DNA from: Streptomyces sp. MP131-18
Lineage (GTDB): Bacteria; Actinomycetota; Actinomycetes; Streptomycetales; Streptomycetaceae
Assembly (NCBI RefSeq): GCF_001984575.1
Contig: NZ_LZNS01000001.1
Coordinates: forward strand, 339,307-403,306
Length of the DNA stretch: 64,000 bases
Reading direction: 5' to 3'
The notes under the pieces were generated by a model. It had not been told where the DNA came from. It worked only from the letters and a program-made list of their open reading frames with translations, and searched no databases. Within the stretch, counting starts at the first letter, position 1; each line of letters opens with the position of its first letter. The translations under genes and the position numbers were made by a program. This document shows, one piece after another, positions 1 through 64,000 of this stretch.

Positions 1-4790
<4,790 letters not shown>

Positions 4791-4807
<17 letters not shown>

Positions 4808-7427
4808 AGCGCACGTTGCCAGGACCCGCCTCGTAGACGGCCCGGTCGCCCTCGGCGCCGAGCGCCCGCGCGCCCGGCGGCGCCGGGGCGGGGGCGGCAC
4901 CGCCGGGCAGCGGCACCTCGACGCGGGCGGGCGCCCCCGGGGGCACGGTGACGTCGAGGAGGAAGCCGCCGCCGGGCGGGCGCCGCCAGGAGCTGCGGAC
5001 CCGGCCGCGGGGGGTGTCGTACCAGGCGTCGACATGGGTGAGGTCTCCTACCGGGGCGGGCCTGATGACGATGCGGTCGAAGGCGACCGAGTCGTCGGCC
5101 TGGCGGATGCCGGCGAGCGAGGCTGTGAGCCACTCCTGGATCGCGCCGAGCATGAAGTGGTTCTGCGACGAGCCGCGGGTGGGCCCGTCCCAGCGTTCAG
5201 TGAGCGCGGTCGCGCCGTGCGCGATCTGGTAGCCGTAGCTGGGGCTGTCGGTCCGGGTGACGAGGTCGTGGACGACGTCGTCACGCCCATGGGCGGAGAG
5301 CACCCGCAGCAGCGAGGGCAGGGCGATCTCGCCGACCGTGACGTGGTCGCCCTCGGCGCGGATGGCGGCGACGAGATGGGCGAGCACGGCGTCGCGCTCG
5401 GCCGGCGGCACGACGCCCAGCTCCAGGGCGAGGGCGTCGGCGGCCTGGCTGCCGGTGGCGTAGGTGTGCCGCCCGGCGTCGAAGAAGGCCAGGTGGAAGG
5501 CGCGGCCGACCCGGTCGGCGAGTGCCGCGTAGTCCCGGGCGTCGTTCTCGCGGCCCAGGACCGCGGCGATCCGGCCCATCGCGGTGGCGAGGCGGTGGTA
5601 GGCGTAGGTCGCGGTGACCGCCTTCGGCGTGGAGTTGTCGAAGGACATCCAGTCGCCGAGCCCGTGGGAGAGCAGGTCGCCGTCCGCCCGGGAGGCCAGG
5701 TGGTCCAGATAGCGCTCCATGTGCGGGTAGTGGGCGCGCAGCGTGGGGGTGTCGCCGTACCTGCGGTAGAGGAGCCAGGGCGCCAGGACGATCGCGCCGC
5801 CCCAGTTCGGGTCGTCGCGGAACTTGTCCGCGAACACGGTGTATTCGGGCGCGATTCCCGGCACGAGCCCCGAGGCGGTCTGCGCGTCCGCCATGTCGCG
5901 CACCAGCTTGCGGTAGTACGCGGCGACGTCGTAGTTGTCCGCGACGGCGGGGAAGACGAGGTGGGTCTCCTCCAGCCAGCCGAGCTTTTCCCGGTGCGGG
6001 CAGTCGGTGAGGACGCTGTACATATTGGACTGGACGGCCCGGTCGACGAGCCGGTGGATGCCGGTGATCAGCTCGTCGGAGCAGTCGAAGCCCCCCGCGG
6101 GCGGGTTGGCGGCGCGCAGCACCTGCGCGCGGACGGTGGCGGTGCTGGCGTGCCCGGGCAGTCCCTCGACCTGGACGTAGCGGAAGCCGTGGTAGACGGT
6201 GACCGGATGCCAGACCTCCTCGGTCCCCGTGGCGTCGCCGCGCAGGGTGTAGGCGTCGTAGCAGGGACGGCCGGTGAAGCGCTGGTTGACGGTGCCGTCG
6301 TCGTTCAGCAGCTCGGCGGGGCGCAGCGTCACGGTGGTACCGGCGGGCCCTGCGACACGCAGCTCGGGGCGGCCGGCGATGTTGACACCGAAGTCGACGA
6401 CGTGGACGCCGGGTTGCGGCTCGTCGACGGAGACGGCGGTCAGTTCCGCCACGACCTCGACCGGCGGGTGGGCGCGGGCGGTGAGCGCGACGTCCGGGGC
6501 GGGCACGGCGACCGCCGGACGCCAGCCGGCGCGGGCGGCGGCGCCCGGCGCGTCCCAGCCGGGCCGTTCGCGGCGGGCGTCGTACTCCTCGCCGCCGAAC
6601 CAGTCGGAGAGGGTGACCGGGCCGGGCGCCGTGCGCCAGCTCTCGTCGGTGACGAGGGTGGTGACGGAGCCGTCTTCCGCCTCCATGCGCAGCACCGCGA
6701 GCAGCCTCGGCAGGCCGTAGCTGACGTGCAGCTTCTGGTAGCGGCCCGGCACGTCGGGAACGTGGGCGATGCCGCCGGCGAGCCGGAAGCCGACGGTGTT
6801 GGCGCCCGCCCGCAGCGCGCCGGTGACGTCGTAGGTGGCGTACAGCAGCCGCTTGTCGTAGGCGGTGTAGCCGGGTTCGAGCTCGGCCGCGGCGATGCGG
6901 CGCCCGTTGACGGTGGGGACGTAGACGCCCAGGGCGGTGGCGTACAGGCGGGCCCTGCGAAGGGGCGCGTCCAGGTGGAAGTCCCGGGCCAGCAGCGGCA
7001 TCGCGCGGTCCGGGTCGTGCTCCTCGGTGGCGGGCGGGGCCCACTCGGGTGCGGTCACCCAGCGCGCGCCGCCCCAGTCGGCCGGCTCCAGCAGCCCCGT
7101 CTCCCACCCGGCCGTCCGGCTCCAGGCGGACGCCGTGCCGTCCTCGTCCCACACCCGGACCCGCCAGCAGGCCCGCCGGCCGGAGCCGAGCGGGTGACCG
7201 GCGTACGGCACCGCGACACCGCGCTCACCCGCCACCCGGCCGCTGTCCCACAGATCGGGCTCGCCGCCGGCGAGCCGGCGGGGGGTGGACGCCACCTGAA
7301 TCCGGTAGGCGCGCTGCCGACCGGCGGCGGGCCGCCAGGAGAGGTCCGGCCGCTCGGCGTCGATGCCGAGGGGGTCGGTGAGATACCCGGTCCTCAGGTG
7401 GGTCGGCGCGGCGGGGGCCTTGGCCAT
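4791..7427 (-). CDS. GH78 alpha-L-rhamnosidase
   Basis: This is an 878-aa protein with the family architecture: an N-terminal fibronectin-like domain (from LRTGYLTDPLGID), beta-sandwich domains with the motif GYTAYDKRLLYATYDVT, an alpha/alpha6 catalytic barrel and a C-terminal beta-sandwich. The catalytic-barrel motif TDCPHREKLGWLEE begins near residue 474, with Asp475. It hydrolyses terminal alpha-L-rhamnose, a main sugar of rhamnogalacturonan backbones and side chains. No export signal is visible, so it is likely intracellular. It starts 24 bp downstream of the deoR stop and is probably co-transcribed with deoR from the promoter near 8375. Its end overlaps the convergent GH127/146 gene by 17 bp, and no terminator is seen. 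Confidence 0.92.
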
Positions 7428-7451
7428 ATCAGGTCTCCTGTCTGCCCGTTG

Positions 7452-8210
7452 TCAGGCGATCACCAGCTCCACACCGCTATCGCGGCACAGCCGGGCGTAC
7501 GGGGGCGGGGGCTCGGCGTCGGTGACGAGCACGTCCACCTGGTCGAGGCGGGCGACGGAGATCGTCTCCGTGCGGCCGAACTTGGTGTGGTCCATCACGA
7601 CGATCACCTTCTCGGCGATCTCCAGCATCGCGCGGCGCACCTCGGCCTCCTCGATGTCGAAGAACGTCAGACCGCGCTCCGCGGTGAGCCCGCCGCAGCC
7701 CAGGACGAGCTTGTTCACGTGCAGCTTGCGGATGGTCTCCGTGGCGAGCGATCCGACCAGGCACAGCTCCGGAGCGATCACCCCGCCGGCCAGCAGCACC
7801 TTGGCCGAGGAGTCGGGCGCCCCCTGGAACTCGCCTGCCACGTGGATGGAGTTGGTGACGACCACCAGATCCCGCCTGCCGCGCAGCGCGCGTGCGACGC
7901 TGTGCGCCGTGGTGCCGGTGTCGATCGCGACGCTGTCGCCGTCGTCGACCAGCCCGGCGGCGCGGGCCGCGATGCGGAGCTTCTCCTCGGCGTGCGCGAC
8001 CCTGCGGGTCTCGAACGGTGAACGTTCCCGGCGCACGGCCCCGCCGTGCACCCGGCGCAGCACGCCGTCCTGCTGCAACTCATGGAGATCGCGGCGGACG
8101 GTCATCGCGGAGACACCGAGGCGCCGGGTCAGCTCGGCGACCTCCAGGCGCTCCCGCTCGTCCAGCATCCGCAGGATGACATCCCTGCGCGTCCGTCCGC
8201 TCTTTCCCAT
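7452..8210 (-). CDS. DeoR-family transcriptional regulator
   Basis: The 252-aa protein has an N-terminal winged helix (residues about 5-58, with the motif VSAMTVRRDLHELQQDGVL) and a C-terminal DeoR sugar-phosphate sensor domain (IDTGTTAHSVARAL, VLGCGGLTAERGL). Members of this family usually act as repressors relieved by a phosphorylated sugar or related metabolite. The gene heads a leftward unit with the GH78 gene and faces the rightward operon of a GH127 relative and two GH28 genes. Two near-identical palindromes, one at each divergent promoter in the shared upstream region, are its likely operators, which implies autorepression as well as control of the facing operon. A GGAG motif 5 bases upstream supports ATG 8210. 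Confidence 0.9.
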   Translation of the reverse strand: MGKSGRTRRDVILRMLDERERLEVAELTRRLGVSAMTVRRDLHELQQDGVLRRVHGGAVRRERSPFETRRVAHAEEKLRIAARAAGLVDDGDSVAIDTGTTAHSVARALRGRRDLVVVTNSIHVAGEFQGAPDSSAKVLLAGGVIAPELCLVGSLATETIRKLHVNKLVLGCGGLTAERGLTFFDIEEAEVRRAMLEIAEKVIVVMDHTKFGRTETISVARLDQVDVLVTDAEPPPPYARLCRDSGVELVIA

Positions 8211-8354
8211 GCCACTCCGCCTCGTCTCGCGCCTGCGTACCGGGGGCCGGGCGGGCCGTCGCCGCCCGTTCCGCCGCCCCCGAGCAGTATCTGCGCACCG
8301 CCCGGTGGCGCGGACGCGCGCCCCGTGGGCGGCGGCCCGCCACCGGACCCAGAT

Positions 8355-8398
8355 TGTTCGAGTGAACAGAAACTAGAACCGCACCCCGTCCGCGTCAA
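8355..8398 (-). promoter_or_regulatory. deoR promoter with operator A
   Basis: On the minus strand TTGACG (8398-8393) is followed after 17 bp by TAGTTT (8375-8370). The palindrome TGTTCACTCGAACA lies at 8368-8355, two bases beyond the -10 box and covering the expected start site. This is the classic position for steric repression. The site matches operator B at 12 of 14 positions. Confidence 0.75.
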
Positions 8399-8447
8399 CA
8401 GCGCCGGTGGCGCGGGAGGTGAATATCTATCCAGATGCCCGGCCTTG

Positions 8448-8502
8448 TTGACGGCGACGACCACCACTCCTAGCCTGTCCGGCATTCGTGTTCGTTCGAA
8501 CA
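8448..8502 (+). promoter_or_regulatory. Operon promoter with operator B
   Basis: TTGACG (8448-8453) is followed after 17 bp by TAGCCT (8471-8476), a good Streptomyces housekeeping promoter. The palindrome TGTTCGTTCGAACA occupies 8489-8502, starting about six bases after the predicted start site. It has the same sequence type and much the same placement relative to its promoter as operator A, so one regulator, most simply the adjacent DeoR protein, probably controls both directions. Confidence 0.75.
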
Positions 8503-8524
8503 TTGAGAACGGTGTGACGGACCC

Positions 8525-10246
8525 ATGCCCAGCATTCCGGCAACGTTGCTGTTGGAGGAGCGCGCCGAGCAGGCGATGAACGCGGTCACCGGACTCGCCG
8601 ACCCTGATCTCGGCCATATCCCCTTCTTCAGCGCCAACCTCCTCGCCGAACCGGCCTCGCTGGTGCACGGCGACTACGACTACGGCTCCAGCCACGGCCG
8701 CCTCACCGACGCCTGCGTCCTCGCCCGGCAGATGACCGGCGCATCCTGGTGGCAGGAGACCGAGGAACGCTACAAGGCCACCCTGCTCGACCTGCTGGCC
8801 GACGACGGGCTGAGCTACCGGCGCACGCACCCCCGCGGCCACTGGGCGGCGCACGCCAACCTCATCGATCAGCGCGCCACCCTCCTCGCGCTCACCACCT
8901 GGTACGTGGACAGCGGCGACGAACGGGCGCGGCGGGCCGCCGACCGGCTCGTCGCCGCCCTGCGGCGGATCGCCGTCAAGGAGCGCGACGTGTGGTACTA
9001 CCCCGCGTCGGAATACACCCCCCGCGGCTGGCCCTCGGACAACGCGGTCCACCTCCGACTGGCGCCCGACCCCGCCTCGTTCTGCGGCCGGCTCATCATG
9101 CCGCTGCTCCGCCACCACCAGGCGACGGGCAGCGCCGACGCCCTCGAACTGTGCGGCTGGTTCACCCGGCTCATCACCGAGAAGAGCGGCGTGTTCCTTT
9201 CCGACGGCAGCTTCAACCCGGCGCTCGCCTACCGCAGCGGCCACTTCCACACCCGGCTCGGCACGCTGGACGGCATCGCGCGGTACGCGGTCCTCAGCGG
9301 CGACCACTCCCTGACCCAGTTCGTGAAGAACGCCTTCGACTGGGCGCTGACGCAGGCCACCGCCTTCGGCTGGACCCCTGGCGACCTGGCCGACCAGCGC
9401 TACGAGCACGAGACCTGCTCGCTCGTCGATCTGATCGGCATCGGCACCACCCTGGCCCGCGCCGGGCACACCGCGTACTGGACCGTGGTCGAGCGCTTCC
9501 TGCGCAACCACCTCGCCGCCTCCCAGCTCACCGACACCGACTGGGTCCGCTCGGCGCCCGACCGCTCGCTCGACACACCGGGCTGGGAGACGCACCACCG
9601 CGTCGGGGAGCGGGTACGGGGCGCGTTCGCCGGCTACGGCGCGCCCAACGACTACGTCTCCGACGTGGTGCTCGGCCGCGGTCACACCAGCGACGTCCAG
9701 GCGTGCTGCGTCGGTTCCGGGGTGCGCGGCCTGTTCACGGGCTGGAACGCGGTGGTCACCGGCGACGAACGGCTCCTCCGCGTCAACCTGCTGCTCAACC
9801 GCGGCAGCGCACTCGTCGACGTGCTCAGTCATCTGCCCTACGAGGGGCGGGTGGACCTCCACGTGCGCGCCGACTGCCGGGAGTTGCGGCTGCGCGTGCC
9901 GCCCTGGGCCGGTTACGCCCACCTCGCCGTCGCCCGGCACCCGGCCTCAGGACCGGCGGTCACCGCCTCAGGACGGGACGCCGGACTGTGGGCGCCGGAC
10001 GGCTTCCTCCGCCTCGAACGCCCCCGGGCGGGCGAGCGGATCACCGTCACGTTCCCCCTCGCGGAGTCCACCACCGACGAGGCCGCGGCCGGGCACATCT
10101 TCCGCGCCCGGTGGCGCGGCGACGACCTCGTAGGCATAGAACCGGAAGGCAGATCGCGACCGATGTACAGTCCCCGCACCCTGGAACCGAATGCCCCGCG
10201 GCGCCCCCGCGCCCTCCACGTCCCGGACCGGGAGTGGTCGTGGTGA
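8525..10246 (+). CDS. Distant GH127-superfamily-like protein
   Basis: The 573-aa protein has no signal peptide. I do not recognise a named family from the whole sequence, but it keeps the GH127 metal and nucleophile pattern in the right order: YEHETCSLVDL gives Glu296-x-Cys298, and VQACCVGSG gives Cys394-Cys395. The flanking helices also resemble those of the two clear GH127-type proteins in this window. The N-terminal two thirds look all-helical (an alpha/alpha barrel) and the last 150 residues look beta-rich, as in GH127. It is the first gene of an operon: the next GH28 gene starts inside its stop codon. A cysteine-dependent furanosidase is my inference. No strong ribosome binding site precedes ATG 8525. 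Confidence 0.65.
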   Translation: MPSIPATLLLEERAEQAMNAVTGLADPDLGHIPFFSANLLAEPASLVHGDYDYGSSHGRLTDACVLARQMTGASWWQETEERYKATLLDLLADDGLSYRRTHPRGHWAAHANLIDQRATLLALTTWYVDSGDERARRAADRLVAALRRIAVKERDVWYYPASEYTPRGWPSDNAVHLRLAPDPASFCGRLIMPLLRHHQATGSADALELCGWFTRLITEKSGVFLSDGSFNPALAYRSGHFHTRLGTLDGIARYAVLSGDHSLTQFVKNAFDWALTQATAFGWTPGDLADQRYEHETCSLVDLIGIGTTLARAGHTAYWTVVERFLRNHLAASQLTDTDWVRSAPDRSLDTPGWETHHRVGERVRGAFAGYGAPNDYVSDVVLGRGHTSDVQACCVGSGVRGLFTGWNAVVTGDERLLRVNLLLNRGSALVDVLSHLPYEGRVDLHVRADCRELRLRVPPWAGYAHLAVARHPASGPAVTASGRDAGLWAPDGFLRLERPRAGERITVTFPLAESTTDEAAAGHIFRARWRGDDLVGIEPEGRSRPMYSPRTLEPNAPRRPRALHVPDREWSW

Positions 10247-11700
10247 GCCGCAACGAAGGACCGGAGCGCCCCGATGCCGCGACCGGCCCCGCCCGCAGGA
10301 CGTTCATACTCGGCGCGGGCTCGACCGCGGCGCTCGCCCTCGGTGCCGGGACCGGGGCCGCCGCCGGCGCACCGGCCCGGCGGCCGAGCGACGCGCAGGC
10401 GGCGCGGATCATGGCGGGGATACGCCCGCCCCGGTTCCCGCGCCGCACCGTGACCGTCACCGACCACGGCGCCGTGGGCGACGGGACGACCGACTGCACC
10501 GCGGCCATCGCCAGCGCGATTGCCGCCTGCCACGCCGCGGGCGGCGGCCACGTCATCGTTCCCGAGGGCACCTACCTCACCGGCGCCGTGCACCTGCGCG
10601 ACAACATCGACCTGCACCTCGCCGCGGGCGCCACGCTCCGCTTCAGCCGGGACCCCGCCGCGTACCTGCCTCCTGTCCACACCCGCTACGAGGGCATCGA
10701 GTGCCTCAACTACTCCCCCTTCGTCTACGCCCACGGCTGCCGGAACATCGCGCTCACCGGCAGCGGGGTGATCGACGGACGGGCGGACGACACCCACTGG
10801 TGGGACTGGACCAGGGGCGAGGACGGCGGCGACTCCCCGGAGAGCATCGACAAGCGCACCCTGCGCGCCTGGGCCGAGGAGGGCGTGCCCGTCGAGCAGC
10901 GGATCTTCGGCGGCGGCCACCACCTGCGGCCCAACATGATCCAGTTCTACGACTGCCGGAACGTCCTCATCGAGGGGGTGACGGTCAAGGACTCGCCGAT
11001 GTGGAACATCCACCCCGTGCTCTGCCGCAACGTCACCGTCCGCGGCGTCAGGGTGGAGAGCCCGAACGGCCCCAACAACGACGGCTGCAACCCCGAGTCC
11101 TGCGCCTACGTCCTGATCAAGGACTGCGTCTTCAACACCGGCGACGACTGCATCGCCTTCAAGGCCGGGCGTGACGCCGACGGCCGCCGGGTGAACGTGC
11201 CCTGCCACAGCGCGCTCGTCGAGGGCTGCGAGATGCGCGACGGCCACGGCGGCGTCACCATCGGCAGCGAGATGACCGGCGGCGTGCACAACATCCTCGC
11301 CCGCGACTGCCGGATGGACAGCCCGCAGCTCGACCGGGCGCTGCGCCTGAAGTCCAACCCGAACCGCGGCGGTCACATCACCGACATCGTCTTCACCGAC
11401 ATCACTGTCGGCACGGTCGGCGACGCCGTGATCGAGATCGCGCTGGACTACGAGAACATCGACACCGGCGACCACTACCCGGACGTGCACGGCATCTCCG
11501 TGCACCACCTCACCGCCGAATCCGGCTCGCTCGCGTGGAACCTGCTGGGCAACGACGCCAACCCCATCCGCGACGTGCTGCTGCACGACTGCGCCTTCGC
11601 CGGTATCGAGGAGGGGTACGTCACCGAGAACGTGACGGGTCTGGTGCTGCGCGAGGTCACGATCAACGGCGCGGACGCCGGCGATGGAGGAGGCGCGTGA
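10243..11700 (+). CDS. Secreted GH28 polygalacturonase-like hydrolase
   Basis: This 485-aa protein begins with a twin-arginine signal (ARRTFILGAGSTAALALG, residues about 18-35) and then a right-handed beta-helix. It keeps the GH28 active-site motifs: GPNNDGC with Asp280, GDDC with Asp301-Asp302, GHGG with His335, and RLK with Arg368 and Lys370. It should cleave galacturonic-acid-containing polymers such as homogalacturonan, xylogalacturonan or rhamnogalacturonan, probably outside the cell. The GTG start at 10243 overlaps the upstream TGA (GTGA) and has GGGAG 8 bases upstream, which indicates translational coupling. The end overlaps the next GH28 gene in the same way. Confidence 0.9.
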   Translation: MSRNEGPERPDAATGPARRTFILGAGSTAALALGAGTGAAAGAPARRPSDAQAARIMAGIRPPRFPRRTVTVTDHGAVGDGTTDCTAAIASAIAACHAAGGGHVIVPEGTYLTGAVHLRDNIDLHLAAGATLRFSRDPAAYLPPVHTRYEGIECLNYSPFVYAHGCRNIALTGSGVIDGRADDTHWWDWTRGEDGGDSPESIDKRTLRAWAEEGVPVEQRIFGGGHHLRPNMIQFYDCRNVLIEGVTVKDSPMWNIHPVLCRNVTVRGVRVESPNGPNNDGCNPESCAYVLIKDCVFNTGDDCIAFKAGRDADGRRVNVPCHSALVEGCEMRDGHGGVTIGSEMTGGVHNILARDCRMDSPQLDRALRLKSNPNRGGHITDIVFTDITVGTVGDAVIEIALDYENIDTGDHYPDVHGISVHHLTAESGSLAWNLLGNDANPIRDVLLHDCAFAGIEEGYVTENVTGLVLREVTINGADAGDGGGA

Positions 11701-13049
11701 CCGCCTCGCCGGCGGACCTCGCCCGGCGGCAGGCCGACGCCATCGCCGCGCGCGTGCGACCGCCGCGCTTCCCCGACCGGGAGTTCCCCGTCACCGCCCA
11801 CGGCGCCGTGGGCGACGGGATCACCGACTGCACCGCGGCCATCGCCGGCGCCATCGCCGCCTGCCATGCCGCGGGCGGCGGCCACGTCATCGTCCCCGAG
11901 GGCACCTACGCCACCGGGGCGGTACGGCTGCTCTCGGGGGTGGACCTGCATCTGCACGCAGGCGCCACGCTCGCGTTCAGCCGCGATCCGGCCGCGTACC
12001 TGCCGCCCGTCCTCACCCGGTTCCAGGGGGTGGAGACGTACGGCTACTCCCCCCTCGTCTACGCGCACGGCCAGCGGAACATCGCGGTCACCGGCGCCGG
12101 CGTGCTGGACGGGCGGGCGGACCCGGACCACTGGTGGCCCTGGTCGGGGCAGGAGGAGTTCGGCTGGCGGCCCGGCATGCCGCAGCAGGAGGACGACTGG
12201 CCGCAGCTGTGGGCGCAGGCCGAACGGGGCGACCCCGTGGCGGAGCGGGTCTACGCCGCCGGCCACCACTTCCGCCCCAACTTCCTGGAGACGTACGACT
12301 GCGAGAACGTCCTCGTCGAGGGCGTCACGTTCGTCCGCTCCCCGATGTGGGTCATGCACCCGGTGCTGTGCCGCAACGTCCTCGTGCAGAACGTCACCGT
12401 CGACAGCATCGGCCCCAACAACGACGGCTGCGACCCGGAGTCCTGCCGGGACGTGGTCATCCGCGGCTGCGTCTTCAACGCGGGCGACGACTGCATCGCC
12501 GTCAAGTCGGGTCGGGAGGCCGACGGCCGCCGCGTGAACGTGCCCAGCGAGAACATCCTCATCGAGGACTGCGTCATGCTCCACCGCTACGGCGCCATCA
12601 CCCTGGGCAGCGACATGACCGGCGGCATCCGCAACGTCTTCGCGCGCCGCTGCCGCATCGGCGGCCCCGGCCTGTACTTCGGCCTCTACATCAAGACCAA
12701 CTCCGTCCGCGGCGGCTTCGCCGAGAACGTCCAGCTGGACGACCTCTCGGTCACGCACCTCACCAAGGAGTTCCTCACCTGCGACTTCCACCGCGGCGAG
12801 GGCGACACCGGGGATTACCCCCCGCACGTCGGGGACATCGGCGTCCGCAACGTCACCGTGGGGCAGGCCCGGCGCGCGCTCCTGGCGCGCGGCTACCCGC
12901 ACGCCCCCATCCGCGGTCTCCGGCTGGCCGACTGCTCCTTCGCCGCGCTGGACGAGGCCGACCGGCTCGAACACGTCGAGGGGCTCGTCCTGGACGACGT
13001 GTCCCGGCCGGAACCGACCCGGAGGGACGAGCCCCATGACGCCATCTGA
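11697..13049 (+). CDS. Cytoplasmic GH28-like protein with altered active site
   Basis: This 450-aa beta-helix protein is closely related to the upstream GH28, sharing long stretches such as HGAVGDG.TDCTAAIA, but it has no signal peptide and so probably stays in the cytoplasm. It retains PNNDGC (Asp243) and GDDC. The catalytic-site histidine of the GHG motif is replaced by Tyr298 (LHRYGAITLGS), and the arginine of the RIK motif is Tyr331 (LYIKTN). Either the specificity has changed or activity is reduced. The GTG start at 11697 overlaps the preceding stop (GTGA) and sits behind a strong GGAGG. An intracellular exo-acting role on imported oligogalacturonides is possible but unproven. Confidence 0.85.
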   Translation: MTASPADLARRQADAIAARVRPPRFPDREFPVTAHGAVGDGITDCTAAIAGAIAACHAAGGGHVIVPEGTYATGAVRLLSGVDLHLHAGATLAFSRDPAAYLPPVLTRFQGVETYGYSPLVYAHGQRNIAVTGAGVLDGRADPDHWWPWSGQEEFGWRPGMPQQEDDWPQLWAQAERGDPVAERVYAAGHHFRPNFLETYDCENVLVEGVTFVRSPMWVMHPVLCRNVLVQNVTVDSIGPNNDGCDPESCRDVVIRGCVFNAGDDCIAVKSGREADGRRVNVPSENILIEDCVMLHRYGAITLGSDMTGGIRNVFARRCRIGGPGLYFGLYIKTNSVRGGFAENVQLDDLSVTHLTKEFLTCDFHRGEGDTGDYPPHVGDIGVRNVTVGQARRALLARGYPHAPIRGLRLADCSFAALDEADRLEHVEGLVLDDVSRPEPTRRDEPHDAI

Positions 13050-14736
13050 CACCCCGGACCCCCGTGCCGTGCCCGGGCGCCACGACTGGTGCCCCTGGCT
13101 GTACTTCGGCTCCGCCACCGACGCGGAGCGCGACGCGCAGCGCGCGTGGCAGCGGCGGCTGACCGAACGGCTGGCCGACCAGGGCGGCGAGACGGAACTC
13201 ACCGGCGACGTCTACGTGTCGCCGTGGGCGGGAGTCTTCACCGACCGGCTGCACATGGGGGAACGCTCGTACGTCGCCGCGCACGCGTACGTCACCGACG
13301 AGGTGACGATGGGCCGGAACTGCACGGTCAATCCCTACACGGTCGTGCGCGGCAGGGTGCGCATGGGCGACGGGGTACGCGTCGGGGCGCACAGCTCCGT
13401 GCTCGGCTTCAACCACTCGATGGCCCCCGACCGGCCCGTGCACAAGCAGCCGCTCGTCTCGAAGGGAATCGAGATCGGCGACGACGTGTGGATCGGCTCG
13501 CACGCCGTCGTCCTGGACGGGGTCTCCATCGGCGCGCACTGCGTCGTCGGCGCGGGCGCGGTCGTCACCGGCGACCTGCCGGAGTGGTCGGTCGCCGCCG
13601 GCAATCCGGCCCGGGTGCTGCGCGACCGCAGGGACCCCCCGGCGGCGCGCGCCGCCGCCCCAGCGGCGGGGCCGACCGGCCTGGAGGCGCGACTGGAGGG
13701 ATTCGCCGCGCGCGCCCGCGAGCAGGCGCCCGAGGTGCTGGCCCGCTGCCTGGCCGAAGCGCCGGACGGCAGCCCGGCGTTCGCCGACCGGCCGGGCGCG
13801 CCCCGCACCGTCCGGGCGGACTGCGACGCCGTCGAGATCGCGCACCTGCTGCTCGGCGGCCCGCCGCCCGGCATCGACACCGGCGACCTGGTCGCCCGGC
13901 TGCGCGGGGCGCAGGACCGGCGGACCGGCCTCGTTCCCGAGCACGGGGGCGGGCCGGCGACGCTGGACGACGACAGCGCGATGTACCACATCCTGTGCGT
14001 CGGCTACGCGCTCAAACTGCTCGGTTCCGGTTTCGAGCACCCCGTGCGGGCGGTCCACGAGCTGACCCCGACGGAACTGACAGACCGGCTGGAGGCGTTG
14101 CCGTGGGAACGCGCTGCCTGGCGCTCCGGCCACTGGGTGGACGGCGTCGGCACGGCGGTCCTGGTGAACCTGGAGGACTTCGGCCTGCGGGCACCGGCCG
14201 CCGACACGCTCTTCGGCTGGCTGCTCACCCACGCCGACCCCTGGCACGGCCTGTGGGGCCGCCCCGGCGCGGCCGACCGCTGGCTCCAGCCGGTCAACGG
14301 CCTCTACCGGCTCTCCCGGGGCACCTTCGCCCAGTTCGGGCTGGGGCTGCCGTACCCGGAGCGGGCCGTGGACACCGTCCTCACCCACAGCGCGGACACC
14401 GCGTTCTTCGGAGCGGGCCGGGGCGACGCCTGCAACGTTCTCGACGTCATCCATCCGCTCTGGTCGTGCGCCCGGCAGACCGCGCACCGGCTGGACGAGG
14501 GCCGGCGGTGGGCCCGCCGGCAGCTCGACCGCCTGCTCGGCGGCTGGCGGGACGGGCAGGGCTTCGCCTTCGCGCTGGTGCCCGGCGCCGGACCGCGCCA
14601 CCAACCGGGCCTCCAGGGAACGGAGATGTGGCTGGCGATCGCCTGGCTGCTGGCCGACCACCTGGGCATCGGTGAGGCCCTCGGCTACCGTCCCGCGGGC
14701 GTCCACCGCCCCGGCCCGGCCCGCCTCGGACTCTGA
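13036..14736 (+). CDS. Fusion: hexapeptide-repeat acyltransferase plus helical domain
   Basis: Residues about 45-205 form a left-handed beta-helix acyltransferase domain of the maltose/xenobiotic acetyltransferase type, with hexapeptide turns such as IEIGDDVWIGSHAVV and IGAHCVVGAGAVVTGDLPEW and a typical AAGNPARVL end. After an Ala/Pro-rich linker (about 207-218), residues about 220-555 form a helical domain with repeated Trp/Gly-rich turns, like an alpha/alpha toroid, that I cannot assign to a family. The whole is 566 aa and soluble. It is the last gene of the operon and overlaps the GH28 gene by 14 bp. An acetyltransferase in a degradative operon is unexpected; it might acetylate a released sugar or a metabolite. 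Confidence 0.75.
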   Translation: MTPSDTPDPRAVPGRHDWCPWLYFGSATDAERDAQRAWQRRLTERLADQGGETELTGDVYVSPWAGVFTDRLHMGERSYVAAHAYVTDEVTMGRNCTVNPYTVVRGRVRMGDGVRVGAHSSVLGFNHSMAPDRPVHKQPLVSKGIEIGDDVWIGSHAVVLDGVSIGAHCVVGAGAVVTGDLPEWSVAAGNPARVLRDRRDPPAARAAAPAAGPTGLEARLEGFAARAREQAPEVLARCLAEAPDGSPAFADRPGAPRTVRADCDAVEIAHLLLGGPPPGIDTGDLVARLRGAQDRRTGLVPEHGGGPATLDDDSAMYHILCVGYALKLLGSGFEHPVRAVHELTPTELTDRLEALPWERAAWRSGHWVDGVGTAVLVNLEDFGLRAPAADTLFGWLLTHADPWHGLWGRPGAADRWLQPVNGLYRLSRGTFAQFGLGLPYPERAVDTVLTHSADTAFFGAGRGDACNVLDVIHPLWSCARQTAHRLDEGRRWARRQLDRLLGGWRDGQGFAFALVPGAGPRHQPGLQGTEMWLAIAWLLADHLGIGEALGYRPAGVHRPGPARLGL

Positions 14737-14755
14737 GCCGCTTCCCCGGCGGGGG

Positions 14756-16813
14756 TCAGCCGTCCGCCGCCGGGGCGCCGCGGAGGCGGAGGGCGCCGGC
14801 GAGCACCTGGGCCGTCACCCAGGACGGGTCCCACGTGTTGCTGGTGCCCCGCGCCTGCCAGTTGGTCGGGAAGAAGCCCTCCGCCTGCTCGCCCGGGTGG
14901 GCGAAGTCCCACTCCCCCGGCCGGGCGCAGATGCCCTGGCCCATCGCGTGGATCATCGTGTCGGCCAGGTCGGTGTACTCCGGACGCCCGGTCAGGTCGC
15001 CGAAGCGGGCCAGCTCGTGGACCGGGAAGAACACGTCCACGTGATGGTTCTGCACGCTGACGCCCGGCCACCCGGCGGCGGCGAAGCCGCGCTCGCGCAG
15101 CGGGGAGCCCGGCGGGTAGGTGGGATTCCACTGGTAGACCCAGGTGAGGAGCCAGTCGGCCGCCGCCGCGGCCCACTCGCGGTAGCGGCTCTCGCCGGTC
15201 AGCAGCAGGAGCTCGTACGCGCACAGGAAGAACGCGATGCCCCCCTCCTTGTCCTCGCACGCCGCATCCAGGGTGGCGTGGGAGAAGGGTGTGGCGAAGT
15301 CGTCCGCGTGGGCCCGCTGGTAGCGGCGGAGCAGGCCGGCGGCGTCGCGAAGGAGCGCCGGCGAGGGCGTCACCCGCTGGGCCTTCAGCAGCGCCAGGAC
15401 GCAGGGCAGCCCCGCCGCGCCCGGCGGCTCGGGCAGCGGCTCCCCGTCGTCGAGCGCCCAGCCGAGCGGTACCAGGCCGTCGGGGAGCAGGCCGCGGCGG
15501 ACGGCGCCGAGTCCTTCGTCCAGGGCGCGGAGCCAGCGATCGGGTACGGCGCGGCCGTGGTCGCGCAGCAGCACGATCACGTCGGCAAGATCGCCCAGCG
15601 TGTCGCCGAACGCGCGGGCGGAGACGACAGGGCGGCCGTGGCGCTCGAAACCGGTCCAGCGGCCGTCCCCGACGTGGTGGAAGCTCAGCCGCAGGCCGGG
15701 CGGCGCCCCTTGGGCGCTGCCGTCGAGGTAGAAGTCGACCGCGCGCCGGCAGCGCCTCAGCCGCCACTCCTCGCCGCGTTCGAGGCCGAGGCGCGCGTCG
15801 CACCACGCCAGCCGCAGGCACTGGCCGGTCCAGCCGTACATGAAGCCCGGCGCATGGCCGGGTCCGTGGAACTTCAGGTACCCGGCGGCGCCCGCCGCGT
15901 CGTGCCACCGGCGGTCCAGGGCCGCGGTCTTCAGCTCGACGATCTCGTCCAGCGACAGCGGCCGGGCGCCGGACGGCGCGTACCGCCGCAGCCCGTGGTG
16001 GACCAGGTCGCGGAAGCCGTGGCCGGGGCGGCTCGGCCGCCCCCAGCGCAGGGCGTGCCGGAGCGTGATGGCCGCACCGGGGGCGAGGTCGCGGTAGCCG
16101 CCGGGGTGGGGCGCGGTGGCCGCCTTGTGCGTGTAGGCGACGTCCGGCTCGCCGTTGAACATCACCGGGCCGCTGAGGGCGAGCAGCGCCGTCCCCTCGC
16201 CCGGGACGGGCGCGAGGGCGCCCAGGGAGCCGTCGCCTGGGTCGAGCGCGTACAGCGTCAGGAAACGGGGGCCGGTGGTCCCGGGCCACTCCGCGTGGAC
16301 GCCGGGGACGGGCAGCCGGTGCTCCTCGACGACGAGCCCGCCGTGCGCCCCCACGCCGAGCCTCGGCACGACGCGGTCGGGGTCGGCGGAGGGGTTGCCG
16401 CGGTAGAGGACCCCGGGCAGGGTGACCGACGCTGCCGTGGCGCCCGGGAGGGGCAGCGCCAGGCCCACCGCGACGTCCCGCAGCGGGCGGGCGCCCGCGT
16501 TGCGCCAGACCACCTCCGTGTGCAGCGCGCCGTCGCCGAAGGCGAACGTGGCCTCGGCCACCAGCGGGCCGACCCCGCAGCGCACCGTGAGCCCGGCGCC
16601 GGAGCGGCGGACGGCGGGCTCGCGCGCGCCGGGGAAGGCCAGGCTCCAGGGCCGTCCGACGGAGACGGCCAGCAGGTCCCCGAGGCCGGCGGCGAGATAG
16701 CGGCCGTCTTCCCCCGACAGGCTCAGCCGAACGGCCGGGCCGTCGGCCTCGATCTCCAGGATCATCCCCTCGCCCTCGACGCGCAGCGTGCGCGCCGCCC
16801 CGGAGGTGTCCAT
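14756..16813 (-). CDS. Uncharacterised protein of the glycan locus (beta-sandwich plus helical barrel)
   Basis: I do not recognise this 685-aa family. Residues 1 to about 280 are beta-rich, like the N-terminal sandwich of lyases and mutarotases. Residues about 290-680 are helical with alpha/alpha-barrel-like repeats, for example WTGQCLRLAWCDAR, HVGDGRWTGFERHG, VSVQNHHVDVFFPVHELARFGD and GTSNTWDPSWV. This layout is common in polysaccharide lyases and helical-barrel hydrolases. No signal peptide is visible. ATG 16813 is supported by AGGGGAG just upstream. It is a single leftward gene that shares its upstream region, and perhaps the GntR-type operator there, with the divergent sugar-binding-protein gene. 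Confidence 0.7.
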   Translation of the reverse strand: MDTSGAARTLRVEGEGMILEIEADGPAVRLSLSGEDGRYLAAGLGDLLAVSVGRPWSLAFPGAREPAVRRSGAGLTVRCGVGPLVAEATFAFGDGALHTEVVWRNAGARPLRDVAVGLALPLPGATAASVTLPGVLYRGNPSADPDRVVPRLGVGAHGGLVVEEHRLPVPGVHAEWPGTTGPRFLTLYALDPGDGSLGALAPVPGEGTALLALSGPVMFNGEPDVAYTHKAATAPHPGGYRDLAPGAAITLRHALRWGRPSRPGHGFRDLVHHGLRRYAPSGARPLSLDEIVELKTAALDRRWHDAAGAAGYLKFHGPGHAPGFMYGWTGQCLRLAWCDARLGLERGEEWRLRRCRRAVDFYLDGSAQGAPPGLRLSFHHVGDGRWTGFERHGRPVVSARAFGDTLGDLADVIVLLRDHGRAVPDRWLRALDEGLGAVRRGLLPDGLVPLGWALDDGEPLPEPPGAAGLPCVLALLKAQRVTPSPALLRDAAGLLRRYQRAHADDFATPFSHATLDAACEDKEGGIAFFLCAYELLLLTGESRYREWAAAAADWLLTWVYQWNPTYPPGSPLRERGFAAAGWPGVSVQNHHVDVFFPVHELARFGDLTGRPEYTDLADTMIHAMGQGICARPGEWDFAHPGEQAEGFFPTNWQARGTSNTWDPSWVTAQVLAGALRLRGAPAADG

Positions 16814-16847
16814 GGCTCCCCTTTCGTCCGGCAGTGCAGACAGACGC

Positions 16848-16916
16848 TGCACGAGTGTTGACGCCCCTGCCGCACCTCGCAGGATAATGGCATTCATATG
16901 GTATGCCACTCGTGCA
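16848..16916. repeat. 10-bp inverted repeat flanking promoter and operator
   Basis: TGCACGAGTG at 16848-16857 and its exact reverse complement CACTCGTGCA at 16907-16916 bracket the promoter and GntR-type operator of the solute-binding-protein gene. The arms are 49 bp apart. They could be two half-sites for a second regulator or a looping element. Function is unknown. Confidence 0.4.
16858..16908 (+). promoter_or_regulatory. Promoter and GntR-type operator of the sugar-binding-protein gene
   Basis: TTGACG (16858-16863) and GATAAT (16883-16888, 19-bp spacer) form a likely promoter. Overlapping the end of the -10 box is TGGCAT (16888-16893), five bases, then TGGTATGCCA (16899-16908); the outer arms TGGCAT and ATGCCA are a perfect inverted repeat. 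The same arrangement occurs before the aldolase operon and the oxidoreductase/esterase fusion gene, so I assign it to the GntR regulator at 29751. Confidence 0.75.
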
Positions 16917-16965
16917 CAACTGAGCGTCTCCCACCGAATCCCCCGGCAGAAGGAGCAGTGTGACC

Positions 16966-18456
16966 ATGAGTGAGGACTCGAAGGCCGACCGGCAGGCCCG
17001 GCGGCTCTCCCGCAGGAAATTCGTCGGCGCCGGCGCTCTCGCGGGCGCCGCCGGTGTCGGCGCGCCGCTCCTGGCGCCGGGCACGGCCGGCGCGGCAGTG
17101 GCCCCGCACGCCGCACCCAGCCGGTATGCCACCAGGTCCGGAGCGGTCTGCACCCCGGTCCCCAACCAGTACGACGAGCCGTTCGAGGTCTGCGATGACG
17201 AGCTGTTCGTCTTCGTCGCGAACTACAAGCCGTTCGAGCTGGCCGGCTTCTTCGACACCGTCATAGGGAACGGGCTCGCCGCGGCGTTCCCCGACGTCCC
17301 GCTGAAGGTCGCCGTCTGGGACCAGCCGATCCGGTACGAGGATCTTGAGGCGGCGGGGGTGGTCCCCGACATCATCATCGACGACCCGCGCCGGCGGATC
17401 GACCGGGAGCTTGAGCCGCGCGGGTGGGTGAGCGACCTCACCGGCGACCTGGCGAACGCCGGCATCGACCTCGGCACCCTCAACCCGGCGGCAGTGGAGC
17501 TGATCAGGGCCCGCTCGGACGGCGGCGTCTACGGGGTGCCGCTGTTCGTCGACGACTTCGTGCTGCTCCACAACAAGAAGATCTTCGACCGCTTCCGCGT
17601 GCCGTACCCGACCAACGGCATGACGTACGACCGCGCGTTCCGGCTGGCCGAGCGGCTGACCAGGGAAGTGGACCTGGTCGCCTACAAGGGCTACCTCCAG
17701 CACCCGGACAACTACCTGGACTACAACCAGCTCGGGCGCTACCCGTTCCTGCCGACCGGCAGCGAGAACCCCGCGCCGGAGGACGTCCGGGTGGACATCA
17801 CCTCGGCGGGGTGGCAGCGTCTCGGCGCCAACATGGAGCGCTTCCTGTTCATCCCGCGGAACATCTTCACCACGGTGGACGACTTCTTCCAGACCGGCCA
17901 CGTGGCCATGGCCGTCGACACCCTCTGGAAGTTCAACTCCTACGCGCTGAACGAGATATACATCGACCCAGCGGACCTTGAGCAGTGGCGGGGCCTGGCG
18001 GAGAACGTCGACCTCGCCCTCACCTCCGTGCCCGTGCTGGGCGGCGGCGACGAGGCCACGTACCAGCCCAACACCCTCGCGGCCTACGTGCCGCCGCAGT
18101 CGAACAAGCGGCGGCAGGCACTCGACGTCGTGAAGTGGCTGGTCTCCGAGGAGGCGCAGGTCGCGCTCTCCTCGTACGGCATCAAGCCCGCGCTGCGCTC
18201 CGACGCCGTCGTCGACGCCTTCGGCAGCGCCTCCCCCGCGCTCGCCGGCATCGACACCTCCGGCGTCTTCTGGGGCGACAACGCCGTGGTGACCGGCTAC
18301 GAGCAGACCGAGTACTGGGACATCCCGATGTACATGGTCTTCCGCCAGCACGTGCTCAAGGACGGGCTGTCCGTCTCCTCCGCGCTCACCATCACGGAGA
18401 CCGTGGACATCCCGAACTACATCCGCGCCCAGGCGGAGGCCGGCTTCGACTGGTGA
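16966..18456 (+). CDS. Family-1 extracellular sugar-binding protein (orphan)
   Basis: This 496-aa protein carries a twin-arginine signal (SRRKFVGAGALAGAAGVGAP, residues about 15-34) and a solute-binding-protein family 1 fold, with the interior motif DGGVYGVPLFVDDFVLLHNKKIF typical of carbohydrate binders split around the first lobe. It should capture an oligosaccharide for an ABC importer. No matching permease pair or ATPase lies beside it, since the importer further right is of the Opp/Dpp class, so it probably works with transporter parts elsewhere. I start at ATG 16966 (AAGGAG 10 bases upstream); GTG 16960 is an alternative. The promoter carries the shared GntR-type operator, so it should be co-induced with the aldolase/importer operon. 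Confidence 0.85.
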   Translation: MSEDSKADRQARRLSRRKFVGAGALAGAAGVGAPLLAPGTAGAAVAPHAAPSRYATRSGAVCTPVPNQYDEPFEVCDDELFVFVANYKPFELAGFFDTVIGNGLAAAFPDVPLKVAVWDQPIRYEDLEAAGVVPDIIIDDPRRRIDRELEPRGWVSDLTGDLANAGIDLGTLNPAAVELIRARSDGGVYGVPLFVDDFVLLHNKKIFDRFRVPYPTNGMTYDRAFRLAERLTREVDLVAYKGYLQHPDNYLDYNQLGRYPFLPTGSENPAPEDVRVDITSAGWQRLGANMERFLFIPRNIFTTVDDFFQTGHVAMAVDTLWKFNSYALNEIYIDPADLEQWRGLAENVDLALTSVPVLGGGDEATYQPNTLAAYVPPQSNKRRQALDVVKWLVSEEAQVALSSYGIKPALRSDAVVDAFGSASPALAGIDTSGVFWGDNAVVTGYEQTEYWDIPMYMVFRQHVLKDGLSVSSALTITETVDIPNYIRAQAEAGFDW

Positions 18457-18484
18457 CGGCCGGGTCCGCCGGACGCCGCGCGGC

Positions 18485-19708
18485 TCACGCCGCGGGCGCC
18501 CGGCGGATGCGCACCGCGTGGTAGGGCAGCGCCGGAAGCTCCACGTCGAACCGGTCGGCCCGCACGGTCACCGGCGCGCCGACCGTCATGTTCCAGACGT
18601 CGATGACCTCGATCCGCCAGGTCCCCTCGCCCATCCGGAAGTGGCGCGCCGGATAGCGGTGCGGGCCCAGGTACGTCAGGCAGTACTCGCCCGGCACCTC
18701 GACCGTCGAGGCGTCGTAGTACGCGGGGTTGTGCCGCAGGCCGGGGGGCGCGTCGGCGAGGATCTCCCGCAGGAAGGCGATGCGGGCGGGGGCTTCGCCG
18801 TGCGGGGTGCCGCCGTGCGTCCGCCAGGGCCGGGAGCCGTAGGACTCGCCGTGGGTGGCGTAGCCGCCCTGGCACACCCCCTCCCAGATCCGGGAGACCA
18901 GCTCGGGCGCCGGCAGGCTCAGCCGGGGCGTCTGTGCGTCGCCCTCGGCGCCGCAGTCGTCCAGGATCACCGGCTTGCGCAGGTCCGCCACGAGTCCGGC
19001 GACGGCCCGCGGCTCTTCGTGCCGCACGCTGGCGTGGGTGATCCAGGGCGCGCCGAAGTCGGTCTCCGGGCTGCCGTGGACGGTCAGCGGGTGGCGGCCG
19101 TGGTCGAACTCCAGGATGGTGGCCTGGAGTTCGGGGTCGCGTGGCGCGCACCACCAGACGTTGCGGAACGCCGCGAGACGGGCGACGGTCCCGGCGATGT
19201 CGCGCCCGTGCAGCGGCACCTCGGCCTCGATGCCCAGTGCCAGCAGGCCGCGGACCTGCCGCTCCAGCCGGATGAGCGGCACGCCGGCCGGGCAACGGAG
19301 GCGGACCCGGTTGAACGGGCCGGCCGCCAGCGCCCGCAGGGTGGGCCGCGTGACCTGGGCCACGGTGGTGCCGAGTGGGTGGAAGGGGAGCCCGTCCGCG
19401 TGGTGGAAGCGGAGCCCGCGGACCCGCACCGGGCCGTGGTTGGCCGGCCCGGCGGGGGTGCACACGAAGGTGCCCTCCGTGCCGGCGGCGCGGTAGTGCC
19501 ACACGCCCTCCTCGTCCGGCATGAAGCGGGCCACGCGCCGGCCCGAGTCGTCGGTGAAGCCCGCGGCGGTGAACCGGCGCCCGCCGTGGACGAAGACCAC
19601 CTCGGGGCCCGGCCCAGGCCCGGGCGGCGGGCCGGGCAGGGGCAGCTCCAGGACGCCCCACCGCTCCACCTCATCGGACGGGCGCACCCGGTTCGCGGCG
19701 TCGTTCAC
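18485..19708 (-). CDS. DUF5060-type glycosidase paralogue lacking catalytic glutamates
   Basis: This 407-aa protein is a clear paralogue of the next upstream gene: an N-terminal beta-sandwich (DUF5060-like, to about residue 105), a TIM-barrel-like middle and a C-terminal sandwich. Alignment by eye shows the upstream enzyme's IANEYD acid/base motif replaced by APRDPE (Asp191 for Glu), and its IDEIGYEG nucleophile motif replaced by LDDCGAEG (Asp251 for Glu). It is also about 60 residues shorter, mostly in the barrel. It may be inactive and could bind glycans or partner the active copy. GTG 19708 overlaps the upstream stop (GTGA). It is the last gene of the nine-gene operon. Confidence 0.78.
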   Translation of the reverse strand: MNDAANRVRPSDEVERWGVLELPLPGPPPGPGPGPEVVFVHGGRRFTAAGFTDDSGRRVARFMPDEEGVWHYRAAGTEGTFVCTPAGPANHGPVRVRGLRFHHADGLPFHPLGTTVAQVTRPTLRALAAGPFNRVRLRCPAGVPLIRLERQVRGLLALGIEAEVPLHGRDIAGTVARLAAFRNVWWCAPRDPELQATILEFDHGRHPLTVHGSPETDFGAPWITHASVRHEEPRAVAGLVADLRKPVILDDCGAEGDAQTPRLSLPAPELVSRIWEGVCQGGYATHGESYGSRPWRTHGGTPHGEAPARIAFLREILADAPPGLRHNPAYYDASTVEVPGEYCLTYLGPHRYPARHFRMGEGTWRIEVIDVWNMTVGAPVTVRADRFDVELPALPYHAVRIRRAPAA

Positions 19709-21120
19709 TCCACCCTCCGCATCCTCAGAGCCATGTCCTGCCGGCCGCCCAGCGCCACCCGGACGTTGTTGCGGTACGTGCCGTCCAGGGGGGTTACGGT
19801 CATGCCCCAGGTGTCGACCAGGTCGACGCGGTACGCGGCGCCGACCGGCAGCCGGACGTCCCGGTGGGCGTGCTGCCGGTCGCCGAAGTACTCCAGCCAG
19901 TACTCCCCCCGCCGCCGCGCCGCGGGAAGGTCCGCCGGGCCCTCCTCCAGCAGCCGGCGCAGGAACGCGATGCGCGGCACGCTGTCGCCGCGCAGTCGGC
20001 CGCCCCTGGAGATCCAGGCGGCGCCGCCGCGGTCGGCGTCCGGGTAGCACTCGCCGTGCCCCACGTACCCGCCGGCCACGGCCGCGTGCCAGAACTGGCG
20101 GGTCAGCGCGCGGGCGGTGATGTTCCCCCAGCGCCGCTCGACCGTGCCCTCGTAGCCGATCTCGTCGATGACCACCGGCTTGGGGCAGCCCGCCAGCCAG
20201 TCGCCGGTCAGCCGGGCGTCCCAGTGCTGGATGCTCTGGTGGGTGGTCCAGGGCCGGGTGAAGTCGTAGATCCGCTCGTAGGCGTACATCCGGGTGCCGT
20301 TGTGGATGGACCGCGGACGCTGGTAGGGGTCGTGCCGCTGGACGAACTGGCCCAGCCGGTCCCAGTCCTCCAGGGTCTTGGCACGGTTGAAGTCGTACTC
20401 GTTCGCGATGGACCACCACACGTTCCGGTAGGCGGACAGCCTCGCCAGCGTGTGGCGCAGCAGGAAGAGGTCCTGCTCGCGGCTCATGTCGTCGACGCCC
20501 CAGTGCCCCTCGTCGTAGGGGTGGAAGAGGATGACGTCCGCCACGATGCCGAGGGCGAGCAGGTCGCGCACCCGCCGCTCGAAACGGGCGAAGAACCTGG
20601 GCTCGAAGCGGGTGCGGTCGAGCGCGCCCGGGGTGTCACCGGGGAAGGCGAGCAGCGGCGGCGTCATATGCCTGGTGGGCAGCAGGCACATGCGGACCTT
20701 GGTGAACGGCGAGGCGGCGAGGGAGCGGAGGGTCAGCTCCTCGAAGGCGTCGTCCGCGTAGTGCGTCCAGTGGTAGCAGGTGGTGCCCAGGGGGAGGTAA
20801 CGGGTGCCGTCGGCGTACTCGAACCGCGTGCCGGTCACCCGCACCGGGCCGTGGTTGCCCGGGCCTGGCGGGACGCAGTCGAACGTGCCGCGCCGCCCGT
20901 CGAGTTCGGGCGTGCCGGAGCGGGTGACGTAAGTCCAGGTGCCCACCCGGTCCGGCATGAACCGGATGCGGTAGCGACCGTCGCCGTCGTAGAAGCCGTC
21001 GGCCTCCACGGTCCGGTTGCGGTACTGGAACACGGCGCTCAGCCGGACGTCCGTGTACGGGTTGCCGCGCACCGGCCCGTCGAGGGCGACCTCGAAGACC
21101 CCCCAACGCTCCACGGTCAC
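19705..21120 (-). CDS. DUF5060/DUF4038-like glycoside hydrolase (apiosidase-like fold)
   Basis: The 471-aa protein has an N-terminal DUF5060-type sandwich (residues about 1-95), a TIM-barrel domain resembling the DUF4038/apiosidase-like family, and a C-terminal DUF5605-like sandwich. The expected acid/base is Glu241 in WWSIANEYD and the nucleophile is Glu320 in VVIDEIGYEG. No signal peptide is present, so it probably acts on imported oligosaccharides. Related catalytic domains (GH140) remove apiose from rhamnogalacturonan II, but specificity here cannot be read from sequence. It overlaps both neighbours by 4 bp, showing tight coupling to the importer operon. Confidence 0.78.
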   Translation of the reverse strand: MTVERWGVFEVALDGPVRGNPYTDVRLSAVFQYRNRTVEADGFYDGDGRYRIRFMPDRVGTWTYVTRSGTPELDGRRGTFDCVPPGPGNHGPVRVTGTRFEYADGTRYLPLGTTCYHWTHYADDAFEELTLRSLAASPFTKVRMCLLPTRHMTPPLLAFPGDTPGALDRTRFEPRFFARFERRVRDLLALGIVADVILFHPYDEGHWGVDDMSREQDLFLLRHTLARLSAYRNVWWSIANEYDFNRAKTLEDWDRLGQFVQRHDPYQRPRSIHNGTRMYAYERIYDFTRPWTTHQSIQHWDARLTGDWLAGCPKPVVIDEIGYEGTVERRWGNITARALTRQFWHAAVAGGYVGHGECYPDADRGGAAWISRGGRLRGDSVPRIAFLRRLLEEGPADLPAARRRGEYWLEYFGDRQHAHRDVRLPVGAAYRVDLVDTWGMTVTPLDGTYRNNVRVALGGRQDMALRMRRVE

Positions 21121-22214
21121 GAGCGGCTCTCCCCCGGCCCGGGGGCCGCCACCCTGACCCAGTCCTCGTCGAGCCGCACGTACTTGATCGTCTTGCGGAG
21201 GAAGGAGTAGGCGAGGTGCAGCGCCCCGTCGCGGGTCTGGACGATGCTGGGGTAGGAGTAGCCCAGCTGGCTGTCCCGGTACTCCTCATCAGCCGTCTGG
21301 ACGTCGCGGCGGTAGGGCCACGTGCGTCCGCCGTCCTCGGACAGCGCGAGCGTCAGCGGGGTGCGCAGCGCCTTCTTCCGCCGCCCCGCCCCCTCGCCGA
21401 CCCAGCGGAACTGGTCGCGCTCCAGCGTGGCGTCGTTGTAGAGGAGGGCGAGGGCGCCGCCGGCCAACCGCGTGAGCTGGACGGCGGAGTTGTTGTTGGG
21501 CAGCTCGGTCCTGGTCAGCGGCTGCCAGGTCCGGCCCAGGTCGAAGGACTCGGAGGCGTGAATCCGGTCCGCGGCGCGGCTGCGGAACATCGCGAACAGG
21601 CTTCCGTCGGCGCGCTGCACGGCGGTCATCTGCACCAGGTGGTCGCTGTCCGGCAGGTCGTGCTCGCGCCACGTCCCGCCACCGTCCTGGCTGATCATGA
21701 CGGTGCTGTGCTCACCGCCCGGACGGCACCAGTAGGCGGGAAGCAGCCAGGAGCCGTCGGGAAGGAACAGCGGCGGATTGCGCACGAAGATGCCGGGCCC
21801 CTCGAAGAGGACGCGCGGTTCGCTCCAGGTCCTGCCGCGGTCCCGCGAGGTGCGCACGATCAGCCGCGCCGTCTTCTGGTCGTGCGGGGTGTTGGAGGGG
21901 TGGAACAGCCACACGGTGCCCTCGGCGTCCTGGGCGAGGACGGGATTCTGCTCGGAACGCTCCGGGTCCTGGGCCAGCGGCAGCGGCTGTGACCAGCGCT
22001 CCCCGCCCCGGCTCAGCCGCGAGAGGACGATGTCGGTGCCCGGGTCGCCCTCCTCGGGGCCGTTGAACCACGCGCACAGCAGGTCCCCGTCGTCCAGCTC
22101 CAGGAGGTTGGCCGCGTGGCTGTCGCCCGGGTGGCGCACGGGCAGCAGCGCCTCCCGCAGCGCCGGGTCCCGCGGCGACGTCCTGACCACGCCGTCGAAA
22201 CGCGGATCGTTCAC
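21117..22214 (-). CDS. Sialidase-like BNR-repeat protein
   Basis: The 365-aa protein has at least three Asp-box repeats (SRDRGRTW, SQDGGGTW, SEDGGRTW) and an N-terminal RHPGDSHAANLLELDDGDLL block, marking the six-bladed propeller family annotated as predicted neuraminidase (COG4692-like). RNPPLFLPDG may stand in place of the sialidase arginine motif. No signal peptide is visible, so it is likely cytoplasmic. GTG 22214 overlaps the ATPase stop (GTGA) with GGGGAG upstream. Its operon also encodes an aldolase of the neuraminate-lyase superfamily, which suggests release and cleavage of a ketosidic keto-deoxy sugar acid. That substrate is inferred. Confidence 0.78.
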   Translation of the reverse strand: MNDPRFDGVVRTSPRDPALREALLPVRHPGDSHAANLLELDDGDLLCAWFNGPEEGDPGTDIVLSRLSRGGERWSQPLPLAQDPERSEQNPVLAQDAEGTVWLFHPSNTPHDQKTARLIVRTSRDRGRTWSEPRVLFEGPGIFVRNPPLFLPDGSWLLPAYWCRPGGEHSTVMISQDGGGTWREHDLPDSDHLVQMTAVQRADGSLFAMFRSRAADRIHASESFDLGRTWQPLTRTELPNNNSAVQLTRLAGGALALLYNDATLERDQFRWVGEGAGRRKKALRTPLTLALSEDGGRTWPYRRDVQTADEEYRDSQLGYSYPSIVQTRDGALHLAYSFLRKTIKYVRLDEDWVRVAAPGPGESRS

Positions 22215-23284
22215 GAGCGGACTCCCCTCAGTTCGAGCTCCTCGGCGAAGTGGCAGGCCGCCTTGCGGCCGGGCCGGATCTCGCGCAGCGCCGGGACCTC
22301 GGTGGCGCACCGGTCGCGGGCGTGGAAACAGCGCGGGTGGAAGGGGCAGCCGGCCGGCACCCGCGAGGGGTCGGCGACCTCGCCGCGCAGGACGATGCGC
22401 TCCTGGCGGCGCGCCGTCGGGTCCGGGTCGGGGACGGCGGACAGCAGCGCCTCGGTGTAGGGGTGGAGCGGCCGGCCGTACAGCTCGTCCGTGGCGCCGG
22501 TCTCGACGATCCTGCCGACGTACATGACCACCACCTCGTCGGCCATGTACTCGACCACGCCGAGGTCGTGCGAGATGAAGAGGTAGGTCAGGTCCTCCTC
22601 GTCCTGGAGGTCCTTCAGGAGGTTGAGTATCTGCGCGCGCACCGACACGTCCAGGGCGCTGACCGCCTCGTCGGCCACCACCAGCCGCGGGGAGAGCGCC
22701 AGCGCCCGCGCGATGCCGACGCGCTGGCGCTGGCCGCCGCTGAACGCGTTGGGGTAGCGCCGCATGTGCTCGGGGCGCAGGCCGACCCGGCGCAGCAGCT
22801 CCGCGACCTGTTCCTCCAGCTCCTCCCGGCCGAGACCGCGGTTGACCCGCAGCGGCTCGCCGACGATCTGGAGCAGGGTCATCCGCGGGTTCAGGGAGGC
22901 GAACGGGTCCTGGAAGACCATGCGGATCTGGCTGCGGTACGGCTTGAGCGCCGCCTCGTCGAGCGCGGCGAGGTCCACGGTGCCGCCGTCGGCGGGGTCC
23001 CGGAAGAGGATCTGGCCGGCGGTCGGCTCGTACACCCGGAGCAGGCAGCGCCCCAGGGTGGACTTGCCGCAGCCGGACTCCCCGACCAGCGCGACGGTAC
23101 GCCGGGCGGGGACGCGCAGGTCGACGCCGTCGACGGCGCGCACCTGGCCGGCGACGCGCCCCAGCAGGCCGCGCCGGAGGGGGAAGTGCTTGGTCAGCCC
23201 GCGCGTCTCGAGCAGCGCGACGTCCTCGCGCGGGGCTGCGGTGGTGCTGGTCACGGGACCATCCTTTCCCGGCGGCGGGTTCAC
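22211..23284 (-). CDS. Opp/Dpp-type ABC transporter ATP-binding subunit (OppF-like)
   Basis: This 357-aa ATPase has Walker A GESGCGKST, the signature FSGGQRQRVGIARAL, Walker B LVVADEAVSALD and the switch His in ISHDLG. The C-terminal oligopeptide-transporter extension carries the cysteine motif CPFHPRCFHARDRC, which binds an Fe-S cluster in some family members. It pairs with the preceding ATPase to energise import by the two permeases. The GTG start at 23284 overlaps the preceding stop and has GGAGG 8 bases upstream; a second GTG at 23254 also has a possible binding site. In this operon the importer probably carries oligosaccharides rather than peptides. Confidence 0.92.
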   Translation of the reverse strand: MNPPPGKDGPVTSTTAAPREDVALLETRGLTKHFPLRRGLLGRVAGQVRAVDGVDLRVPARRTVALVGESGCGKSTLGRCLLRVYEPTAGQILFRDPADGGTVDLAALDEAALKPYRSQIRMVFQDPFASLNPRMTLLQIVGEPLRVNRGLGREELEEQVAELLRRVGLRPEHMRRYPNAFSGGQRQRVGIARALALSPRLVVADEAVSALDVSVRAQILNLLKDLQDEEDLTYLFISHDLGVVEYMADEVVVMYVGRIVETGATDELYGRPLHPYTEALLSAVPDPDPTARRQERIVLRGEVADPSRVPAGCPFHPRCFHARDRCATEVPALREIRPGRKAACHFAEELELRGVRS

Positions 23285-24354
23285 GTGCCTTCCTCCTCGC
23301 GGCTCTCCCGGTGGCTGTCCGGGTGGTTCCCGGGGCCGCCGGCCCGGTCGGGGGCGGCCCCGGTGCCCTCGTAGAGCAGGCAGCGCACCTCACGGCCCGG
23401 CTCCGGGCCCGCGACGGGCGGGGGCACCGTCACGTCGCACCGCCCGGCCATGAACTCCTCGCAGCGCGAGTGGAAGGGGCAGCCGGACGGCCTGCGGTAG
23501 GCGTGGGGCACCATGCCGCGGACGGGCCTGAGGCGTTCGCGCGCCCCGGTGCCCAGCCTGGGGATCGAGCGCAGCAGCGCCTTCGTGTACGGGTGGCGGG
23601 GGGAGCGGAAGACGGACACGACGTCGCCGCGTTCGACGACGTTGCCCATGTACATCACGGCGACGCGGTCCGCCATCTGCGCCGCCACCCCCAGGTCGTG
23701 GGTGATCAGCATGACCGCCATGCCGAAGTCGTCCTGGAGGGAGCGGAGGAGCTCCAGGATGCGGGCCTGGGTGGTGACGTCCAGGGCGGTGGTCGGCTCG
23801 TCGGCGATGAGCAGTTCCGGGTTGCAGGCCAGGGCCATGGCGATCATCGCCCGCTGGAGCATGCCCCCGCTCATCTGGAAGGGGTACTCGTCGACGCGGC
23901 GCCGGGGGTCGGGGATGTCCACCCGGCCGAGCAGCTCGATGGTGCGCCTGCGGGCCTCGGCCTTCGTGACCCGCTCGTGGAGCAGGATGACCTCGCCGAT
24001 CTGGTTGCCGAGGGTGTGCATCGGGCTCATCGACGTCATCGGCTCCTGGAAGACCATGGCGATGCGCTTGCCCCGCACGGCGCGGACGGCCCGGGTGTCG
24101 GCGGACACGAGGTCGACCATGCCGTCCGGGGGCTGCCTGACCCAGATCTCGCCCCCGGTGATCCGCCCGGGCCGGTCGACGAGGCGGAGGATCGAGCGGG
24201 CCATCACGCTCTTGCCGCATCCCGACTCGCCGACCACGGCCAGCGTCTCCCCGCGGGCGATGTCCAGGTCGACGCCGTCCACGGCCTTGACGACGCCGTC
24301 GTCCAGGGTGAAGTGCGTGCGCAGGCCCCTCACCCGCAGGACGGTCTCGCTCAC
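23281..24354 (-). CDS. Opp/Dpp-type ABC transporter ATP-binding subunit (OppD-like)
   Basis: This is a 357-aa ATPase with Walker A GESGCGKSV, the Q-loop motif MVFQEPMTSMSP, the signature MSGGMLQRAMIAMAL, Walker B LLIADEPTTALD and ITHDLG. The C-terminus holds the cysteine motif CPFHSRCEEFMAGRC. The SGGM variant of the signature is usual in OppD/DppD proteins. It lies 30 bp after the second permease gene and overlaps the OppF-like gene by 4 bp, giving the standard order of an oligopeptide/oligosaccharide importer. Confidence 0.92.
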   Translation of the reverse strand: MSETVLRVRGLRTHFTLDDGVVKAVDGVDLDIARGETLAVVGESGCGKSVMARSILRLVDRPGRITGGEIWVRQPPDGMVDLVSADTRAVRAVRGKRIAMVFQEPMTSMSPMHTLGNQIGEVILLHERVTKAEARRRTIELLGRVDIPDPRRRVDEYPFQMSGGMLQRAMIAMALACNPELLIADEPTTALDVTTQARILELLRSLQDDFGMAVMLITHDLGVAAQMADRVAVMYMGNVVERGDVVSVFRSPRHPYTKALLRSIPRLGTGARERLRPVRGMVPHAYRRPSGCPFHSRCEEFMAGRCDVTVPPPVAGPEPGREVRCLLYEGTGAAPDRAGGPGNHPDSHRESREEEGT

Positions 24355-24384
24355 GGCTTCTCCTTCGGCTCGGTACGGGCGGTG

Positions 24385-25566
24385 TCACTTGTACGGGTCC
24401 GCGGAGTCGCGCAGCCCGTCGCCCACGAAGTTCATGGCGAGGACGGTGACGAACACCGCAAGGCCGGGGAGCATCAGCCACGGCGCGGTCTCGATGGTCC
24501 GCACGTTCTGCGCCTCCTGGAGCAGCACGCCCCAGCTGACCGCCGGGGACTGGAGGCCGAGGCCGAGGAAGCTCATGGCGGTCTCGCCGAGGATCATGGC
24601 GGGCACGGCCATGCTCAGCGAGGCGATCACGTGGCTGGACATGGAGGGCACCATGTGGCGGAAGATGATCCGGCGTCTGCCGCACCCGTCGAGCCGGGCC
24701 GCGATCACGAAGTCGTCCTCGCGCAGGGAGAGGAAGCGGCCGCGCACCACCCGGGCCAGGCCGGTCCAGCCGATCACCGACAGGATCGTGGTGATGGCGA
24801 AGTAGCGCATCAGCGGGCCCCAGTCGGGGGGCACGGCGGCCGAGAGCGCCAGCCACAGGGGCAGCGTGGGAATCGCCATGAGGAACTCGATGAGCCGCTG
24901 GATGGCGGTGTCGGGTGCCCCGCCGAAGTAGCCGGAGATGCCGCCGAAGAACAGTCCGAGCGCGAAGCTGACGACCACTCCGATGAGCCCGATGGACAGC
25001 GAGACCCGCGCGCCGTGGATGATGCGCGACAGCAGGTCCCGCCCGGATCTGTCCGCACCGAGGAAGTAGGCCCGCTGGTCGGCGTCCACCGGGCCGAAGA
25101 GGTGGCGGTCCATCGGGATGAGGCCCCACATCTCGTACGACTCCCCGCGGGGGAGGAGCCGGAGCGGGATCTTCTGCGAGGTGTCGACCGTGTGCTTCTG
25201 CTCGAACGTCTCGGGGTCCCGCCGGGTCTCGTACCCGTAGACGTAGAAATCGAGGCCGTCGGAGAAGCTGAAGTCCACCTGGATCGTCTGCGGCGGCGCA
25301 TAGGTGAGCCGTTCGTCGGTGGCACTCGCGGAGGCGGGCGCCAGGAACTCGGCGAAGACGACGACGAGGTAGACGGCCAGGACCACGACCGCGCCGCCGA
25401 CGGCCAGCTTGTGTTTGCGGAACTTCCGCCAGACCAGGCGCCACTGCGAGGCGCGGCCGAGCTCCGGGTCGGCGCCGGCCTCCCGCGCCGCGGACTCCTC
25501 GGGTGAGGAGCCGCCGCCGGTGTCCCGCCGTCCCTTCCTGGACAGCGCACGGGGCCATGACAGCAT
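24385..25566 (-). CDS. Opp/Dpp-type ABC permease (OppC-like)
   Basis: The 393-aa permease has a cytoplasmic N-terminal extension of about 55 residues, a first membrane helix (about 56-76), a long external segment (about 77-165) and then a five-helix core with the coupling loop DDFVIAARLDGCGRRRIIFRHMV, written here in part only for its EAA-like Gly. It ends with FVGDGLRDSADPYK, typical of OppC/DppC proteins. It is longer than the usual 280-310 residues because of the external segment, which occurs in some oligosaccharide importers. Six bases separate it from the OppB-like gene. Confidence 0.9.
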   Translation of the reverse strand: MLSWPRALSRKGRRDTGGGSSPEESAAREAGADPELGRASQWRLVWRKFRKHKLAVGGAVVVLAVYLVVVFAEFLAPASASATDERLTYAPPQTIQVDFSFSDGLDFYVYGYETRRDPETFEQKHTVDTSQKIPLRLLPRGESYEMWGLIPMDRHLFGPVDADQRAYFLGADRSGRDLLSRIIHGARVSLSIGLIGVVVSFALGLFFGGISGYFGGAPDTAIQRLIEFLMAIPTLPLWLALSAAVPPDWGPLMRYFAITTILSVIGWTGLARVVRGRFLSLREDDFVIAARLDGCGRRRIIFRHMVPSMSSHVIASLSMAVPAMILGETAMSFLGLGLQSPAVSWGVLLQEAQNVRTIETAPWLMLPGLAVFVTVLAMNFVGDGLRDSADPYK

Positions 25567-25572
25567 GCGCGC

Positions 25573-26574
25573 TCACTTTCCCTCGTAGCGGTACCGGATG
25601 CGGGGGTCCCACCAGGCCAGCGCCAGGTCGCTGATGAGCGTGCCGACGACGGTGAGGGCGCTGAGGATCAGCACGAAACTGCCCACCAGGTACATGTCCT
25701 GGTTCTCCACTCCGCCGAGCAGCAGCGGCCCCGTCGTGGGCAGGCTCATGACGATCGAGATGATGGTCTCGCCGCTGATCAGGCCGGGCAGCAGCCAGCC
25801 CACGGTGCTGAAGAAGGGGCTGAGCGACATCCGCACGGGATACTTCAGCAGCAGCTTCCACTCGGGCAGGCCCTTGGCGCGGGCGGCGACCACGTAGGGC
25901 TTGTACAGCTCGTCCAGCAGGTTCGCCCGCGTGATCCTGATCAGTCCTGCCGTCCCGGACATGCCGATGATGAGCACCGGCAGCCACATGTGGGAGGCCA
26001 GGTCGAGCAGCTTCCCGAGGTTCCACGCCGCGTCCTGGTACTCCGGTGAGAACAGTCCCCCGGGACTCTGGCCGAAGTACCGCATTCCGATGTACATGAA
26101 GAGCAGGGCGAGCATGAACTCGGGGATCGCCATGCCGACGAACCCGAAGAACGTGGCGAGGTAGTCGCCGGTCGAGTACTGCCGCACGGCGGAGAGGATG
26201 CCGATCGGGAAGGCGATCGCCCAGACGAACAGCAGGGTGCTGACCGACAGGAAGAACGACAGGCCGACCCGGTCCCAGATCAGATCGGAGACCGGCCTGC
26301 CGTTCCAGGCGAACGCCTGGCCGAAGTCTCCGTGCAGGACGATATTGGAGATCCATGTCCAGTATTGACTGAAGAAGGGCTGGTCGAGGCCGTATCTCGC
26401 CCGGAGCGCCGTCAGTTCGCCGTCGCTCATCAGCTCGCCTCTTGCTTCGGCCTGCGCCTCAAGCGTGGAGACGTAGTCGCCGGGCGGCAGGCTGATGATG
26501 AAGAAGGAGACCAGCGAGATCGCGAACAGGGTCACGACCATGAGCAGCAGGCGCCGGACGAGGAACGTGAGCAT
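25573..26574 (-). CDS. Opp/Dpp-type ABC permease (OppB-like)
   Basis: This 333-aa integral membrane protein begins with the family motif FLVRRLLLMVVTLFAISLVSF (first helix, about residues 4-27) and has six predicted helices. The coupling helix around YVVAARAKGLPEWKLL contacts the ATPases. It forms the translocation path with the OppC-like subunit. It lies 18 bp after the binding-protein gene. Confidence 0.92.
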   Translation of the reverse strand: MLTFLVRRLLLMVVTLFAISLVSFFIISLPPGDYVSTLEAQAEARGELMSDGELTALRARYGLDQPFFSQYWTWISNIVLHGDFGQAFAWNGRPVSDLIWDRVGLSFFLSVSTLLFVWAIAFPIGILSAVRQYSTGDYLATFFGFVGMAIPEFMLALLFMYIGMRYFGQSPGGLFSPEYQDAAWNLGKLLDLASHMWLPVLIIGMSGTAGLIRITRANLLDELYKPYVVAARAKGLPEWKLLLKYPVRMSLSPFFSTVGWLLPGLISGETIISIVMSLPTTGPLLLGGVENQDMYLVGSFVLILSALTVVGTLISDLALAWWDPRIRYRYEGK

Positions 26575-26592
26575 TTTCTCTCCCCGCCTCCG

Positions 26593-28587
26593 TCACGCCT
26601 CGTCGGAGATGAAGTACTGTTCCGGGTTGCTCGGTCCCGGGGCCTGGTAGGCCACGGAACCGGTAAAGGAGTCCGGCACGTTGTGGAAGCTCGTCTTCAC
26701 CACGCCGTACTCGGTGGGCGGGGTGGAGATCCCGATGTAGAAGAACTCCTCCTTGGTGATCTCCAGGATCTGCCGGGCGAGGGCGGTGGCCTCCGCCGCG
26801 TCGAAGGTGACGAGCATCTCGTCGAAGAGTTCGAGCTGCTGCCTGATCCGCTCCGGCGGCTCGGTGCCGTCCCGGCCGGGGCGGGTGTACCACTTGGCCC
26901 ATTCGGAGGCGAACCGCGAGGAGCCGCGCGGATTGGACGGCAGGTAGTAGTGGTTGCCGCCGGCGCCGGTACGGATGTCGAACGGGCCACCGGTCCAGGT
27001 GGACGCCTCGGCCTCGCCCGCCTCGACCCGTTCCCAGTAGAGCGTCTCGGCCATCCGCTGGATGGTCGCCTCGACGCCCACCTCCCGCCAGTCGGCGCGG
27101 ATCAGGTCGAGCGCGTCGACCTGGTCGGCATAGTCGGACACCACGAGCACGTTGAACGAGATGGCCTCGCCGTCCTCGCGCAGCCGGATGCCGTCCCCGT
27201 TGCGCTCGGTGTAGCCGGCGCGGTCCAGGTAGTCGTTCGCCAGGTCCACGTCGTACGCCGTGTACTGCTCACCCATCTCCGCGTCGTGCAGGTCGCTGCC
27301 GGGGATGGGCGCGCACTGCCAGGGATGGCCCTGTCCGCCGAAGAGGGTGTCGATGATCTTCTGCCGGTTGATCGCGTGGGACAGGCCGATCCGGAAGTTC
27401 TTGTTGGCGAAGACCTCGCGCCGGGCGGCGTCCGGGTGGGTCTGGTTGAAGCCGATGACCATCGTGTTGACGGTGCTGGGGACGAAGTCGATCAGCTCGT
27501 AGCCGCCCTCCTCCCGGCTGGCGGCGACCACCGGCTTGTTGCGTATGGTGCCGAAGTGGTAGAGCTGCATGTCCAGATCGCCGTTGGAGACCTTGAGCAC
27601 CTCGACCTCGACGTCCTGCACCACCTCGCACACCATCTTGTCGATGTAGGGCAGTTGACTGCCGTCGGGGTCGACCTTCCAGTAGTACGGGTTGCGCTCG
27701 GCGATCACGGAGGGGCCCTCGCCGACCTCGTTCTGCGCCAGCCAGGCGTTGAGGGTGGGGAGTCCGGGGTTCGCCCACGGGTCCGCCTGGACCACGATGT
27801 GGTCGACCCACCGGTTCATCCCGGCGTCCTGGGCCACGCCCTCCGCGTCGTCGTTGTACTTGGCGTGGAACTGCCTCAGGTAGTGCTTGGGCAGGCACAT
27901 CACCACGCCCGAGGTGCCGGCGATCTGCTCCAGAAAGCCCGCCTTGGGCTCCTCGTAGATGTAGCGAACGGTGTGGTCGTCGACCTTCTCGAACCGCGCG
28001 GGCTCCCCGGACTGGGAGAGCCACAGCGTGTAGATGGAGTCCGGGTGCAGCTCGGAGTAGATGTTGTAGTCGTTGAAGGCGAAGTCGAAGTCGTCTGCGG
28101 TGACGGGCTCGCCGTCGGACCACTTCAGTCCCCGCCGCAGGGTGAAGACGTACTCCTTGCCGCCGTCCACCACTTCGTAGCTCTCGCAGACATTGGGCAG
28201 GATCTCGGTGGCCGCCGAGCCCTCCCAATGCGGGGCCCAGCGCACCAGTGGCTCGTAGCCGAGGGTGTAGCGCAGCCAGGACACGTCCTCCTGGGTGAGC
28301 ATCGCCGAGTGCCAGGTGCCGCCGTAGACGCCGGTCCGCTCCAGCGGCTCGACCACCAGCGGGCTGTCGGGCAGGCGCTCCTCCACCGGGGGCAGTTCGC
28401 CTCGCTCGACCCGCTCGCGCAGCGACGGCGCCTCCTTGCCCTTCGCCCCGGAGCTGCTCTCCTCCCCCGCGGGGTCGGTGTCGAAGAAGCCGCAGCCGGA
28501 CGCGGTGGCGACCACGAACAGCCCGGCACCGCCGCGCAGCAGGTCCCGTCTGTTCAGGGCCCGGCCTGCATTCCGTTCAGGTGTCAT
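26593..28587 (-). CDS. Family-5 extracellular solute-binding lipoprotein (Opp/Dpp type)
   Basis: This 664-aa protein has a twin-arginine-type start (NRRDLLRGGAGLFVVATASG) followed by a lipobox cysteine in TASGC at about residue 32, so it should be a membrane-anchored lipoprotein. The family-5 signature region is NVCESYEVVDGGKEYVFTLR continuing to the motif GLKWSDGEPVTADDFDF. It is about 100 residues longer than peptide-binding DppA/OppA proteins, as is common for oligosaccharide binders. I choose ATG 28587 (AAGGAG 7 bases upstream) over GTG 28593; the gene overlaps the aldolase gene by 11 bp. It is the specificity component of the importer encoded directly downstream. Confidence 0.92.
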   Translation of the reverse strand: MTPERNAGRALNRRDLLRGGAGLFVVATASGCGFFDTDPAGEESSSGAKGKEAPSLRERVERGELPPVEERLPDSPLVVEPLERTGVYGGTWHSAMLTQEDVSWLRYTLGYEPLVRWAPHWEGSAATEILPNVCESYEVVDGGKEYVFTLRRGLKWSDGEPVTADDFDFAFNDYNIYSELHPDSIYTLWLSQSGEPARFEKVDDHTVRYIYEEPKAGFLEQIAGTSGVVMCLPKHYLRQFHAKYNDDAEGVAQDAGMNRWVDHIVVQADPWANPGLPTLNAWLAQNEVGEGPSVIAERNPYYWKVDPDGSQLPYIDKMVCEVVQDVEVEVLKVSNGDLDMQLYHFGTIRNKPVVAASREEGGYELIDFVPSTVNTMVIGFNQTHPDAARREVFANKNFRIGLSHAINRQKIIDTLFGGQGHPWQCAPIPGSDLHDAEMGEQYTAYDVDLANDYLDRAGYTERNGDGIRLREDGEAISFNVLVVSDYADQVDALDLIRADWREVGVEATIQRMAETLYWERVEAGEAEASTWTGGPFDIRTGAGGNHYYLPSNPRGSSRFASEWAKWYTRPGRDGTEPPERIRQQLELFDEMLVTFDAAEATALARQILEITKEEFFYIGISTPPTEYGVVKTSFHNVPDSFTGSVAYQAPGPSNPEQYFISDEA

Positions 28588-29539
28588 CTCCACGCTCCTT
28601 CGCGCGAACCGCCGACTCCAGCTCGCGGACCATCGGCACCACCGTCGAGGTGAGGCGCTGCCGCTCGTCCCCGTCGAGGAGGGCCAGCGGCTCCGCGGCG
28701 TGGTCGGCGTCGATGTGGCCGAGGCTCGCGAGTACGAACTTGTAGGTGCTGACGACCGTGGAGAGAGTCGGCGCCCGGCGTGCCAGGCGCATCGCCTCCA
28801 GGAGGTCGTCGAGCTGGTCCTGCATCTGCCGGGCCCGCGCCCAGTCGCCCGCCCGCGCGGCGTCGTACAGCGCCACGAGGTGGCGGGGGGTCAGGTTGGC
28901 CAGCGAGGAGGTGACCCCGGAGGCCCCGACGAACAGGGAGAGGTCGCTGATGGCGCTGCCGCCGGTGAAGCACCGCAGCTCCGAGCCGGCCGCCGCGGAG
29001 CGGCGCACCAGCCGCCGGAACCAGGCCATGTCGCCGTCACTGTCCTTGATCCCGGCGAGCACCCCCTCCTGCGCCAGCCGCACCACACAGTCCGCGGTCA
29101 GTGCGAACTTGGTCAGCCGCGGCATGTGGTAGGCGAGGATCGGGAATCCCACGGCCTCCGCGATCCGGCGGTAGTGGTCGCGCAGCTCCTCGCGGCCGAG
29201 CTCGGCGAAGTAGGGCGCGATGACGGACACCTGGTCGGCGCCCGCGTCCACCGCGGCCCGGGCATGGCGGATCGCGAGCCGGGTCGCGGTGTCGCCCACG
29301 TGGGCCACCACCGGCGCGCGGCCGGCGGCGACCTCGGCCGCGACGCGGACGGCGACGGCGCGCTCCGCCACGTCCAGGGCGTGGAACTCACCGGTGGTGC
29401 CGTTCATCCAGAGCCCGTGGATCCCGGCGTCGAACAGGTGACGCAGGTGGCATTCCAGGGAACGGGCGTCGACCGCCCCGTCCGGGGCCATGGGCAGGAT
29501 GACGGGCGCGATGACGCCATGAAGGTTCCGGAACGGCAT
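28577..29539 (-). CDS. DHDPS/N-acetylneuraminate lyase superfamily aldolase
   Basis: This is a 320-aa class I aldolase-type TIM barrel. The Schiff-base lysine is Lys165 in GIKDSDGD, the conserved tyrosine is Tyr137 in AYHMP, and NGTTGEF is the substrate carboxylate loop. The Tyr-Lys spacing (28) matches E. coli DapA. Such enzymes make or cleave 2-keto-3-deoxy sugar acids to pyruvate plus an aldehyde. Next to glycosidases and an importer, a catabolic role on a keto-deoxy sugar acid is most likely. I start at ATG 29539, since GGAG lies 6 bases upstream; the earlier ATGs at 29557 and 29545 have poor sites, and the first would lie inside the operator. It is the first gene of the nine-gene operon. 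Confidence 0.87.
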   Translation of the reverse strand: MPFRNLHGVIAPVILPMAPDGAVDARSLECHLRHLFDAGIHGLWMNGTTGEFHALDVAERAVAVRVAAEVAAGRAPVVAHVGDTATRLAIRHARAAVDAGADQVSVIAPYFAELGREELRDHYRRIAEAVGFPILAYHMPRLTKFALTADCVVRLAQEGVLAGIKDSDGDMAWFRRLVRRSAAAGSELRCFTGGSAISDLSLFVGASGVTSSLANLTPRHLVALYDAARAGDWARARQMQDQLDDLLEAMRLARRAPTLSTVVSTYKFVLASLGHIDADHAAEPLALLDGDERQRLTSTVVPMVRELESAVRAKERGDDT

Positions 29540-29551
29540 GGGCATCTCCGG

Positions 29552-29603
29552 GGGCATGTCAGTGGTATGCCATGAGTGTGCAGGGCGGGTAATATAGCGT
29601 CAA
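29552..29603 (-). promoter_or_regulatory. Promoter and GntR-type operator of the aldolase/importer operon
   Basis: On the minus strand TTGACG (29603-29598) and CACACT (29580-29575) are separated by 17 bp; the -10 is weak. Directly after it lies the operator, read on the plus strand as GGGCAT (29552-29557), five bases, TGGTATGCCA (29563-29572). It has the same arm spacing as the sites at 16888 and 49989, so binding would block transcription of all nine genes. Confidence 0.72.
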
Positions 29604-29673
29604 CCCTCGTGCGACTGGATTCTGCGCGGCCGCATCGGAGCGGTCCGAGCGGGGCAGACGAACGATCGACCAG

Positions 29674-29683
29674 CGGCATACCA
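29674..29683 (+). promoter_or_regulatory. Core GntR-type operator before the gntR gene
   Basis: CGGCATACCA matches TGGYATRCCA at 9 of 10 positions but lacks the extra TGGCAT half-site of the other copies. It lies 68 bp before the gntR start, so it may give weak autoregulation. I see no convincing -35/-10 pair for this gene. Confidence 0.5.
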
Positions 29684-29750
29684 TGACCCCCAGCCGGAGG
29701 GGCCGGGCCGAGTGCCCGGACACCCAGTCGTGGAGCGCCAGGGAGGCGGC

Positions 29751-30482
29751 ATGATCTCACCGAGAACGACATCGGCCCAGCAGGGGTCGGCGTCGTCGTC
29801 CGCGGCGCCCGCCGCGGAGAGCCTTGAGAACCACGCGCGCCGGGCCCTGGTGGAGTGGCTGACGAAGGAGAGGCCCGCCCCTGGCCAGCCCGTGCCGGTG
29901 CGCGAGTTCGCCCGGCGGCTCGGCATGAGCCGCACCCCCGTCCGCAGCGCGGTGGGGCGCCTGTACGAGCGGGGCCTGCTGGCGTACGACGCCACCGCCG
30001 GCTTCACCGTGGCGATCCCCTCGCTCTCCAGCCTCTACGAGCTCTTCGAGCTGAGGCTGATGCTGGAGTCGCACAGCCTGCGCCTTTTCGCGGAGCGCAC
30101 CGACCGGGAGCCGCCCGCGCGCCTGCGCCAACTGGTGGACGAGGCCGGGGAGCTGGCCCGGCTGTCGCTGCGCGACCCGGAGCGGTACATCGAGTTCCGG
30201 GAGAACGACAGCGCCTTCCACCGCTCCCTGGTCGAGCTGGGCGGCCTGCCCATGATGCTGGACCTCCACGACGACCTGCACCTGAGCATCCACGTCACGC
30301 GCACCGGTCTTGAAGCCCCCATCACCGCCTCCCGCCTGAACGCCGCCGTCTCCGAGCACCGCGCGATCGTGGACGCATTGGAGAGCGGTGACCGGCTCGG
30401 GGCCAGGGAGCTGCTGGAGAGCCACATCCTCCGCGTGCGCGACCAGACCATCGCCTTCCTCGCCCGACCCAGGATGGAGTGA
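29751..30482 (+). CDS. GntR-family (FadR/FCD) transcriptional regulator
   Basis: The 243-aa protein has an N-terminal winged helix (residues about 25-85, with REFARRLGMSRTPVRSAV as recognition region) and a C-terminal all-helical FCD effector domain containing the metal/ligand pattern ENDSAFHRSL and SEHRAIVDALESGD. FCD regulators commonly respond to sugar acids or other carboxylates. The start ATG 29751 has GGGAGG just upstream. It is divergent from the aldolase/importer operon and forms a unit with the GH127 gene 6 bp downstream. The repeated TGGCAT-N5-TGGYATRCCA sites in the window are its likely operators, a link that rests on position and palindrome type. Confidence 0.88.
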   Translation: MISPRTTSAQQGSASSSAAPAAESLENHARRALVEWLTKERPAPGQPVPVREFARRLGMSRTPVRSAVGRLYERGLLAYDATAGFTVAIPSLSSLYELFELRLMLESHSLRLFAERTDREPPARLRQLVDEAGELARLSLRDPERYIEFRENDSAFHRSLVELGGLPMMLDLHDDLHLSIHVTRTGLEAPITASRLNAAVSEHRAIVDALESGDRLGARELLESHILRVRDQTIAFLARPRME

Positions 30483-30488
30483 AAGCTC

Positions 30489-32426
30489 ATGGAAGGACCC
30501 GCTCTCCCCTCCCCCACCGCCCGCACGGCCCACCGGCCGCCGAGTCCGTCCCACGTCCGGCTGACCGGCGGCCCCTGGCTGCGGTGGCAGCGGGTCAACC
30601 GCGAGGTGAGCCTGCCGCTGGCGCTCGAGTGGCTGGAGAAGGCCGGCAACCTGCGCAACCTGCGGATCGCCGCGGGAGAGGCGGAGGGCGGGTACCGCGG
30701 GCCGGTGTACATGGACTCGGACGTCCACAAGATCCTCGAATCGGCGGCCTGGGAGCTGGGGCACGGCCCCGATGCCGCGCTGTCGGACTTCGTCGGGCGC
30801 ACGGCGGGTCTGCTGGAACGGGCGCAGGAGGAGGACGGTTACCTCGACTCCCACTACCAGGTGGCCGAGCCGGACCGGCGCTGGTCCCGGCTGGTGGACA
30901 GCCACGAAATGTACTGCGCGGGGCACCTGATGCAGGCGGCGGTGGCCGCGCACCGCGCCGCGGTGGACGCGGACGGGCGGCTGCTCACGGTGGCCCGGCG
31001 CTTCGCCGACCATCTCGCCGACGTCTTCCTCCCCGGCCCAGGCCCCGGGCTCGACGGCCACCCGGAGGTGGAGACCGCGCTGGTGGAGCTGTACCGGGTG
31101 ACGGGCGAACGGCGGTACCTGGAGCTGGCCTCCGCGTTCGTCGAGCGCCGCGGCCACGGCCTGGTCGGCCGGCACAAGCACGGCTCGGCGCACCGGCAGG
31201 ACCACCTACCGGTGCGCGAGGCACCGACGCTGACCGGGCACGCCGTGCGCGGCCTCTACCTGGAGGCGGGGATCGTCGACGTCGCGGTGGAGACGGGCGA
31301 CTCGGCGCTGCTGGCGGCCTCCGCCGCCCGCTGGGCCGACATGGCGGCCACGAAGACGGCGCTGACCGGCGGGCTCGGCTCGCGGCAGGTGGGCGAGGTC
31401 TTCGGGGAGCGGTACGAGCTCCCGCCGGACCTGGCCTACAACGAGACCTGCGCGTCGGCCGCGAGCGTCCAGTGGAGCTGGCGGCTGCTGCTGGCCACCG
31501 GGGATGCCCGGTACGCCGACCTGATCGAGCGGACGGTGTTCAATGCCTTCGGCGCGGCCCGTTCCGCCGACGGCCGGCGCTACTACAAGGGCAATCCGCT
31601 GCAACGCCGGGCGGACCACGCGGAGGCGGTCGGCGATCCGCGCTGGCGGGACGAGTGGTTCTTCTCGGCCTGCTGCCCGCCGGCCGTCACGCGCCTGGCC
31701 GGCTCCCTCGAGCACTACGCGGTGACGGTCTCGGAGGACGCCGGGTGCCCCACCCTCCACCTCCAGCAGTTCGCGCCCCTGACCCTGTCCTGCCCGCTCG
31801 CGGGCGGCGGGCTCGGGCTGCGCGTGGAGACCGGGTACCCGTGGGACGGCGCCGTCACGGTCACCGTCACCGAGGCGCCCCCGCAGCCGTGGGCGCTCGC
31901 CCTGCGGATACCCCCGTGGAGCGCGCGGACCTCTCTCGAGGTGAACGGCGAGCGCTGTCCCGCCGAACGTGACGAGCGGGGCTACGCCGTGCTGCGCCGC
32001 GTCTGGCGCCCCGGCGACACGGTCACGCTGCGGCTGGACATGGCGCCCCGGCTGACCGTGCCGCACCCGCGGGTGGATGCCGTCCGCGGCTGCGCGGCGG
32101 TCGAACGCGGGCCGCTGGTCTACTGCTTCGAGCAGGTCGACCAGGAGGCGGGCACCGACGTCGACGACCTGGCGCTGCCGCCCGGCGTCACGTTCCAGGA
32201 GGTCGAGCGCGAGGACCTCGACGGGGTCGGCCGCACCGTGGTGCTGCGGGCCGAGGCGGTGGCCGTCGCGGGCGAGCACGAGGCGGGTCTGCCGTACCGC
32301 AGGCACGGCGGGCCGCGGGCCGCCGACCGCCGGCGGCCCGCGGCCGTCACCGCGGTGCCCTACTTCCAGTGGGACAACCGCGGCGACGGCGCGATGCGCG
32401 TGTGGATGCCGCTGCTCAGCGGTTGA
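30489..32426 (+). CDS. GH127 beta-L-arabinofuranosidase
   Basis: This 645-aa protein is a canonical GH127 enzyme. YNETCASAAS gives Glu319 and Cys321, and FFSACCPPAVTRL gives Cys395 and Cys396, matching the zinc-cysteine site of HypBA1. The alpha/alpha6 barrel (about residues 20-440) is followed by beta-sandwich domains. No signal peptide is visible, so it works on imported sugars. It starts 6 bp after gntR and should share that gene's regulation. In Bacteroides rhamnogalacturonan II degradation one GH127 removes aceric acid, so arabinofuranose is likely but not the only possible substrate. The last 11 bp overlap the convergent pectate lyase gene. Confidence 0.92.
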   Translation: MEGPALPSPTARTAHRPPSPSHVRLTGGPWLRWQRVNREVSLPLALEWLEKAGNLRNLRIAAGEAEGGYRGPVYMDSDVHKILESAAWELGHGPDAALSDFVGRTAGLLERAQEEDGYLDSHYQVAEPDRRWSRLVDSHEMYCAGHLMQAAVAAHRAAVDADGRLLTVARRFADHLADVFLPGPGPGLDGHPEVETALVELYRVTGERRYLELASAFVERRGHGLVGRHKHGSAHRQDHLPVREAPTLTGHAVRGLYLEAGIVDVAVETGDSALLAASAARWADMAATKTALTGGLGSRQVGEVFGERYELPPDLAYNETCASAASVQWSWRLLLATGDARYADLIERTVFNAFGAARSADGRRYYKGNPLQRRADHAEAVGDPRWRDEWFFSACCPPAVTRLAGSLEHYAVTVSEDAGCPTLHLQQFAPLTLSCPLAGGGLGLRVETGYPWDGAVTVTVTEAPPQPWALALRIPPWSARTSLEVNGERCPAERDERGYAVLRRVWRPGDTVTLRLDMAPRLTVPHPRVDAVRGCAAVERGPLVYCFEQVDQEAGTDVDDLALPPGVTFQEVEREDLDGVGRTVVLRAEAVAVAGEHEAGLPYRRHGGPRAADRRRPAAVTAVPYFQWDNRGDGAMRVWMPLLSG

Positions 32427-34686
32427 TCCGCACCTGGCTGAACCTGGCCGTGGTGTAGTTGGCGGTCAGGTTCGCCTCCTTGTTGGCGTCGACCACGAGT
32501 CCGGCATAGAGGTCGGGACCGATGGAGATCCGCTCGTAGCCCACGCGGGTCCACTGGAGCGAGTCGGGTGAGATCTCCGCGGTGAACTCGTCGCCGCGCA
32601 GGGTCACCCGCAGCCAGTAGGGCTGGTCCTCAAGGACCTCGCCCTCCTCCCAGGGGTAGGTGCCGACGCTCATCTCCTCGCCGGTCGAGGCGATGCGCTT
32701 GCAGATGCCGACCAGCCCGTCCGCCGAGACGGCGACGCCCATGAGGCAGAAGGCGGAGTCCTCGGTGAGGTTCTCCCGGATCATGATGCCGCCCAGCACG
32801 TCCGCGTAGACGGGGCTCACGGAGTCGACCCGGGCGATGATCTCCACCACCTCGTCGTCCGGGGCCTCGATCGGCTGGTAGACGAAGTGGAAGGAGTCCT
32901 TCCGCCCTTGGACGCGGCCGGAGCCGCGCACCGTGAACTCCCCGTCGACCAGCGCCGCCGCGCCCGGGATGGGCACGTCGCCGATGTCCACGGAGGTCCA
33001 GGGCCCCAGGTCGGTGACGCGGTTGACGTGCACCGGCACCCCGGTGGAGGTGGTGGCGGTGCCGGTGGTGTCGGTGACCAGGACCGTCAGGTAGTGCGTG
33101 CCCTCCGGCGCGTCCCGCCACGTCAGCCGGTACGGAGCGGCGGTGCTCTCGCCGAGCTTCTCGGCGCCGGCGTAGAACTCCACCCGGGCGATGTCCGCGC
33201 CCTCGTGCGCCGTCGCCTCGGCCTCGATCACCACATCGTGGCTGCCGGACTCGCTGGTGAGGACCGTGTGGCCCGCCGGGGCGGTGATCCCGGCGACCGG
33301 GTTGGGCGCGCCGGTGGGGGCGAGGGAGTTGAGATAGAGCTCCAGGTGGGTGTACCCGGTGGCCGGGTCGACCGCCGCCGCGTCGGCCGGGTCGTCCGGG
33401 TTCAGGCCGTGCGCCCGTTCCCAGACGTCGGGAATCCCGTCGTGGTCGCTGTCGGCGGGCGGGGTCGCCGACGCCAGGGTGACCAGTCCCCCCACCTCCG
33501 TCTGGGAGTTGATCATGCGGCCCGTTCCGGCGCGCACGTCCGCGATCAGCCGGGCGTCCATGGCGTCGCGGCGGGGCAGGATCGCCCCTGCGCCGTCGAG
33601 CACCGCCTCGTACGCCTCCTGCGGGGTCTGCCGTTCGATCTCGTCAGGGAAGGCGACGGGCTCGTCCAGCAGCGTGACGCCGCCGACGGGGATGTCCACG
33701 CCGCGCGCATTGTCCGCGGTGATGTCGGGATGCCCCTCGATGACGTTGCCTGCGACGTACCAGGAGCCGCCGCGCCCGGGGGCGACGAGGACGGGGGCGA
33801 TCTCCGCGACGGTGTCGGGGCCCGGCTTGTAGTAGTTGTCGGCGATGTTGACGCCGACGGCCCACTCGCCGCCGTAGCAGGAGGTGTAGCCGTAGTTGTA
33901 GATGACGTTGTTCCGGTGGTCGGCCCGCAGGTCCACGTCCTCGACGAAGCTGAAGCGGGGGTTGCGTCCGCCGTTGTGGATCAGCAGGTTGTGATGGAAC
34001 GTCACGTTGTCGCCGCCCCACAGCCCGCCGTAGCCGTGCCGGCCCTTCTCGTGCGCGGACATCGTGAGTCCCTCGGCGACGATGCACCACTGCACCGTGA
34101 CGTTCCGGTTCCCGTAGGTGGAACAGGTCTCGTCCACGCCCCAGCTGAAGGAGCAGTGGTCGATGATGACGTCCCGGCGCCCCTCCATCTTGAAGGTGTC
34201 GATGGGGGTGCCGAGGACGTCGGTGCCGCGGAAGCGCAGGTAGCGCAGGATGACGTTGTCCGCCTTGATCTCCGTCTCGTTGCCGGCGACGCAGATGCCG
34301 TCGCCGGGGGCGGTCTGCCCGGCGATGGTGAGGTTCGATCCGGTGATGTCCAGGCCGCCCGCCAGGTGGATCGTCCCGGAGACCCGGAAGACCACGGTGC
34401 GGTCGCCCGCGGAGACCGCGTCGCGCAGCGAGCCAGGGCCGGAGTCGGCGAGGGTGGTCACCTCGTACACCGAGCCCCCGCGGCCGCCGGTGGCATGCCG
34501 GCCGCCGCCCTGGGCGCCGGGGAACGCGGGCACGTCCGCGGGGGCGGCGACCGCCTCCCCGCGCGGCGCGGCGGCGCGGGCCACGCCGCCGAACGCGGCG
34601 GAGCCCACCAGGGTGCCGGCCGCGGTCACGAAGGCGCGCCGCCCGAATCCCGTGTGCCGGGCGGCTCTTCCGTTGATGTCGGTCAC
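32416..34686 (-). CDS. Secreted PL1-type pectate lyase with C-terminal accessory domains
   Basis: This 756-aa protein has a twin-arginine signal (GRRAFVTAAGTLVGSAAFGG, residues about 15-34) and a PL1 parallel beta-helix with VIIDHCSFSWG and HHNLLIHNGGRNPRFSF, where the second motif holds the catalytic arginine of the family. After the helix come an acidic DSDHDGIPDVWE calcium-binding segment (about 450), an Ig-like domain (about 500-575) and a C-terminal jelly-roll resembling DUF1349. It should cut homogalacturonan by beta-elimination outside the cell. GTG 34686 is supported by AAGGAG 8 bases upstream. Confidence 0.9.
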   Translation of the reverse strand: MTDINGRAARHTGFGRRAFVTAAGTLVGSAAFGGVARAAAPRGEAVAAPADVPAFPGAQGGGRHATGGRGGSVYEVTTLADSGPGSLRDAVSAGDRTVVFRVSGTIHLAGGLDITGSNLTIAGQTAPGDGICVAGNETEIKADNVILRYLRFRGTDVLGTPIDTFKMEGRRDVIIDHCSFSWGVDETCSTYGNRNVTVQWCIVAEGLTMSAHEKGRHGYGGLWGGDNVTFHHNLLIHNGGRNPRFSFVEDVDLRADHRNNVIYNYGYTSCYGGEWAVGVNIADNYYKPGPDTVAEIAPVLVAPGRGGSWYVAGNVIEGHPDITADNARGVDIPVGGVTLLDEPVAFPDEIERQTPQEAYEAVLDGAGAILPRRDAMDARLIADVRAGTGRMINSQTEVGGLVTLASATPPADSDHDGIPDVWERAHGLNPDDPADAAAVDPATGYTHLELYLNSLAPTGAPNPVAGITAPAGHTVLTSESGSHDVVIEAEATAHEGADIARVEFYAGAEKLGESTAAPYRLTWRDAPEGTHYLTVLVTDTTGTATTSTGVPVHVNRVTDLGPWTSVDIGDVPIPGAAALVDGEFTVRGSGRVQGRKDSFHFVYQPIEAPDDEVVEIIARVDSVSPVYADVLGGIMIRENLTEDSAFCLMGVAVSADGLVGICKRIASTGEEMSVGTYPWEEGEVLEDQPYWLRVTLRGDEFTAEISPDSLQWTRVGYERISIGPDLYAGLVVDANKEANLTANYTTARFSQVRINR

Positions 34687-34717
34687 GTTCGCTACTCCTT
34701 GGTCGGTGGGGAACGGC

Positions 34718-37162
34718 CTACGCGGGGCGGAGCACGTACGTGCTCCCCCGCCGGGTACCGAAGGCGACCACGTGCTCCTCCGGCCGGTCGGGCTCGGCAC
34801 CCGTGACATCCACGCGGTGCGGCGTGCGGACGCGGACGGGATTGCCCAGCAGGGAGCGCACGACGGCCCGCGTCACGCCGGACGGGCCCCACTCCAGGTC
34901 GATCTCGAAGCCGCCGCGCGCCATCAGCCCGCGGAAGGAGCCGGCGGGCCAGGCGTCGGGGAGCGCGGGGAGCAGCTCCACCTCGCCCGCGTGGCTCTGC
35001 AACAGCATCTCGGTGATCCCCGAGACCCCGCCGAAGTTGCCGTCGATCTGGAACGGCGGGTGGAGGTCGAAGAGGTTGGGCGCGGTGCGGGCCGGGGTGA
35101 GCAGCTCGCCGAGCCGTTCGTAGGCACGCACGGGGTCGAGCAGCCGCGCCCACATGTTGATCTTCCAGGCGAGCGACCACCCCGTTCCGGCGGCGCCGCG
35201 CAGCTCCAGGGTCTTCACGGCGGCGGCGGCCAGCTCGGGCGTGCCCCTGGGGGTGATCTGCGCGCTGGGGAACAGCCCGTACAGGTGGGACACGTGCCGG
35301 TTCTGGGCGAGCGCCGCCTCTTCCCAGTCCACCAGCCACTCCTGGAGCTGGCCGAGGTAGCCGATCTGCATCGGCGCCAGCCGGTCGCGGACCTCGCCGA
35401 CCCGCTCGGCGAAACCGTGGTCCCGGTCGAGCACGTCGGTGGCCTGCCGGAAGGCGTCGAAGAGATCACGCAGCAGTTGCATGTCCATGGTCGGTCCGGC
35501 ACAGACGCTGACGCTCTCGCCCTCGTCCTGGTGGTGGGTGACCTCGGGCGAATGCGAGGGGTTGGTGACCAGCCAGCCCGTGCCCGCGTCCTCGACGAGG
35601 GTGTCGAGGAAGAACTGCACCGCGCCTTTCATCACCGGGTAGTTGCGGCTCAGGGCCCCGGTGTCCCCGGTGAAGAGGTAGTGGTCCCACAGCATCAGGC
35701 TGACCCAGGCGCCGCCGGTGGGCCACAGGCCGTAATGGGCGTGGTCCACGGGCGCGGTGCCGCGCCAGCCGTCCGTGTTGTGGTGGAGCACCCAGCCGGA
35801 GGCGTCGTAGAGCGCCTTGGCGGTGCGCGCGCCGGACTCGGCCAGCTCGTGGATCATGTCCACGGCGGGGTCCCAGCACTCGGCGAGGTTCGCGGGCCCG
35901 GCCGGCCAGTAGTTCATCTCGAAGTTGATGTTGACGGTGTACTTGGACTCCCAGGACGGGTTCATGCTGTCGTTCCACAGGCCCTGGAGGTTGGCCGGCT
36001 GGCCCGGGGCGCGGGAGCAGGAGGCCAGCAGGTAGCGGCCGTACTGGAAGTACAGCGCGGCGAACTGCGGGTCGCCGCCGTCCGCGAAGAGCCCGATCCG
36101 CTCGTCCGTGGGCAGGTGCACGCGGTCCGAGGTGCCCAGATCGATGCCGACGCGGGTGAACAGCCTGCGGTAGTCGGCCACATGGCGCTCCCGCAGCCGG
36201 GCGTACGGCGTTCCGGCGGCCGGGATCAGGTGGCGGCGGGCGCGGGCGACCGGGTCGGCTCGTACGTCCAGGTAGTCGCGGTAGCTGGTGGCCAGGGAGA
36301 TGACCAGGGTGACCGCGTCGGCGTCCCGTACGGTCAGGGCGCCCTGGGCGTCGGTGCTCGTCCGCCCGCCCTCGGTGACCGCGCGGGTGACGGCGCGGAA
36401 GCGCACCGAGCCGGGAGTCTCGAACCAGTCGCCGCTGACGCCGTCGAGCGCGATCGTGCGCTCGTCGACGGCCGAACCGGTGGCCCGCTGCGGGGTGGTG
36501 AACCGGGCCGTGAAGCCGATGGCGCCGGGGGCGTCCGCGGTCAGCCGCACGACGATGACCTGGTCGGGCGCGCTGGCGAAGACCTCCCGGGTGTGGCGCA
36601 CCCCGCCGCGGGTGTAGCGGACGCGGGTGACGGCGGTCTCCAGGTCGAGTTCACGCTCGTAGCCGCTCACCTCGCCGGCCCCGGAGAGGGCGAGTTCGAG
36701 GTCGCCGAGCACCTGGTACGCCGCCTGCTCGGAGGGGGTGCCGAGGAAGTGGGAGTCGGCCAGCAGCTGCGCCTGGTACCACTTCTCCTCCACCACCAGG
36801 CGGCGGATCTCCTCCAGGTACTCCCCGGCGTCGGGCCGCGCGTAGTCGTGCGGGCCGCCGGCCCACAGGCTGTCCTCGTTGAGTTGCAGGCGTTCCGTGT
36901 CGGTGCCGCCGAAGACCATGGCACCGAGACGGCCGTTGCCGACGGGGAGCGCCTGCAACCACTCCGCGGCCGGGGCGACGTACCACAGTCGCATGGGGTT
37001 GGGCCCGTGTCCGCCGGCACCGGACGCTTCCCCGTGCGCTCCCCCGGGGGTTTCGGCGTTCGAGGCGTGCTCCGCGGCACCGGCGGCTCGGGTGGACAGG
37101 GCGGTGGCCGCCGCGCCGGCTCCGGCGGTGGCCAGTACATGGCGTCGGGACAACTCAGGCAT
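34718..37162 (-). CDS. Secreted GH95 alpha-L-fucosidase/alpha-L-galactosidase
   Basis: The 814-aa protein has a twin-arginine signal ([19 protein letters not shown], residues about 4-22), an N-terminal beta-sandwich (about 55-300) and an alpha/alpha6 barrel. Residues corresponding to the AfcA active site are present: Asn411 and Asn413 in [11 protein letters not shown], Glu540 in NPSHSPE and Asp707 in [13 protein letters not shown]95 enzymes remove alpha-L-fucose or alpha-L-galactose; in the plant polysaccharide context alpha-L-galactose of rhamnogalacturonan II or fucose of xyloglucan are candidates. ATG 37162 has GGAG 7 bases upstream. It lies 31 bp before the pectate lyase start in the same direction. 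Confidence 0.92.
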
Positions 37163-37236
37163 GGCTCGGCTCCAGTTGCGTCTCGGGGGCGGCGGGGACG
37201 GCGGGGGTCCGGAATTCGGCCGGGCGGAGTCCGTGG

Positions 37237-38433
37237 TCATCGGCGTCTCTCCGCACGGTGGCGGGCGTCGAGCTCGTCCAGCAGCGCCCGGTGCGGCCGG
37301 CCCTCGGCCAGCCCGTCGCGCAGCAGCCTCGCGGCGGCCTGCTGGAACGCGGGGTAGCCGGGCCAGCGCGGGCGCACCCAGGCGTGCTCGACGGTGGCGA
37401 GCGTGGAGCGGTAGAAGCCGCCCCACTGATCGTTGGTCCAGCGGTCGGTCCAGGCCGACCGGGCGGCGGGCTGTCCGCCGGTGACCGGGAACAGCTCGCG
37501 CTGCACCGGGTCGGCGAGCAGTCGACGCAGGTGGTCGCGGACCGCGGAGCGCGCGGCGGCGTCGCCCGTCCGCCGGCGGGAGACCGCGAGCCCGGCACCG
37601 CCGAGCACGCTGCCCGGTCGCCCGCCGGGCAGCCAGGCGGGCGGTGCGGAGAAGGCCACGGGATAGGGGCCCGAGCGCGTGTAGGTGACGTAGCCGTGCA
37701 CCAGCGGACAGTAGGCCGGTCCCTGGCCGGCGGCCATCGTCCGCAGCACGGCGACCGGGTCGGCGGAACGCAGTCCCGGCGGGGTGCGGGCGGCGAGCCG
37801 GGCCATCGTCTCCAGCGCGGCGAGCCCGTGTTCGCGCGGGAAGAGCGCGTCGTCGTCGCCGTCAGTGGCGGGCTCCCCGCGCTGGGCCAGGCAGAGCGAG
37901 CAGAAGGTGAGGAAGGCGTGCGGCCCGCCCAGGCAGAGCGTGACCGGCACTTCGTTCGGCAGCGCGCACACCTGTCCCCAGGTGCGGGGCAGGTCCCGTT
38001 CCCCCATCAGGTCCGGACGGACGGCGGCGACCTGGGCGGTGGCGTCCAGCGGCAGCGCCCAGGTGCGGTCGTCCAGGACGTAGCTGTCGAAGCTGGCGCC
38101 GACGCTGCGTTCGCGCCAGGACGCCAGCTCGGTGGGGCCGAAGAGCACCTCCATCGCCACCAGGCAGCCGGCCTCGACCGCGCCGCCGAGCCCGGAGTGG
38201 TCGACGACGAGGATGTCGTAGTCGGCGGCCAGTGCGGCGATCGGCGTCGACTCGAATCCCGACAGCGGCTGCCGGTCCCAGCGCAGCGGGCGGCCGACCG
38301 TCTCGCAGCCCGTCGGCACCGAGGCATCGATCCGGCTCAGCTCCTCCAGCGGGCCGTAGCCGCGCGGGTGGTCCCAGGTGAGGCCGCGCAGTTCGCCGGC
38401 CGCCGTGAGCGGTGCGATCACCGGAACGGTCAT
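37237..38433 (-). CDS. Solute-binding-protein-like protein without export signal
   Basis: The 398-aa protein resembles family-1 ABC sugar-binding proteins in its interior ([59 protein letters not shown]) but starts directly with [25 protein letters not shown] and has no signal sequence or lipobox, so it should be cytoplasmic. The ATG at 38433 overlaps the CaiB/BaiF stop (ATGA), so the two proteins are translationally coupled. I recall similar pairings of a signal-less binding protein with a CoA-transferase-like gene in other bacteria, but no function is established. It may sequester or sense an intracellular ligand. Confidence 0.68.
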
Positions 38434-39338
38434 GACGCCTCCCCCCGGACGCCGAGGGAGTCCTCGGCGAGCAGCGGCCACACCCGGTGCCCGGGGCCGC
38501 CCGGCCCGGCGCGGGAGCCGTCGTGCCGGGTCCTGGAGGCGGTGCCGTTCCCGGAGTCCGGGGCGGCGGGCCCGGCCTCGACACCGTGCTTCGCGAACAG
38601 GTCCAGCCACTCCGCGGTGGTGCGGCGCGGCAGCCGCAGCCGGACCAGCGCGGTGATCTCGTCCCGGCAGTTGTGGCCTCCTGTGCCCCGGCCGCCCAGC
38701 TCCGGCAGACCGAGGGCGTCACCGAGGGATTCGAGCGGCGGCATGGCCAGGGCGAGGTGGCCGTCCTTGGTCGCGAACACCCGGTAGGGGGCGCGGCCCC
38801 GGGTACGGCCGGGCGGCTCGGGCGTTCGCGCCGGGCGCCCGGCTGTCACCGAGACGAGCCGGCCCTCTCCGGTGCGCTCCCGGTGCAGCAGGGCCGCCAG
38901 CGTCCCCTCCAGGGCGGAGTCGGCGGTCAGGGCGTCGTCAGCCCGCGGTCCGGCGGGGCCCTGGCCGGAGACCGAGACATACACGATGCCGGGGTTGGCC
39001 CGGCGGATCGTCGGGTAGTCCACGCCGAGCCGTTCGGCCACTCCCGGCAGGTAGTCCTGGAGGAGAACGTCCGCGTCGCGGGCCAGGGCGAGCACCACCG
39101 ACCGCCCCCGGGCGGTGGCGAGGTTCACGGTGAGGGAGAGCTTGCCGCGGGCGGGAAGGGTGATGGCCGCGGTGCTCCCGGCGGCCCGCGCCCGGCCGTC
39201 CCCCGCGTCGTCCGGCCGCTCCGGCCGCTGCTCCACCGTGACCACGTCGGCGCCGAGGTCGCCCAGGCGCGCCGCCGGGGGCGGCCCCGCCCCGGTGACC
39301 GACAGGTCGACCACCCGGTAGCCGTCCAGAATTCCCAT
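38430..39338 (-). CDS. Short CaiB/BaiF-type CoA-transferase-like protein, catalytic segment missing
   Basis: The N-terminal part is clearly class III CoA-transferase: LDGYRVVDLSV, RLGDLGADVVTVEQ, DVLLQDYLPGVAERLGVDY and IVYVSVSGQGPAGP. The protein is only 302 aa, against about 400 for the family. The usual segment after the SGxGxxGP motif, which contains the catalytic aspartate (GYD region), is absent: the sequence jumps to LTADSALEGTLAALLHRERTGEG. The C-terminal part is also shortened. Acyl-CoA transfer is therefore doubtful. ATG 39338 has GGAGG upstream. An 8-bp tandem repeat lies just before it. Confidence 0.72.
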   Translation of the reverse strand: MGILDGYRVVDLSVTGAGPPPAARLGDLGADVVTVEQRPERPDDAGDGRARAAGSTAAITLPARGKLSLTVNLATARGRSVVLALARDADVLLQDYLPGVAERLGVDYPTIRRANPGIVYVSVSGQGPAGPRADDALTADSALEGTLAALLHRERTGEGRLVSVTAGRPARTPEPPGRTRGRAPYRVFATKDGHLALAMPPLESLGDALGLPELGGRGTGGHNCRDEITALVRLRLPRRTTAEWLDLFAKHGVEAGPAAPDSGNGTASRTRHDGSRAGPGGPGHRVWPLLAEDSLGVRGEAS

Positions 39339-39350
39339 GGTGCTTCCTCC

Positions 39351-39404
39351 GTTGTCCCGTTGTCCCGTTGTCCCGTTGTCCGTCGTCCGGTGTCCCGTCG
39401 TCCC
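39351..39404. repeat. 8-bp tandem repeat (GTTGTCCC)n upstream of the CaiB/BaiF gene
   Basis: Three perfect GTTGTCCC units (39351-39374) are followed by degenerate copies (GTTGTCC, GTCGTCCG, GTGTCCC, GTCGTCCC) to 39404. The array ends 12 bp before the start codon of the leftward CaiB/BaiF-like gene, in its leader or promoter zone. Slipped-strand length change could alter expression. It is too short and lacks spacers for a CRISPR array. Confidence 0.7.
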
Positions 39405-39454
39405 GGAGGTGCTGTGCCGGCGGCTCCGCCCGGGGCGCTCGGGGCGCCGGGCAC

Positions 39455-39500
39455 GCCGTCCGCGGATCGCGCGTGTGGTGGATCGCCCGCCGCGGACGGC
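39455..39500 (-). terminator. Hairpin downstream of the beta-helix protein gene
   Basis: GCCGTCCGCGG (39455-39465) and its exact complement CCGCGGACGGC (39490-39500) can form an 11-bp GC-rich stem with a 24-base loop, 57 bp after the stop of the beta-helix gene. There is no T-run, which is normal in actinobacteria. Confidence 0.5.
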
Positions 39501-39556
39501 CCGGCGGCGGGCCGCCCGCGGTGCTTCGGGGCCGGTCCGGCCCGTTCAGCCGGCTG

Positions 39557-41419
39557 TCAGGAGGTCTCCTCCGGCACCGGGTAGGGGAAGGAGTCCTGGA
39601 CGCCGATCCGGTCGTACTCCATCCGCGACGTGTCGAAGCCGTCCTGCCAGTTGGCGTTCTCCACGGTGTTGCACTGGTAGCTCTGGTACTTGTCGTCGGT
39701 GACCTCGCCGACCTCGATGTCGGTGAAGCTGAATCCGCAGCCGCCGGCGTCCATGTGCACGCCCCGGGTGCCGCTGTCGGGCATCGAATCGTCCGGGATG
39801 ACGTCGCCGATGACGACCTGCCGCACGTGATTGTCGATCGGGTGCGGCTCGGCGTTGTCGACGCCGTAGGTGTAGAAGGCGCCCATGTCGCCGCTGTCCA
39901 GCCCGACTTCCTCGATGCGCAGGTACTCGAAGACGTTGTCGCGGGCGTAGTTGTCCTCCGCCGCGACCTCGGGGCGCACTTCGAGGCTCACCCCGTAGCG
40001 GGCGCTGTGCTCGATGTGGCTGTAACTGACCTCGTTACGGCCGGTGTTCATCAGCTCCACGCCCGCGGCGTCGCCGGGCACCAGCTCCCCGTAGTGCGTG
40101 ATGTAGTTGTTGGTGAAGAGGTGGCCGTAGGAGGTGTCGCCCTCGCCCGGGTAGGGGCCCTCGACCTTGATGCCGTCCGCGCCGATGTTCTCCAGCAGGC
40201 TGCCCTGGACGGTCAGCCCCTCGTTGGCGAAGAGGGCGTAGACGGCGTGGTAGCCCGTGTCGGAGATGCGCATGTTCGACAGGGTGATGTCGCGGCTGTT
40301 GGTCACCGTCACCGCGCCGAAGCGGTTGCGGGGCATCTCGATCTGCCGGTCGTACTCCGGATACTCGTGCCGGTAACCCGAGTCGCCCGCGCTGATCCAG
40401 CCGAAGCGGTACCAGTCGACGAAGTCGCTGTACTGAAGGGCGAGACCGTCGAACGTGATGTTCTCGACCCGCTCCTCCGGGCTGCTGCCCGCCACTTCGA
40501 TGAGGGTGTCCGCGACCGGCGCCATGATCTCGACGTCCTCGATGTTGCCGCGCGGCTTGTAGTAGAGCTGGCCCTCGTCGTAGTCGAGGTAGTACTCGCC
40601 GGCCTGGTCGAGGAAGTCCAGGGAGTTCTGAAGGAAGTACCGTGATCCGCTCCGGCTGTTGATCAGCGCGTAGCGGGTCCAGTACTCCATGGTGATCTGG
40701 TTGTCCTCCCAGGTGGGGTTCTGGATCGGCACGGTGTCGGTGAACCAGCTCCAGCTGCCGCCCGACCAGATGAACACCTCGGCGTCGTCGAGGTCCCAGC
40801 TCGGGTCCCAGTCACCGGGGTTGGAGTACAGCCACTGGCGCACTCCTTCCTTCTCCGGCTCCTTCAGCACGGAGAACAGGTACGGCGCCCACTCCTCGTC
40901 CGAGGCGCGGTTGGGGTAGCGGGCGGTGGTGGCCCGCCGGCCGTCCTCGAAAAGCGTGTGGAACGGGTTGTCGGTGCCGACGTCGGCGCGGTAGATGCCG
41001 TCCTGGTACTCCTCCCAGTCGGTGACCCGCTCGGCGCCGACGACGCGCGCCTCGCCGGGGCCGTCGTAGCTGCGGTAGATCACCTCGTGGCCGCGCGTTC
41101 CCGAGTCGTTCTCGTCGAACTCCAGGGCCTGGTCCACCTGGTAGTCACCGGCCCGGAGGTTCACCACGATGTCGCAGCGCATCCGCCGGGTCAGGCCCTC
41201 CTCGCGCAGGTGGTCGCGGGCGTGCTCGATCGTCTGCCAGGCGTCGTCCTTGTCGCCCTCCGCGCGGTCGCTGCCGTCCGGGGAGACGAAGAACTGCCGG
41301 GGCTCGCACCCATCGGCGGCGGTGACGGCGTCCCCGGGCAGTGCGGCGCCGGCGACCAGCAGCAGGGTGCTCGCCGCCAGTACCGGAAGGCTCCGGTTCG
41401 GTCTACGGGTTCTGAGCAA
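39557..41419 (-). CDS. Secreted right-handed beta-helix glycan-active protein (GH141/GH120-like)
   Basis: This 620-aa protein has a Sec signal peptide (RRPNRSLPVLAASTLLLVAG) cut near residue 36 and then the motif FFVSPDGSDRAEGDKDDAWQ typical of beta-helix glycosidases and lyases. Parallel beta-helix repeats fill residues about 250-600 (ITFDGLALQYSDF, ITLSNMRISDTGYHAVY, GLTVQGSLLENIGADGIKVEG). The architecture resembles GH141 and related families, which include an alpha-L-fucosidase acting on rhamnogalacturonan II; the exact family needs a profile search. I take TTG 41419 as the start because AAGGAG lies 8 bases upstream and the signal peptide begins there. Confidence 0.72.
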   Translation of the reverse strand: MLRTRRPNRSLPVLAASTLLLVAGAALPGDAVTAADGCEPRQFFVSPDGSDRAEGDKDDAWQTIEHARDHLREEGLTRRMRCDIVVNLRAGDYQVDQALEFDENDSGTRGHEVIYRSYDGPGEARVVGAERVTDWEEYQDGIYRADVGTDNPFHTLFEDGRRATTARYPNRASDEEWAPYLFSVLKEPEKEGVRQWLYSNPGDWDPSWDLDDAEVFIWSGGSWSWFTDTVPIQNPTWEDNQITMEYWTRYALINSRSGSRYFLQNSLDFLDQAGEYYLDYDEGQLYYKPRGNIEDVEIMAPVADTLIEVAGSSPEERVENITFDGLALQYSDFVDWYRFGWISAGDSGYRHEYPEYDRQIEMPRNRFGAVTVTNSRDITLSNMRISDTGYHAVYALFANEGLTVQGSLLENIGADGIKVEGPYPGEGDTSYGHLFTNNYITHYGELVPGDAAGVELMNTGRNEVSYSHIEHSARYGVSLEVRPEVAAEDNYARDNVFEYLRIEEVGLDSGDMGAFYTYGVDNAEPHPIDNHVRQVVIGDVIPDDSMPDSGTRGVHMDAGGCGFSFTDIEVGEVTDDKYQSYQCNTVENANWQDGFDTSRMEYDRIGVQDSFPYPVPEETS

Positions 41420-41496
41420 AACGGGATCTCCTTGCGTGTCGGAACGTCGGCTTCTCCGGTTCCGGGAAATGGGGGTTCGGAGGTGGGGCGGGGTCG

Positions 41497-42264
41497 TCAG
41501 GCGGAGTTCCGGTCGCGCCAGCGCTCGTACTCGGCACGGGTCTCTGCGGTCAGCGGGTAGTAGTCGGCGAGTGCTCCTCCCTCCTCGATCCGGGCGCGGC
41601 TGAAGCGCTCCCACTCCTCGTGTTCGCGGGCGGCGGCGACCACCGCCTCGGCGCGCCGCCGCGGCACCACCACGGCTCCGTCGTCGTCGGCCACCACCAG
41701 GTCGCCGGGGAGCACGAGGACGCCGCCGCAGGCGATCGGCACGTCGTAGGCCCAGGGGAAGAGCTCCGCCTGCGAGGCGTAGTGCGGGGTGGCGCCGGTC
41801 GACCAGATGGGGAGGCCGGTCTGGCGCACCCGGGGGAGGTCGCGGATGCAGCCGTCGACGACGATCCCGGCGCCGCCCTTGCGCTGGAAGTAGCGCACGA
41901 GCATGTCGCCGAAGCAGCCGGTGTGCGTGCTGCCGTATGCCTGGACCATGAGCACGTCACCGGGCTCGACGGCTTCGAGCACCGCCCACAGGGCGGTGTG
42001 CCGTTCGACGTACTCGTGGCCGAGGCCCGAGGCGACGTCCTCGCGCTGCGGCATGAACTGGAGGGTGCGGACGCGGCCGACGACCGCCTGCCCGGCCGTC
42101 AGCGGGCGGGGCCCGGAGACGAACGTGCGCCGGATGCCCTGGGCGTGGAGCTTGGCGCACGCGGTGGCCGACGAGATGCCGGACAGCTCGCGCAGGAGTT
42201 CTGGGGCGGCGGTGCCTGGTGTGGCGCCGCGCACGGGCAAGTCCCACACGGGGTGGTCCTCCAC
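41497..42264 (-). CDS. RraA-family (HMG/oxaloacetate aldolase-like) protein
   Basis: The 255-aa protein matches the RraA/demethylmenaquinone-methyltransferase-like fold, with EPGDVLMVQAYGS, the Gly-x-Arg-Asp active-site segment GIVVDGCIRDLPRV and VLPGDLVVADDDGAVVVP. Catabolic members are divalent-metal pyruvate aldolases or decarboxylases for 4-hydroxy-2-oxo acids. Here it could take a branched or sugar-derived keto acid. GTG 42264 has AGGAG 7 bases upstream and fits better than ATG 42279, which overlaps that site. It lies between the beta-helix gene and an uncharacterised gene, all leftward. Confidence 0.82.
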   Translation of the reverse strand: MEDHPVWDLPVRGATPGTAAPELLRELSGISSATACAKLHAQGIRRTFVSGPRPLTAGQAVVGRVRTLQFMPQREDVASGLGHEYVERHTALWAVLEAVEPGDVLMVQAYGSTHTGCFGDMLVRYFQRKGGAGIVVDGCIRDLPRVRQTGLPIWSTGATPHYASQAELFPWAYDVPIACGGVLVLPGDLVVADDDGAVVVPRRRAEAVVAAAREHEEWERFSRARIEEGGALADYYPLTAETRAEYERWRDRNSA

Positions 42265-42330
42265 TGACGCTCTCCTCATCGTTCCGCTGGTTCTGGTCGT
42301 GTCGGGTGCTCGGGTGGTGGCACGCCGGGG

Positions 42331-44304
42331 TCAGGGGGCGGGGCGGGCCGGCCGGTGGTGGGCCGCCGGGTAGGCGCGCGGGGTCAGGCGGAGTTCGAGG
42401 CGGACCCGGCGGCCGGGTGGCAGCTCCACCTCGAGCCGGGGGCCGCCGACGGGCAGTTCGCGGGTACCGGCGGCGGTTTCCGGCGCGGTGTACGCGCGCG
42501 GGTCGCCGGGGTAGCCGGGCCCGGCGGCGCCGGCGCGGAGGGTGTCGAGGCGGACCGTCTCGATGCGGTGCTCGCCGAACGACCCGGCGCGCACCACGAC
42601 GCGGCGGGTGCCGGTGAGGCCGGTGTGGACGAGTTGCACGCAGGTGCGGTCGGGGCCGATGTCGTCGACCAGGGCGGCGATGTCGGCCGGGAGCCCCGGC
42701 CTGCCGCGCCGCGCGTCCTCGTAGGCCAGGCGCAGCGGCAGCAGCCCGCCGTTGTACAGCACCTGGGGGGTCCCGGTGGTCAGGTGCAGCAGGGCTTCGG
42801 TGAGCACGGGGTTGTGGCGTTGCCAGTGGTGGATGTCCAGGCTGCCCGGGGTGGTGGTGTCGGCGGCGATCAGCGCCATGCGCCGTTCCACCTGGGCGAG
42901 GGCGACGCCGAGGACGGCCGTCGGGTAGTCCGGGTTCTCGCCGCGCAGGTAGGCGAGCCAGGGGGCCTCGTGCCCCGCCTCCTCCTTGTTGCGGAAGCCG
43001 CGCACCGTGCGCCAGTCGTAACCGCCGGCCGCGCGCAGCCGCTCGATGCGCTCCGCGTCCTCGGCCGCCGCTCCGGCGTGCCACAGCCACACGGGCAGGG
43101 CGAGCTGGGGCGGCTGGTAGTCGAACCAGCCGCCGTCGGCGTACCGGTTGGGCACCAGCAGGGTGGGGCGGGCCGCGTCCTCGCCGAGTTCGGCGTGCCA
43201 CCGGTCGCTGATGCTCATCTCGGTGTCCGTGACGGCGCCGGTCACCGCCTGCCGGGCCACGAGGTCGAGCGGGCCGCGGCCGATGTCGAGCCCGTCGGTG
43301 CGGCCGGTCAGCAGCACGCTGTTGACCGCGGCGATCACGGCGGCGTTGCCGACGCTGTAGAGGCCGTGGGGCCAGGTCCAGCCGTAGTTGCCGCCGTACC
43401 AGCGGCCGCCGTGCAGTTCCCCCACGCGGCCGGAGGGGCCCACGTTGTCCGGCAGGACACCACCGCACTCCTCGGCGCGCCGGCGCCAGGCGGCGACGTA
43501 GCCGAGCGCCCAGTCGCGGTAGCGGTCGTCGTGGCCGTACAGCCAGGCGTTGGTGGCCAGGCTGGTGGCGGCGAGGTTGACGACGGCGTCACCGCGGCCG
43601 ATCCGCTCCCGCATGGCGGCGCCCATGCGGGCGGCGTTCGCCGGATCGGCCAGGTCCGCCCACGAGGAGATGCCCGGCAGGTCGCGCAGCGGCAGTCCGT
43701 ACGGCCGCATCGAGGCCAGGCCGGTGCCGTAGGAGGCCCACTCCTCGTTGATCCCGTAACGGGGGCCGCCTGCGCCGTTGTGCGGGGCGCGGATCACGGC
43801 CGCTTCCGGGTCGTAGTTCCCCGTCGGTGAGGACGGCAGGTACAGCTCGGCGAAGCGGTGGGCGCGCGCCTCGAAGTGCTCGTCACCCGGGTCGGCGGCG
43901 CAGATGCCGTAGAACAGCAGCATCGACTCCCCGAGGTGGAACCAGTCGTAGCCACGCTCGAACTCGTCGACGACGTAGCCGCGTTCGGTCAGCTGGGCGG
44001 TGACGCCCAGCCAGTGGTGCTTGGCGGCGTCGAGAAGGTCGTCGGCGCCGCCGAGCTGGTAGAGGGTCGGCCAGTTGAAGAACGCCTCGTAGAAGTCGTC
44101 GGCCCCGTCACGGCTGGCCGAGGGCCCCTCGTAGCGCAGGCTGCCGTCGGGCGCGCAGTAGCGGCCGGCGAAGGCGCGCCAGGCTTCGTCGAGCGCGTCG
44201 AAGAGCCTGCGCTGGAGCACGGCCCACAGGGGCGGCACACCGACGGGAACGGAGGCGGTGACGCGCGGCGGAGCCGCCTCCGCATCTCCCGGCCCATGGC
44301 TCAT
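42331..44304 (-). CDS. Uncharacterised large protein of the glycan locus
   Basis: I cannot assign this 657-aa protein. It is soluble, without a signal peptide. Residues about 25-540 are helical with Trp/Tyr/Gly-rich turns such as DDFYEAFFNWPTLYQLGG, ERGYDWFHLGESMLLFYG, WYGGNYGWTWPHGLYSVG and ADGGWFDYQPPQLALPVWL, consistent with an alpha/alpha barrel. The last 120 residues (VQLVHTGLTGTRRVVVRAGS onward) look like a beta-sandwich. This is a common plan for glycosidases and lyases. ATG 44304 follows GAGGAGG. It is the first gene after the divergent HTH-GntR fusion regulator and precedes the RraA-family gene by 66 bp. Confidence 0.7.
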   Translation of the reverse strand: MSHGPGDAEAAPPRVTASVPVGVPPLWAVLQRRLFDALDEAWRAFAGRYCAPDGSLRYEGPSASRDGADDFYEAFFNWPTLYQLGGADDLLDAAKHHWLGVTAQLTERGYVVDEFERGYDWFHLGESMLLFYGICAADPGDEHFEARAHRFAELYLPSSPTGNYDPEAAVIRAPHNGAGGPRYGINEEWASYGTGLASMRPYGLPLRDLPGISSWADLADPANAARMGAAMRERIGRGDAVVNLAATSLATNAWLYGHDDRYRDWALGYVAAWRRRAEECGGVLPDNVGPSGRVGELHGGRWYGGNYGWTWPHGLYSVGNAAVIAAVNSVLLTGRTDGLDIGRGPLDLVARQAVTGAVTDTEMSISDRWHAELGEDAARPTLLVPNRYADGGWFDYQPPQLALPVWLWHAGAAAEDAERIERLRAAGGYDWRTVRGFRNKEEAGHEAPWLAYLRGENPDYPTAVLGVALAQVERRMALIAADTTTPGSLDIHHWQRHNPVLTEALLHLTTGTPQVLYNGGLLPLRLAYEDARRGRPGLPADIAALVDDIGPDRTCVQLVHTGLTGTRRVVVRAGSFGEHRIETVRLDTLRAGAAGPGYPGDPRAYTAPETAAGTRELPVGGPRLEVELPPGRRVRLELRLTPRAYPAAHHRPARPAP

Positions 44305-44346
44305 GGCTGCCTCCTCGACTTGGGCGATCATGGTTTAGTGGGTCAA

Positions 44347-44393
44347 TAATCGAGCAACGATAATTTGATAGATTCACGTCAATCGCCCGTCAA
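44347..44393 (-). promoter_or_regulatory. Promoter with palindrome before the 44304 gene
   Basis: On the minus strand TTGACG (44393-44388) and TATCAA (44370-44365) are 17 bp apart. An imperfect palindrome, TAATCG (44347-44352) with CGATAA (44358-44363), lies directly downstream of the -10 box. Its neighbour is the HTH-GntR fusion gene, a plausible ligand for this site. Confidence 0.5.
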
Positions 44394-44468
44394 GGCGCAG
44401 GACGGAACTGAAAAATTGATGACGGCGACATTGCCGCCCCCGCCGAGCGAGTCATAAATTTCTGCATC

Positions 44469-45686
44469 ATGGAGACACCAGAGCCCGTGACCGATCCCCG
44501 TTTGCCGAGGTTTCCGCAGCTGAGCGAGGAGGACCGCGCGACCCTGCGCGAGTGGTCCTCGCGACCGCCCGAGGCACTGCGCATGCGCAGCCGCATGGTG
44601 CTGGCCTGTGCCGAGGGGCTGACGAACGCCGAGATCGCCAGGCGCCTCCAGGTCAGCCCCGCGACGGTGGCCAAGTGGCGGGAGCGCTACCTGAGCCGGG
44701 GAGTGGCCGGGCTCGGCGACGCCCCCCGGTCGGGGCGCCCGCGCAGCGGCAGCCGGCAGGACGCGGAGAGCCGTATCGCCGACGTGCTCGAACAGACCCG
44801 GCGCGGCGACCCCGTTCCCTCCACCCGCGCGCTCTCCCGGGCGCTCGGCCTGTCCCAGTCCACGGTCGCCCGGATCTGGCAGGAGCAGCAGCGCGAGCAG
44901 GAGGAGGCGCGGCCGTCGGCGGACGCCGCCCCCGCCGACGCCGCCCCCGCCGACGGCGGCGACACGGCCCTCGCCACGCCGCTGCCCAGGCAGTTGCTCT
45001 CCGACCACGTGTACGCGCTGCTGCGCGGCTGGATCGTCGGGGGCGAACTGCTGCCCGGCCAGCGGCTCGTCGAGTCGCACATCGCCCGCCGGGTCGGCAC
45101 CAGCCAGGCGCCCGCCCGCGAGGCGATCAAGCGGCTCGCGCACGAGGGGCTCGTGATCTCCCAGTCGCACCGGGGCACGTACGTCGCACAGGTCTCCGAG
45201 CAGCAGGCGCAGGACGTCCGCGATATCCGGGTGATGTTCGAGGAGTACGCGGCGCGCAGGGCGAGCGGGCACCTGGACGGCGCACACCTGCGGCTGCTCA
45301 CCGACGACGTGGAACGGCTGCGCCGGGCGGCCGAGGACGGCGACATCGGCGACTTCCGGGATGCCGACATGTCGTTCCACCGCCATGTCTGCGAAGCGGC
45401 GGGGAACTCGGCGCTGACCCGCCTCTGGCGCATGATCGAGTCCAGCATGTGGGGCCTGCACGTGCTGGGCAACCCCCGTTACACCGGCGACTGGCGGGCG
45501 ATGGCCGAGTACCACGCCGAGCTGCTGGACGCCCTGCGGGCCGGCGACCCGGACACGGCGGGGCCGATGTTCGCGGCGCACGCCGCCGGCGAGGCGACCC
45601 GCTACCACCGGGAGCACCCCGCGCCCGCGCACCACCCGACCGGTGAACCCGGTCCCTTACCCTGTCCCCCGCACCGGGAGTCGTGA
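44469..45686 (+). CDS. Fusion regulator: IS630-type HTH region plus GntR/FCD
   Basis: Residues about 12-140 match the N-terminal DNA-binding region of IS630-family transposases: LSEEDRATLREW, RMRSRMVLACAEGLTNAEIA, SPATVAKWRERYLSRGVAGL and a second HTH in STRALSRALGLSQSTVARIW. There is no DDE nuclease domain. After an Ala/Pro/Asp linker (about 147-165, encoded by a 15-bp direct repeat) comes a complete FadR-type GntR regulator: winged helix (about 175-240, HIARRVGTSQAPAREAIKRL) and FCD domain (about 250-385, DADMSFHRHVCEAAGN). The total is 405 aa. No ribosome binding site precedes ATG 44469, and CATAAAT lies about 10 bases upstream, so a leaderless message is possible. It faces the 44304 gene and overlaps the start region of a GH28 gene. 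Confidence 0.83.
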   Translation: METPEPVTDPRLPRFPQLSEEDRATLREWSSRPPEALRMRSRMVLACAEGLTNAEIARRLQVSPATVAKWRERYLSRGVAGLGDAPRSGRPRSGSRQDAESRIADVLEQTRRGDPVPSTRALSRALGLSQSTVARIWQEQQREQEEARPSADAAPADAAPADGGDTALATPLPRQLLSDHVYALLRGWIVGGELLPGQRLVESHIARRVGTSQAPAREAIKRLAHEGLVISQSHRGTYVAQVSEQQAQDVRDIRVMFEEYAARRASGHLDGAHLRLLTDDVERLRRAAEDGDIGDFRDADMSFHRHVCEAAGNSALTRLWRMIESSMWGLHVLGNPRYTGDWRAMAEYHAELLDALRAGDPDTAGPMFAAHAAGEATRYHREHPAPAHHPTGEPGPLPCPPHRES

Positions 45687-45688
45687 CC

Positions 45689-47113
45689 ATGAGCCGTCCC
45701 GCACGCAGAAAGGTCCTGCGGCTGGGCGCCGCGGCGGCCGCCACCGTTCCCCTGGCCGGCGCCGCAGGCGTCCGCGACGCGTACGGAGCCCCCGGAGTCA
45801 CCGGGGCCACCACGTGCCCGCGCTTTCCCCGAGCCTGGTTCCCGATCACCGACTACGGCGCCGTCGGCGACGGCGCGAGTGACTGCACGGCCGCCATCCG
45901 GGCGGCGGTGCACGCCTGCCACGCCGCCGGCGGCGGGCACGTACTGGTCCCGCCCGGCGACTGGGCCACCGGCGCGATCCACCTGCGCAGCGGCGTCGAC
46001 CTGCACGTCGCCGAGGGCGCGACGGTGCTCTTCGACACCGATCCGGCGGCCTACCTGCCCCTCGTTCTCACGCGCTGGCAGGGGGTCGAGGCGTGGAACT
46101 ACTCCCCCCTGATCTATGCCTACCGGCAGCACGACATCGCCGTCACCGGCCGCGGCGTCCTCGACGCGCGGGGCGACATGGAGCACTGGTGGCCGTGGAA
46201 GGGGTCGGGCCAGTACGGCTGGGAGCCGGGCATGCCAAGCGAGCTGGCGGACTGGGGCGACCTGGAGCGGTGGGGGGCGGAGGGCGTCCCGGTGGCGGAC
46301 CGGGTCTTCGGAGAAGGGCACTACCTGCGGCCCAGCTTCCTCCAGCCGCACTCCTGCCGGAACGTCCTCGTCGAGGGCGTCACCCTGCGCAACTCCCCCT
46401 TCTGGAACATCCATCCCGTCCTGAGCCGCGACGTCACCGTCCGGGACGTGCGGATCGAGTCGCAGGGCCCCAACAGCGACGGCTGCAACCCCGACTCGTG
46501 CCGGAACGTCACCATCCGCCGGGTCACCTTCGCCACCCATGACGACTGCATCGCCATCAAGTCCGGCCGCGACCAGGACGGCTGGCGGGTCGGCGTCCCG
46601 TCCCGCGACATCCTCGTCGAGGACTGCGTCTACCTCAGCGGCGGCGCCGCGGTGGCGATCGGCAGCGAGATGAGCGGCGGCGTCTCCGACGTGACCGCCC
46701 GCCGGCTGTACCTGCCACGCGACCCGGACCTCGAAGAGGACTCGGTGGGCTGGGTCCTCAACGTCAAGTCGACTCCCACCCGCGGCGGTTACGTGCGCGA
46801 TGTCCGGGTGACGGACGTCGACGCGCCCGCCTGGACATACGTGCCGTTCGAGGTGACCTTCCAGTACGCGGGCGGTACCGGCGGCGAGCACTTCGCCGAG
46901 GTCTCGCGGCTCTCGGCGGCGCGCTGGTCCCTGGGCGGCCCCTGCGAGTACCCGGTGCGCGTCCGCGCCCGCCCGGCGGCTCCCGTGCGCGACGTGCGGC
47001 TGGTCGGCCTGACCTTCGACGACGCCGCGCAGGACATCCTCCTGGAGTCCGTCACCGGCCTCCGCATGCACGACGTCGTCGTCAACGGCGAACCCCGGGA
47101 AGGGCCGCTCTGA
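45689..47113 (+). CDS. Secreted GH28-like protein with altered active site
   Basis: This 474-aa protein has a twin-arginine signal (ARRKVLRLGAAAAATVPLAG) and a GH28 beta-helix. PNSDGC keeps the first catalytic Asp (Asp264) and HDDC the Asp pair, but the GHG histidine is a glycine in LSGGAAVAIGSEM and the RIK arginine is Asn in LNVKST. It is thus a third GH28 paralogue, and the second lacking both signature residues. ATG 45689 (GGGAG 8 bases upstream) is preferred to GTG 45683, which would overlap the regulator's stop. It is probably co-transcribed with the fusion regulator. Confidence 0.86.
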   Translation: MSRPARRKVLRLGAAAAATVPLAGAAGVRDAYGAPGVTGATTCPRFPRAWFPITDYGAVGDGASDCTAAIRAAVHACHAAGGGHVLVPPGDWATGAIHLRSGVDLHVAEGATVLFDTDPAAYLPLVLTRWQGVEAWNYSPLIYAYRQHDIAVTGRGVLDARGDMEHWWPWKGSGQYGWEPGMPSELADWGDLERWGAEGVPVADRVFGEGHYLRPSFLQPHSCRNVLVEGVTLRNSPFWNIHPVLSRDVTVRDVRIESQGPNSDGCNPDSCRNVTIRRVTFATHDDCIAIKSGRDQDGWRVGVPSRDILVEDCVYLSGGAAVAIGSEMSGGVSDVTARRLYLPRDPDLEEDSVGWVLNVKSTPTRGGYVRDVRVTDVDAPAWTYVPFEVTFQYAGGTGGEHFAEVSRLSAARWSLGGPCEYPVRVRARPAAPVRDVRLVGLTFDDAAQDILLESVTGLRMHDVVVNGEPREGPL

Positions 47114-47121
47114 CGCCCGGG

Positions 47122-47149
47122 CCGGCCGCCCGCTCGCCCGGGCGGCCGG
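47122..47149. terminator. Bidirectional hairpin between convergent genes
   Basis: CCGGCCGCCCG (47122-47132) pairs perfectly with CGGGCGGCCGG (47139-47149) around a 6-base loop. It sits in the 37-bp gap between the convergent GH28 and esterase genes and could end both transcripts. Confidence 0.65.
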
Positions 47150-47150
47150 G

Positions 47151-48365
47151 CTACGGAAGATGTCCGCAGGCCACGTCGAGGTCCCACAGGACGACGGAGA
47201 GGGCGAAGGGACTGATGGTGTGGTCCCCGTGGGTGGCGTCCTCCAGCAGTTCCCAGTGTCCATTACCGATCACCTCGACGCGGTGCCGTACCACCGGCTC
47301 GTATGCGCGGTGCCCGACGGCGTTGAAGCAGCACTCGTCGAAGCGGTTGAGGATCTGCAACTGCCGGCGGTGCTCTCCCACGGCGGCCAGGGCGTACAGG
47401 TCCATGAAGTCGGAGATGCCGTAGAACGCCGGGTGTCTGTCCCTGCGCTGCTCCCAGTCGCCGGTCGTGGGGCTCGGCTTGGGCGGCGCGGAGCGCAGGA
47501 AGAACGGCAGCGAGCCGGCGGCCGGATAGCTGCGCGTCACCCGGGGATCGAGGGCCGGGTAGACCGTGGCGGCCCAGCCGCCGCCCGACAGGCCGATCAT
47601 CTGTACCGAGGACGGCCGGTACTCCCGCCGCACGTGATTCATCGCGACGGTCAGCGGCTCCAGGAAGAACCGCAGCGTCGAGAACCCCGGCGTCTCCCAC
47701 GGCCCGAGGTCGTCGTGCGACTCCACGGTGACCGTTCGGGCCGGATCGTCGGGGTCCCGGAGTTCCTTGGGGTTCCAGTGGTAGAACGGCATGGCGAAGA
47801 GCAGCACCGCGTAGCCGGCGTCGAGCAGCGCCTGCGCGGTGCGCGTCATGGTGCCGGGCTCCTCGCCGTGGCCGTTGTGGTAGAACGCGAAGCGCGTGTG
47901 GTCGCTGTGGCGCGGCAGGAGCAGGAAGACGACCGACCGCAGCTCGAACGGCATGCGCACGGTGAGCCGGTCGACGCGGCGCACGCCTTCGAACGCCGGC
48001 AGTTCGGGGGCGGCGACGCCGCGCTCCACCGCAGGCAGCGACGTGGGCAGCAGGCCGTCGGCGGACTTCCAGACCTCCGCGACCAGGGCGGCTCTGAGGG
48101 TGCGCGCGTCCTCCTCGGTGTGCACCGTCATCAGCTCCTCGCAGTCGACGCCGACGGCCTCCTGCGGCAGCGCCTTGTAGTCGATGCCGTGGGCGGCGGC
48201 CACCTCCGCGTTGACGGGGGCCACCGGCCGCGGCGGGGGCGGCGCCGGAACGGGCCGGGACGCCGCGGCGTGCGCGGCGCCGGCCGCCGGTCCTGCGGCG
48301 GCCGCGGCGGTGGCCGCCGTCGTGCCGAGGGTGCCGATGAGCGCTCTGCGGGATACCGGGGACAT
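47151..48365 (-). CDS. Secreted alpha/beta-hydrolase esterase
   Basis: The 404-aa protein has a twin-arginine signal (SRRALIGTLGTTAATAAAAAG, residues about 5-25) and an Ala/Pro-rich segment to about residue 50. The alpha/beta-hydrolase core has the nucleophile elbow MIGLSGGGW (Ser260), an oxyanion region FAFYHNGHGEE and a late His in DATHGDHTISPFAL. It probably removes methyl or acetyl esters from pectic or other plant glycans outside the cell, given the pectin methylesterase gene directly upstream; no family-level name is certain. Confidence 0.78.
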   Translation of the reverse strand: MSPVSRRALIGTLGTTAATAAAAAGPAAGAAHAAASRPVPAPPPPRPVAPVNAEVAAAHGIDYKALPQEAVGVDCEELMTVHTEEDARTLRAALVAEVWKSADGLLPTSLPAVERGVAAPELPAFEGVRRVDRLTVRMPFELRSVVFLLLPRHSDHTRFAFYHNGHGEEPGTMTRTAQALLDAGYAVLLFAMPFYHWNPKELRDPDDPARTVTVESHDDLGPWETPGFSTLRFFLEPLTVAMNHVRREYRPSSVQMIGLSGGGWAATVYPALDPRVTRSYPAAGSLPFFLRSAPPKPSPTTGDWEQRRDRHPAFYGISDFMDLYALAAVGEHRRQLQILNRFDECCFNAVGHRAYEPVVRHRVEVIGNGHWELLEDATHGDHTISPFALSVVLWDLDVACGHLP

Positions 48366-48453
48366 GAGGCGATCTCCTGCCGTGGTCGTGGTCGCCGGGT
48401 TCGAGGGGGCGCGGGGTCCGGACGGCGGGTCCGGGCGACGGGGCGGGCGCCGG

Positions 48454-49914
48454 CTACGGCCGGCGCGGGTCCCAGCCGTCGAGCAGGGTCGCGGGGTCGC
48501 GCCATCGCTCGGCCTCGCCCGCGTCGAGCTGCTGCGAGCAGGGCAGCCGGTCGCCGACGTCCACCGGGGCGCCGGTCAGGTCCGTGCTGCCGTGCTCCCA
48601 GAAGCGCAGCCGGTCCGCCGTGGCACAGTCGGCGTCCGTGAGGGCCCAGCCCACGGGGGCGATGTGGGCGTCCATGGCCGAGTCGATGAAGACGACCTGG
48701 CTGCCGAGGAAACGGCTGTCGATGCGGCCGAGCAGCACCGACCCCTCGGGCACCGACGGGGCGCGGGTCAGCCGGGTGTCGACGAAAACGTTGCCGGGGC
48801 CGTCCGGGGCGTTGCGTATCTGGGTCACGTATCCGACGTCGAGGGAGCGCAGTTCGGAATCCTGGACGAACACGCCGCCGGTGCCCCAGACGAAGTCGAC
48901 ATCGCCCTCGACATAGCTGTCGGTCACGAAGGCCCGGCCCTGGAGCCGCAGGCTGTCCTGGTGGCTGAGCACGGCGACGCGCTCCAGCACGATGCGGTCC
49001 CCGTTGCCGCGGAACGCCTCGGCCTGGGAACCGCCGTCGGGCGTGAGGTTGTGCACGGTGAGGTCTTCCAGCCGGAAGTCGTCCGCGTCCACACCGAACG
49101 CCGCCCGCCAGCAGTTGAAGCGGTCGGGGTGCGGGAGCACGCGGCGCGGGCAGTAGCTCTGCCGGGCCGGCACGTCGGCCATGGCGGCGTCGCCGTTGAG
49201 CACGCTGTTGTTCGGATACCCGATCACGGTGCGGCCGGCGCCGCTGCCGCCGACCGTGAGGTGCGGCTTCGTCTGCGGCACGTAGACGATCTCGCGGTAC
49301 ATCCCGGGTGCCACGTCGATGCGGACGTCCTCGGTGTTGTCCTCGGGAACGAAGTCGACGGCACCCTGGACGGTGCAGAAGTCACCGCCGCCCGACTGGT
49401 CGACCGTCAGCTCCCGGGCGCCGGGCGCCGGCCCCTCCTGGGTACGGAACCGCCAGGTCTGCGGGTCCTCGATGCCCGCCCGGCCGCGGACGAAGCCCTC
49501 GTCCATGGTGACGTAGTACTCCTGGCCGGGGTCCAGGACGTAGTGCAGGTGGACCGAAACGGTCCGGCCGTCCACCACCACCGGCTCGTAGAACCAGCGG
49601 TGCACCTCGCCGTAGTCCGACAGCGCGCCACCGATGCTGCGCTGGTACGTGCCCGGGTCGGCGAGGTCGATGTTGTCGACCAGCGTCCCGTCGGCGTGGT
49701 GCACCTGCAACTGACCGCGGTCGCCCAGTTGTACGGGGCCGTCGAAGGTCAGCCGCAGGGCGGTGTCCACGCAGACGGGATCGGCGAGCCCGCGCGGCTG
49801 GAGGTCCGGCGCGGGACGGGCCGCGGGGGTGTCGGCGGCGGCCTGCTGGGAGACGGCCGGCACGAGGACCGTGAGCACCCCGGCGAGTGCCACGAGTGGG
49901 CGGAACAGGCGCAT
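48454..49914 (-). CDS. Secreted CE8 pectin methylesterase
   Basis: This 486-aa protein has a Sec signal peptide (residues 1-27, ending VSQQAAA), an N-terminal beta-sandwich-like region (about 40-165) and a CE8 beta-helix. Active-site motifs are GSQAEAFRGNGDR, LSHQDSLRL with the acid/base Asp, VEGDVDFVWGTG with the nucleophile Asp, and LLGRID with the conserved Arg. It demethylates homogalacturonan and so prepares it for pectate lyase and GH28 enzymes. ATG 49914 is supported by AAGGAG 8 bases upstream. It diverges from the oxidoreductase/esterase fusion gene. Confidence 0.92.
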   Translation of the reverse strand: MRLFRPLVALAGVLTVLVPAVSQQAAADTPAARPAPDLQPRGLADPVCVDTALRLTFDGPVQLGDRGQLQVHHADGTLVDNIDLADPGTYQRSIGGALSDYGEVHRWFYEPVVVDGRTVSVHLHYVLDPGQEYYVTMDEGFVRGRAGIEDPQTWRFRTQEGPAPGARELTVDQSGGGDFCTVQGAVDFVPEDNTEDVRIDVAPGMYREIVYVPQTKPHLTVGGSGAGRTVIGYPNNSVLNGDAAMADVPARQSYCPRRVLPHPDRFNCWRAAFGVDADDFRLEDLTVHNLTPDGGSQAEAFRGNGDRIVLERVAVLSHQDSLRLQGRAFVTDSYVEGDVDFVWGTGGVFVQDSELRSLDVGYVTQIRNAPDGPGNVFVDTRLTRAPSVPEGSVLLGRIDSRFLGSQVVFIDSAMDAHIAPVGWALTDADCATADRLRFWEHGSTDLTGAPVDVGDRLPCSQQLDAGEAERWRDPATLLDGWDPRRP

Positions 49915-49954
49915 GGGACGGGCTCCTTACGCCGACGCGCCGCGGAGCGACGAC

Positions 49955-50009
49955 TCGGCAGACCGGAAGAGCGCTGCTACTCTTCCCTTGGCATGCATCT
50001 GGCATACCA
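49955..50009 (+). promoter_or_regulatory. Promoter and GntR-type operator of the oxidoreductase/esterase fusion gene
   Basis: TCGGCA (49955-49960), 17 bp, TACTCT (49978-49983) is a likely promoter. The operator follows five bases later: TGGCAT (49989-49994), five bases, TGGCATACCA (50000-50009). Spacing is identical to the sites at 16888 and 29552, placing this gene about 20 kb from gntR in the same predicted regulon. Confidence 0.72.
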
Positions 50010-50108
50010 GCTTGATGGAAGCACAGCGGCACCACGCTGAACACCCCCCTTGAGGCCACTTTCGGGACCGCCCGCACCGAACGCCTGTCTCCCCCGAGGA
50101 GTGTGCGC

Positions 50109-52031
50109 ATGACCGTTCCCCCGCAGGCCGGTACGCCGGTCCCCGTCGTGCTCTGCGGCATCCGCGGCTACGGCGGCCACCACCGCGCGAACCTGCGGCG
50201 GCTCGTCGGCGAAGGCCGGGTGCGCGTCGTCGGCGTCTGCGACCCGGCGGCGCCCGCCGACGGCGAGCTGGACGGCCTCGGCGAGCCCGCGTGGTCCGCC
50301 GACCTTGCCACCCTGCTGAGCGAACGGCGCCCCGCGATCACGGTCGTCTCCACGCCGATCCACACGCACCTGGACCTCGCGCTCACCGCCCTGCGGTCCG
50401 GCTCCCACCTGCTCCTGGAGAAGCCGCCCACCCCCTCGCTCGCCGGTTTCCTGGAGCTGGCGGGCGCGCTGCGGGCGACAGGGCTGGCATGCCAGGTGGG
50501 CTTCCAGTCCTTCGGCTCCCGCGCCCTGGCCGCCGTACGGGAGCTGGTGGCGGACGAGGCCATCGGCCGACCGCACGGCATCGGCGCCGCGGGGGCCTGG
50601 GTGCGCGACGCCCGGTACTACGTCCGCACGCCGTGGGCCGGGCGCCGCCGTCTCGGCACGGGCTCAGGCGCGGCGGACACGGTCGACGTGGTGGACGGCG
50701 TGCTGACCAACCCGCTGGCGCACGCCGTGGCCACCGCCCTGCGGATCGACGGCGGCGACCGCGCCGAGGACGTCGCCGCGGTGGAGCTCGAGCTCTTCCG
50801 GGCCCACGACATCGAGGCCGACGACACTTCCTGCCTGCGGCTGACGACCACGCGCGGGACGATCGTCACCGTCGCCGCCACCCTGTGCGCCGAACGGAAC
50901 GCCGCACCGTACGTCGTCGTGCACGGCGAACGGGGCCGCATCGTCCTGTGGTACACCGAGGACCGGGTCCTCCTGGAGCGCGCGGGCCACGGGCCGGAGG
51001 AGCGCGTTCATCCCCGCACCGACCTGCTGGACGATCTGATCGCGCATCTGCGGGACGGCGGCGGGCTGTTGAGCCCGCTGGAACGCAGCGGCGCCTTCAC
51101 CCGCGTCGTCGAGGCGGTCCGCACGGCCCCCGACCCGGCGCGCCTGCCGCCGGGGGCCTGGCACGCGAAGACGGACGGGGCGGCGCCGCGCCGCGTGATT
51201 CCGGGCGTCGGGGCGCTGGTGGACGCGAGCGCCGCGTCCCTCTCCCTCTTCTCGGAGCTCGGCGCCCCCTGGGCCGTCCGGCGCACCCGGGTTCCGCCGC
51301 GGCGCCGCGGCCGGGGCGGGCGGGCGGCACGCCGCACCCTCCACCTCGCCGGCGACTCCACCGCGGCCGGGAAACCGGCCTCGGCCGCCCCGATGACCGG
51401 CTGGGGCGTGGCACTTCCCCGGTTCCTCGCCCAGGACCTGGCCGTGGCGAACCACGCCGCCGACGGCCGCAGTTCGCGCAGTTTCCTGCTGGAGCGCCGG
51501 CTCGACCCGATACTGCGGGCCCTGCTCCCCGGCGATCTGCTGCTGGTCCAGTTCGGCCACAACGACCAGAAGACGGAGGACGCCTCGCGGCTGACCGACC
51601 CGTTCGGCACCTACCGGCACTGCCTGCTGCGCTACGTGCGGGCCGCGTGCGACCGGGGCGCGCGTCCTGTGCTCCTCACCCCGGTGGAACGCCGCCGCTT
51701 CGACGCGGCGGGCCGCGCCGTGGCCACCCACGGCGACTACCCGGGAGTGGTGCGCGAACTGGCGGCGGCGGAGGGCGTCCCGCTGCTGGACCTCCAGGCC
51801 GAGACCCTCGCGCTGTGGCAGCGGCTCGGACCGGAAGGGAGCAAGGACGCCTTTCTGTGGCTCTCCCCCGGCGAGCACCCCAACCACCCGCGCGGCGCCC
51901 GGGACGACACCCACTTCCGGCCGCACGGCGCCGCCGAGGTGGCGCGCCTGGTCGCGCGCGGTCTGTGTGCCGCAGGGCTGCTCGCGCCCGAGGACCTGCG
52001 CGGCACGGCGGACCTGCCGCCTCTTCCGTGA
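50109..52031 (+). CDS. Fusion: Gfo/Idh/MocA oxidoreductase plus CE12-like rhamnogalacturonan acetylesterase
   Basis: Residues about 10-360 form a Gfo/Idh/MocA dehydrogenase: a Rossmann domain starting VVLCGIRGYGGHHRANL, the EKPPTPS lysine motif and a C-terminal alpha/beta domain. Residues about 408-640 form an SGNH esterase of the CE12 type, with GDSTAAG (Ser417), NHAADGRSSRSF, VQFGHNDQK and DDTHF (Asp599, His602). The 640-aa protein has no signal peptide, so both activities would be cytoplasmic: deacetylation and NAD(P)-linked oxidation or reduction of an imported sugar. ATG 50109 has GAGGAG 7 bases upstream. The promoter carries a GntR-type operator. Confidence 0.87.
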   Translation: MTVPPQAGTPVPVVLCGIRGYGGHHRANLRRLVGEGRVRVVGVCDPAAPADGELDGLGEPAWSADLATLLSERRPAITVVSTPIHTHLDLALTALRSGSHLLLEKPPTPSLAGFLELAGALRATGLACQVGFQSFGSRALAAVRELVADEAIGRPHGIGAAGAWVRDARYYVRTPWAGRRRLGTGSGAADTVDVVDGVLTNPLAHAVATALRIDGGDRAEDVAAVELELFRAHDIEADDTSCLRLTTTRGTIVTVAATLCAERNAAPYVVVHGERGRIVLWYTEDRVLLERAGHGPEERVHPRTDLLDDLIAHLRDGGGLLSPLERSGAFTRVVEAVRTAPDPARLPPGAWHAKTDGAAPRRVIPGVGALVDASAASLSLFSELGAPWAVRRTRVPPRRRGRGGRAARRTLHLAGDSTAAGKPASAAPMTGWGVALPRFLAQDLAVANHAADGRSSRSFLLERRLDPILRALLPGDLLLVQFGHNDQKTEDASRLTDPFGTYRHCLLRYVRAACDRGARPVLLTPVERRRFDAAGRAVATHGDYPGVVRELAAAEGVPLLDLQAETLALWQRLGPEGSKDAFLWLSPGEHPNHPRGARDDTHFRPHGAAEVARLVARGLCAAGLLAPEDLRGTADLPPLP

Positions 52032-52059
52032 CGGCGAGTGACCGGTGCCGCGGTCCCGT

Positions 52060-52890
52060 TCAGTCCGGCCGCGCGGCGTGGCGGGCGGTGAAGGCCAGCA
52101 GCCGTGCGGCGGTCCGCGGCGGGTCCTCCAGAATGGGCGAATGTCCGACACCGGGCAGCCACTCGACTGTCGCGCCGGGAACGGCGCGGTAGTCGGCGGC
52201 GGACGAGGGTCGCCATCTGCGGTCCTGGTCGCCGAAGATCACGTGCAGCGGCTTGCCCACGGCCGTCAGCCGGTCCGGAAGCGCCTGCTGCTCCAGGTAG
52301 GCGGTGGCCGCCCGCATGGTCGCGGTGAACGAGTGGTGGGTCATGCCGCGCACCTCGTCCACGAGTTCCTGCGGGACCTGGTAGCCCTCGCGGCTGAAAC
52401 CGGTCCTCGCGAACTGGCGTATCTGCTCGTCGGTCGGCGGCCACTGCGAGGGGCCGCCGGCGGCGGACTCCGGTGCGATGAAGGCGTTCAGGCTGGGGCC
52501 GGTGTTGATGAGCGCGAGCGCGGTCACCAGATCGGGTCGTTGCTCGGCGAGGGCGGTGGCGACCATACCGCCGCTGGAATGGCCGACCGCTACGGCGCGC
52601 TCGACGCCGAGCCGGTCCAGTGCCACGCCCGCCCGGCGGCCCTGCTCGGGGACCTCGTAGCGGCCATCGTCCGGTTTGGCCGACCGGCCGAACCCGAGCA
52701 GGTCGATCCGGATGACGCGGTGGGACTCGGTCAGCAGCGGAACCAGCGGTTCCCACGAGCGGACCGACGCGGCGGACCCGTGGATGAGCAGAAGCGCGGG
52801 GGCGTCGCGGGAGCCGTCCCGGCATACGTGGATGTCGCCGTCGTCCAGGTGCAGGATCGAGCTTCGGGATTCCCCGTCATGAGTAGACAT
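52060..52890 (-). CDS. Alpha/beta-fold hydrolase
   Basis: This 276-aa cytoplasmic hydrolase has LLLIHGSAASVRSWEPL (oxyanion loop), the nucleophile elbow VGHSSGG, an acid in FGDQDRRW and the catalytic His in GVGHSP. Such proteins are general esterases, lactonases or C-C hydrolases; the substrate is unknown. Its start at 52890 (MSTHDGES) is not backed by a clear binding site, and the frame extends to 52977. It is divergent from an AraC-type regulator that probably controls it. This pair marks the end of the glycan region. Confidence 0.82.
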   Translation of the reverse strand: MSTHDGESRSSILHLDDGDIHVCRDGSRDAPALLLIHGSAASVRSWEPLVPLLTESHRVIRIDLLGFGRSAKPDDGRYEVPEQGRRAGVALDRLGVERAVAVGHSSGGMVATALAEQRPDLVTALALINTGPSLNAFIAPESAAGGPSQWPPTDEQIRQFARTGFSREGYQVPQELVDEVRGMTHHSFTATMRAATAYLEQQALPDRLTAVGKPLHVIFGDQDRRWRPSSAADYRAVPGATVEWLPGVGHSPILEDPPRTAARLLAFTARHAARPD

Positions 52891-52966
52891 GAGCCCACGG
52901 TCGCCGCCGGTGGGGGCCGGTGGCTTGGAGAAATGTTCCGTCGGTCGGCCCGCGTAGCATGTGACG

Positions 52967-53848
52967 ATGCGGTCCACGGCGGGTGCACATGACGATCCGG
53001 CTCAGTGGGACGTCGCACGTCCGCAGCGGCCCGGCCGGGTGGCCGGTGTCAGCATGGCCGGGTTCGCTGCCCGCAGCCTGACCGGCCTCCGGATGGTCCC
53101 GCACCCGGCCGTGATGCTGGTTCTGATGTTCGGCGCCGGGCGGCCCGTCGTGGAGGAAGCCGCCGGGCGGCGGCAGTGGGGAAGTCTCGTCGCCGGGCCC
53201 GGATTCGGGTGCGGAGGCGCGGTCCGGGCGCGGGGCGAAAACGTGGCGTGCGTGCAGGTGCGCCTCTCCCCGGTGGTCGCACGTGCGGTGCTGGGCGCCT
53301 GCCCGGCCGATCTGGACGGCGCGGTGGTGGCCCTCGACGATCTGTGGGGCCGGGAGGCGTCACGGATCGGTGAGCAACTGGGCGACGTTTCCTCGTGGGA
53401 GGCGCGCTTCGCGCTGACGGACGCGTTGCTCGCCCGCCGCTGTGCGGCGCGGTCGCGGGTGGACCCGGAGGTGGCCCGGGCCTGGGACCGGATCGTCGTC
53501 AGCCGCGGCCAGGTCCGGGTCGGCCAACTGGCGGCCGACCTCGGGTGGAGCCGCAAGCGCCTGTGGTCCCGGTTCCACTCGCAGCTCGGCCTGCCGCCCA
53601 AACGCGCCGCGAAGCTGGTCCGCTTCGACCATGCCGTCCACCGCCTGGTCGCGGGTGAGGGCGCGGCCCGCGTCGCGGCCGACGGCGGCTATACCGACCA
53701 GTCCCACCTGCATCGGGACGTCCTGGCGTTCACCGGAGCGACCCCCGCGACCGTGCCCCACGAGCCGTTTCTGATGGTCGACGACGTCGCATGGCCGACC
53801 ACGGAACACGAGCATGTGCAGCCGGGACCGATCCGGCCCGGTGGCTGA
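52967..53848 (+). CDS. AraC-family transcriptional regulator
   Basis: The 293-aa protein ends with a double HTH AraC-type domain (residues about 180-265, with VGQLAADLGWSRKRLWSRF and AADGGYTDQSHLHRDVLAF). The N-terminal domain (about 20-165) is an unassigned sensor domain containing VARAVLGACPADLDG. TAGCAT at 52955-52960 resembles a -10 box and would start the message near ATG 52967, so a leaderless transcript from that ATG fits; GTG 52961 is the alternative. It is divergent from, and likely regulates, the alpha/beta-hydrolase gene. Confidence 0.83.
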   Translation: MRSTAGAHDDPAQWDVARPQRPGRVAGVSMAGFAARSLTGLRMVPHPAVMLVLMFGAGRPVVEEAAGRRQWGSLVAGPGFGCGGAVRARGENVACVQVRLSPVVARAVLGACPADLDGAVVALDDLWGREASRIGEQLGDVSSWEARFALTDALLARRCAARSRVDPEVARAWDRIVVSRGQVRVGQLAADLGWSRKRLWSRFHSQLGLPPKRAAKLVRFDHAVHRLVAGEGAARVAADGGYTDQSHLHRDVLAFTGATPATVPHEPFLMVDDVAWPTTEHEHVQPGPIRPGG

Positions 53849-53896
53849 AGCGGCTGCTCGATCGAGGGAGGGCCGCGGCGCCGCGTCGGCCGCCCG

Positions 53897-55642
53897 TCAG
53901 CGGAACACCCGCAGGGTCCGCAACCGGTTGACGGCGGCGGCGACTTCGTAGCGGCGGGGCACGGCGAAGTCGTCGTCGTACACCGACCTCAGCGCCGCCA
54001 CGCCGTCCTGGCCGTCGAGATCCAGGTCGAGCAGGTCCAGGGCCTCCGCCAGGGACCGCCGTCCGTCCAAGTGGCCGCGGCGTACCAGCAGTTCCATCGC
54101 CAGGCCGACGCCGGTGACATGCGGTGCGTCCGCGAGCTGCTCCACGGCGCGCAGGTCCAGCTCGTGCTCCCCGAAGACCAGGTGGTCCGTGCCCCGGGCG
54201 CGGATGCGGGAGCGCCCCCGCACGGTGGAGTCCAGCGAGGACGGGTCCGGGCGGCGGGGAACCACGCCGGGGAAGGAGTCCGCCTCGGCACGCCGTCCGG
54301 TGTTCCGGGCGGCGATCTCACGGGCCCGCCCGGTGACGTCGTACGGGCGGTAGGCGTCCAACATCACGACCCGGTCGGCGACTTCGAGGTAGTCCCCGGA
54401 GCCGCCCATGACCAGGACGGTCGAGACGCCGTGATCGCGGTGGAGGGAACGCACGGAATCCACCAGCGGGGTCAGCGGCTCGCGCTCCTTGGCGACCAGG
54501 GCCTGCATCCGGGCGTCCCGGATCATGAGGTTGGTCGCGGCGGTGTCCTCGTCGATGAGCAGGACCCGGGCGCCCGCCTCCACGGCCTCGCACAGGGAGG
54601 CCGCCTGCGAGGTGGAGCCGGAGGCGTCGGGGGTGGAGAAGTCCGTGGTGTCCGCTCCGCCCGGCAGGTGATCCACGAAGGCGTGCACGTCCACGCGCTC
54701 CACCCGGCGGCCGTCCTCGGCGCGGATCTTCACCGTGTCGTGACGGGCGACGACGCGTTCCCGCCCGTCACCGGGCGCGTGGTCCCAGATGCCGGACTCC
54801 AGGCCGCGCAGCAGGGTCGACTTCCCATGGAACCCGCCGCCGACGATCAGGGTCACCCCCTCGGGAATGCCCATGCCGGTGACCGGGCCCGCGTGCGGCA
54901 GCCGCACGGTCACCCGCAGTTCGTCGGGCGCCAGGAAGGGGACGAGACCCGAGCCCCGGGCGGGACGGTCGTCCGCCCCGGAACGGCGCGGCAGCAGCGC
55001 CCCGTCGGCGAGGAAAGCGACGAGGCCGAGTCCTGGCAGCGCGGCGCGCAGCGCGTCGGAGTCCTCCACCGTCGCGACGAACTCCCGCACCGCCGCCTCG
55101 TCCGGCGCCGCGTGGCGCAGCGCGCGTTCGGCGAGCCGCGGCAGGCCCTGGCACAGCAGCCGCCGCGCGTCCCGGCCGTCGATGCGCCGACGCGGTCCCG
55201 GCAGCGCGACGCCGAGGCGCAGCGTGACCGATCCGTCGGCGGCTCCGACCGTGCACGAACCGCGGTCCAGCACCTCCTGACCACCCGCGTCCACCTGGTA
55301 GGCCGACTCCCCCGCCGCCTCCCGTGCCGCGCGGCGCACCACGTAGCCGGCCAACGCCCTGCGCCGCACCGGCGAGTCCCACAACTCACGGGGAAATCCG
55401 GCCTGTCGGCCCGGTACGTGCACGGCGACGCGGGCGGGCGGGGCGAACGGATCGGCCTGGCTCCTGACCAGCTCCAGGGTGGCTCCCCCGGGCAGCTCCC
55501 AGGCGCCGACGAGCCCCTTGTAGCGCCCGTACGGCGCACCGTCGAGCCGCTCGAGCTCGCGGTCAAGACCGGACCGTTCCTTCCGCCCGTGTCCGCCCGC
55601 CTGCTGCCGCATGTGCTCCCCGTTTCCGAACGACTGGGCCAT
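53897..55642 (-). CDS. COG3044-type P-loop ATPase
   Basis: This protein of up to 581 aa matches the 'predicted ATPase of the ABC class' family: LIVGGGFHGKSTLL (Walker A, about residue 280), RVLLIDEDTAATNLMIRDARM (Walker B region) and VLVMGGSGDYLEVADRVVMLD. Family function is not established. The ATG at 55642 lacks a binding site and lies just after a 16-bp palindrome; ATG 55612 (MRQQAGG) follows GGGGAG by only 3 bases and is the alternative. It is probably transcribed alone. Confidence 0.83.
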   Translation of the reverse strand: MAQSFGNGEHMRQQAGGHGRKERSGLDRELERLDGAPYGRYKGLVGAWELPGGATLELVRSQADPFAPPARVAVHVPGRQAGFPRELWDSPVRRRALAGYVVRRAAREAAGESAYQVDAGGQEVLDRGSCTVGAADGSVTLRLGVALPGPRRRIDGRDARRLLCQGLPRLAERALRHAAPDEAAVREFVATVEDSDALRAALPGLGLVAFLADGALLPRRSGADDRPARGSGLVPFLAPDELRVTVRLPHAGPVTGMGIPEGVTLIVGGGFHGKSTLLRGLESGIWDHAPGDGRERVVARHDTVKIRAEDGRRVERVDVHAFVDHLPGGADTTDFSTPDASGSTSQAASLCEAVEAGARVLLIDEDTAATNLMIRDARMQALVAKEREPLTPLVDSVRSLHRDHGVSTVLVMGGSGDYLEVADRVVMLDAYRPYDVTGRAREIAARNTGRRAEADSFPGVVPRRPDPSSLDSTVRGRSRIRARGTDHLVFGEHELDLRAVEQLADAPHVTGVGLAMELLVRRGHLDGRRSLAEALDLLDLDLDGQDGVAALRSVYDDDFAVPRRYEVAAAVNRLRTLRVFR

Positions 55643-55649
55643 GATCGAC

Positions 55650-55665
55650 GTTCACGATATTGAAC
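55650..55665. promoter_or_regulatory. Palindrome upstream of the COG3044-type ATPase gene
   Basis: GTTCACGATATTGAAC has perfect GTTCA/TGAAC arms around six bases. It lies between the ATPase gene and the end of the amidohydrolase gene, in the ATPase gene's promoter region, and is a candidate operator. No regulator is encoded next to it except the AraC-type gene beyond the ATPase. Confidence 0.45.
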
Positions 55666-55734
55666 TCTTCCCCGCCGTCCCGCCCGGGGTCCGAAGACGG
55701 CGGCGAACGTTCCGCCAGTCCTGGCTGGGCGGGG

Positions 55735-56955
55735 TCACGCGAGCGGCTCGTTCCCGGCGGCCACCGGCGTTCCGGCGCGGATCACCAGGCGCGGCCTGGC
55801 GGTGTCCCACAGAGCCGCCGGGTCGTTCAGCGGGTCGGCGTCGAGCAGCAGCAGGTCGGCGCGGGCGCCGACGGCGATCCGGCCGAGATCGTCCCGGCCG
55901 ATGAGGCGGGCGTTGACCGAGGTCGCCGAGCGGAGGGTGGCCAGCGCCCCGGACGCCTCGGTCTGGAGGCGGAGGCCGAGGAGCTGGTCGTCCTCCAGGT
56001 CGCCCATCAGGTCGCTGCCGAAGCCCACCGGCACCCCGGCGGCGTGGGCACGTTCGATGGCGACCCGCCCGGCGTCGAGGACTTCGGCGTTCTTCGCCCT
56101 GCCCGCGGCCGGCAGGCCGACCTCGTCGCCCCTGCGGTTCATCGCGTCGTAGGCCACCAGCGTCGGCACGAGGTATGCGCCCTGCTCGGCCAGCAGCGCC
56201 GCGGTGGGCTCGTCCAGCAGGTTGCCGTGCTCGACCGAGCGCACGCCGCTCGCCACGGCGTGCCGGATCGCCTCCGGTGAGTAGGCGTGCGCGGCGACGT
56301 AGGAGCCGCGGCGCGCGGCCTCCGCGGTGACCGCCGCGATCTCCTCGGCGGAGTACTGCGCCGGCCTGATCGGGTCGGTGGGCGACACCACCCCGCCGGA
56401 GGCCATGATCTTGATGGCGTGGGCACCGCGGCGGAAGCGCTCGCGCACCGCCACCCGCAGGTTCTCCACGCCGTCCACGACCTCGTTCATATGGCCGCCG
56501 TGCAGGCAGATGTCGTACTCGGCCGGCCTGGCGTCGCCGTGCCCGCCGGTCTGGCTGAGCGCGGGCCCGGTGTAGAGGTAGCGCGGCGCGTCGATCAGGC
56601 CCGTGGTCACCGCCCTGGCGAGCCCCGGGTCGCCGCCGGCCACGTCCCGCACCGTGGTGAAGCCGCGGTGCAGCGCCCGCCGCAGCCTGCGGGCGCCGGC
56701 CAGGGCGAGGTAGCTGAGCGGCCCGGCGTCGAACTCCAGGTTGTGCAGGGAGACGCCGTAGGCGTGGAAGTGCGCGTCGATCAGCCCGGGTACCACGGCG
56801 CGGCCACGGGCGTCGATGACCCGTTCCGCCCTGGTGACCGAGGGGCCGATCTCGGCGATGGCGCCGTCGTGCACGAACAGCGAGGTCTCGGACAGCTCGG
56901 CGGACCAGCCGTCGAAGACCAGGGCGTTGTCAAGGGTCAGCTCGCCTGCGGCCAT
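55735..56955 (-). CDS. Metal-dependent amidohydrolase
   Basis: The 406-aa protein is an imidazolonepropionase/prolidase-like amidohydrolase. DAHFHAYG supplies the first metal histidines, AIKIMASGG the probable bridging lysine, YVAAHAYS and SVEHGNLL further histidines, and GFGSDLMG the catalytic Asp. It hydrolyses a cyclic amide or a peptide-like bond in the cytoplasm. It lies 9 bp after the hydantoinase B gene and is the last gene of the operon, so it probably acts on the product or a precursor of the hydantoinase/oxoprolinase step. Confidence 0.88.
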   Translation of the reverse strand: MAAGELTLDNALVFDGWSAELSETSLFVHDGAIAEIGPSVTRAERVIDARGRAVVPGLIDAHFHAYGVSLHNLEFDAGPLSYLALAGARRLRRALHRGFTTVRDVAGGDPGLARAVTTGLIDAPRYLYTGPALSQTGGHGDARPAEYDICLHGGHMNEVVDGVENLRVAVRERFRRGAHAIKIMASGGVVSPTDPIRPAQYSAEEIAAVTAEAARRGSYVAAHAYSPEAIRHAVASGVRSVEHGNLLDEPTAALLAEQGAYLVPTLVAYDAMNRRGDEVGLPAAGRAKNAEVLDAGRVAIERAHAAGVPVGFGSDLMGDLEDDQLLGLRLQTEASGALATLRSATSVNARLIGRDDLGRIAVGARADLLLLDADPLNDPAALWDTARPRLVIRAGTPVAAGNEPLA

Positions 56956-56964
56956 GGCGCGGAA

Positions 56965-58680
56965 TCACCTCCCCGCGGCGCGCAGCGCCGCGGTTTCGGC
57001 GGCGACGACGGTGAAGTCGGTGGTGTCGACGGCCACGCCGTAGCGCTCGCGGGCGGCCGGCGCCGACACGAAGCCGTTGCGGACGTCCCTGGCCACGGCC
57101 GCCGGGTCGCGGGTGAACGGGTCACCGTAACCGCCGCCGCCGCCCGTCTCGTTCGCCAGCGTCTCGCCCGTTTCGAGGTGGTTGTAGCTGCCGCCCTGCA
57201 CGACCTCGCGGTCGGTGCCCGCGTTGAGCACGATCCTGTTGGGCTTCCCCTCGCCGCCGCCGTCGATGGACCACGGGTTGGTGCGGGTCTTGTAGACCAG
57301 GCAGATGCCGGTGGCGGGGGCGGTGAAGCGGTAGACGCGGCTGACGCCGACGCCGCCGCGGAAACGCCCGGGGCCTCCGGTGTCGGGGCGGTAGCCGTAG
57401 GAGTCGATGACCATGGGTGACTTGGTCTCCAACACCTCGACCGGGTTGTTGCGGCATCCCGGCTCGGACAGGTGCATGATGCCGTCCTCGCCGTCCGCGT
57501 CCCTCGTGGCCCCGAAGCCGACAGCCTCGTTGGTGGCCTCCTGCCACGCCTCACCCGTCCTGGGGTTGACGCCGAGGCCCATCATGGAGCACACGTCGCC
57601 GCCGGAGCAGGCGGGCACCAGGTCGGGCATGCCCTCGGCGAGCGCCTTCAGGATCACCTCGCCGGCCAGGAGCCCCGTCCACAGCGTGAAGGTGGGCATG
57701 GGCGGCTCGGCGTGCATCACCGAGCCCGGCTCGGTGACCACCCGGAGCGGGGCGAAGTTGCCCGCGACGACGGGGCTGTCGGGGGTGGTGAGCGCCTTGA
57801 AGATCAGGCTGGAGAGGGCTTCGGTCTGGCCGCGCGGCAGGTTGATCGGCCCGCGCACGTCGCGGGCGCTGCCCGTCCAGTCGACGACCATCTCCTCGTC
57901 GGTGACGGTCACGGTGGCCGTCAGCTTCACCAGCGTCTCGCGGTCCACGCCGTCGCTGTCGACGAAGTCGGTCGCGCTCCAGGTGCCCTTCGGCAGCTTG
58001 CCGAGACCGATCCTGGCGAGCTTCTCGCCGTGCTCGTTGATCGCCCGCATGGCGTCGAGCAGGCCGTCCCTGCCGTATTTGCGGGCGATCTCCTGGGTGC
58101 GCCGAACGCCCGTCACGCAGGCCGACACCTGTGCCTGGATGTCTCCGATGGTCCGCTCGGGCATCCGCGAGTTGAACCTGATGACGTTGAACACGTCCGT
58201 GTTCTGCTCACCTTCGCGGTACAACCTGGTGGCGGGGAAGACCAGCCCCTCCTGCGAACTGTGCGTGGAGTCCAGGACGTAGCCCGGGTCCTTCTGGTTG
58301 AGGTCGAGCACGTGGATGCGGCAGGAGGCGAAGCCGATCAGCTCGGACTCGAAGTGGATCGGCGCGAAGACCAGCGGGTCCAGGGTGTGCGCCGAGGACC
58401 AGTAGGGGTAGTTCAGCAGGTACACGTCGCCCGGACGCATCGCGTCGGCGCCGAGGAATTCGAGGGACTTCTTGATGCCGTAGTCGTTCCCCCGGGTGAA
58501 AATCGCGATCCCCGGGGCGTCGGCGACCACGTCGCCCGCCGCGTCGTGGATGCCGATGCCGTAGTCGTGGATCTCGTAGACGACGGTGTTGTAGGCGGTC
58601 CTGCACAGGTTGCGCGCGACCTCCTCCGCGGCCGACAGCAGCCCGTGGCGGATGATCTCGATGGTGATGGCGTCGGTCAT
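56965..58680 (-). CDS. Hydantoinase B/oxoprolinase family protein
   Basis: The 571-aa HyuB-type subunit begins with ITIEIIRHGLLSAAEEVARN, and contains YEIHDYGIGIHDAAGD, DVYLLNYPYWSSAHTLDPLV and the late Gly-rich GRFRGGVGVSRVY motif of the family. With HyuA it forms an ATP-dependent enzyme that opens hydantoins or 5-oxoproline, or carboxylates ketones, depending on subgroup. ATG 58680 overlaps the hyuA stop (ATGA). Confidence 0.92.
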   Translation of the reverse strand: MTDAITIEIIRHGLLSAAEEVARNLCRTAYNTVVYEIHDYGIGIHDAAGDVVADAPGIAIFTRGNDYGIKKSLEFLGADAMRPGDVYLLNYPYWSSAHTLDPLVFAPIHFESELIGFASCRIHVLDLNQKDPGYVLDSTHSSQEGLVFPATRLYREGEQNTDVFNVIRFNSRMPERTIGDIQAQVSACVTGVRRTQEIARKYGRDGLLDAMRAINEHGEKLARIGLGKLPKGTWSATDFVDSDGVDRETLVKLTATVTVTDEEMVVDWTGSARDVRGPINLPRGQTEALSSLIFKALTTPDSPVVAGNFAPLRVVTEPGSVMHAEPPMPTFTLWTGLLAGEVILKALAEGMPDLVPACSGGDVCSMMGLGVNPRTGEAWQEATNEAVGFGATRDADGEDGIMHLSEPGCRNNPVEVLETKSPMVIDSYGYRPDTGGPGRFRGGVGVSRVYRFTAPATGICLVYKTRTNPWSIDGGGEGKPNRIVLNAGTDREVVQGGSYNHLETGETLANETGGGGGYGDPFTRDPAAVARDVRNGFVSAPAARERYGVAVDTTDFTVVAAETAALRAAGR

Positions 58681-60791
58681 CGGCTCTCGCCCTTCCCCTT
58701 GCTCTCCTGCTCGCTGCCCTGCTCGTTCTTCCGCTCGTCGCCCGCCGGGTCCCCGGCCTCCCGGCCGATGGCGATGACCAGCTCCCCGTACCGGCCCACC
58801 GTCAGCCGGTCGCCGCGGTGTAGCACGGTGGTCGCGGTGTGTTCGGTGATGATCGCGGGGCCCTCGATGGCGTCGCCGCTGAGCAGCTCCTCGCGCACGT
58901 GCACCGCGTACGCGGCCGCCGCGCCGTCGGGCGCGTGCACCTGGCGCGTCCCGCGCGGGGCCGGCGCGCCGCTCTCGCGGGGGGCCAGGGTGGGCAGCCC
59001 CGGCTTGTCGACCACGCCGACCGCCCGCAGCCGCAGCGCGGTGATCTCCAGCGGGTCCGCCATCACGTGCCCGTACTGCCGTTCGTGCAGGGTGGCGAAG
59101 ACCTCCTCGATAACGGCCGCGGGGTCCGCGGCGTCCTCGGGGAGCGCCACGCTGACCGAGTGCTCCTGCCCGGTGTAGCGCACGTCCACGGTGCGGGCCA
59201 GCTCCCGCCGCCCGGGGTCGAAGCCCTCTTCGGCCAGGACGGCGTCGGCCTCGGCCGCCATGCTGGCGTAGGCCGCGTCCACGGTGGCCCGGTCCACGTC
59301 GGCGAGCGCGGTGACGGAGGTTCTGGCGAAGTCGTGCTGCACATCGGCCATGAGCATGCCGAGCGCGGAGAACGCGCCCTGGCCCGGCGGGATGATCACC
59401 GAAGGGATGCCGAGCTGGCGGGCGACGTCCACCGCGACCAGGCCGCCCGCGCCGCCGAAGGACAGCAGCGAGAAGTCCTTCGGATCGTGGCCGAGCTCGA
59501 CGGTGATGGCCCGCACGGCACCGGTGATCTTGGTGTTGGAGATCTGGAGGATGCCGCGGGCCAGCTCGGTCGTGCCGAGGCCGAGGTCCTTGGCGATGGC
59601 CCCGAGCGCGGCCAGGGCGCCCTCGGAGTCCAGGGTGAGGGTGCCGCCCAGCGGGGTGTCCGTACCGAGGTAGCCGACCGCGAGCGCGGCGTCGGTGAAC
59701 GTCGGCTGCGTTCCGCCGCGGCCGTAGGCGACGGGTCCAGGCACCGCGCCCGCGCTCTGCGGGCCGACCTGGAGGGCGCCGGCGTCGTCCAGGTACGCCA
59801 GCGAACCGCCGCCCGAGCCGATGGTGTGGATGTAGAGCGAGGGCGTGTTGATCGGCAGCCCCTCGAACTCGGTGCCGTGCTGGAGTACGGGCTGCGAGTC
59901 GAGCACCAGGGAGGCGTCCAGGCTGGTGCCGCCCATGTCGATGGTGATCAGGTTGGGCCTGCCCGTCAGCCTGGCGAACGCCGCCGCCCCCACCACGCCG
60001 CCCGCGGGGCCCGAGAGGATCAGGTTGACCGGCTGCTCCCTGGCCGCCGTGCCGGTCATGCCGCCGCCCCCCGAGCGGGAGATCAGGAAGCGCCCGGCGA
60101 AGCCGCGGTCGGCCAGCTCGGTTTCGAGGCGGTGGAGGTAGCTGCGCACGACGGGCTTGATGTAGGCGTCGAGGACGGCGGTGGAGGTCCGCTCGTACTC
60201 CCGGTACTCCCGCGAGAGCTCGTGGGAAATCGTCACCTCGATGCCAGGGCTGCTCTCCAGCAGGATGTCGCGCATCCGCGCCTCGTGCGCGGGGTTGGCA
60301 TAGGAGTGCAGGAACGCGATGGCGACCGCCTCGTACCCGCGGTGGGCGATCTCCCGCGCGACCCGGCGCGCGTCGTCCTCGTCCAGCGGGGCGCCCACGG
60401 TGCCGTCGAAGTAGGAGCGCTCGGTGACCTCGAAGGTGTCGTAGCGCTCGAGCAGCGGGGCCTGCTTGCGGTGGCGGATGTCGTACATGGCGCGCCGGTC
60501 GGTGCGGCCGAGCAGGTACACGTCGCGGAAGCCGCGGGTGGAGATGACCGCGACCCTGGCGCCCGACCTGGTCAGCAGCGAGTTCAGGCCCAGCGTGGTG
60601 CCGTGGTTGAACATGGCCACGTCCGGCATGTCGACCGCGATCTGGTCGAACGCGTTCAGCACGCCCTCGGTCGGGGAGGCGGGCGTCGTGGGGACCTTGT
60701 CGAAGCGGAGTTCACCCGTTCGGGGATCGAGCTTTACGACGTCCGTGAACGTTCCTCCGACGTCGATCGCGACGCGGATGTCCTGCGGCAT
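58677..60791 (-). CDS. Hydantoinase A/oxoprolinase family protein
   Basis: The 704-aa HyuA-type subunit has the N-terminal nucleotide-binding motif VAIDVGGTFTDVVKLD, the conserved NHGTTLGLNSLLTRSG and FLISRSGGGGMTG segments, IDMGGTSLD and SFGGAGGLVAVDVARQLG, all typical of the actin-like ATPase subunit. A charged, low-complexity tail (about 685-704) ends the protein. It works with the B subunit encoded directly downstream. It lies 66 bp after the permease gene, so uptake and hydrolysis are probably co-transcribed. Confidence 0.92.
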   Translation of the reverse strand: MPQDIRVAIDVGGTFTDVVKLDPRTGELRFDKVPTTPASPTEGVLNAFDQIAVDMPDVAMFNHGTTLGLNSLLTRSGARVAVISTRGFRDVYLLGRTDRRAMYDIRHRKQAPLLERYDTFEVTERSYFDGTVGAPLDEDDARRVAREIAHRGYEAVAIAFLHSYANPAHEARMRDILLESSPGIEVTISHELSREYREYERTSTAVLDAYIKPVVRSYLHRLETELADRGFAGRFLISRSGGGGMTGTAAREQPVNLILSGPAGGVVGAAAFARLTGRPNLITIDMGGTSLDASLVLDSQPVLQHGTEFEGLPINTPSLYIHTIGSGGGSLAYLDDAGALQVGPQSAGAVPGPVAYGRGGTQPTFTDAALAVGYLGTDTPLGGTLTLDSEGALAALGAIAKDLGLGTTELARGILQISNTKITGAVRAITVELGHDPKDFSLLSFGGAGGLVAVDVARQLGIPSVIIPPGQGAFSALGMLMADVQHDFARTSVTALADVDRATVDAAYASMAAEADAVLAEEGFDPGRRELARTVDVRYTGQEHSVSVALPEDAADPAAVIEEVFATLHERQYGHVMADPLEITALRLRAVGVVDKPGLPTLAPRESGAPAPRGTRQVHAPDGAAAAYAVHVREELLSGDAIEGPAIITEHTATTVLHRGDRLTVGRYGELVIAIGREAGDPAGDERKNEQGSEQESKGKGESR

Positions 60792-60857
60792 GCGGGCGCA
60801 CCTTTCCTGCGTTGTGCTTGTGGTTCTTCCGGAGAGCTGGGCGGGAAGGGGGCGGCG

Positions 60858-61829
60858 CTAACGGGAGCGCCTGCCCACGGCGGCCAGGGCGACCGCGGCG
60901 AGGATGATCAGTCCGGTGACCAGGTCCTTGAGCTGGGGGTTGAAGTTCATGATGTCGAATCCGTTGCCGACCAGCGCGATGAGGAACACGCCGGCCACCG
61001 AGCGCCACACCGCACCCACGCCGCCGTGGATGCTGGTGCCGCCCAGGATGATCGCCGCGATCGCCTGCAACTCCATGCCGGCACCCGCCTGCGGCTGACC
61101 GGAGGAGATGCGGGAGACCGCGATCGCCGCGGCGATGCCCGCGGCGAGTCCGCTGAGCACGAAGACGAGCACCTTGACGCGGTCCACTTTGATGCCGGAC
61201 AGCTCGGCGGCCTCCGCATTGCCGCCCGTGGCGAAGACGTGCCGGCCGAAGACCGTTCCCGACAGCAGGAACCACAGCGCGGCGACCACGGCGGCCAGCA
61301 CCCACACCGGGATGAACACGTCGAGGAAGCTGCCGCGTCCGAAGTCGGCGAAGCCATCGACGTCGACGGTGATCAGCGCGCCGCCGGTGATCAGCACCGC
61401 GAGCGCGGAGTAGACCATCGAGGAGGCCAGGGTGGCCAGGAAGGAGTGGATGCGCAGGGAGGCGACGACCAGGCCGTTGAGCGCCCCGAGCGCCATCCCG
61501 ATCACCGGCGCGGCGGCCAGCGCCAGCAGCGGATTGCCCGTCTCCACGGCGAGCCAGGCGGCGGAGACGCTGGCCACCGCGAAGATGCTGGCCGTGGACA
61601 GGTCGAAGTTGCCCGAGACGATGACGAACGTGCCGGCCGCCGCGATGATCGCCAGCGGGGCGTTCTGGTTGAGGATGTTGAGGATGTTGTCCGACGTGAA
61701 GAACGCGGGGCTGGCGATGGACAGCCACACGATGACAGCCGCCAGCAGGATCAGCACGGCGTGATCCTTGGCCAGCAGCAGTGGTCGCACGGGTGCCTTG
61801 CGCTGCGTCTCTGCGGTGGTGGCGGTCAC
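60858..61829 (-). CDS. Ribose-type ABC transporter permease (RbsC-like)
   Basis: This 323-aa membrane protein of the BPD_transp_2 family has 8-10 hydrophobic segments and the motifs VSGNFDLSTASIFAVAS, ALNGLVVASLRIHSFLATLA and AAIILGGTSIHGGVGAVW of the monosaccharide/ribose permease group. It forms the channel for the ATPase and binding protein encoded upstream. GTG 61829 overlaps the ATPase stop (GTGA). Confidence 0.92.
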   Translation of the reverse strand: MTATTAETQRKAPVRPLLLAKDHAVLILLAAVIVWLSIASPAFFTSDNILNILNQNAPLAIIAAAGTFVIVSGNFDLSTASIFAVASVSAAWLAVETGNPLLALAAAPVIGMALGALNGLVVASLRIHSFLATLASSMVYSALAVLITGGALITVDVDGFADFGRGSFLDVFIPVWVLAAVVAALWFLLSGTVFGRHVFATGGNAEAAELSGIKVDRVKVLVFVLSGLAAGIAAAIAVSRISSGQPQAGAGMELQAIAAIILGGTSIHGGVGAVWRSVAGVFLIALVGNGFDIMNFNPQLKDLVTGLIILAAVALAAVGRRSR

Positions 61830-63373
61830 GGTGCTGCTTTCTGATCGGTGTCGAACAGGACGGTGAGGATGCGGTCGATGGTGGTCTCCGCGGGCACGAC
61901 CTCGTCGATCGTGCGGCCCTCGCGCACCAGGTAGGCGCGGTGGCTCAGGGACATGACCTCCTCGTGTTCCGAGGAGATGAGCAGGACGCCGATGCCCTGC
62001 GCGGCGAGCGCGGTGATCAGCTCGTAGATGGCGTACTTCGCTCCGACGTCGACGCCGCGGGTGGGCTCGTCCAGGATGACGAACTGGGGATCGCCGAGGA
62101 GCGACTTGCCGATCAGGGCCTTCTGCTGGTTTCCGCCGGAGAATCCGCGGGTCTCCAGCTCGATCCTGGCGGGGCGCAGCTGGAGCCTGGCGGCCAGCTC
62201 GCCGACCGCGGCGCGTTCCCTGCGGCGGCTGATCACGCCCGCGGTGGCAAACCTGCGGGAGTGGGTGAGGGAGATGTTCTCCCGGATGGAGCGCATGAGT
62301 ACCAGGCCCTGCCCGTGCCTGTCCTCGGGGACCATGGCCAGGCCCGCCGCGATCGACCGCCACGGCCGTGGCCTGGCGTGCGGCTTGCCGCACAGCGTCA
62401 CGCTGCCCGCGGTGAGCCGGTCCGCCCCGTACAGGGCGCGGGCGATCTCCGAACGCCCGCTGCCGACGAGACCGATCAGGCCGACGATCTCACCGGGGCG
62501 CACGGTCAGGGAGGCGTCCACCACGCCCTCGGCGGTGGCCAGGCCCTCGGCTTCGAGCACCGGGGGCGTCCCGGGGGGAACGGGGGCGGCCCGCTCGGGG
62601 AAGGTGACCGCGAGGGCGCGGCCGAGCATGCCCTCGATCAGGCTCGTCTTGGTCTCCTCGGCCGCGGGCCCGGTCCGCACGAGGCGGCCGTCCCGCATGA
62701 TCGTGACCCGGTCGGCGATCTCGAGGACCGCGTCGAGGAAGTGGGAGACGTAGACGACGGTCCTGCCCTGGGCCCGCAGGGTGCGGATCAGCTCGTGCAG
62801 CTTCTCCGTCTCGTGGGCGGTGAGGGAGGAGGTGGGCTCGTCCATCACGATGACCTTGGCGTCCCTGGCCAGGGACCGCATGATCTCGACCTTCTGCTGA
62901 TCGGCGATGCCCAGGTCGCGGACCTTGCGGTGCGGCGGCAGACCGAATCGCGCCATCGCGTCGATCCGTTCGAACTCGGTCGTCGTACCCGGCCGCAGCA
63001 CGCCCGCCCTGGAGTGCTCGCGGCCCAGGAAGACGTTCTGCACCACGGTCAGCTCGGGGACCAGGGCGAGCTCCTGGGCGATCATGGCGATGCCGTGGCG
63101 GCCGGCTCTTGCCGGGTCCCAGCGGCCGATCCCGGTGCCGCCCACCTCCAGCTCGCCCTCGTCCCGCTGGTAGACCCCGGCGATCAGCTTGCCCAGGCTG
63201 GACTTGCCCGCGCCGTTCTCCCCGACCAGCGCGTGCACCTCGCCGGGCAGCAGGTCCAGGCTCACCCCGTTCACGGCGTGGGTGCCGCCGAACCACTTGG
63301 AGAGGCCGCGGGCGGTGACCACGGGGGCCCGCTCGGTGTCCGGCGCCTCGGCTGTTCCTGCTCGTTCCGTCAT
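61826..63373 (-). CDS. Ribose-type ABC transporter ATP-binding protein (RbsA/MglA-like)
   Basis: This 515-aa double ATPase has a complete N-terminal nucleotide site (Walker A GENGAGKSS, Walker B VIVMDEPTSSLT) and a C-terminal half with the signature FSGGNQQKALIGKSL and FVILDEPTRGVDVGAK but a degenerate Walker A (GLVGSGRSE), as in other RbsA/MglA proteins. ATG 63373 overlaps the binding-protein stop (ATGA). It energises import through the permease downstream. Confidence 0.93.
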   Translation of the reverse strand: MTERAGTAEAPDTERAPVVTARGLSKWFGGTHAVNGVSLDLLPGEVHALVGENGAGKSSLGKLIAGVYQRDEGELEVGGTGIGRWDPARAGRHGIAMIAQELALVPELTVVQNVFLGREHSRAGVLRPGTTTEFERIDAMARFGLPPHRKVRDLGIADQQKVEIMRSLARDAKVIVMDEPTSSLTAHETEKLHELIRTLRAQGRTVVYVSHFLDAVLEIADRVTIMRDGRLVRTGPAAEETKTSLIEGMLGRALAVTFPERAAPVPPGTPPVLEAEGLATAEGVVDASLTVRPGEIVGLIGLVGSGRSEIARALYGADRLTAGSVTLCGKPHARPRPWRSIAAGLAMVPEDRHGQGLVLMRSIRENISLTHSRRFATAGVISRRRERAAVGELAARLQLRPARIELETRGFSGGNQQKALIGKSLLGDPQFVILDEPTRGVDVGAKYAIYELITALAAQGIGVLLISSEHEEVMSLSHRAYLVREGRTIDEVVPAETTIDRILTVLFDTDQKAAP

Positions 63374-64000
63374 CAGCCGTTCCACTCCCCGGTGAAGTCC
63401 TCGGCCGCCGGCTCGGACAGCGTCTCCCGGGTGGCGTAGGGCTCCACGCCATCGGGACCGACGGTGTCGGCGTTCACGACGGTCTCGACCGGCTTGTCCG
63501 TCATGGCGTTCGCGAGCTGCTCCATGGCGGCGGCGCCCATGCTGACGGGAAAGTTGAGGTAATTGGCCTTCCAGCGTCCCTCGCGGACCGCCTCGATCGC
63601 CTCGGTGGTGCCGCCTCCGCCGGTGAGGTACACACTGTCCGGCGCGATGCCGGCGTTCTCCAGCGCCAGCTCGGCGCCCAGGGTCATCTGGTCGGCGCTG
63701 CTGAGGATGGCGTCGACGTCGCGGTTGGACTGGAGGGTGTTGGACACCGCGCTCAGGGACTGGTAGCGGTCGTAGTTGCCCTCGACGGTGCTGACCACCT
63801 CGATGTTCCCGTGCTCGCCGAGCACCCCCTGATAGGCGTCGCGGCGGGCGATGTCGAGCGGGGAGGAGAGGCTGCCCACCAGCAAGGAGACCTTGCAGGG
63901 GTCGAGCTCGGCGCAGTAGTCCACCACGTCCTCCGCCTGCCGTGCCGCCGCGTCGCTCGGTGGCACGGCCACGGTGGAGGCGACGCCCTCGACCTGCGGT
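63373..64000 (-). CDS. Periplasmic-binding-protein type 1 (ribose-type), N-terminus outside window
   Basis: The open frame runs off the right edge; about 209 residues of the C-terminal part are present. Motifs are SRRDAYQGVL-like ARRDAYQGVLGEHGN, QSNRDVDAILSSADQMTLGA and GWKANYLNFP-like RWKANYLNFPVSMGA, matching RbsB-type binding proteins (Peripla_BP_4 fold). It is the first known gene of the transporter/hydantoinase operon and defines import specificity, which may be a small heterocycle or sugar-like molecule given the enzymes downstream. Confidence 0.88.
   Translation of the reverse strand, partial: PQVEGVASTVAVPPSDAAARQAEDVVDYCAELDPCKVSLLVGSLSSPLDIARRDAYQGVLGEHGNIEVVSTVEGNYDRYQSLSAVSNTLQSNRDVDAILSSADQMTLGAELALENAGIAPDSVYLTGGGGTTEAIEAVREGRWKANYLNFPVSMGAAAMEQLANAMTDKPVETVVNADTVGPDGVEPYATRETLSEPAAEDFTGEWNG

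Follow-up and report, generated by a model that had tools for sequence, protein, structure and literature searches.

The gene described here raises the question of what the DNA-binding part of a transposase does at the front of a bacterial transcription regulator, and how it came to be there. It lies in the window, the whole stretch of DNA that was analysed (64,000 nucleotides of Streptomyces sp. MP131-18), where an open reading frame of 405 codons was confirmed at 44469-45686 on the forward strand.

Architecture and start of the fused gene

The gene and the parts of its predicted product are as follows.

44487..45686, + strand: fused regulator coding sequence; probable start GTG 44487, 399 aa; in-frame alternative ATG 44469
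44526..44714, + strand: first IS630-type HTH (three-helix); Pfam HTH_29/HTH_23, AlphaFold2 helices 14-76, hhalign to IS630, dN/dS 0.09-0.12
44754..44906, + strand: second IS630-type HTH; Pfam HTH_32, AlphaFold2 helices 90-140, dN/dS 0.14-0.30
44898..44984, + strand: variable Ala/Pro/Asp linker with a 15-bp tandem repeat (44922-44955); pLDDT <50, dN/dS 0.81-0.99
44985..45194, + strand: GntR winged HTH; Pfam GntR, dN/dS 0.18-0.22
45204..45596, + strand: FCD ligand-binding domain; Pfam FCD, invariant columns, fold matches to FCD regulators

On the 405-codon frame, Pfam recognises HTH_29 at residues 42-93 (1.6e-18), HTH_32 at 66-137 (3.4e-10), GntR at 177-239 (3e-20) and FCD at 249-371 (1.7e-23). 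PF00392 and PF07729 exceed their cut-offs, and the GntR winged HTH is directly adjoined by an all-helical FCD domain, which is the criterion for the FadR/FCD subfamily of the GntR family. By the domain features tested, the protein is a GntR-FCD regulator. Its paired N-terminal HTH is a feature of IS630 transposases, which belong to the Tc1/mariner superfamily. The match to the NCBIfam IS630 transposase profile covers only positions 2-118 of 299 (3.5e-19), and profile-profile alignment by hhalign with four intact IS630 transposases is confined to residues 11-134 (E 3.6e-30, 45% identity). No DDE catalytic domain is present in the fusion, the two matches stopping at position 118 of the profile and at residue 134, and no terminal inverted repeats starting CTAGTG were found flanking it, only a sequence upstream that resembles their inner core. 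Because both the DDE domain and the mobile ends are missing, the protein is not an IS630 transposase; it also differs from these enzymes in its single chromosomal locus and its attached sensor. The initial annotation had described a two-HTH transposase N-terminus without the DDE domain, joined to an intact FadR-type GntR on its C-terminal side, and both parts of that description are borne out.

AlphaFold2 predicts three-helix domains at residues 14-76 and 90-140 and a disordered linker at 142-166, followed by a winged HTH and then an all-helical FCD domain. The model is of moderate confidence (pLDDT 68.6, pTM 0.41) and leaves the arrangement of the domains undefined. Over its C-terminal 230 residues the fusion resembles, in sequence and fold, GntR/FCD regulators of the FadR and VanR types (PmiR 7xp0, TM0439 3sxy/3fms, Atu1419/VanR 6za3), which have the same winged HTH and an FCD domain whose Asp/His metal-site residues are conserved. 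The alignment with these solved structures is limited to the GntR-FCD part, and their chains of about 200-280 aa leave no room for a paired HTH. D294, H298, H343 and H365 (399-aa numbering) are invariant across orthologues and are candidate metal ligands; we take them to be the Asp and three His of the metal/ligand site in FCD structures. Among PDB entries, the N-terminal profile finds its best match, a weak one (E 0.002), in the DNA-binding domain of SETMAR.

The linker had been described as repeat-encoded. This strain does have the repeat (15 bp x 2.3, 100%), but it is absent from the 91% identical copy of Streptomyces sp. SBT349, and linker sequence and length differ among orthologues while both HTHs are conserved; the repeat is a strain-level detail. 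The start proposed at 44469 probably has to be moved. The ATG start codons of the other orthologues align with GTG 44487, preceded by GGAG at 44471, and ATG 44469 is common only to the closest relative, SBT349. On the strength of this alignment, translation probably begins at GTG 44487 and not at ATG 44469.

Conservation, selection and origin of the fusion

Orthologues of full length were found in 11 of 393 Streptomyces genomes and at 13 loci of a broader genome contig collection (partly the same genomes). A second actinobacterial family has them in 7 of the 250 genomes searched, spread over four genera. The search for proteins combining the HTH, GntR and FCD parts, which the initial annotation had recommended, has thus yielded full-length orthologues in at least 25 distinct actinobacterial genomes (18 Streptomyces/Kitasatospora and 7 of the other family); no relative of the fusion was found in the viral contigs searched. 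Because full-length orthologues are found in many genomes of two families, an assembly accident can be ruled out as the source of the fusion.

Nei-Gojobori estimates of dN/dS, made over short stretches in comparison with the two closest relatives, come to 0.17 and 0.13 in the HTH pair, 0.18 and 0.22 in GntR and 0.15 and 0.18 in FCD; the linker gives 0.99 and 0.81. The median over all usable pairs, many of them near saturation, is 0.34 for the HTH pair versus 1.05 for the linker. The N-terminal HTH pair is under purifying selection and none is evident on the linker; the HTH helices are among the most conserved stretches of the fusion. These data bear on whether the upstream part of the frame is used at all. 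An internal translation start near residue 165 would give an ordinary GntR protein, and unfused relatives do begin shortly before a conserved LLSD-VY motif. However, orthologues keep the open frame, the start codon and a Shine-Dalgarno-like sequence before the N-terminal part, their alignment shows neither a Met nor a Val conserved around residue 165, and selection on the N-terminal part is strong. Since that part appears to be translated and is under selection, a short GntR protein starting there is unlikely, and we give it hardly any credence.

The 18 fusions included in a tree of IS630-type HTH pairs cluster as a single clade (100/98). In the GntR-FCD tree the fusions are again united in one clade (100/95), and there their nearest kin are unfused regulators with 45-51% identity. 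A sister relationship between the captured HTHs and the IS630 group with the matching repeat type has only weak support (84/60). Judged by the single old clade in the trees of both halves, the fusion arose once, long ago. It meets the criteria for a domesticated transposase, namely single copy, conserved locus, purifying selection and lost mobility. The proposal that a transposase part was domesticated is supported by the single old clade, by purifying selection on the N-terminal HTHs and by loss of the catalytic domain; the host function itself is inferred. Most likely, an IS630 element inserted upstream of a gntR gene, after which the DDE domain and right end would have been lost, with the left end, HTHs, linker and GntR-FCD staying in frame.

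Other fusions of this type exist. A second GntR-FCD fusion of 617 aa (L125/L108) is placed elsewhere in both trees, on a long branch in the GntR tree. In L125 (1107-2957, reverse strand) the whole IS630-like middle region aligns to the DDE domain, whose three catalytic residues are all lost in L125/L108 (alignment read by eye), and CTGAGTCAGAAGTTCG begins 31 nt before the ATG. As far as its sequence and placement go, this is an independent fusion event. The same HTH pair is joined to ROK-family sugar regulators in several Streptomyces, this genome included; outside the window, at G000:C1:3472939-3473316 (L075), an IS630-type HTH pair is followed by a middle region and a ROK regulator with its own winged HTH. 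Two ROK subtypes can be told apart among the Streptomyces fusions (L118-L120/L075 and L121-L124), and inspection by eye revealed no terminal-repeat-like sequence upstream of ROK fusions. Two Streptomyces loci (L103 and L109) encode stand-alone IS630-like proteins with decayed catalytic regions, which are possibly domesticated DNA-binding proteins.

Neighbouring genes and upstream DNA elements

The neighbours of the gene and the elements in the divergent intergenic region are listed here.

39557..41614, - strand: GH141/right-handed beta-helix gene; at most other fusion loci an orthologue of it is the divergent neighbour
42331..44331, - strand: divergent 666-aa gene, no Pfam family; probable target
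44339..44361, + strand: site 1, composite operator candidate TGGGTCA-ATA-ATCGAGCAACGAT; conserved upstream of fusions, no binding data
44349..44361, no strand assigned: GntR-type palindrome ATCGn5CGAT inside site 1 (ATCGAGCAACGAT); sole copy in the 64-kb window
44447..44462, + strand: site 3, IS630 terminal-repeat-like core GCGAGTCATAAATTTC; best match to the IS630-end weight matrix in the window
45683..47113, + strand: GH28 polygalacturonase-like gene, directly downstream with a 4-bp overlap; probable target or co-transcribed

Genes of the GH141/beta-helix, RraA-like, GH28 and pectinesterase types are clustered at 39557-49914, and from its gene content this region would be a pectin/rhamnogalacturonan-type degradation locus. 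S. hoynatensis (L049) has a counterpart of the 666-aa gene at the same place. The GH141-type divergent neighbour is mostly kept at the other fusion loci, which presumably also often carry genes for GH95, enolase, dehydrogenase, aldo/keto reductase and amidohydrolase (read from the sequences, without database matches). The neighbour genes at fusion loci point to plant cell-wall saccharides with fucose, rhamnose or galacturonate as the substrate. Since the Asp and three His of the FCD domain are invariant, an acidic sugar is the natural guess for its ligand, by inference only.

Conservation upstream of the fusions is patchy. The site 1 pattern TGGGTCA-N3-ATCGn5CGAT is kept in 23 fusion loci of the two families, with some degenerate cases; TGGGTC stands next to the palindrome in all 23 of the fusion upstreams examined, and TGRGTCA in none of the 13 unfused-sister upstreams examined for it. 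Over 264 kb, ATCGn5CGAT has 23 copies, all in fusion upstreams or at loci of unfused sister regulators. It lies upstream of 7 of 17 unfused GntR sisters, is missing within 400 nt of the other 10, and is degenerate in six fusion orthologues (L060, L057, L067 and L069-L071). Around the unfused GntR-FCD genes and their neighbours in L033, L034, L035 and L036 it is clustered, often as overlapping pairs, and these clusters may represent a ready operator motif of the unfused subfamily. We read the palindrome as the putative site of the GntR half, binding being inferred. Because site 1 is the only site in the genome with fewer than three mismatches, control is probably local. A regulon beyond the locus was considered and rejected, the 11 other genome matches with three mismatches being little above a reversed-pattern control (4). 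We likewise rejected the idea that a CTAGTG bordering site 1 is a transposon tip, because the window and its closest relatives have TTAGTG there and G530 has TTAATG.

Site 3 adjoins the start codon and reads GAGTCATAA, then an RTTC-like sequence. The element GAGTCAtAArTTC stands about 30-41 nt upstream of fusion start codons and matches the inner part of the IS630 terminal repeat (CTGAGTCAGAGATTCG). Intact Streptomyces IS630 ends read CTAGTGACCTGAGTCAGAGATTCG, and their left end is placed such that CTGAGTC starts some 30 nt ahead of the transposase start codon. A weight matrix was built from the inner 16 bases of 12 IS630 ends, with no fusion sequence included. In all Streptomyces fusions tested, its best upstream match falls between -38 and -41; G530 has it at -29 and the independent fusion L125 at -31. 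Between 0 and 2 of 400 shuffles reach the upstream score (window 1/400, several orthologues 0/400), with the exception of L057 (23/400). Site 3 has the top score of the whole 64-kb window on both strands. When all positions on both strands of eight fusion loci (window included) were scored, the top seven (14.5-19.1) were fusion upstream sites and the next was 12.9. Upstream scores in the second family are 7.6-19.1, L155-L157 being weak, and unfused sisters, which lack the terminal-repeat core, score no more than 8.3. A matrix of the full-length 24-nt terminal repeat scores poorly upstream of fusions, and only the inner core scores well. The outer CTAGTG tip has been lost there, as one would expect had binding been retained without cleavage.

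Because each half of the protein has a matching conserved DNA element upstream, it looks as though a captured transposase DNA-binder kept its own binding site as an operator. The long composite site that had been suspected is supported by site 1 together with the terminal-repeat-like element near the start, without binding data. The IS630 HTH pair might instead be a passive leftover (a spacer, a dimerisation aid or a source of nonspecific DNA affinity), with the GntR winged HTH alone regulating at ATCGn5CGAT. Unfused sisters manage without the pair, 7 of the 17 having the palindrome upstream, and AlphaFold2 shows no defined contact between the halves. Yet the HTH pair has a dN/dS of 0.13-0.17 and highly conserved helices beside a linker near 1, and the IS630-like DNA elements are conserved upstream of fusions only, so that we regard passive retention as distinctly unlikely.

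The start-proximal element could also be a promoter and not an operator, that is, GAGTCATAA would be the regulator gene's promoter inherited from the insertion element. Its position 30-40 nt before the start codon and its A+T-rich 3' side fit a promoter. Nevertheless, no sigma-70-like match was found in the intergenic region, a second copy of TGGGTCA lies beside the GntR palindrome, and the conserved portion is the inner terminal repeat, which we infer to be the expected target of the transposase HTHs. In Tc1/mariner elements the transposase HTHs bind the inner part of the terminal repeat. On balance we consider an inherited promoter rather unlikely, though it cannot be set aside, and prefer an operator for the HTH pair. 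Most Streptomyces have 108-110 bp between sites 1 and 3; the distance is 95 bp in G530 and 118 bp in S. hoynatensis, which has a 10-bp insertion (about one helical turn). The insertion in S. hoynatensis (L060) lies inside site 1, and the phase of TGGGTCA relative to the start-proximal site is kept. Looping between the two sites is possible but unproven.

Proposed mode of action and significance

We think it likely that the protein is a metabolite-responsive one-component regulator of a pectin/rhamnogalacturonan-type saccharide locus, derived by GntR-FCD capture of an IS630 paired HTH. This proposal is built on the architecture, single old origin, conservation in two families and selection on both DNA-binding parts that the sequences show, and on conserved DNA elements of two kinds between the divergent genes; DNA binding, ligand and repression are all inferred, there being no binding, expression or ligand data. 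The FCD domain would bind an acidic sugar derivative and a dimer of the GntR winged HTH would bind ATCGn5CGAT, with the IS630 HTH pair on TGGGTCA beside the palindrome and on GAGTCAtAArTTC near its own start, an element that would be a relic of the ancestral insertion element's left terminal repeat. We propose a ligand-released autorepressor. Without ligand it would occupy the composite operator, possibly spanning the 95-118 bp or so that separate the two sites, and keep both its own gene and the divergent gene repressed; ligand binding would then release it. A wider reading is more tentative, and we hold it somewhat short of an even chance: IS630 HTHs would have been captured recurrently (by GntR-FCD at least twice and by ROK, with the left repeat kept as operator in the GntR cases), and a dimer of the window's protein would bridge sites about 110 bp apart, reusing the end-pairing geometry of the transposase as a DNA loop.

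SETMAR is a domesticated mariner transposase fusion in which a transposon DNA-binding domain is combined with a host domain, and vertebrates are known to have gained new transcription factors by capturing the DNA-binding domains of transposases. By the mode of action proposed here, the fusion would work much as these factors do. Those proteins are eukaryotic and were formed with splicing, whereas the fusion described here is a bacterial, ligand-responsive regulator with a local putative operator. No description of a bacterial regulator joining a transposase HTH to a ligand sensor was found in the open-access literature searched, which is weak evidence of absence. Prokaryotic hosts do recruit HTH regulators of mobile elements, Ner/SfsB for example (PMC8987985); in the parts of this review available to us the examples are phage and toxin-antitoxin regulators, and the term IS630 does not occur.

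The IS630 terminal repeat resembles the putative operator core of the fusion, and living genomes show a series from intact IS630 through catalytically dead stand-alone proteins and dead full-length GntR and ROK fusions to the minimal HTH-GntR-FCD protein with a remnant repeat. The locus shows how a regulator could gain specificity, with two DNA-binding modules stacked on adjacent sites, and it offers a testable case of a mobile element supplying protein and operator together. If the recurrent captures are as proposed, protein domain and binding site would have been recruited together in the GntR cases.

Follow-up and report, generated by a model that had tools for sequence, protein, structure and literature searches.

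Can a sugar dehydrogenase and an esterase, which are encoded as separate proteins elsewhere, be joined in one cytoplasmic protein, and what would such a protein do? This question is raised by a gene of Streptomyces sp. MP131-18 that lies in a 64,000-nucleotide stretch of contig NZ_LZNS01000001.1 (the window, to which all unprefixed coordinates refer). A preliminary description of this DNA had proposed that the gene fuses a Gfo/Idh/MocA oxidoreductase to a rhamnogalacturonan acetylesterase-type domain.

Reality of the fusion

The fusion gene opens with an ATG at 50109, with a GAGGAG ribosome site 7 bases 5′ of it, and its frame continues uninterrupted to 52031 (Table 1). Three Pfam families match the 640-residue product above their gathering scores, namely GFO_IDH_MocA (residues 16-132), GFO_IDH_MocA_C3 (141-279) and Lipase_GDSL_2 (415-592). 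The preliminary description had warned that a lost stop codon might have merged two genes, and the junction was checked for this. Frame 0 is free of stops from 51201 to 51420, and the sole stop in the two other frames, at 51394, lies beyond the Ser417 codon. Frame 0 has no start codon between 51219 and 51393, so an unfused esterase at this place would be without a start. A merging error is therefore unlikely, and an artefact via a lost stop is ruled out by these positions. The gene is in the interior of a 7.86 Mb contig, in an assembly of 7.96 Mb in 10 contigs. The reading frame, the Pfam matches and the start and stop layout together confirm, at the level of sequence, that 50109-52031 is a true gene fusion.

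GC content by codon position is coding-like in the two domains (0.79/0.56/0.94 and 0.82/0.54/0.91) and flat in the linker (0.91/0.87/0.91), as expected of a stretch rich in Arg, Gly and Pro. Compared with relatives, each domain has changed more at third codon positions than at first and second ones, which suggests purifying selection on both.

Table 1. Coordinates of the fusion gene, its parts and its surroundings within the window.
Feature	Position	Strand	Basis or remark
Fusion gene, 640 aa	50109..52031	+	ORF and Pfam
Gfo/Idh/MocA domain, residues ~8-389, WlbA-like	50130..51275	+	Pfam, alignment, AF2 model (pLDDT 93.6)
Arg/Gly/Pro-rich linker, residues 390-408, low model confidence	51276..51332	+	Sequence, AF2 models
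SGNH / rhamnogalacturonan-acetylesterase-type domain, residues 409-640, without signal peptide	51333..52028	+	Pfam, alignment, model
Codon of nucleophile Ser417 (GDST)	51357..51359	+	Position arithmetic
Codons Asp599 to His602 (DDTH)	51903..51914	+	Position arithmetic
Pectinesterase (CE8), divergent neighbour of the fusion gene	48454..49914	-	Pfam
GH28 of the same pectin island	45683..47113	+	Pfam
Rest of island: SBP_bac_5, DHDPS, GntR, GH127, PelZ-like, GH95, CoA transferase, GH141-like, RraA-like, 666-aa protein	26593..44331		Pfam, NCBIfam, comparison with G210
Conserved box TGGCATACCAG(N3)GATGGAAGCACA, CE8/fusion intergenic region	50000..50025	+	Also 5′ of the lone esterase in G210

The two domains

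The domains were modelled separately, and a full-length alignment that misplaced esterase rows on the Gfo domain was left out. Mean pLDDT is 93.6 for the dehydrogenase and 94.0 for the esterase domain, the weak parts being the linker ends.

Membership of the first domain in the Gfo/Idh/MocA family follows from profile scores of 45.5 bits for PF01408 (cut-off 24) and 30.4 bits for PF22725 (cut-off 27). The lysine of an EKP motif and a downstream histidine are typical of this family, and both are present, as K105-P106 and as H205 within N201-x3-H205; an IEADDT motif occupies residues 235-240. All 32 aligned rows retain N201, H205, W164, R166, Y170 and E236-x-D238-D239-T240, and 29 retain K105. 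The UDP-GlcNAcA 3-dehydrogenase WlbA (3q2k, 3q2i) ranks top both in a profile search (E 7.8e-29 and 2.1e-27; next 2.4e-19) and by Z in a fold search (33.2 and 32.6, rmsd 2.9, 321-322 residues aligned; next 31.5), and its N-x3-H and IE-x-DT motifs align with those of the fusion. By sequence and predicted fold the domain is WlbA-like, a uronate 3-dehydrogenase being its closest relative. Identity to the solved enzymes listed is 14-23%, and a substrate cannot be read from the fold alone, as a large number of Gfo structures differ by just a few units of Z and only WlbA stands slightly apart. Scores fell below all curated NCBIfam cut-offs, among them those for IolG inositol 2-dehydrogenase (45.8 against 355 bits), levoglucosan dehydrogenase (27.3 against 650) and BT_2158 glycoside 3-dehydrogenase (22.7 against 750). 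Identity to WlbA is 19%. UDP-GlcNAcA itself is made an unlikely substrate by the pectin context.

Descent of the Arg-rich linker from the leader of the G210 esterase discussed below is not supported: their alignment score of 26.0 compares with a shuffle mean of 28.4, and 761 of 1000 shuffles scored at least as high. Behind the linker, the SGNH blocks are complete, with Ser417, Gly453, Asn485, Asp599 and His602 unchanged in all 40 relatives that were aligned; the three catalytic residues named beforehand (Ser417, Asp599, His602) are correctly placed, and Asn485 is now added. The nearest folds are YxiM of Bacillus subtilis (2o14; Z 27.6, rmsd 2.9, 208 residues aligned) and the fungal rhamnogalacturonan acetylesterase of A. 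aculeatus (3c1u/1deo; Z 26.5/26.3, rmsd 2.0/2.2, 209/211 aligned), well above the next match at Z 18.9. Fold ranking and motifs thus uphold the assignment to the rhamnogalacturonan-acetylesterase type. The model of the pectin acetylesterase PaeY (NCBIfam NF041897) was matched over part of its length only, with 67.5 bits against a curated cut-off of 1000.

No export signal was seen at the N-terminus of the fusion protein, in line with the cytoplasmic location proposed for it. Signal-peptide calls here and below come from a custom check of hydrophobicity and RR motifs, not from SignalP.

The pectin island

The fusion gene lies in an island of pectin-related genes (Table 1). Its set of GH127, GH95, GH141-like and GH28 enzymes (26593-49914) recalls, we presume, the breakdown of rhamnogalacturonan II. 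ORFs resembling a permease and an ABC ATPase, labelled by eye, adjoin the gene for the solute-binding protein (SBP). Three island proteins on the minus strand are without a Pfam match (666 aa, 42331-44331; 404 aa, 47151-48365; 457 aa, 37237-38610), and the 666- and 404-aa proteins are also without an NCBIfam match; with 74-84% identity to counterparts in genome G210, all three are candidates for new pectin enzymes.

The 26-base box at 50000 is possibly an operator. The window contains 24 box-related 11-mers where 8.0 would be expected, a count reached in 0 of 100 shuffles (palindromic sites being counted twice), and two of them lie between the DHDPS and GntR genes. The sharing of the box, this excess and the position of these two make a common regulator of the box-bearing sites plausible. 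TGGCATACCA-like boxes are found in or near promoters at 29562, 29674, 16898, 17121 and 50000, and are possibly a GntR/FCD operator. A regulator encoded at 44469-45686 (+), 74% identical in G210, joins transposase-like HTH_29/HTH_23 domains to GntR-FCD.

Rarity and origin

The two-domain architecture is very rare. A protein search found the fused form in one of 61 genomes, that of MP131-18. DNA matches of some kind occur in 242 of 392 Streptomyces genomes; among the matches listed, stronger than about 1e-73, those spanning the junction come from two genomes, MP131-18 and G008. Further fusions were found neither among 79 Actinomycetes-class genomes (a set that includes G000 and overlaps the others) nor among the 80 loci listed of 584 confirmed ones (a list that may omit close relatives of the window), and none of 41 plasmid records with a match covers 80%. 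In the genomes, loci and plasmids searched, the fusion is not widespread. No paper on a Gfo/Idh/MocA-CE12 fusion was found in the open-licence literature.

In G008 the domains are two genes, the esterase ATG, behind a GGAGG site, overlapping the dehydrogenase TGA (ATGA, L115:645-648). The esterase tree (64 rows) gives the window sequence G210 as its sister (100/99) and keeps both apart from the clade of exported Streptomyces enzymes, to which G008 belongs. The dehydrogenase tree (86 rows) joins the window sequence to G185 as sisters (97/95) and groups G008 with G287 (97/93). As the fused and the G008 pairs are not sisters in either tree, the two pairings are independent, and the cytoplasmic pairing is indicated to have arisen at least twice. 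The same trees rule out direct descent of the fusion from the G008 pair.

The G210 island matches that of the window gene for gene, at 73-87% identity (49% for the CoA transferase). At the site of the fusion, G210 has a signal-less esterase alone, with a Gfo gene located on a different contig, which shows that the pairing is not obligatory. Either the Gfo gene was gained in MP131-18 or it was lost in G210. The CE8 marker of the island was found in 4 of 392 Streptomyces genomes; in two genomes that carry it (G379 and G094), the flanking stretch examined holds no esterase or Gfo match, with some gene calls on relatives' stretches, these included, made by a simple custom script.

Unfused relatives and export

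Most Streptomyces have the two genes in a single pectin cluster, at a distance of 4-7 kb. Among the loci listed, 12 of 17 Streptomyces dehydrogenase loci are followed on their own strand by an esterase gene, ~4-5.5 kb away, and five have none within flanks of up to 10 kb. The SirexAA-E locus (L018) is arranged as ABC permeases, Gfo, DUF6807, GH43, SBP, esterase, pectate lyase and pectinesterase; no paper on DUF6807 was found in the open-licence literature. Separate Streptomyces esterases carry an RR motif and a hydrophobic stretch (Tat-like) in 20 of 21 genes checked. Streptomyces thus mostly export the esterase, so that esterase and dehydrogenase usually act in different compartments. The lone exception (G143; L163, around 8270-8300) has a start codon that overlaps the SBP stop (GTGA) and is signal-less, and would represent another loss of export.

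The esterases of G008 and G210 are without an RR or hydrophobic export stretch. Six Arthrobacter-type loci (L021, L022, L023, L025, L027, L030) have signal-less esterases that start MKILLAGDS, with Gfo genes nearby. In G459, of another family, a Gfo gene is followed by a DUF6807-like ORF (by eye) and a signal-less esterase. In Paenibacillus nanensis (L086:9791-12247), a CE12-like ORF is preceded, at a distance of about 40 bases, by a Gfo-like ORF of a different type. A signal-less CE12-type enzyme is listed in a Paenibacillus study (PMC6339884). The preliminary description was therefore right for Streptomyces in stating that CE12 enzymes are often secreted. An intracellular location is not special to the fusion, as it had implied, since unfused signal-less copies occur in G210, G143, the six Arthrobacter-type loci and Paenibacillus.

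Proposed function and alternatives

We favour, with moderate confidence, a cytoplasmic enzyme of pectin catabolism, probably that of rhamnogalacturonan, which would deacetylate imported oligosaccharides and oxidise a resulting sugar. The island's secreted enzymes would cut pectin, and an ABC importer would take up oligosaccharides that are still acetylated; once they are inside the cell, the SGNH domain would strip their acetyl esters and the Gfo/Idh/MocA domain would oxidise a freed sugar with NAD(P). From protein families, compartment and gene neighbours we infer both activities, the substrate, the order of the steps and a benefit of the join. A linked function is favoured by the co-clustering of the two genes in 12 of the 17 listed Streptomyces loci, their overlap in G008 and their proximity in G459. 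Against this reading stand the esterase of G210 without an adjacent Gfo gene, the usual export of the esterase in Streptomyces, and the occurrence of the fusion in a single genome, where a second fused sequence would have shown that the join is maintained. The channelling suggested by the preliminary description is unsupported: the flexible linker and the separate domains elsewhere fit simple co-expression equally well.

The galacturonate of pectin carries acetyl groups at O-2 and O-3. Together with the resemblance to WlbA, this suggests a narrower version, which we regard as quite doubtful: the SGNH domain would remove the O-3 (or O-2) acetyl group of galacturonate, and the WlbA-like domain would oxidise the freed 3-hydroxyl to a 3-keto-uronide. 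If both domains did act at the same position, a keto/elimination route of pectin breakdown would take the place of hydrolysis.

The join might instead be neutral. A Gfo gene would have come to lie just ahead of a solitary esterase gene lacking a signal and would read into it, leaving two active domains that work on unrelated molecules and gain nothing from being joined. The esterase standing alone at the same place in G210, the absence of esterase and Gfo matches from the examined flanks in G379 and G094, the linker without a codon-position signature and the single fused genome are all consistent with this account. We nevertheless consider it unlikely, if with a real chance of being right, because in several lineages the two genes independently lie side by side or share a cluster, which speaks for a functional link. 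It is also compatible with the sequence that one domain is inactive and serves as a scaffold or sensor; this is very improbable, as every catalytic residue is in place and varies little or not at all among relatives, and the codon-position pattern suggests purifying selection in both domains. An assembly or sequencing artefact would find its best opening in the very GC-rich linker, where errors are likelier, but the start and stop codons that two genes would need are missing, and the mid-contig position in a 10-contig assembly leaves such an error extremely improbable.

Comparison with known systems

The components of the fusion have precedents: cytoplasmic CE12-type enzymes, separate Gfo enzymes and other CE12 fusions are already known from two papers (PMC6339884, PMC10189120), the latter naming YesT and BH1115 among CE12-type rhamnogalacturonan acetylesterases. 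With the solved enzymes of this type (1deo/3c1u and YxiM) the MP131-18 domain shares fold, SGNH motifs and a pectin setting; it differs in sequence (27% identity), in being joined to a dehydrogenase and in having no signal peptide. The PL11-CE12 protein Pamy_4308 (PMC6339884) likewise joins a pectin acetylesterase domain to another pectin enzyme, but has a signal peptide and a lyase partner. The separate Gfo protein and Tat-signal esterase of L018 are 59% and 62% identical to the respective parts of the fusion, and are encoded by two genes about 4 kb apart, with products in different compartments.

WlbA makes cell-surface sugars, whereas the fusion lies in a pectin catabolic island with no UDP-sugar context. 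Oxidation at C3 of a UDP-linked uronic acid is described for Pseudomonas WbpB (PMC10622841). Sets of Gfo, IlvD/EDD and DHDPS genes form oxidative, non-phosphorylative sugar pathways, as for L-arabinose in A. brasilense (PMC9795676). A paralogue cluster of MP131-18 itself (L117) has genes of all three kinds; the island of the window differs, as its scanned proteins include DHDPS but not IlvD/EDD. The L-arabinose dehydrogenase AbADH has Asp169 and Asn173 according to PMC9795676, where the fusion has N201-x3-H205, a comparison of residue lists rather than a residue-level alignment.

Significance

The fusion is a strong hint that the two enzymes share one pathway. It would link an actinobacterial Gfo/Idh/MocA subfamily, common in Streptomyces pectin clusters, to the acetyl groups of pectin, and this tie makes the substrate of the subfamily testable. 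The intracellular deacetylation of imported acetylated pectin fragments is called unusual in the Paenibacillus paper (PMC6339884). The fusion lends support to the view that certain bacteria take up pectin fragments with their acetyl groups still attached and remove these groups intracellularly.
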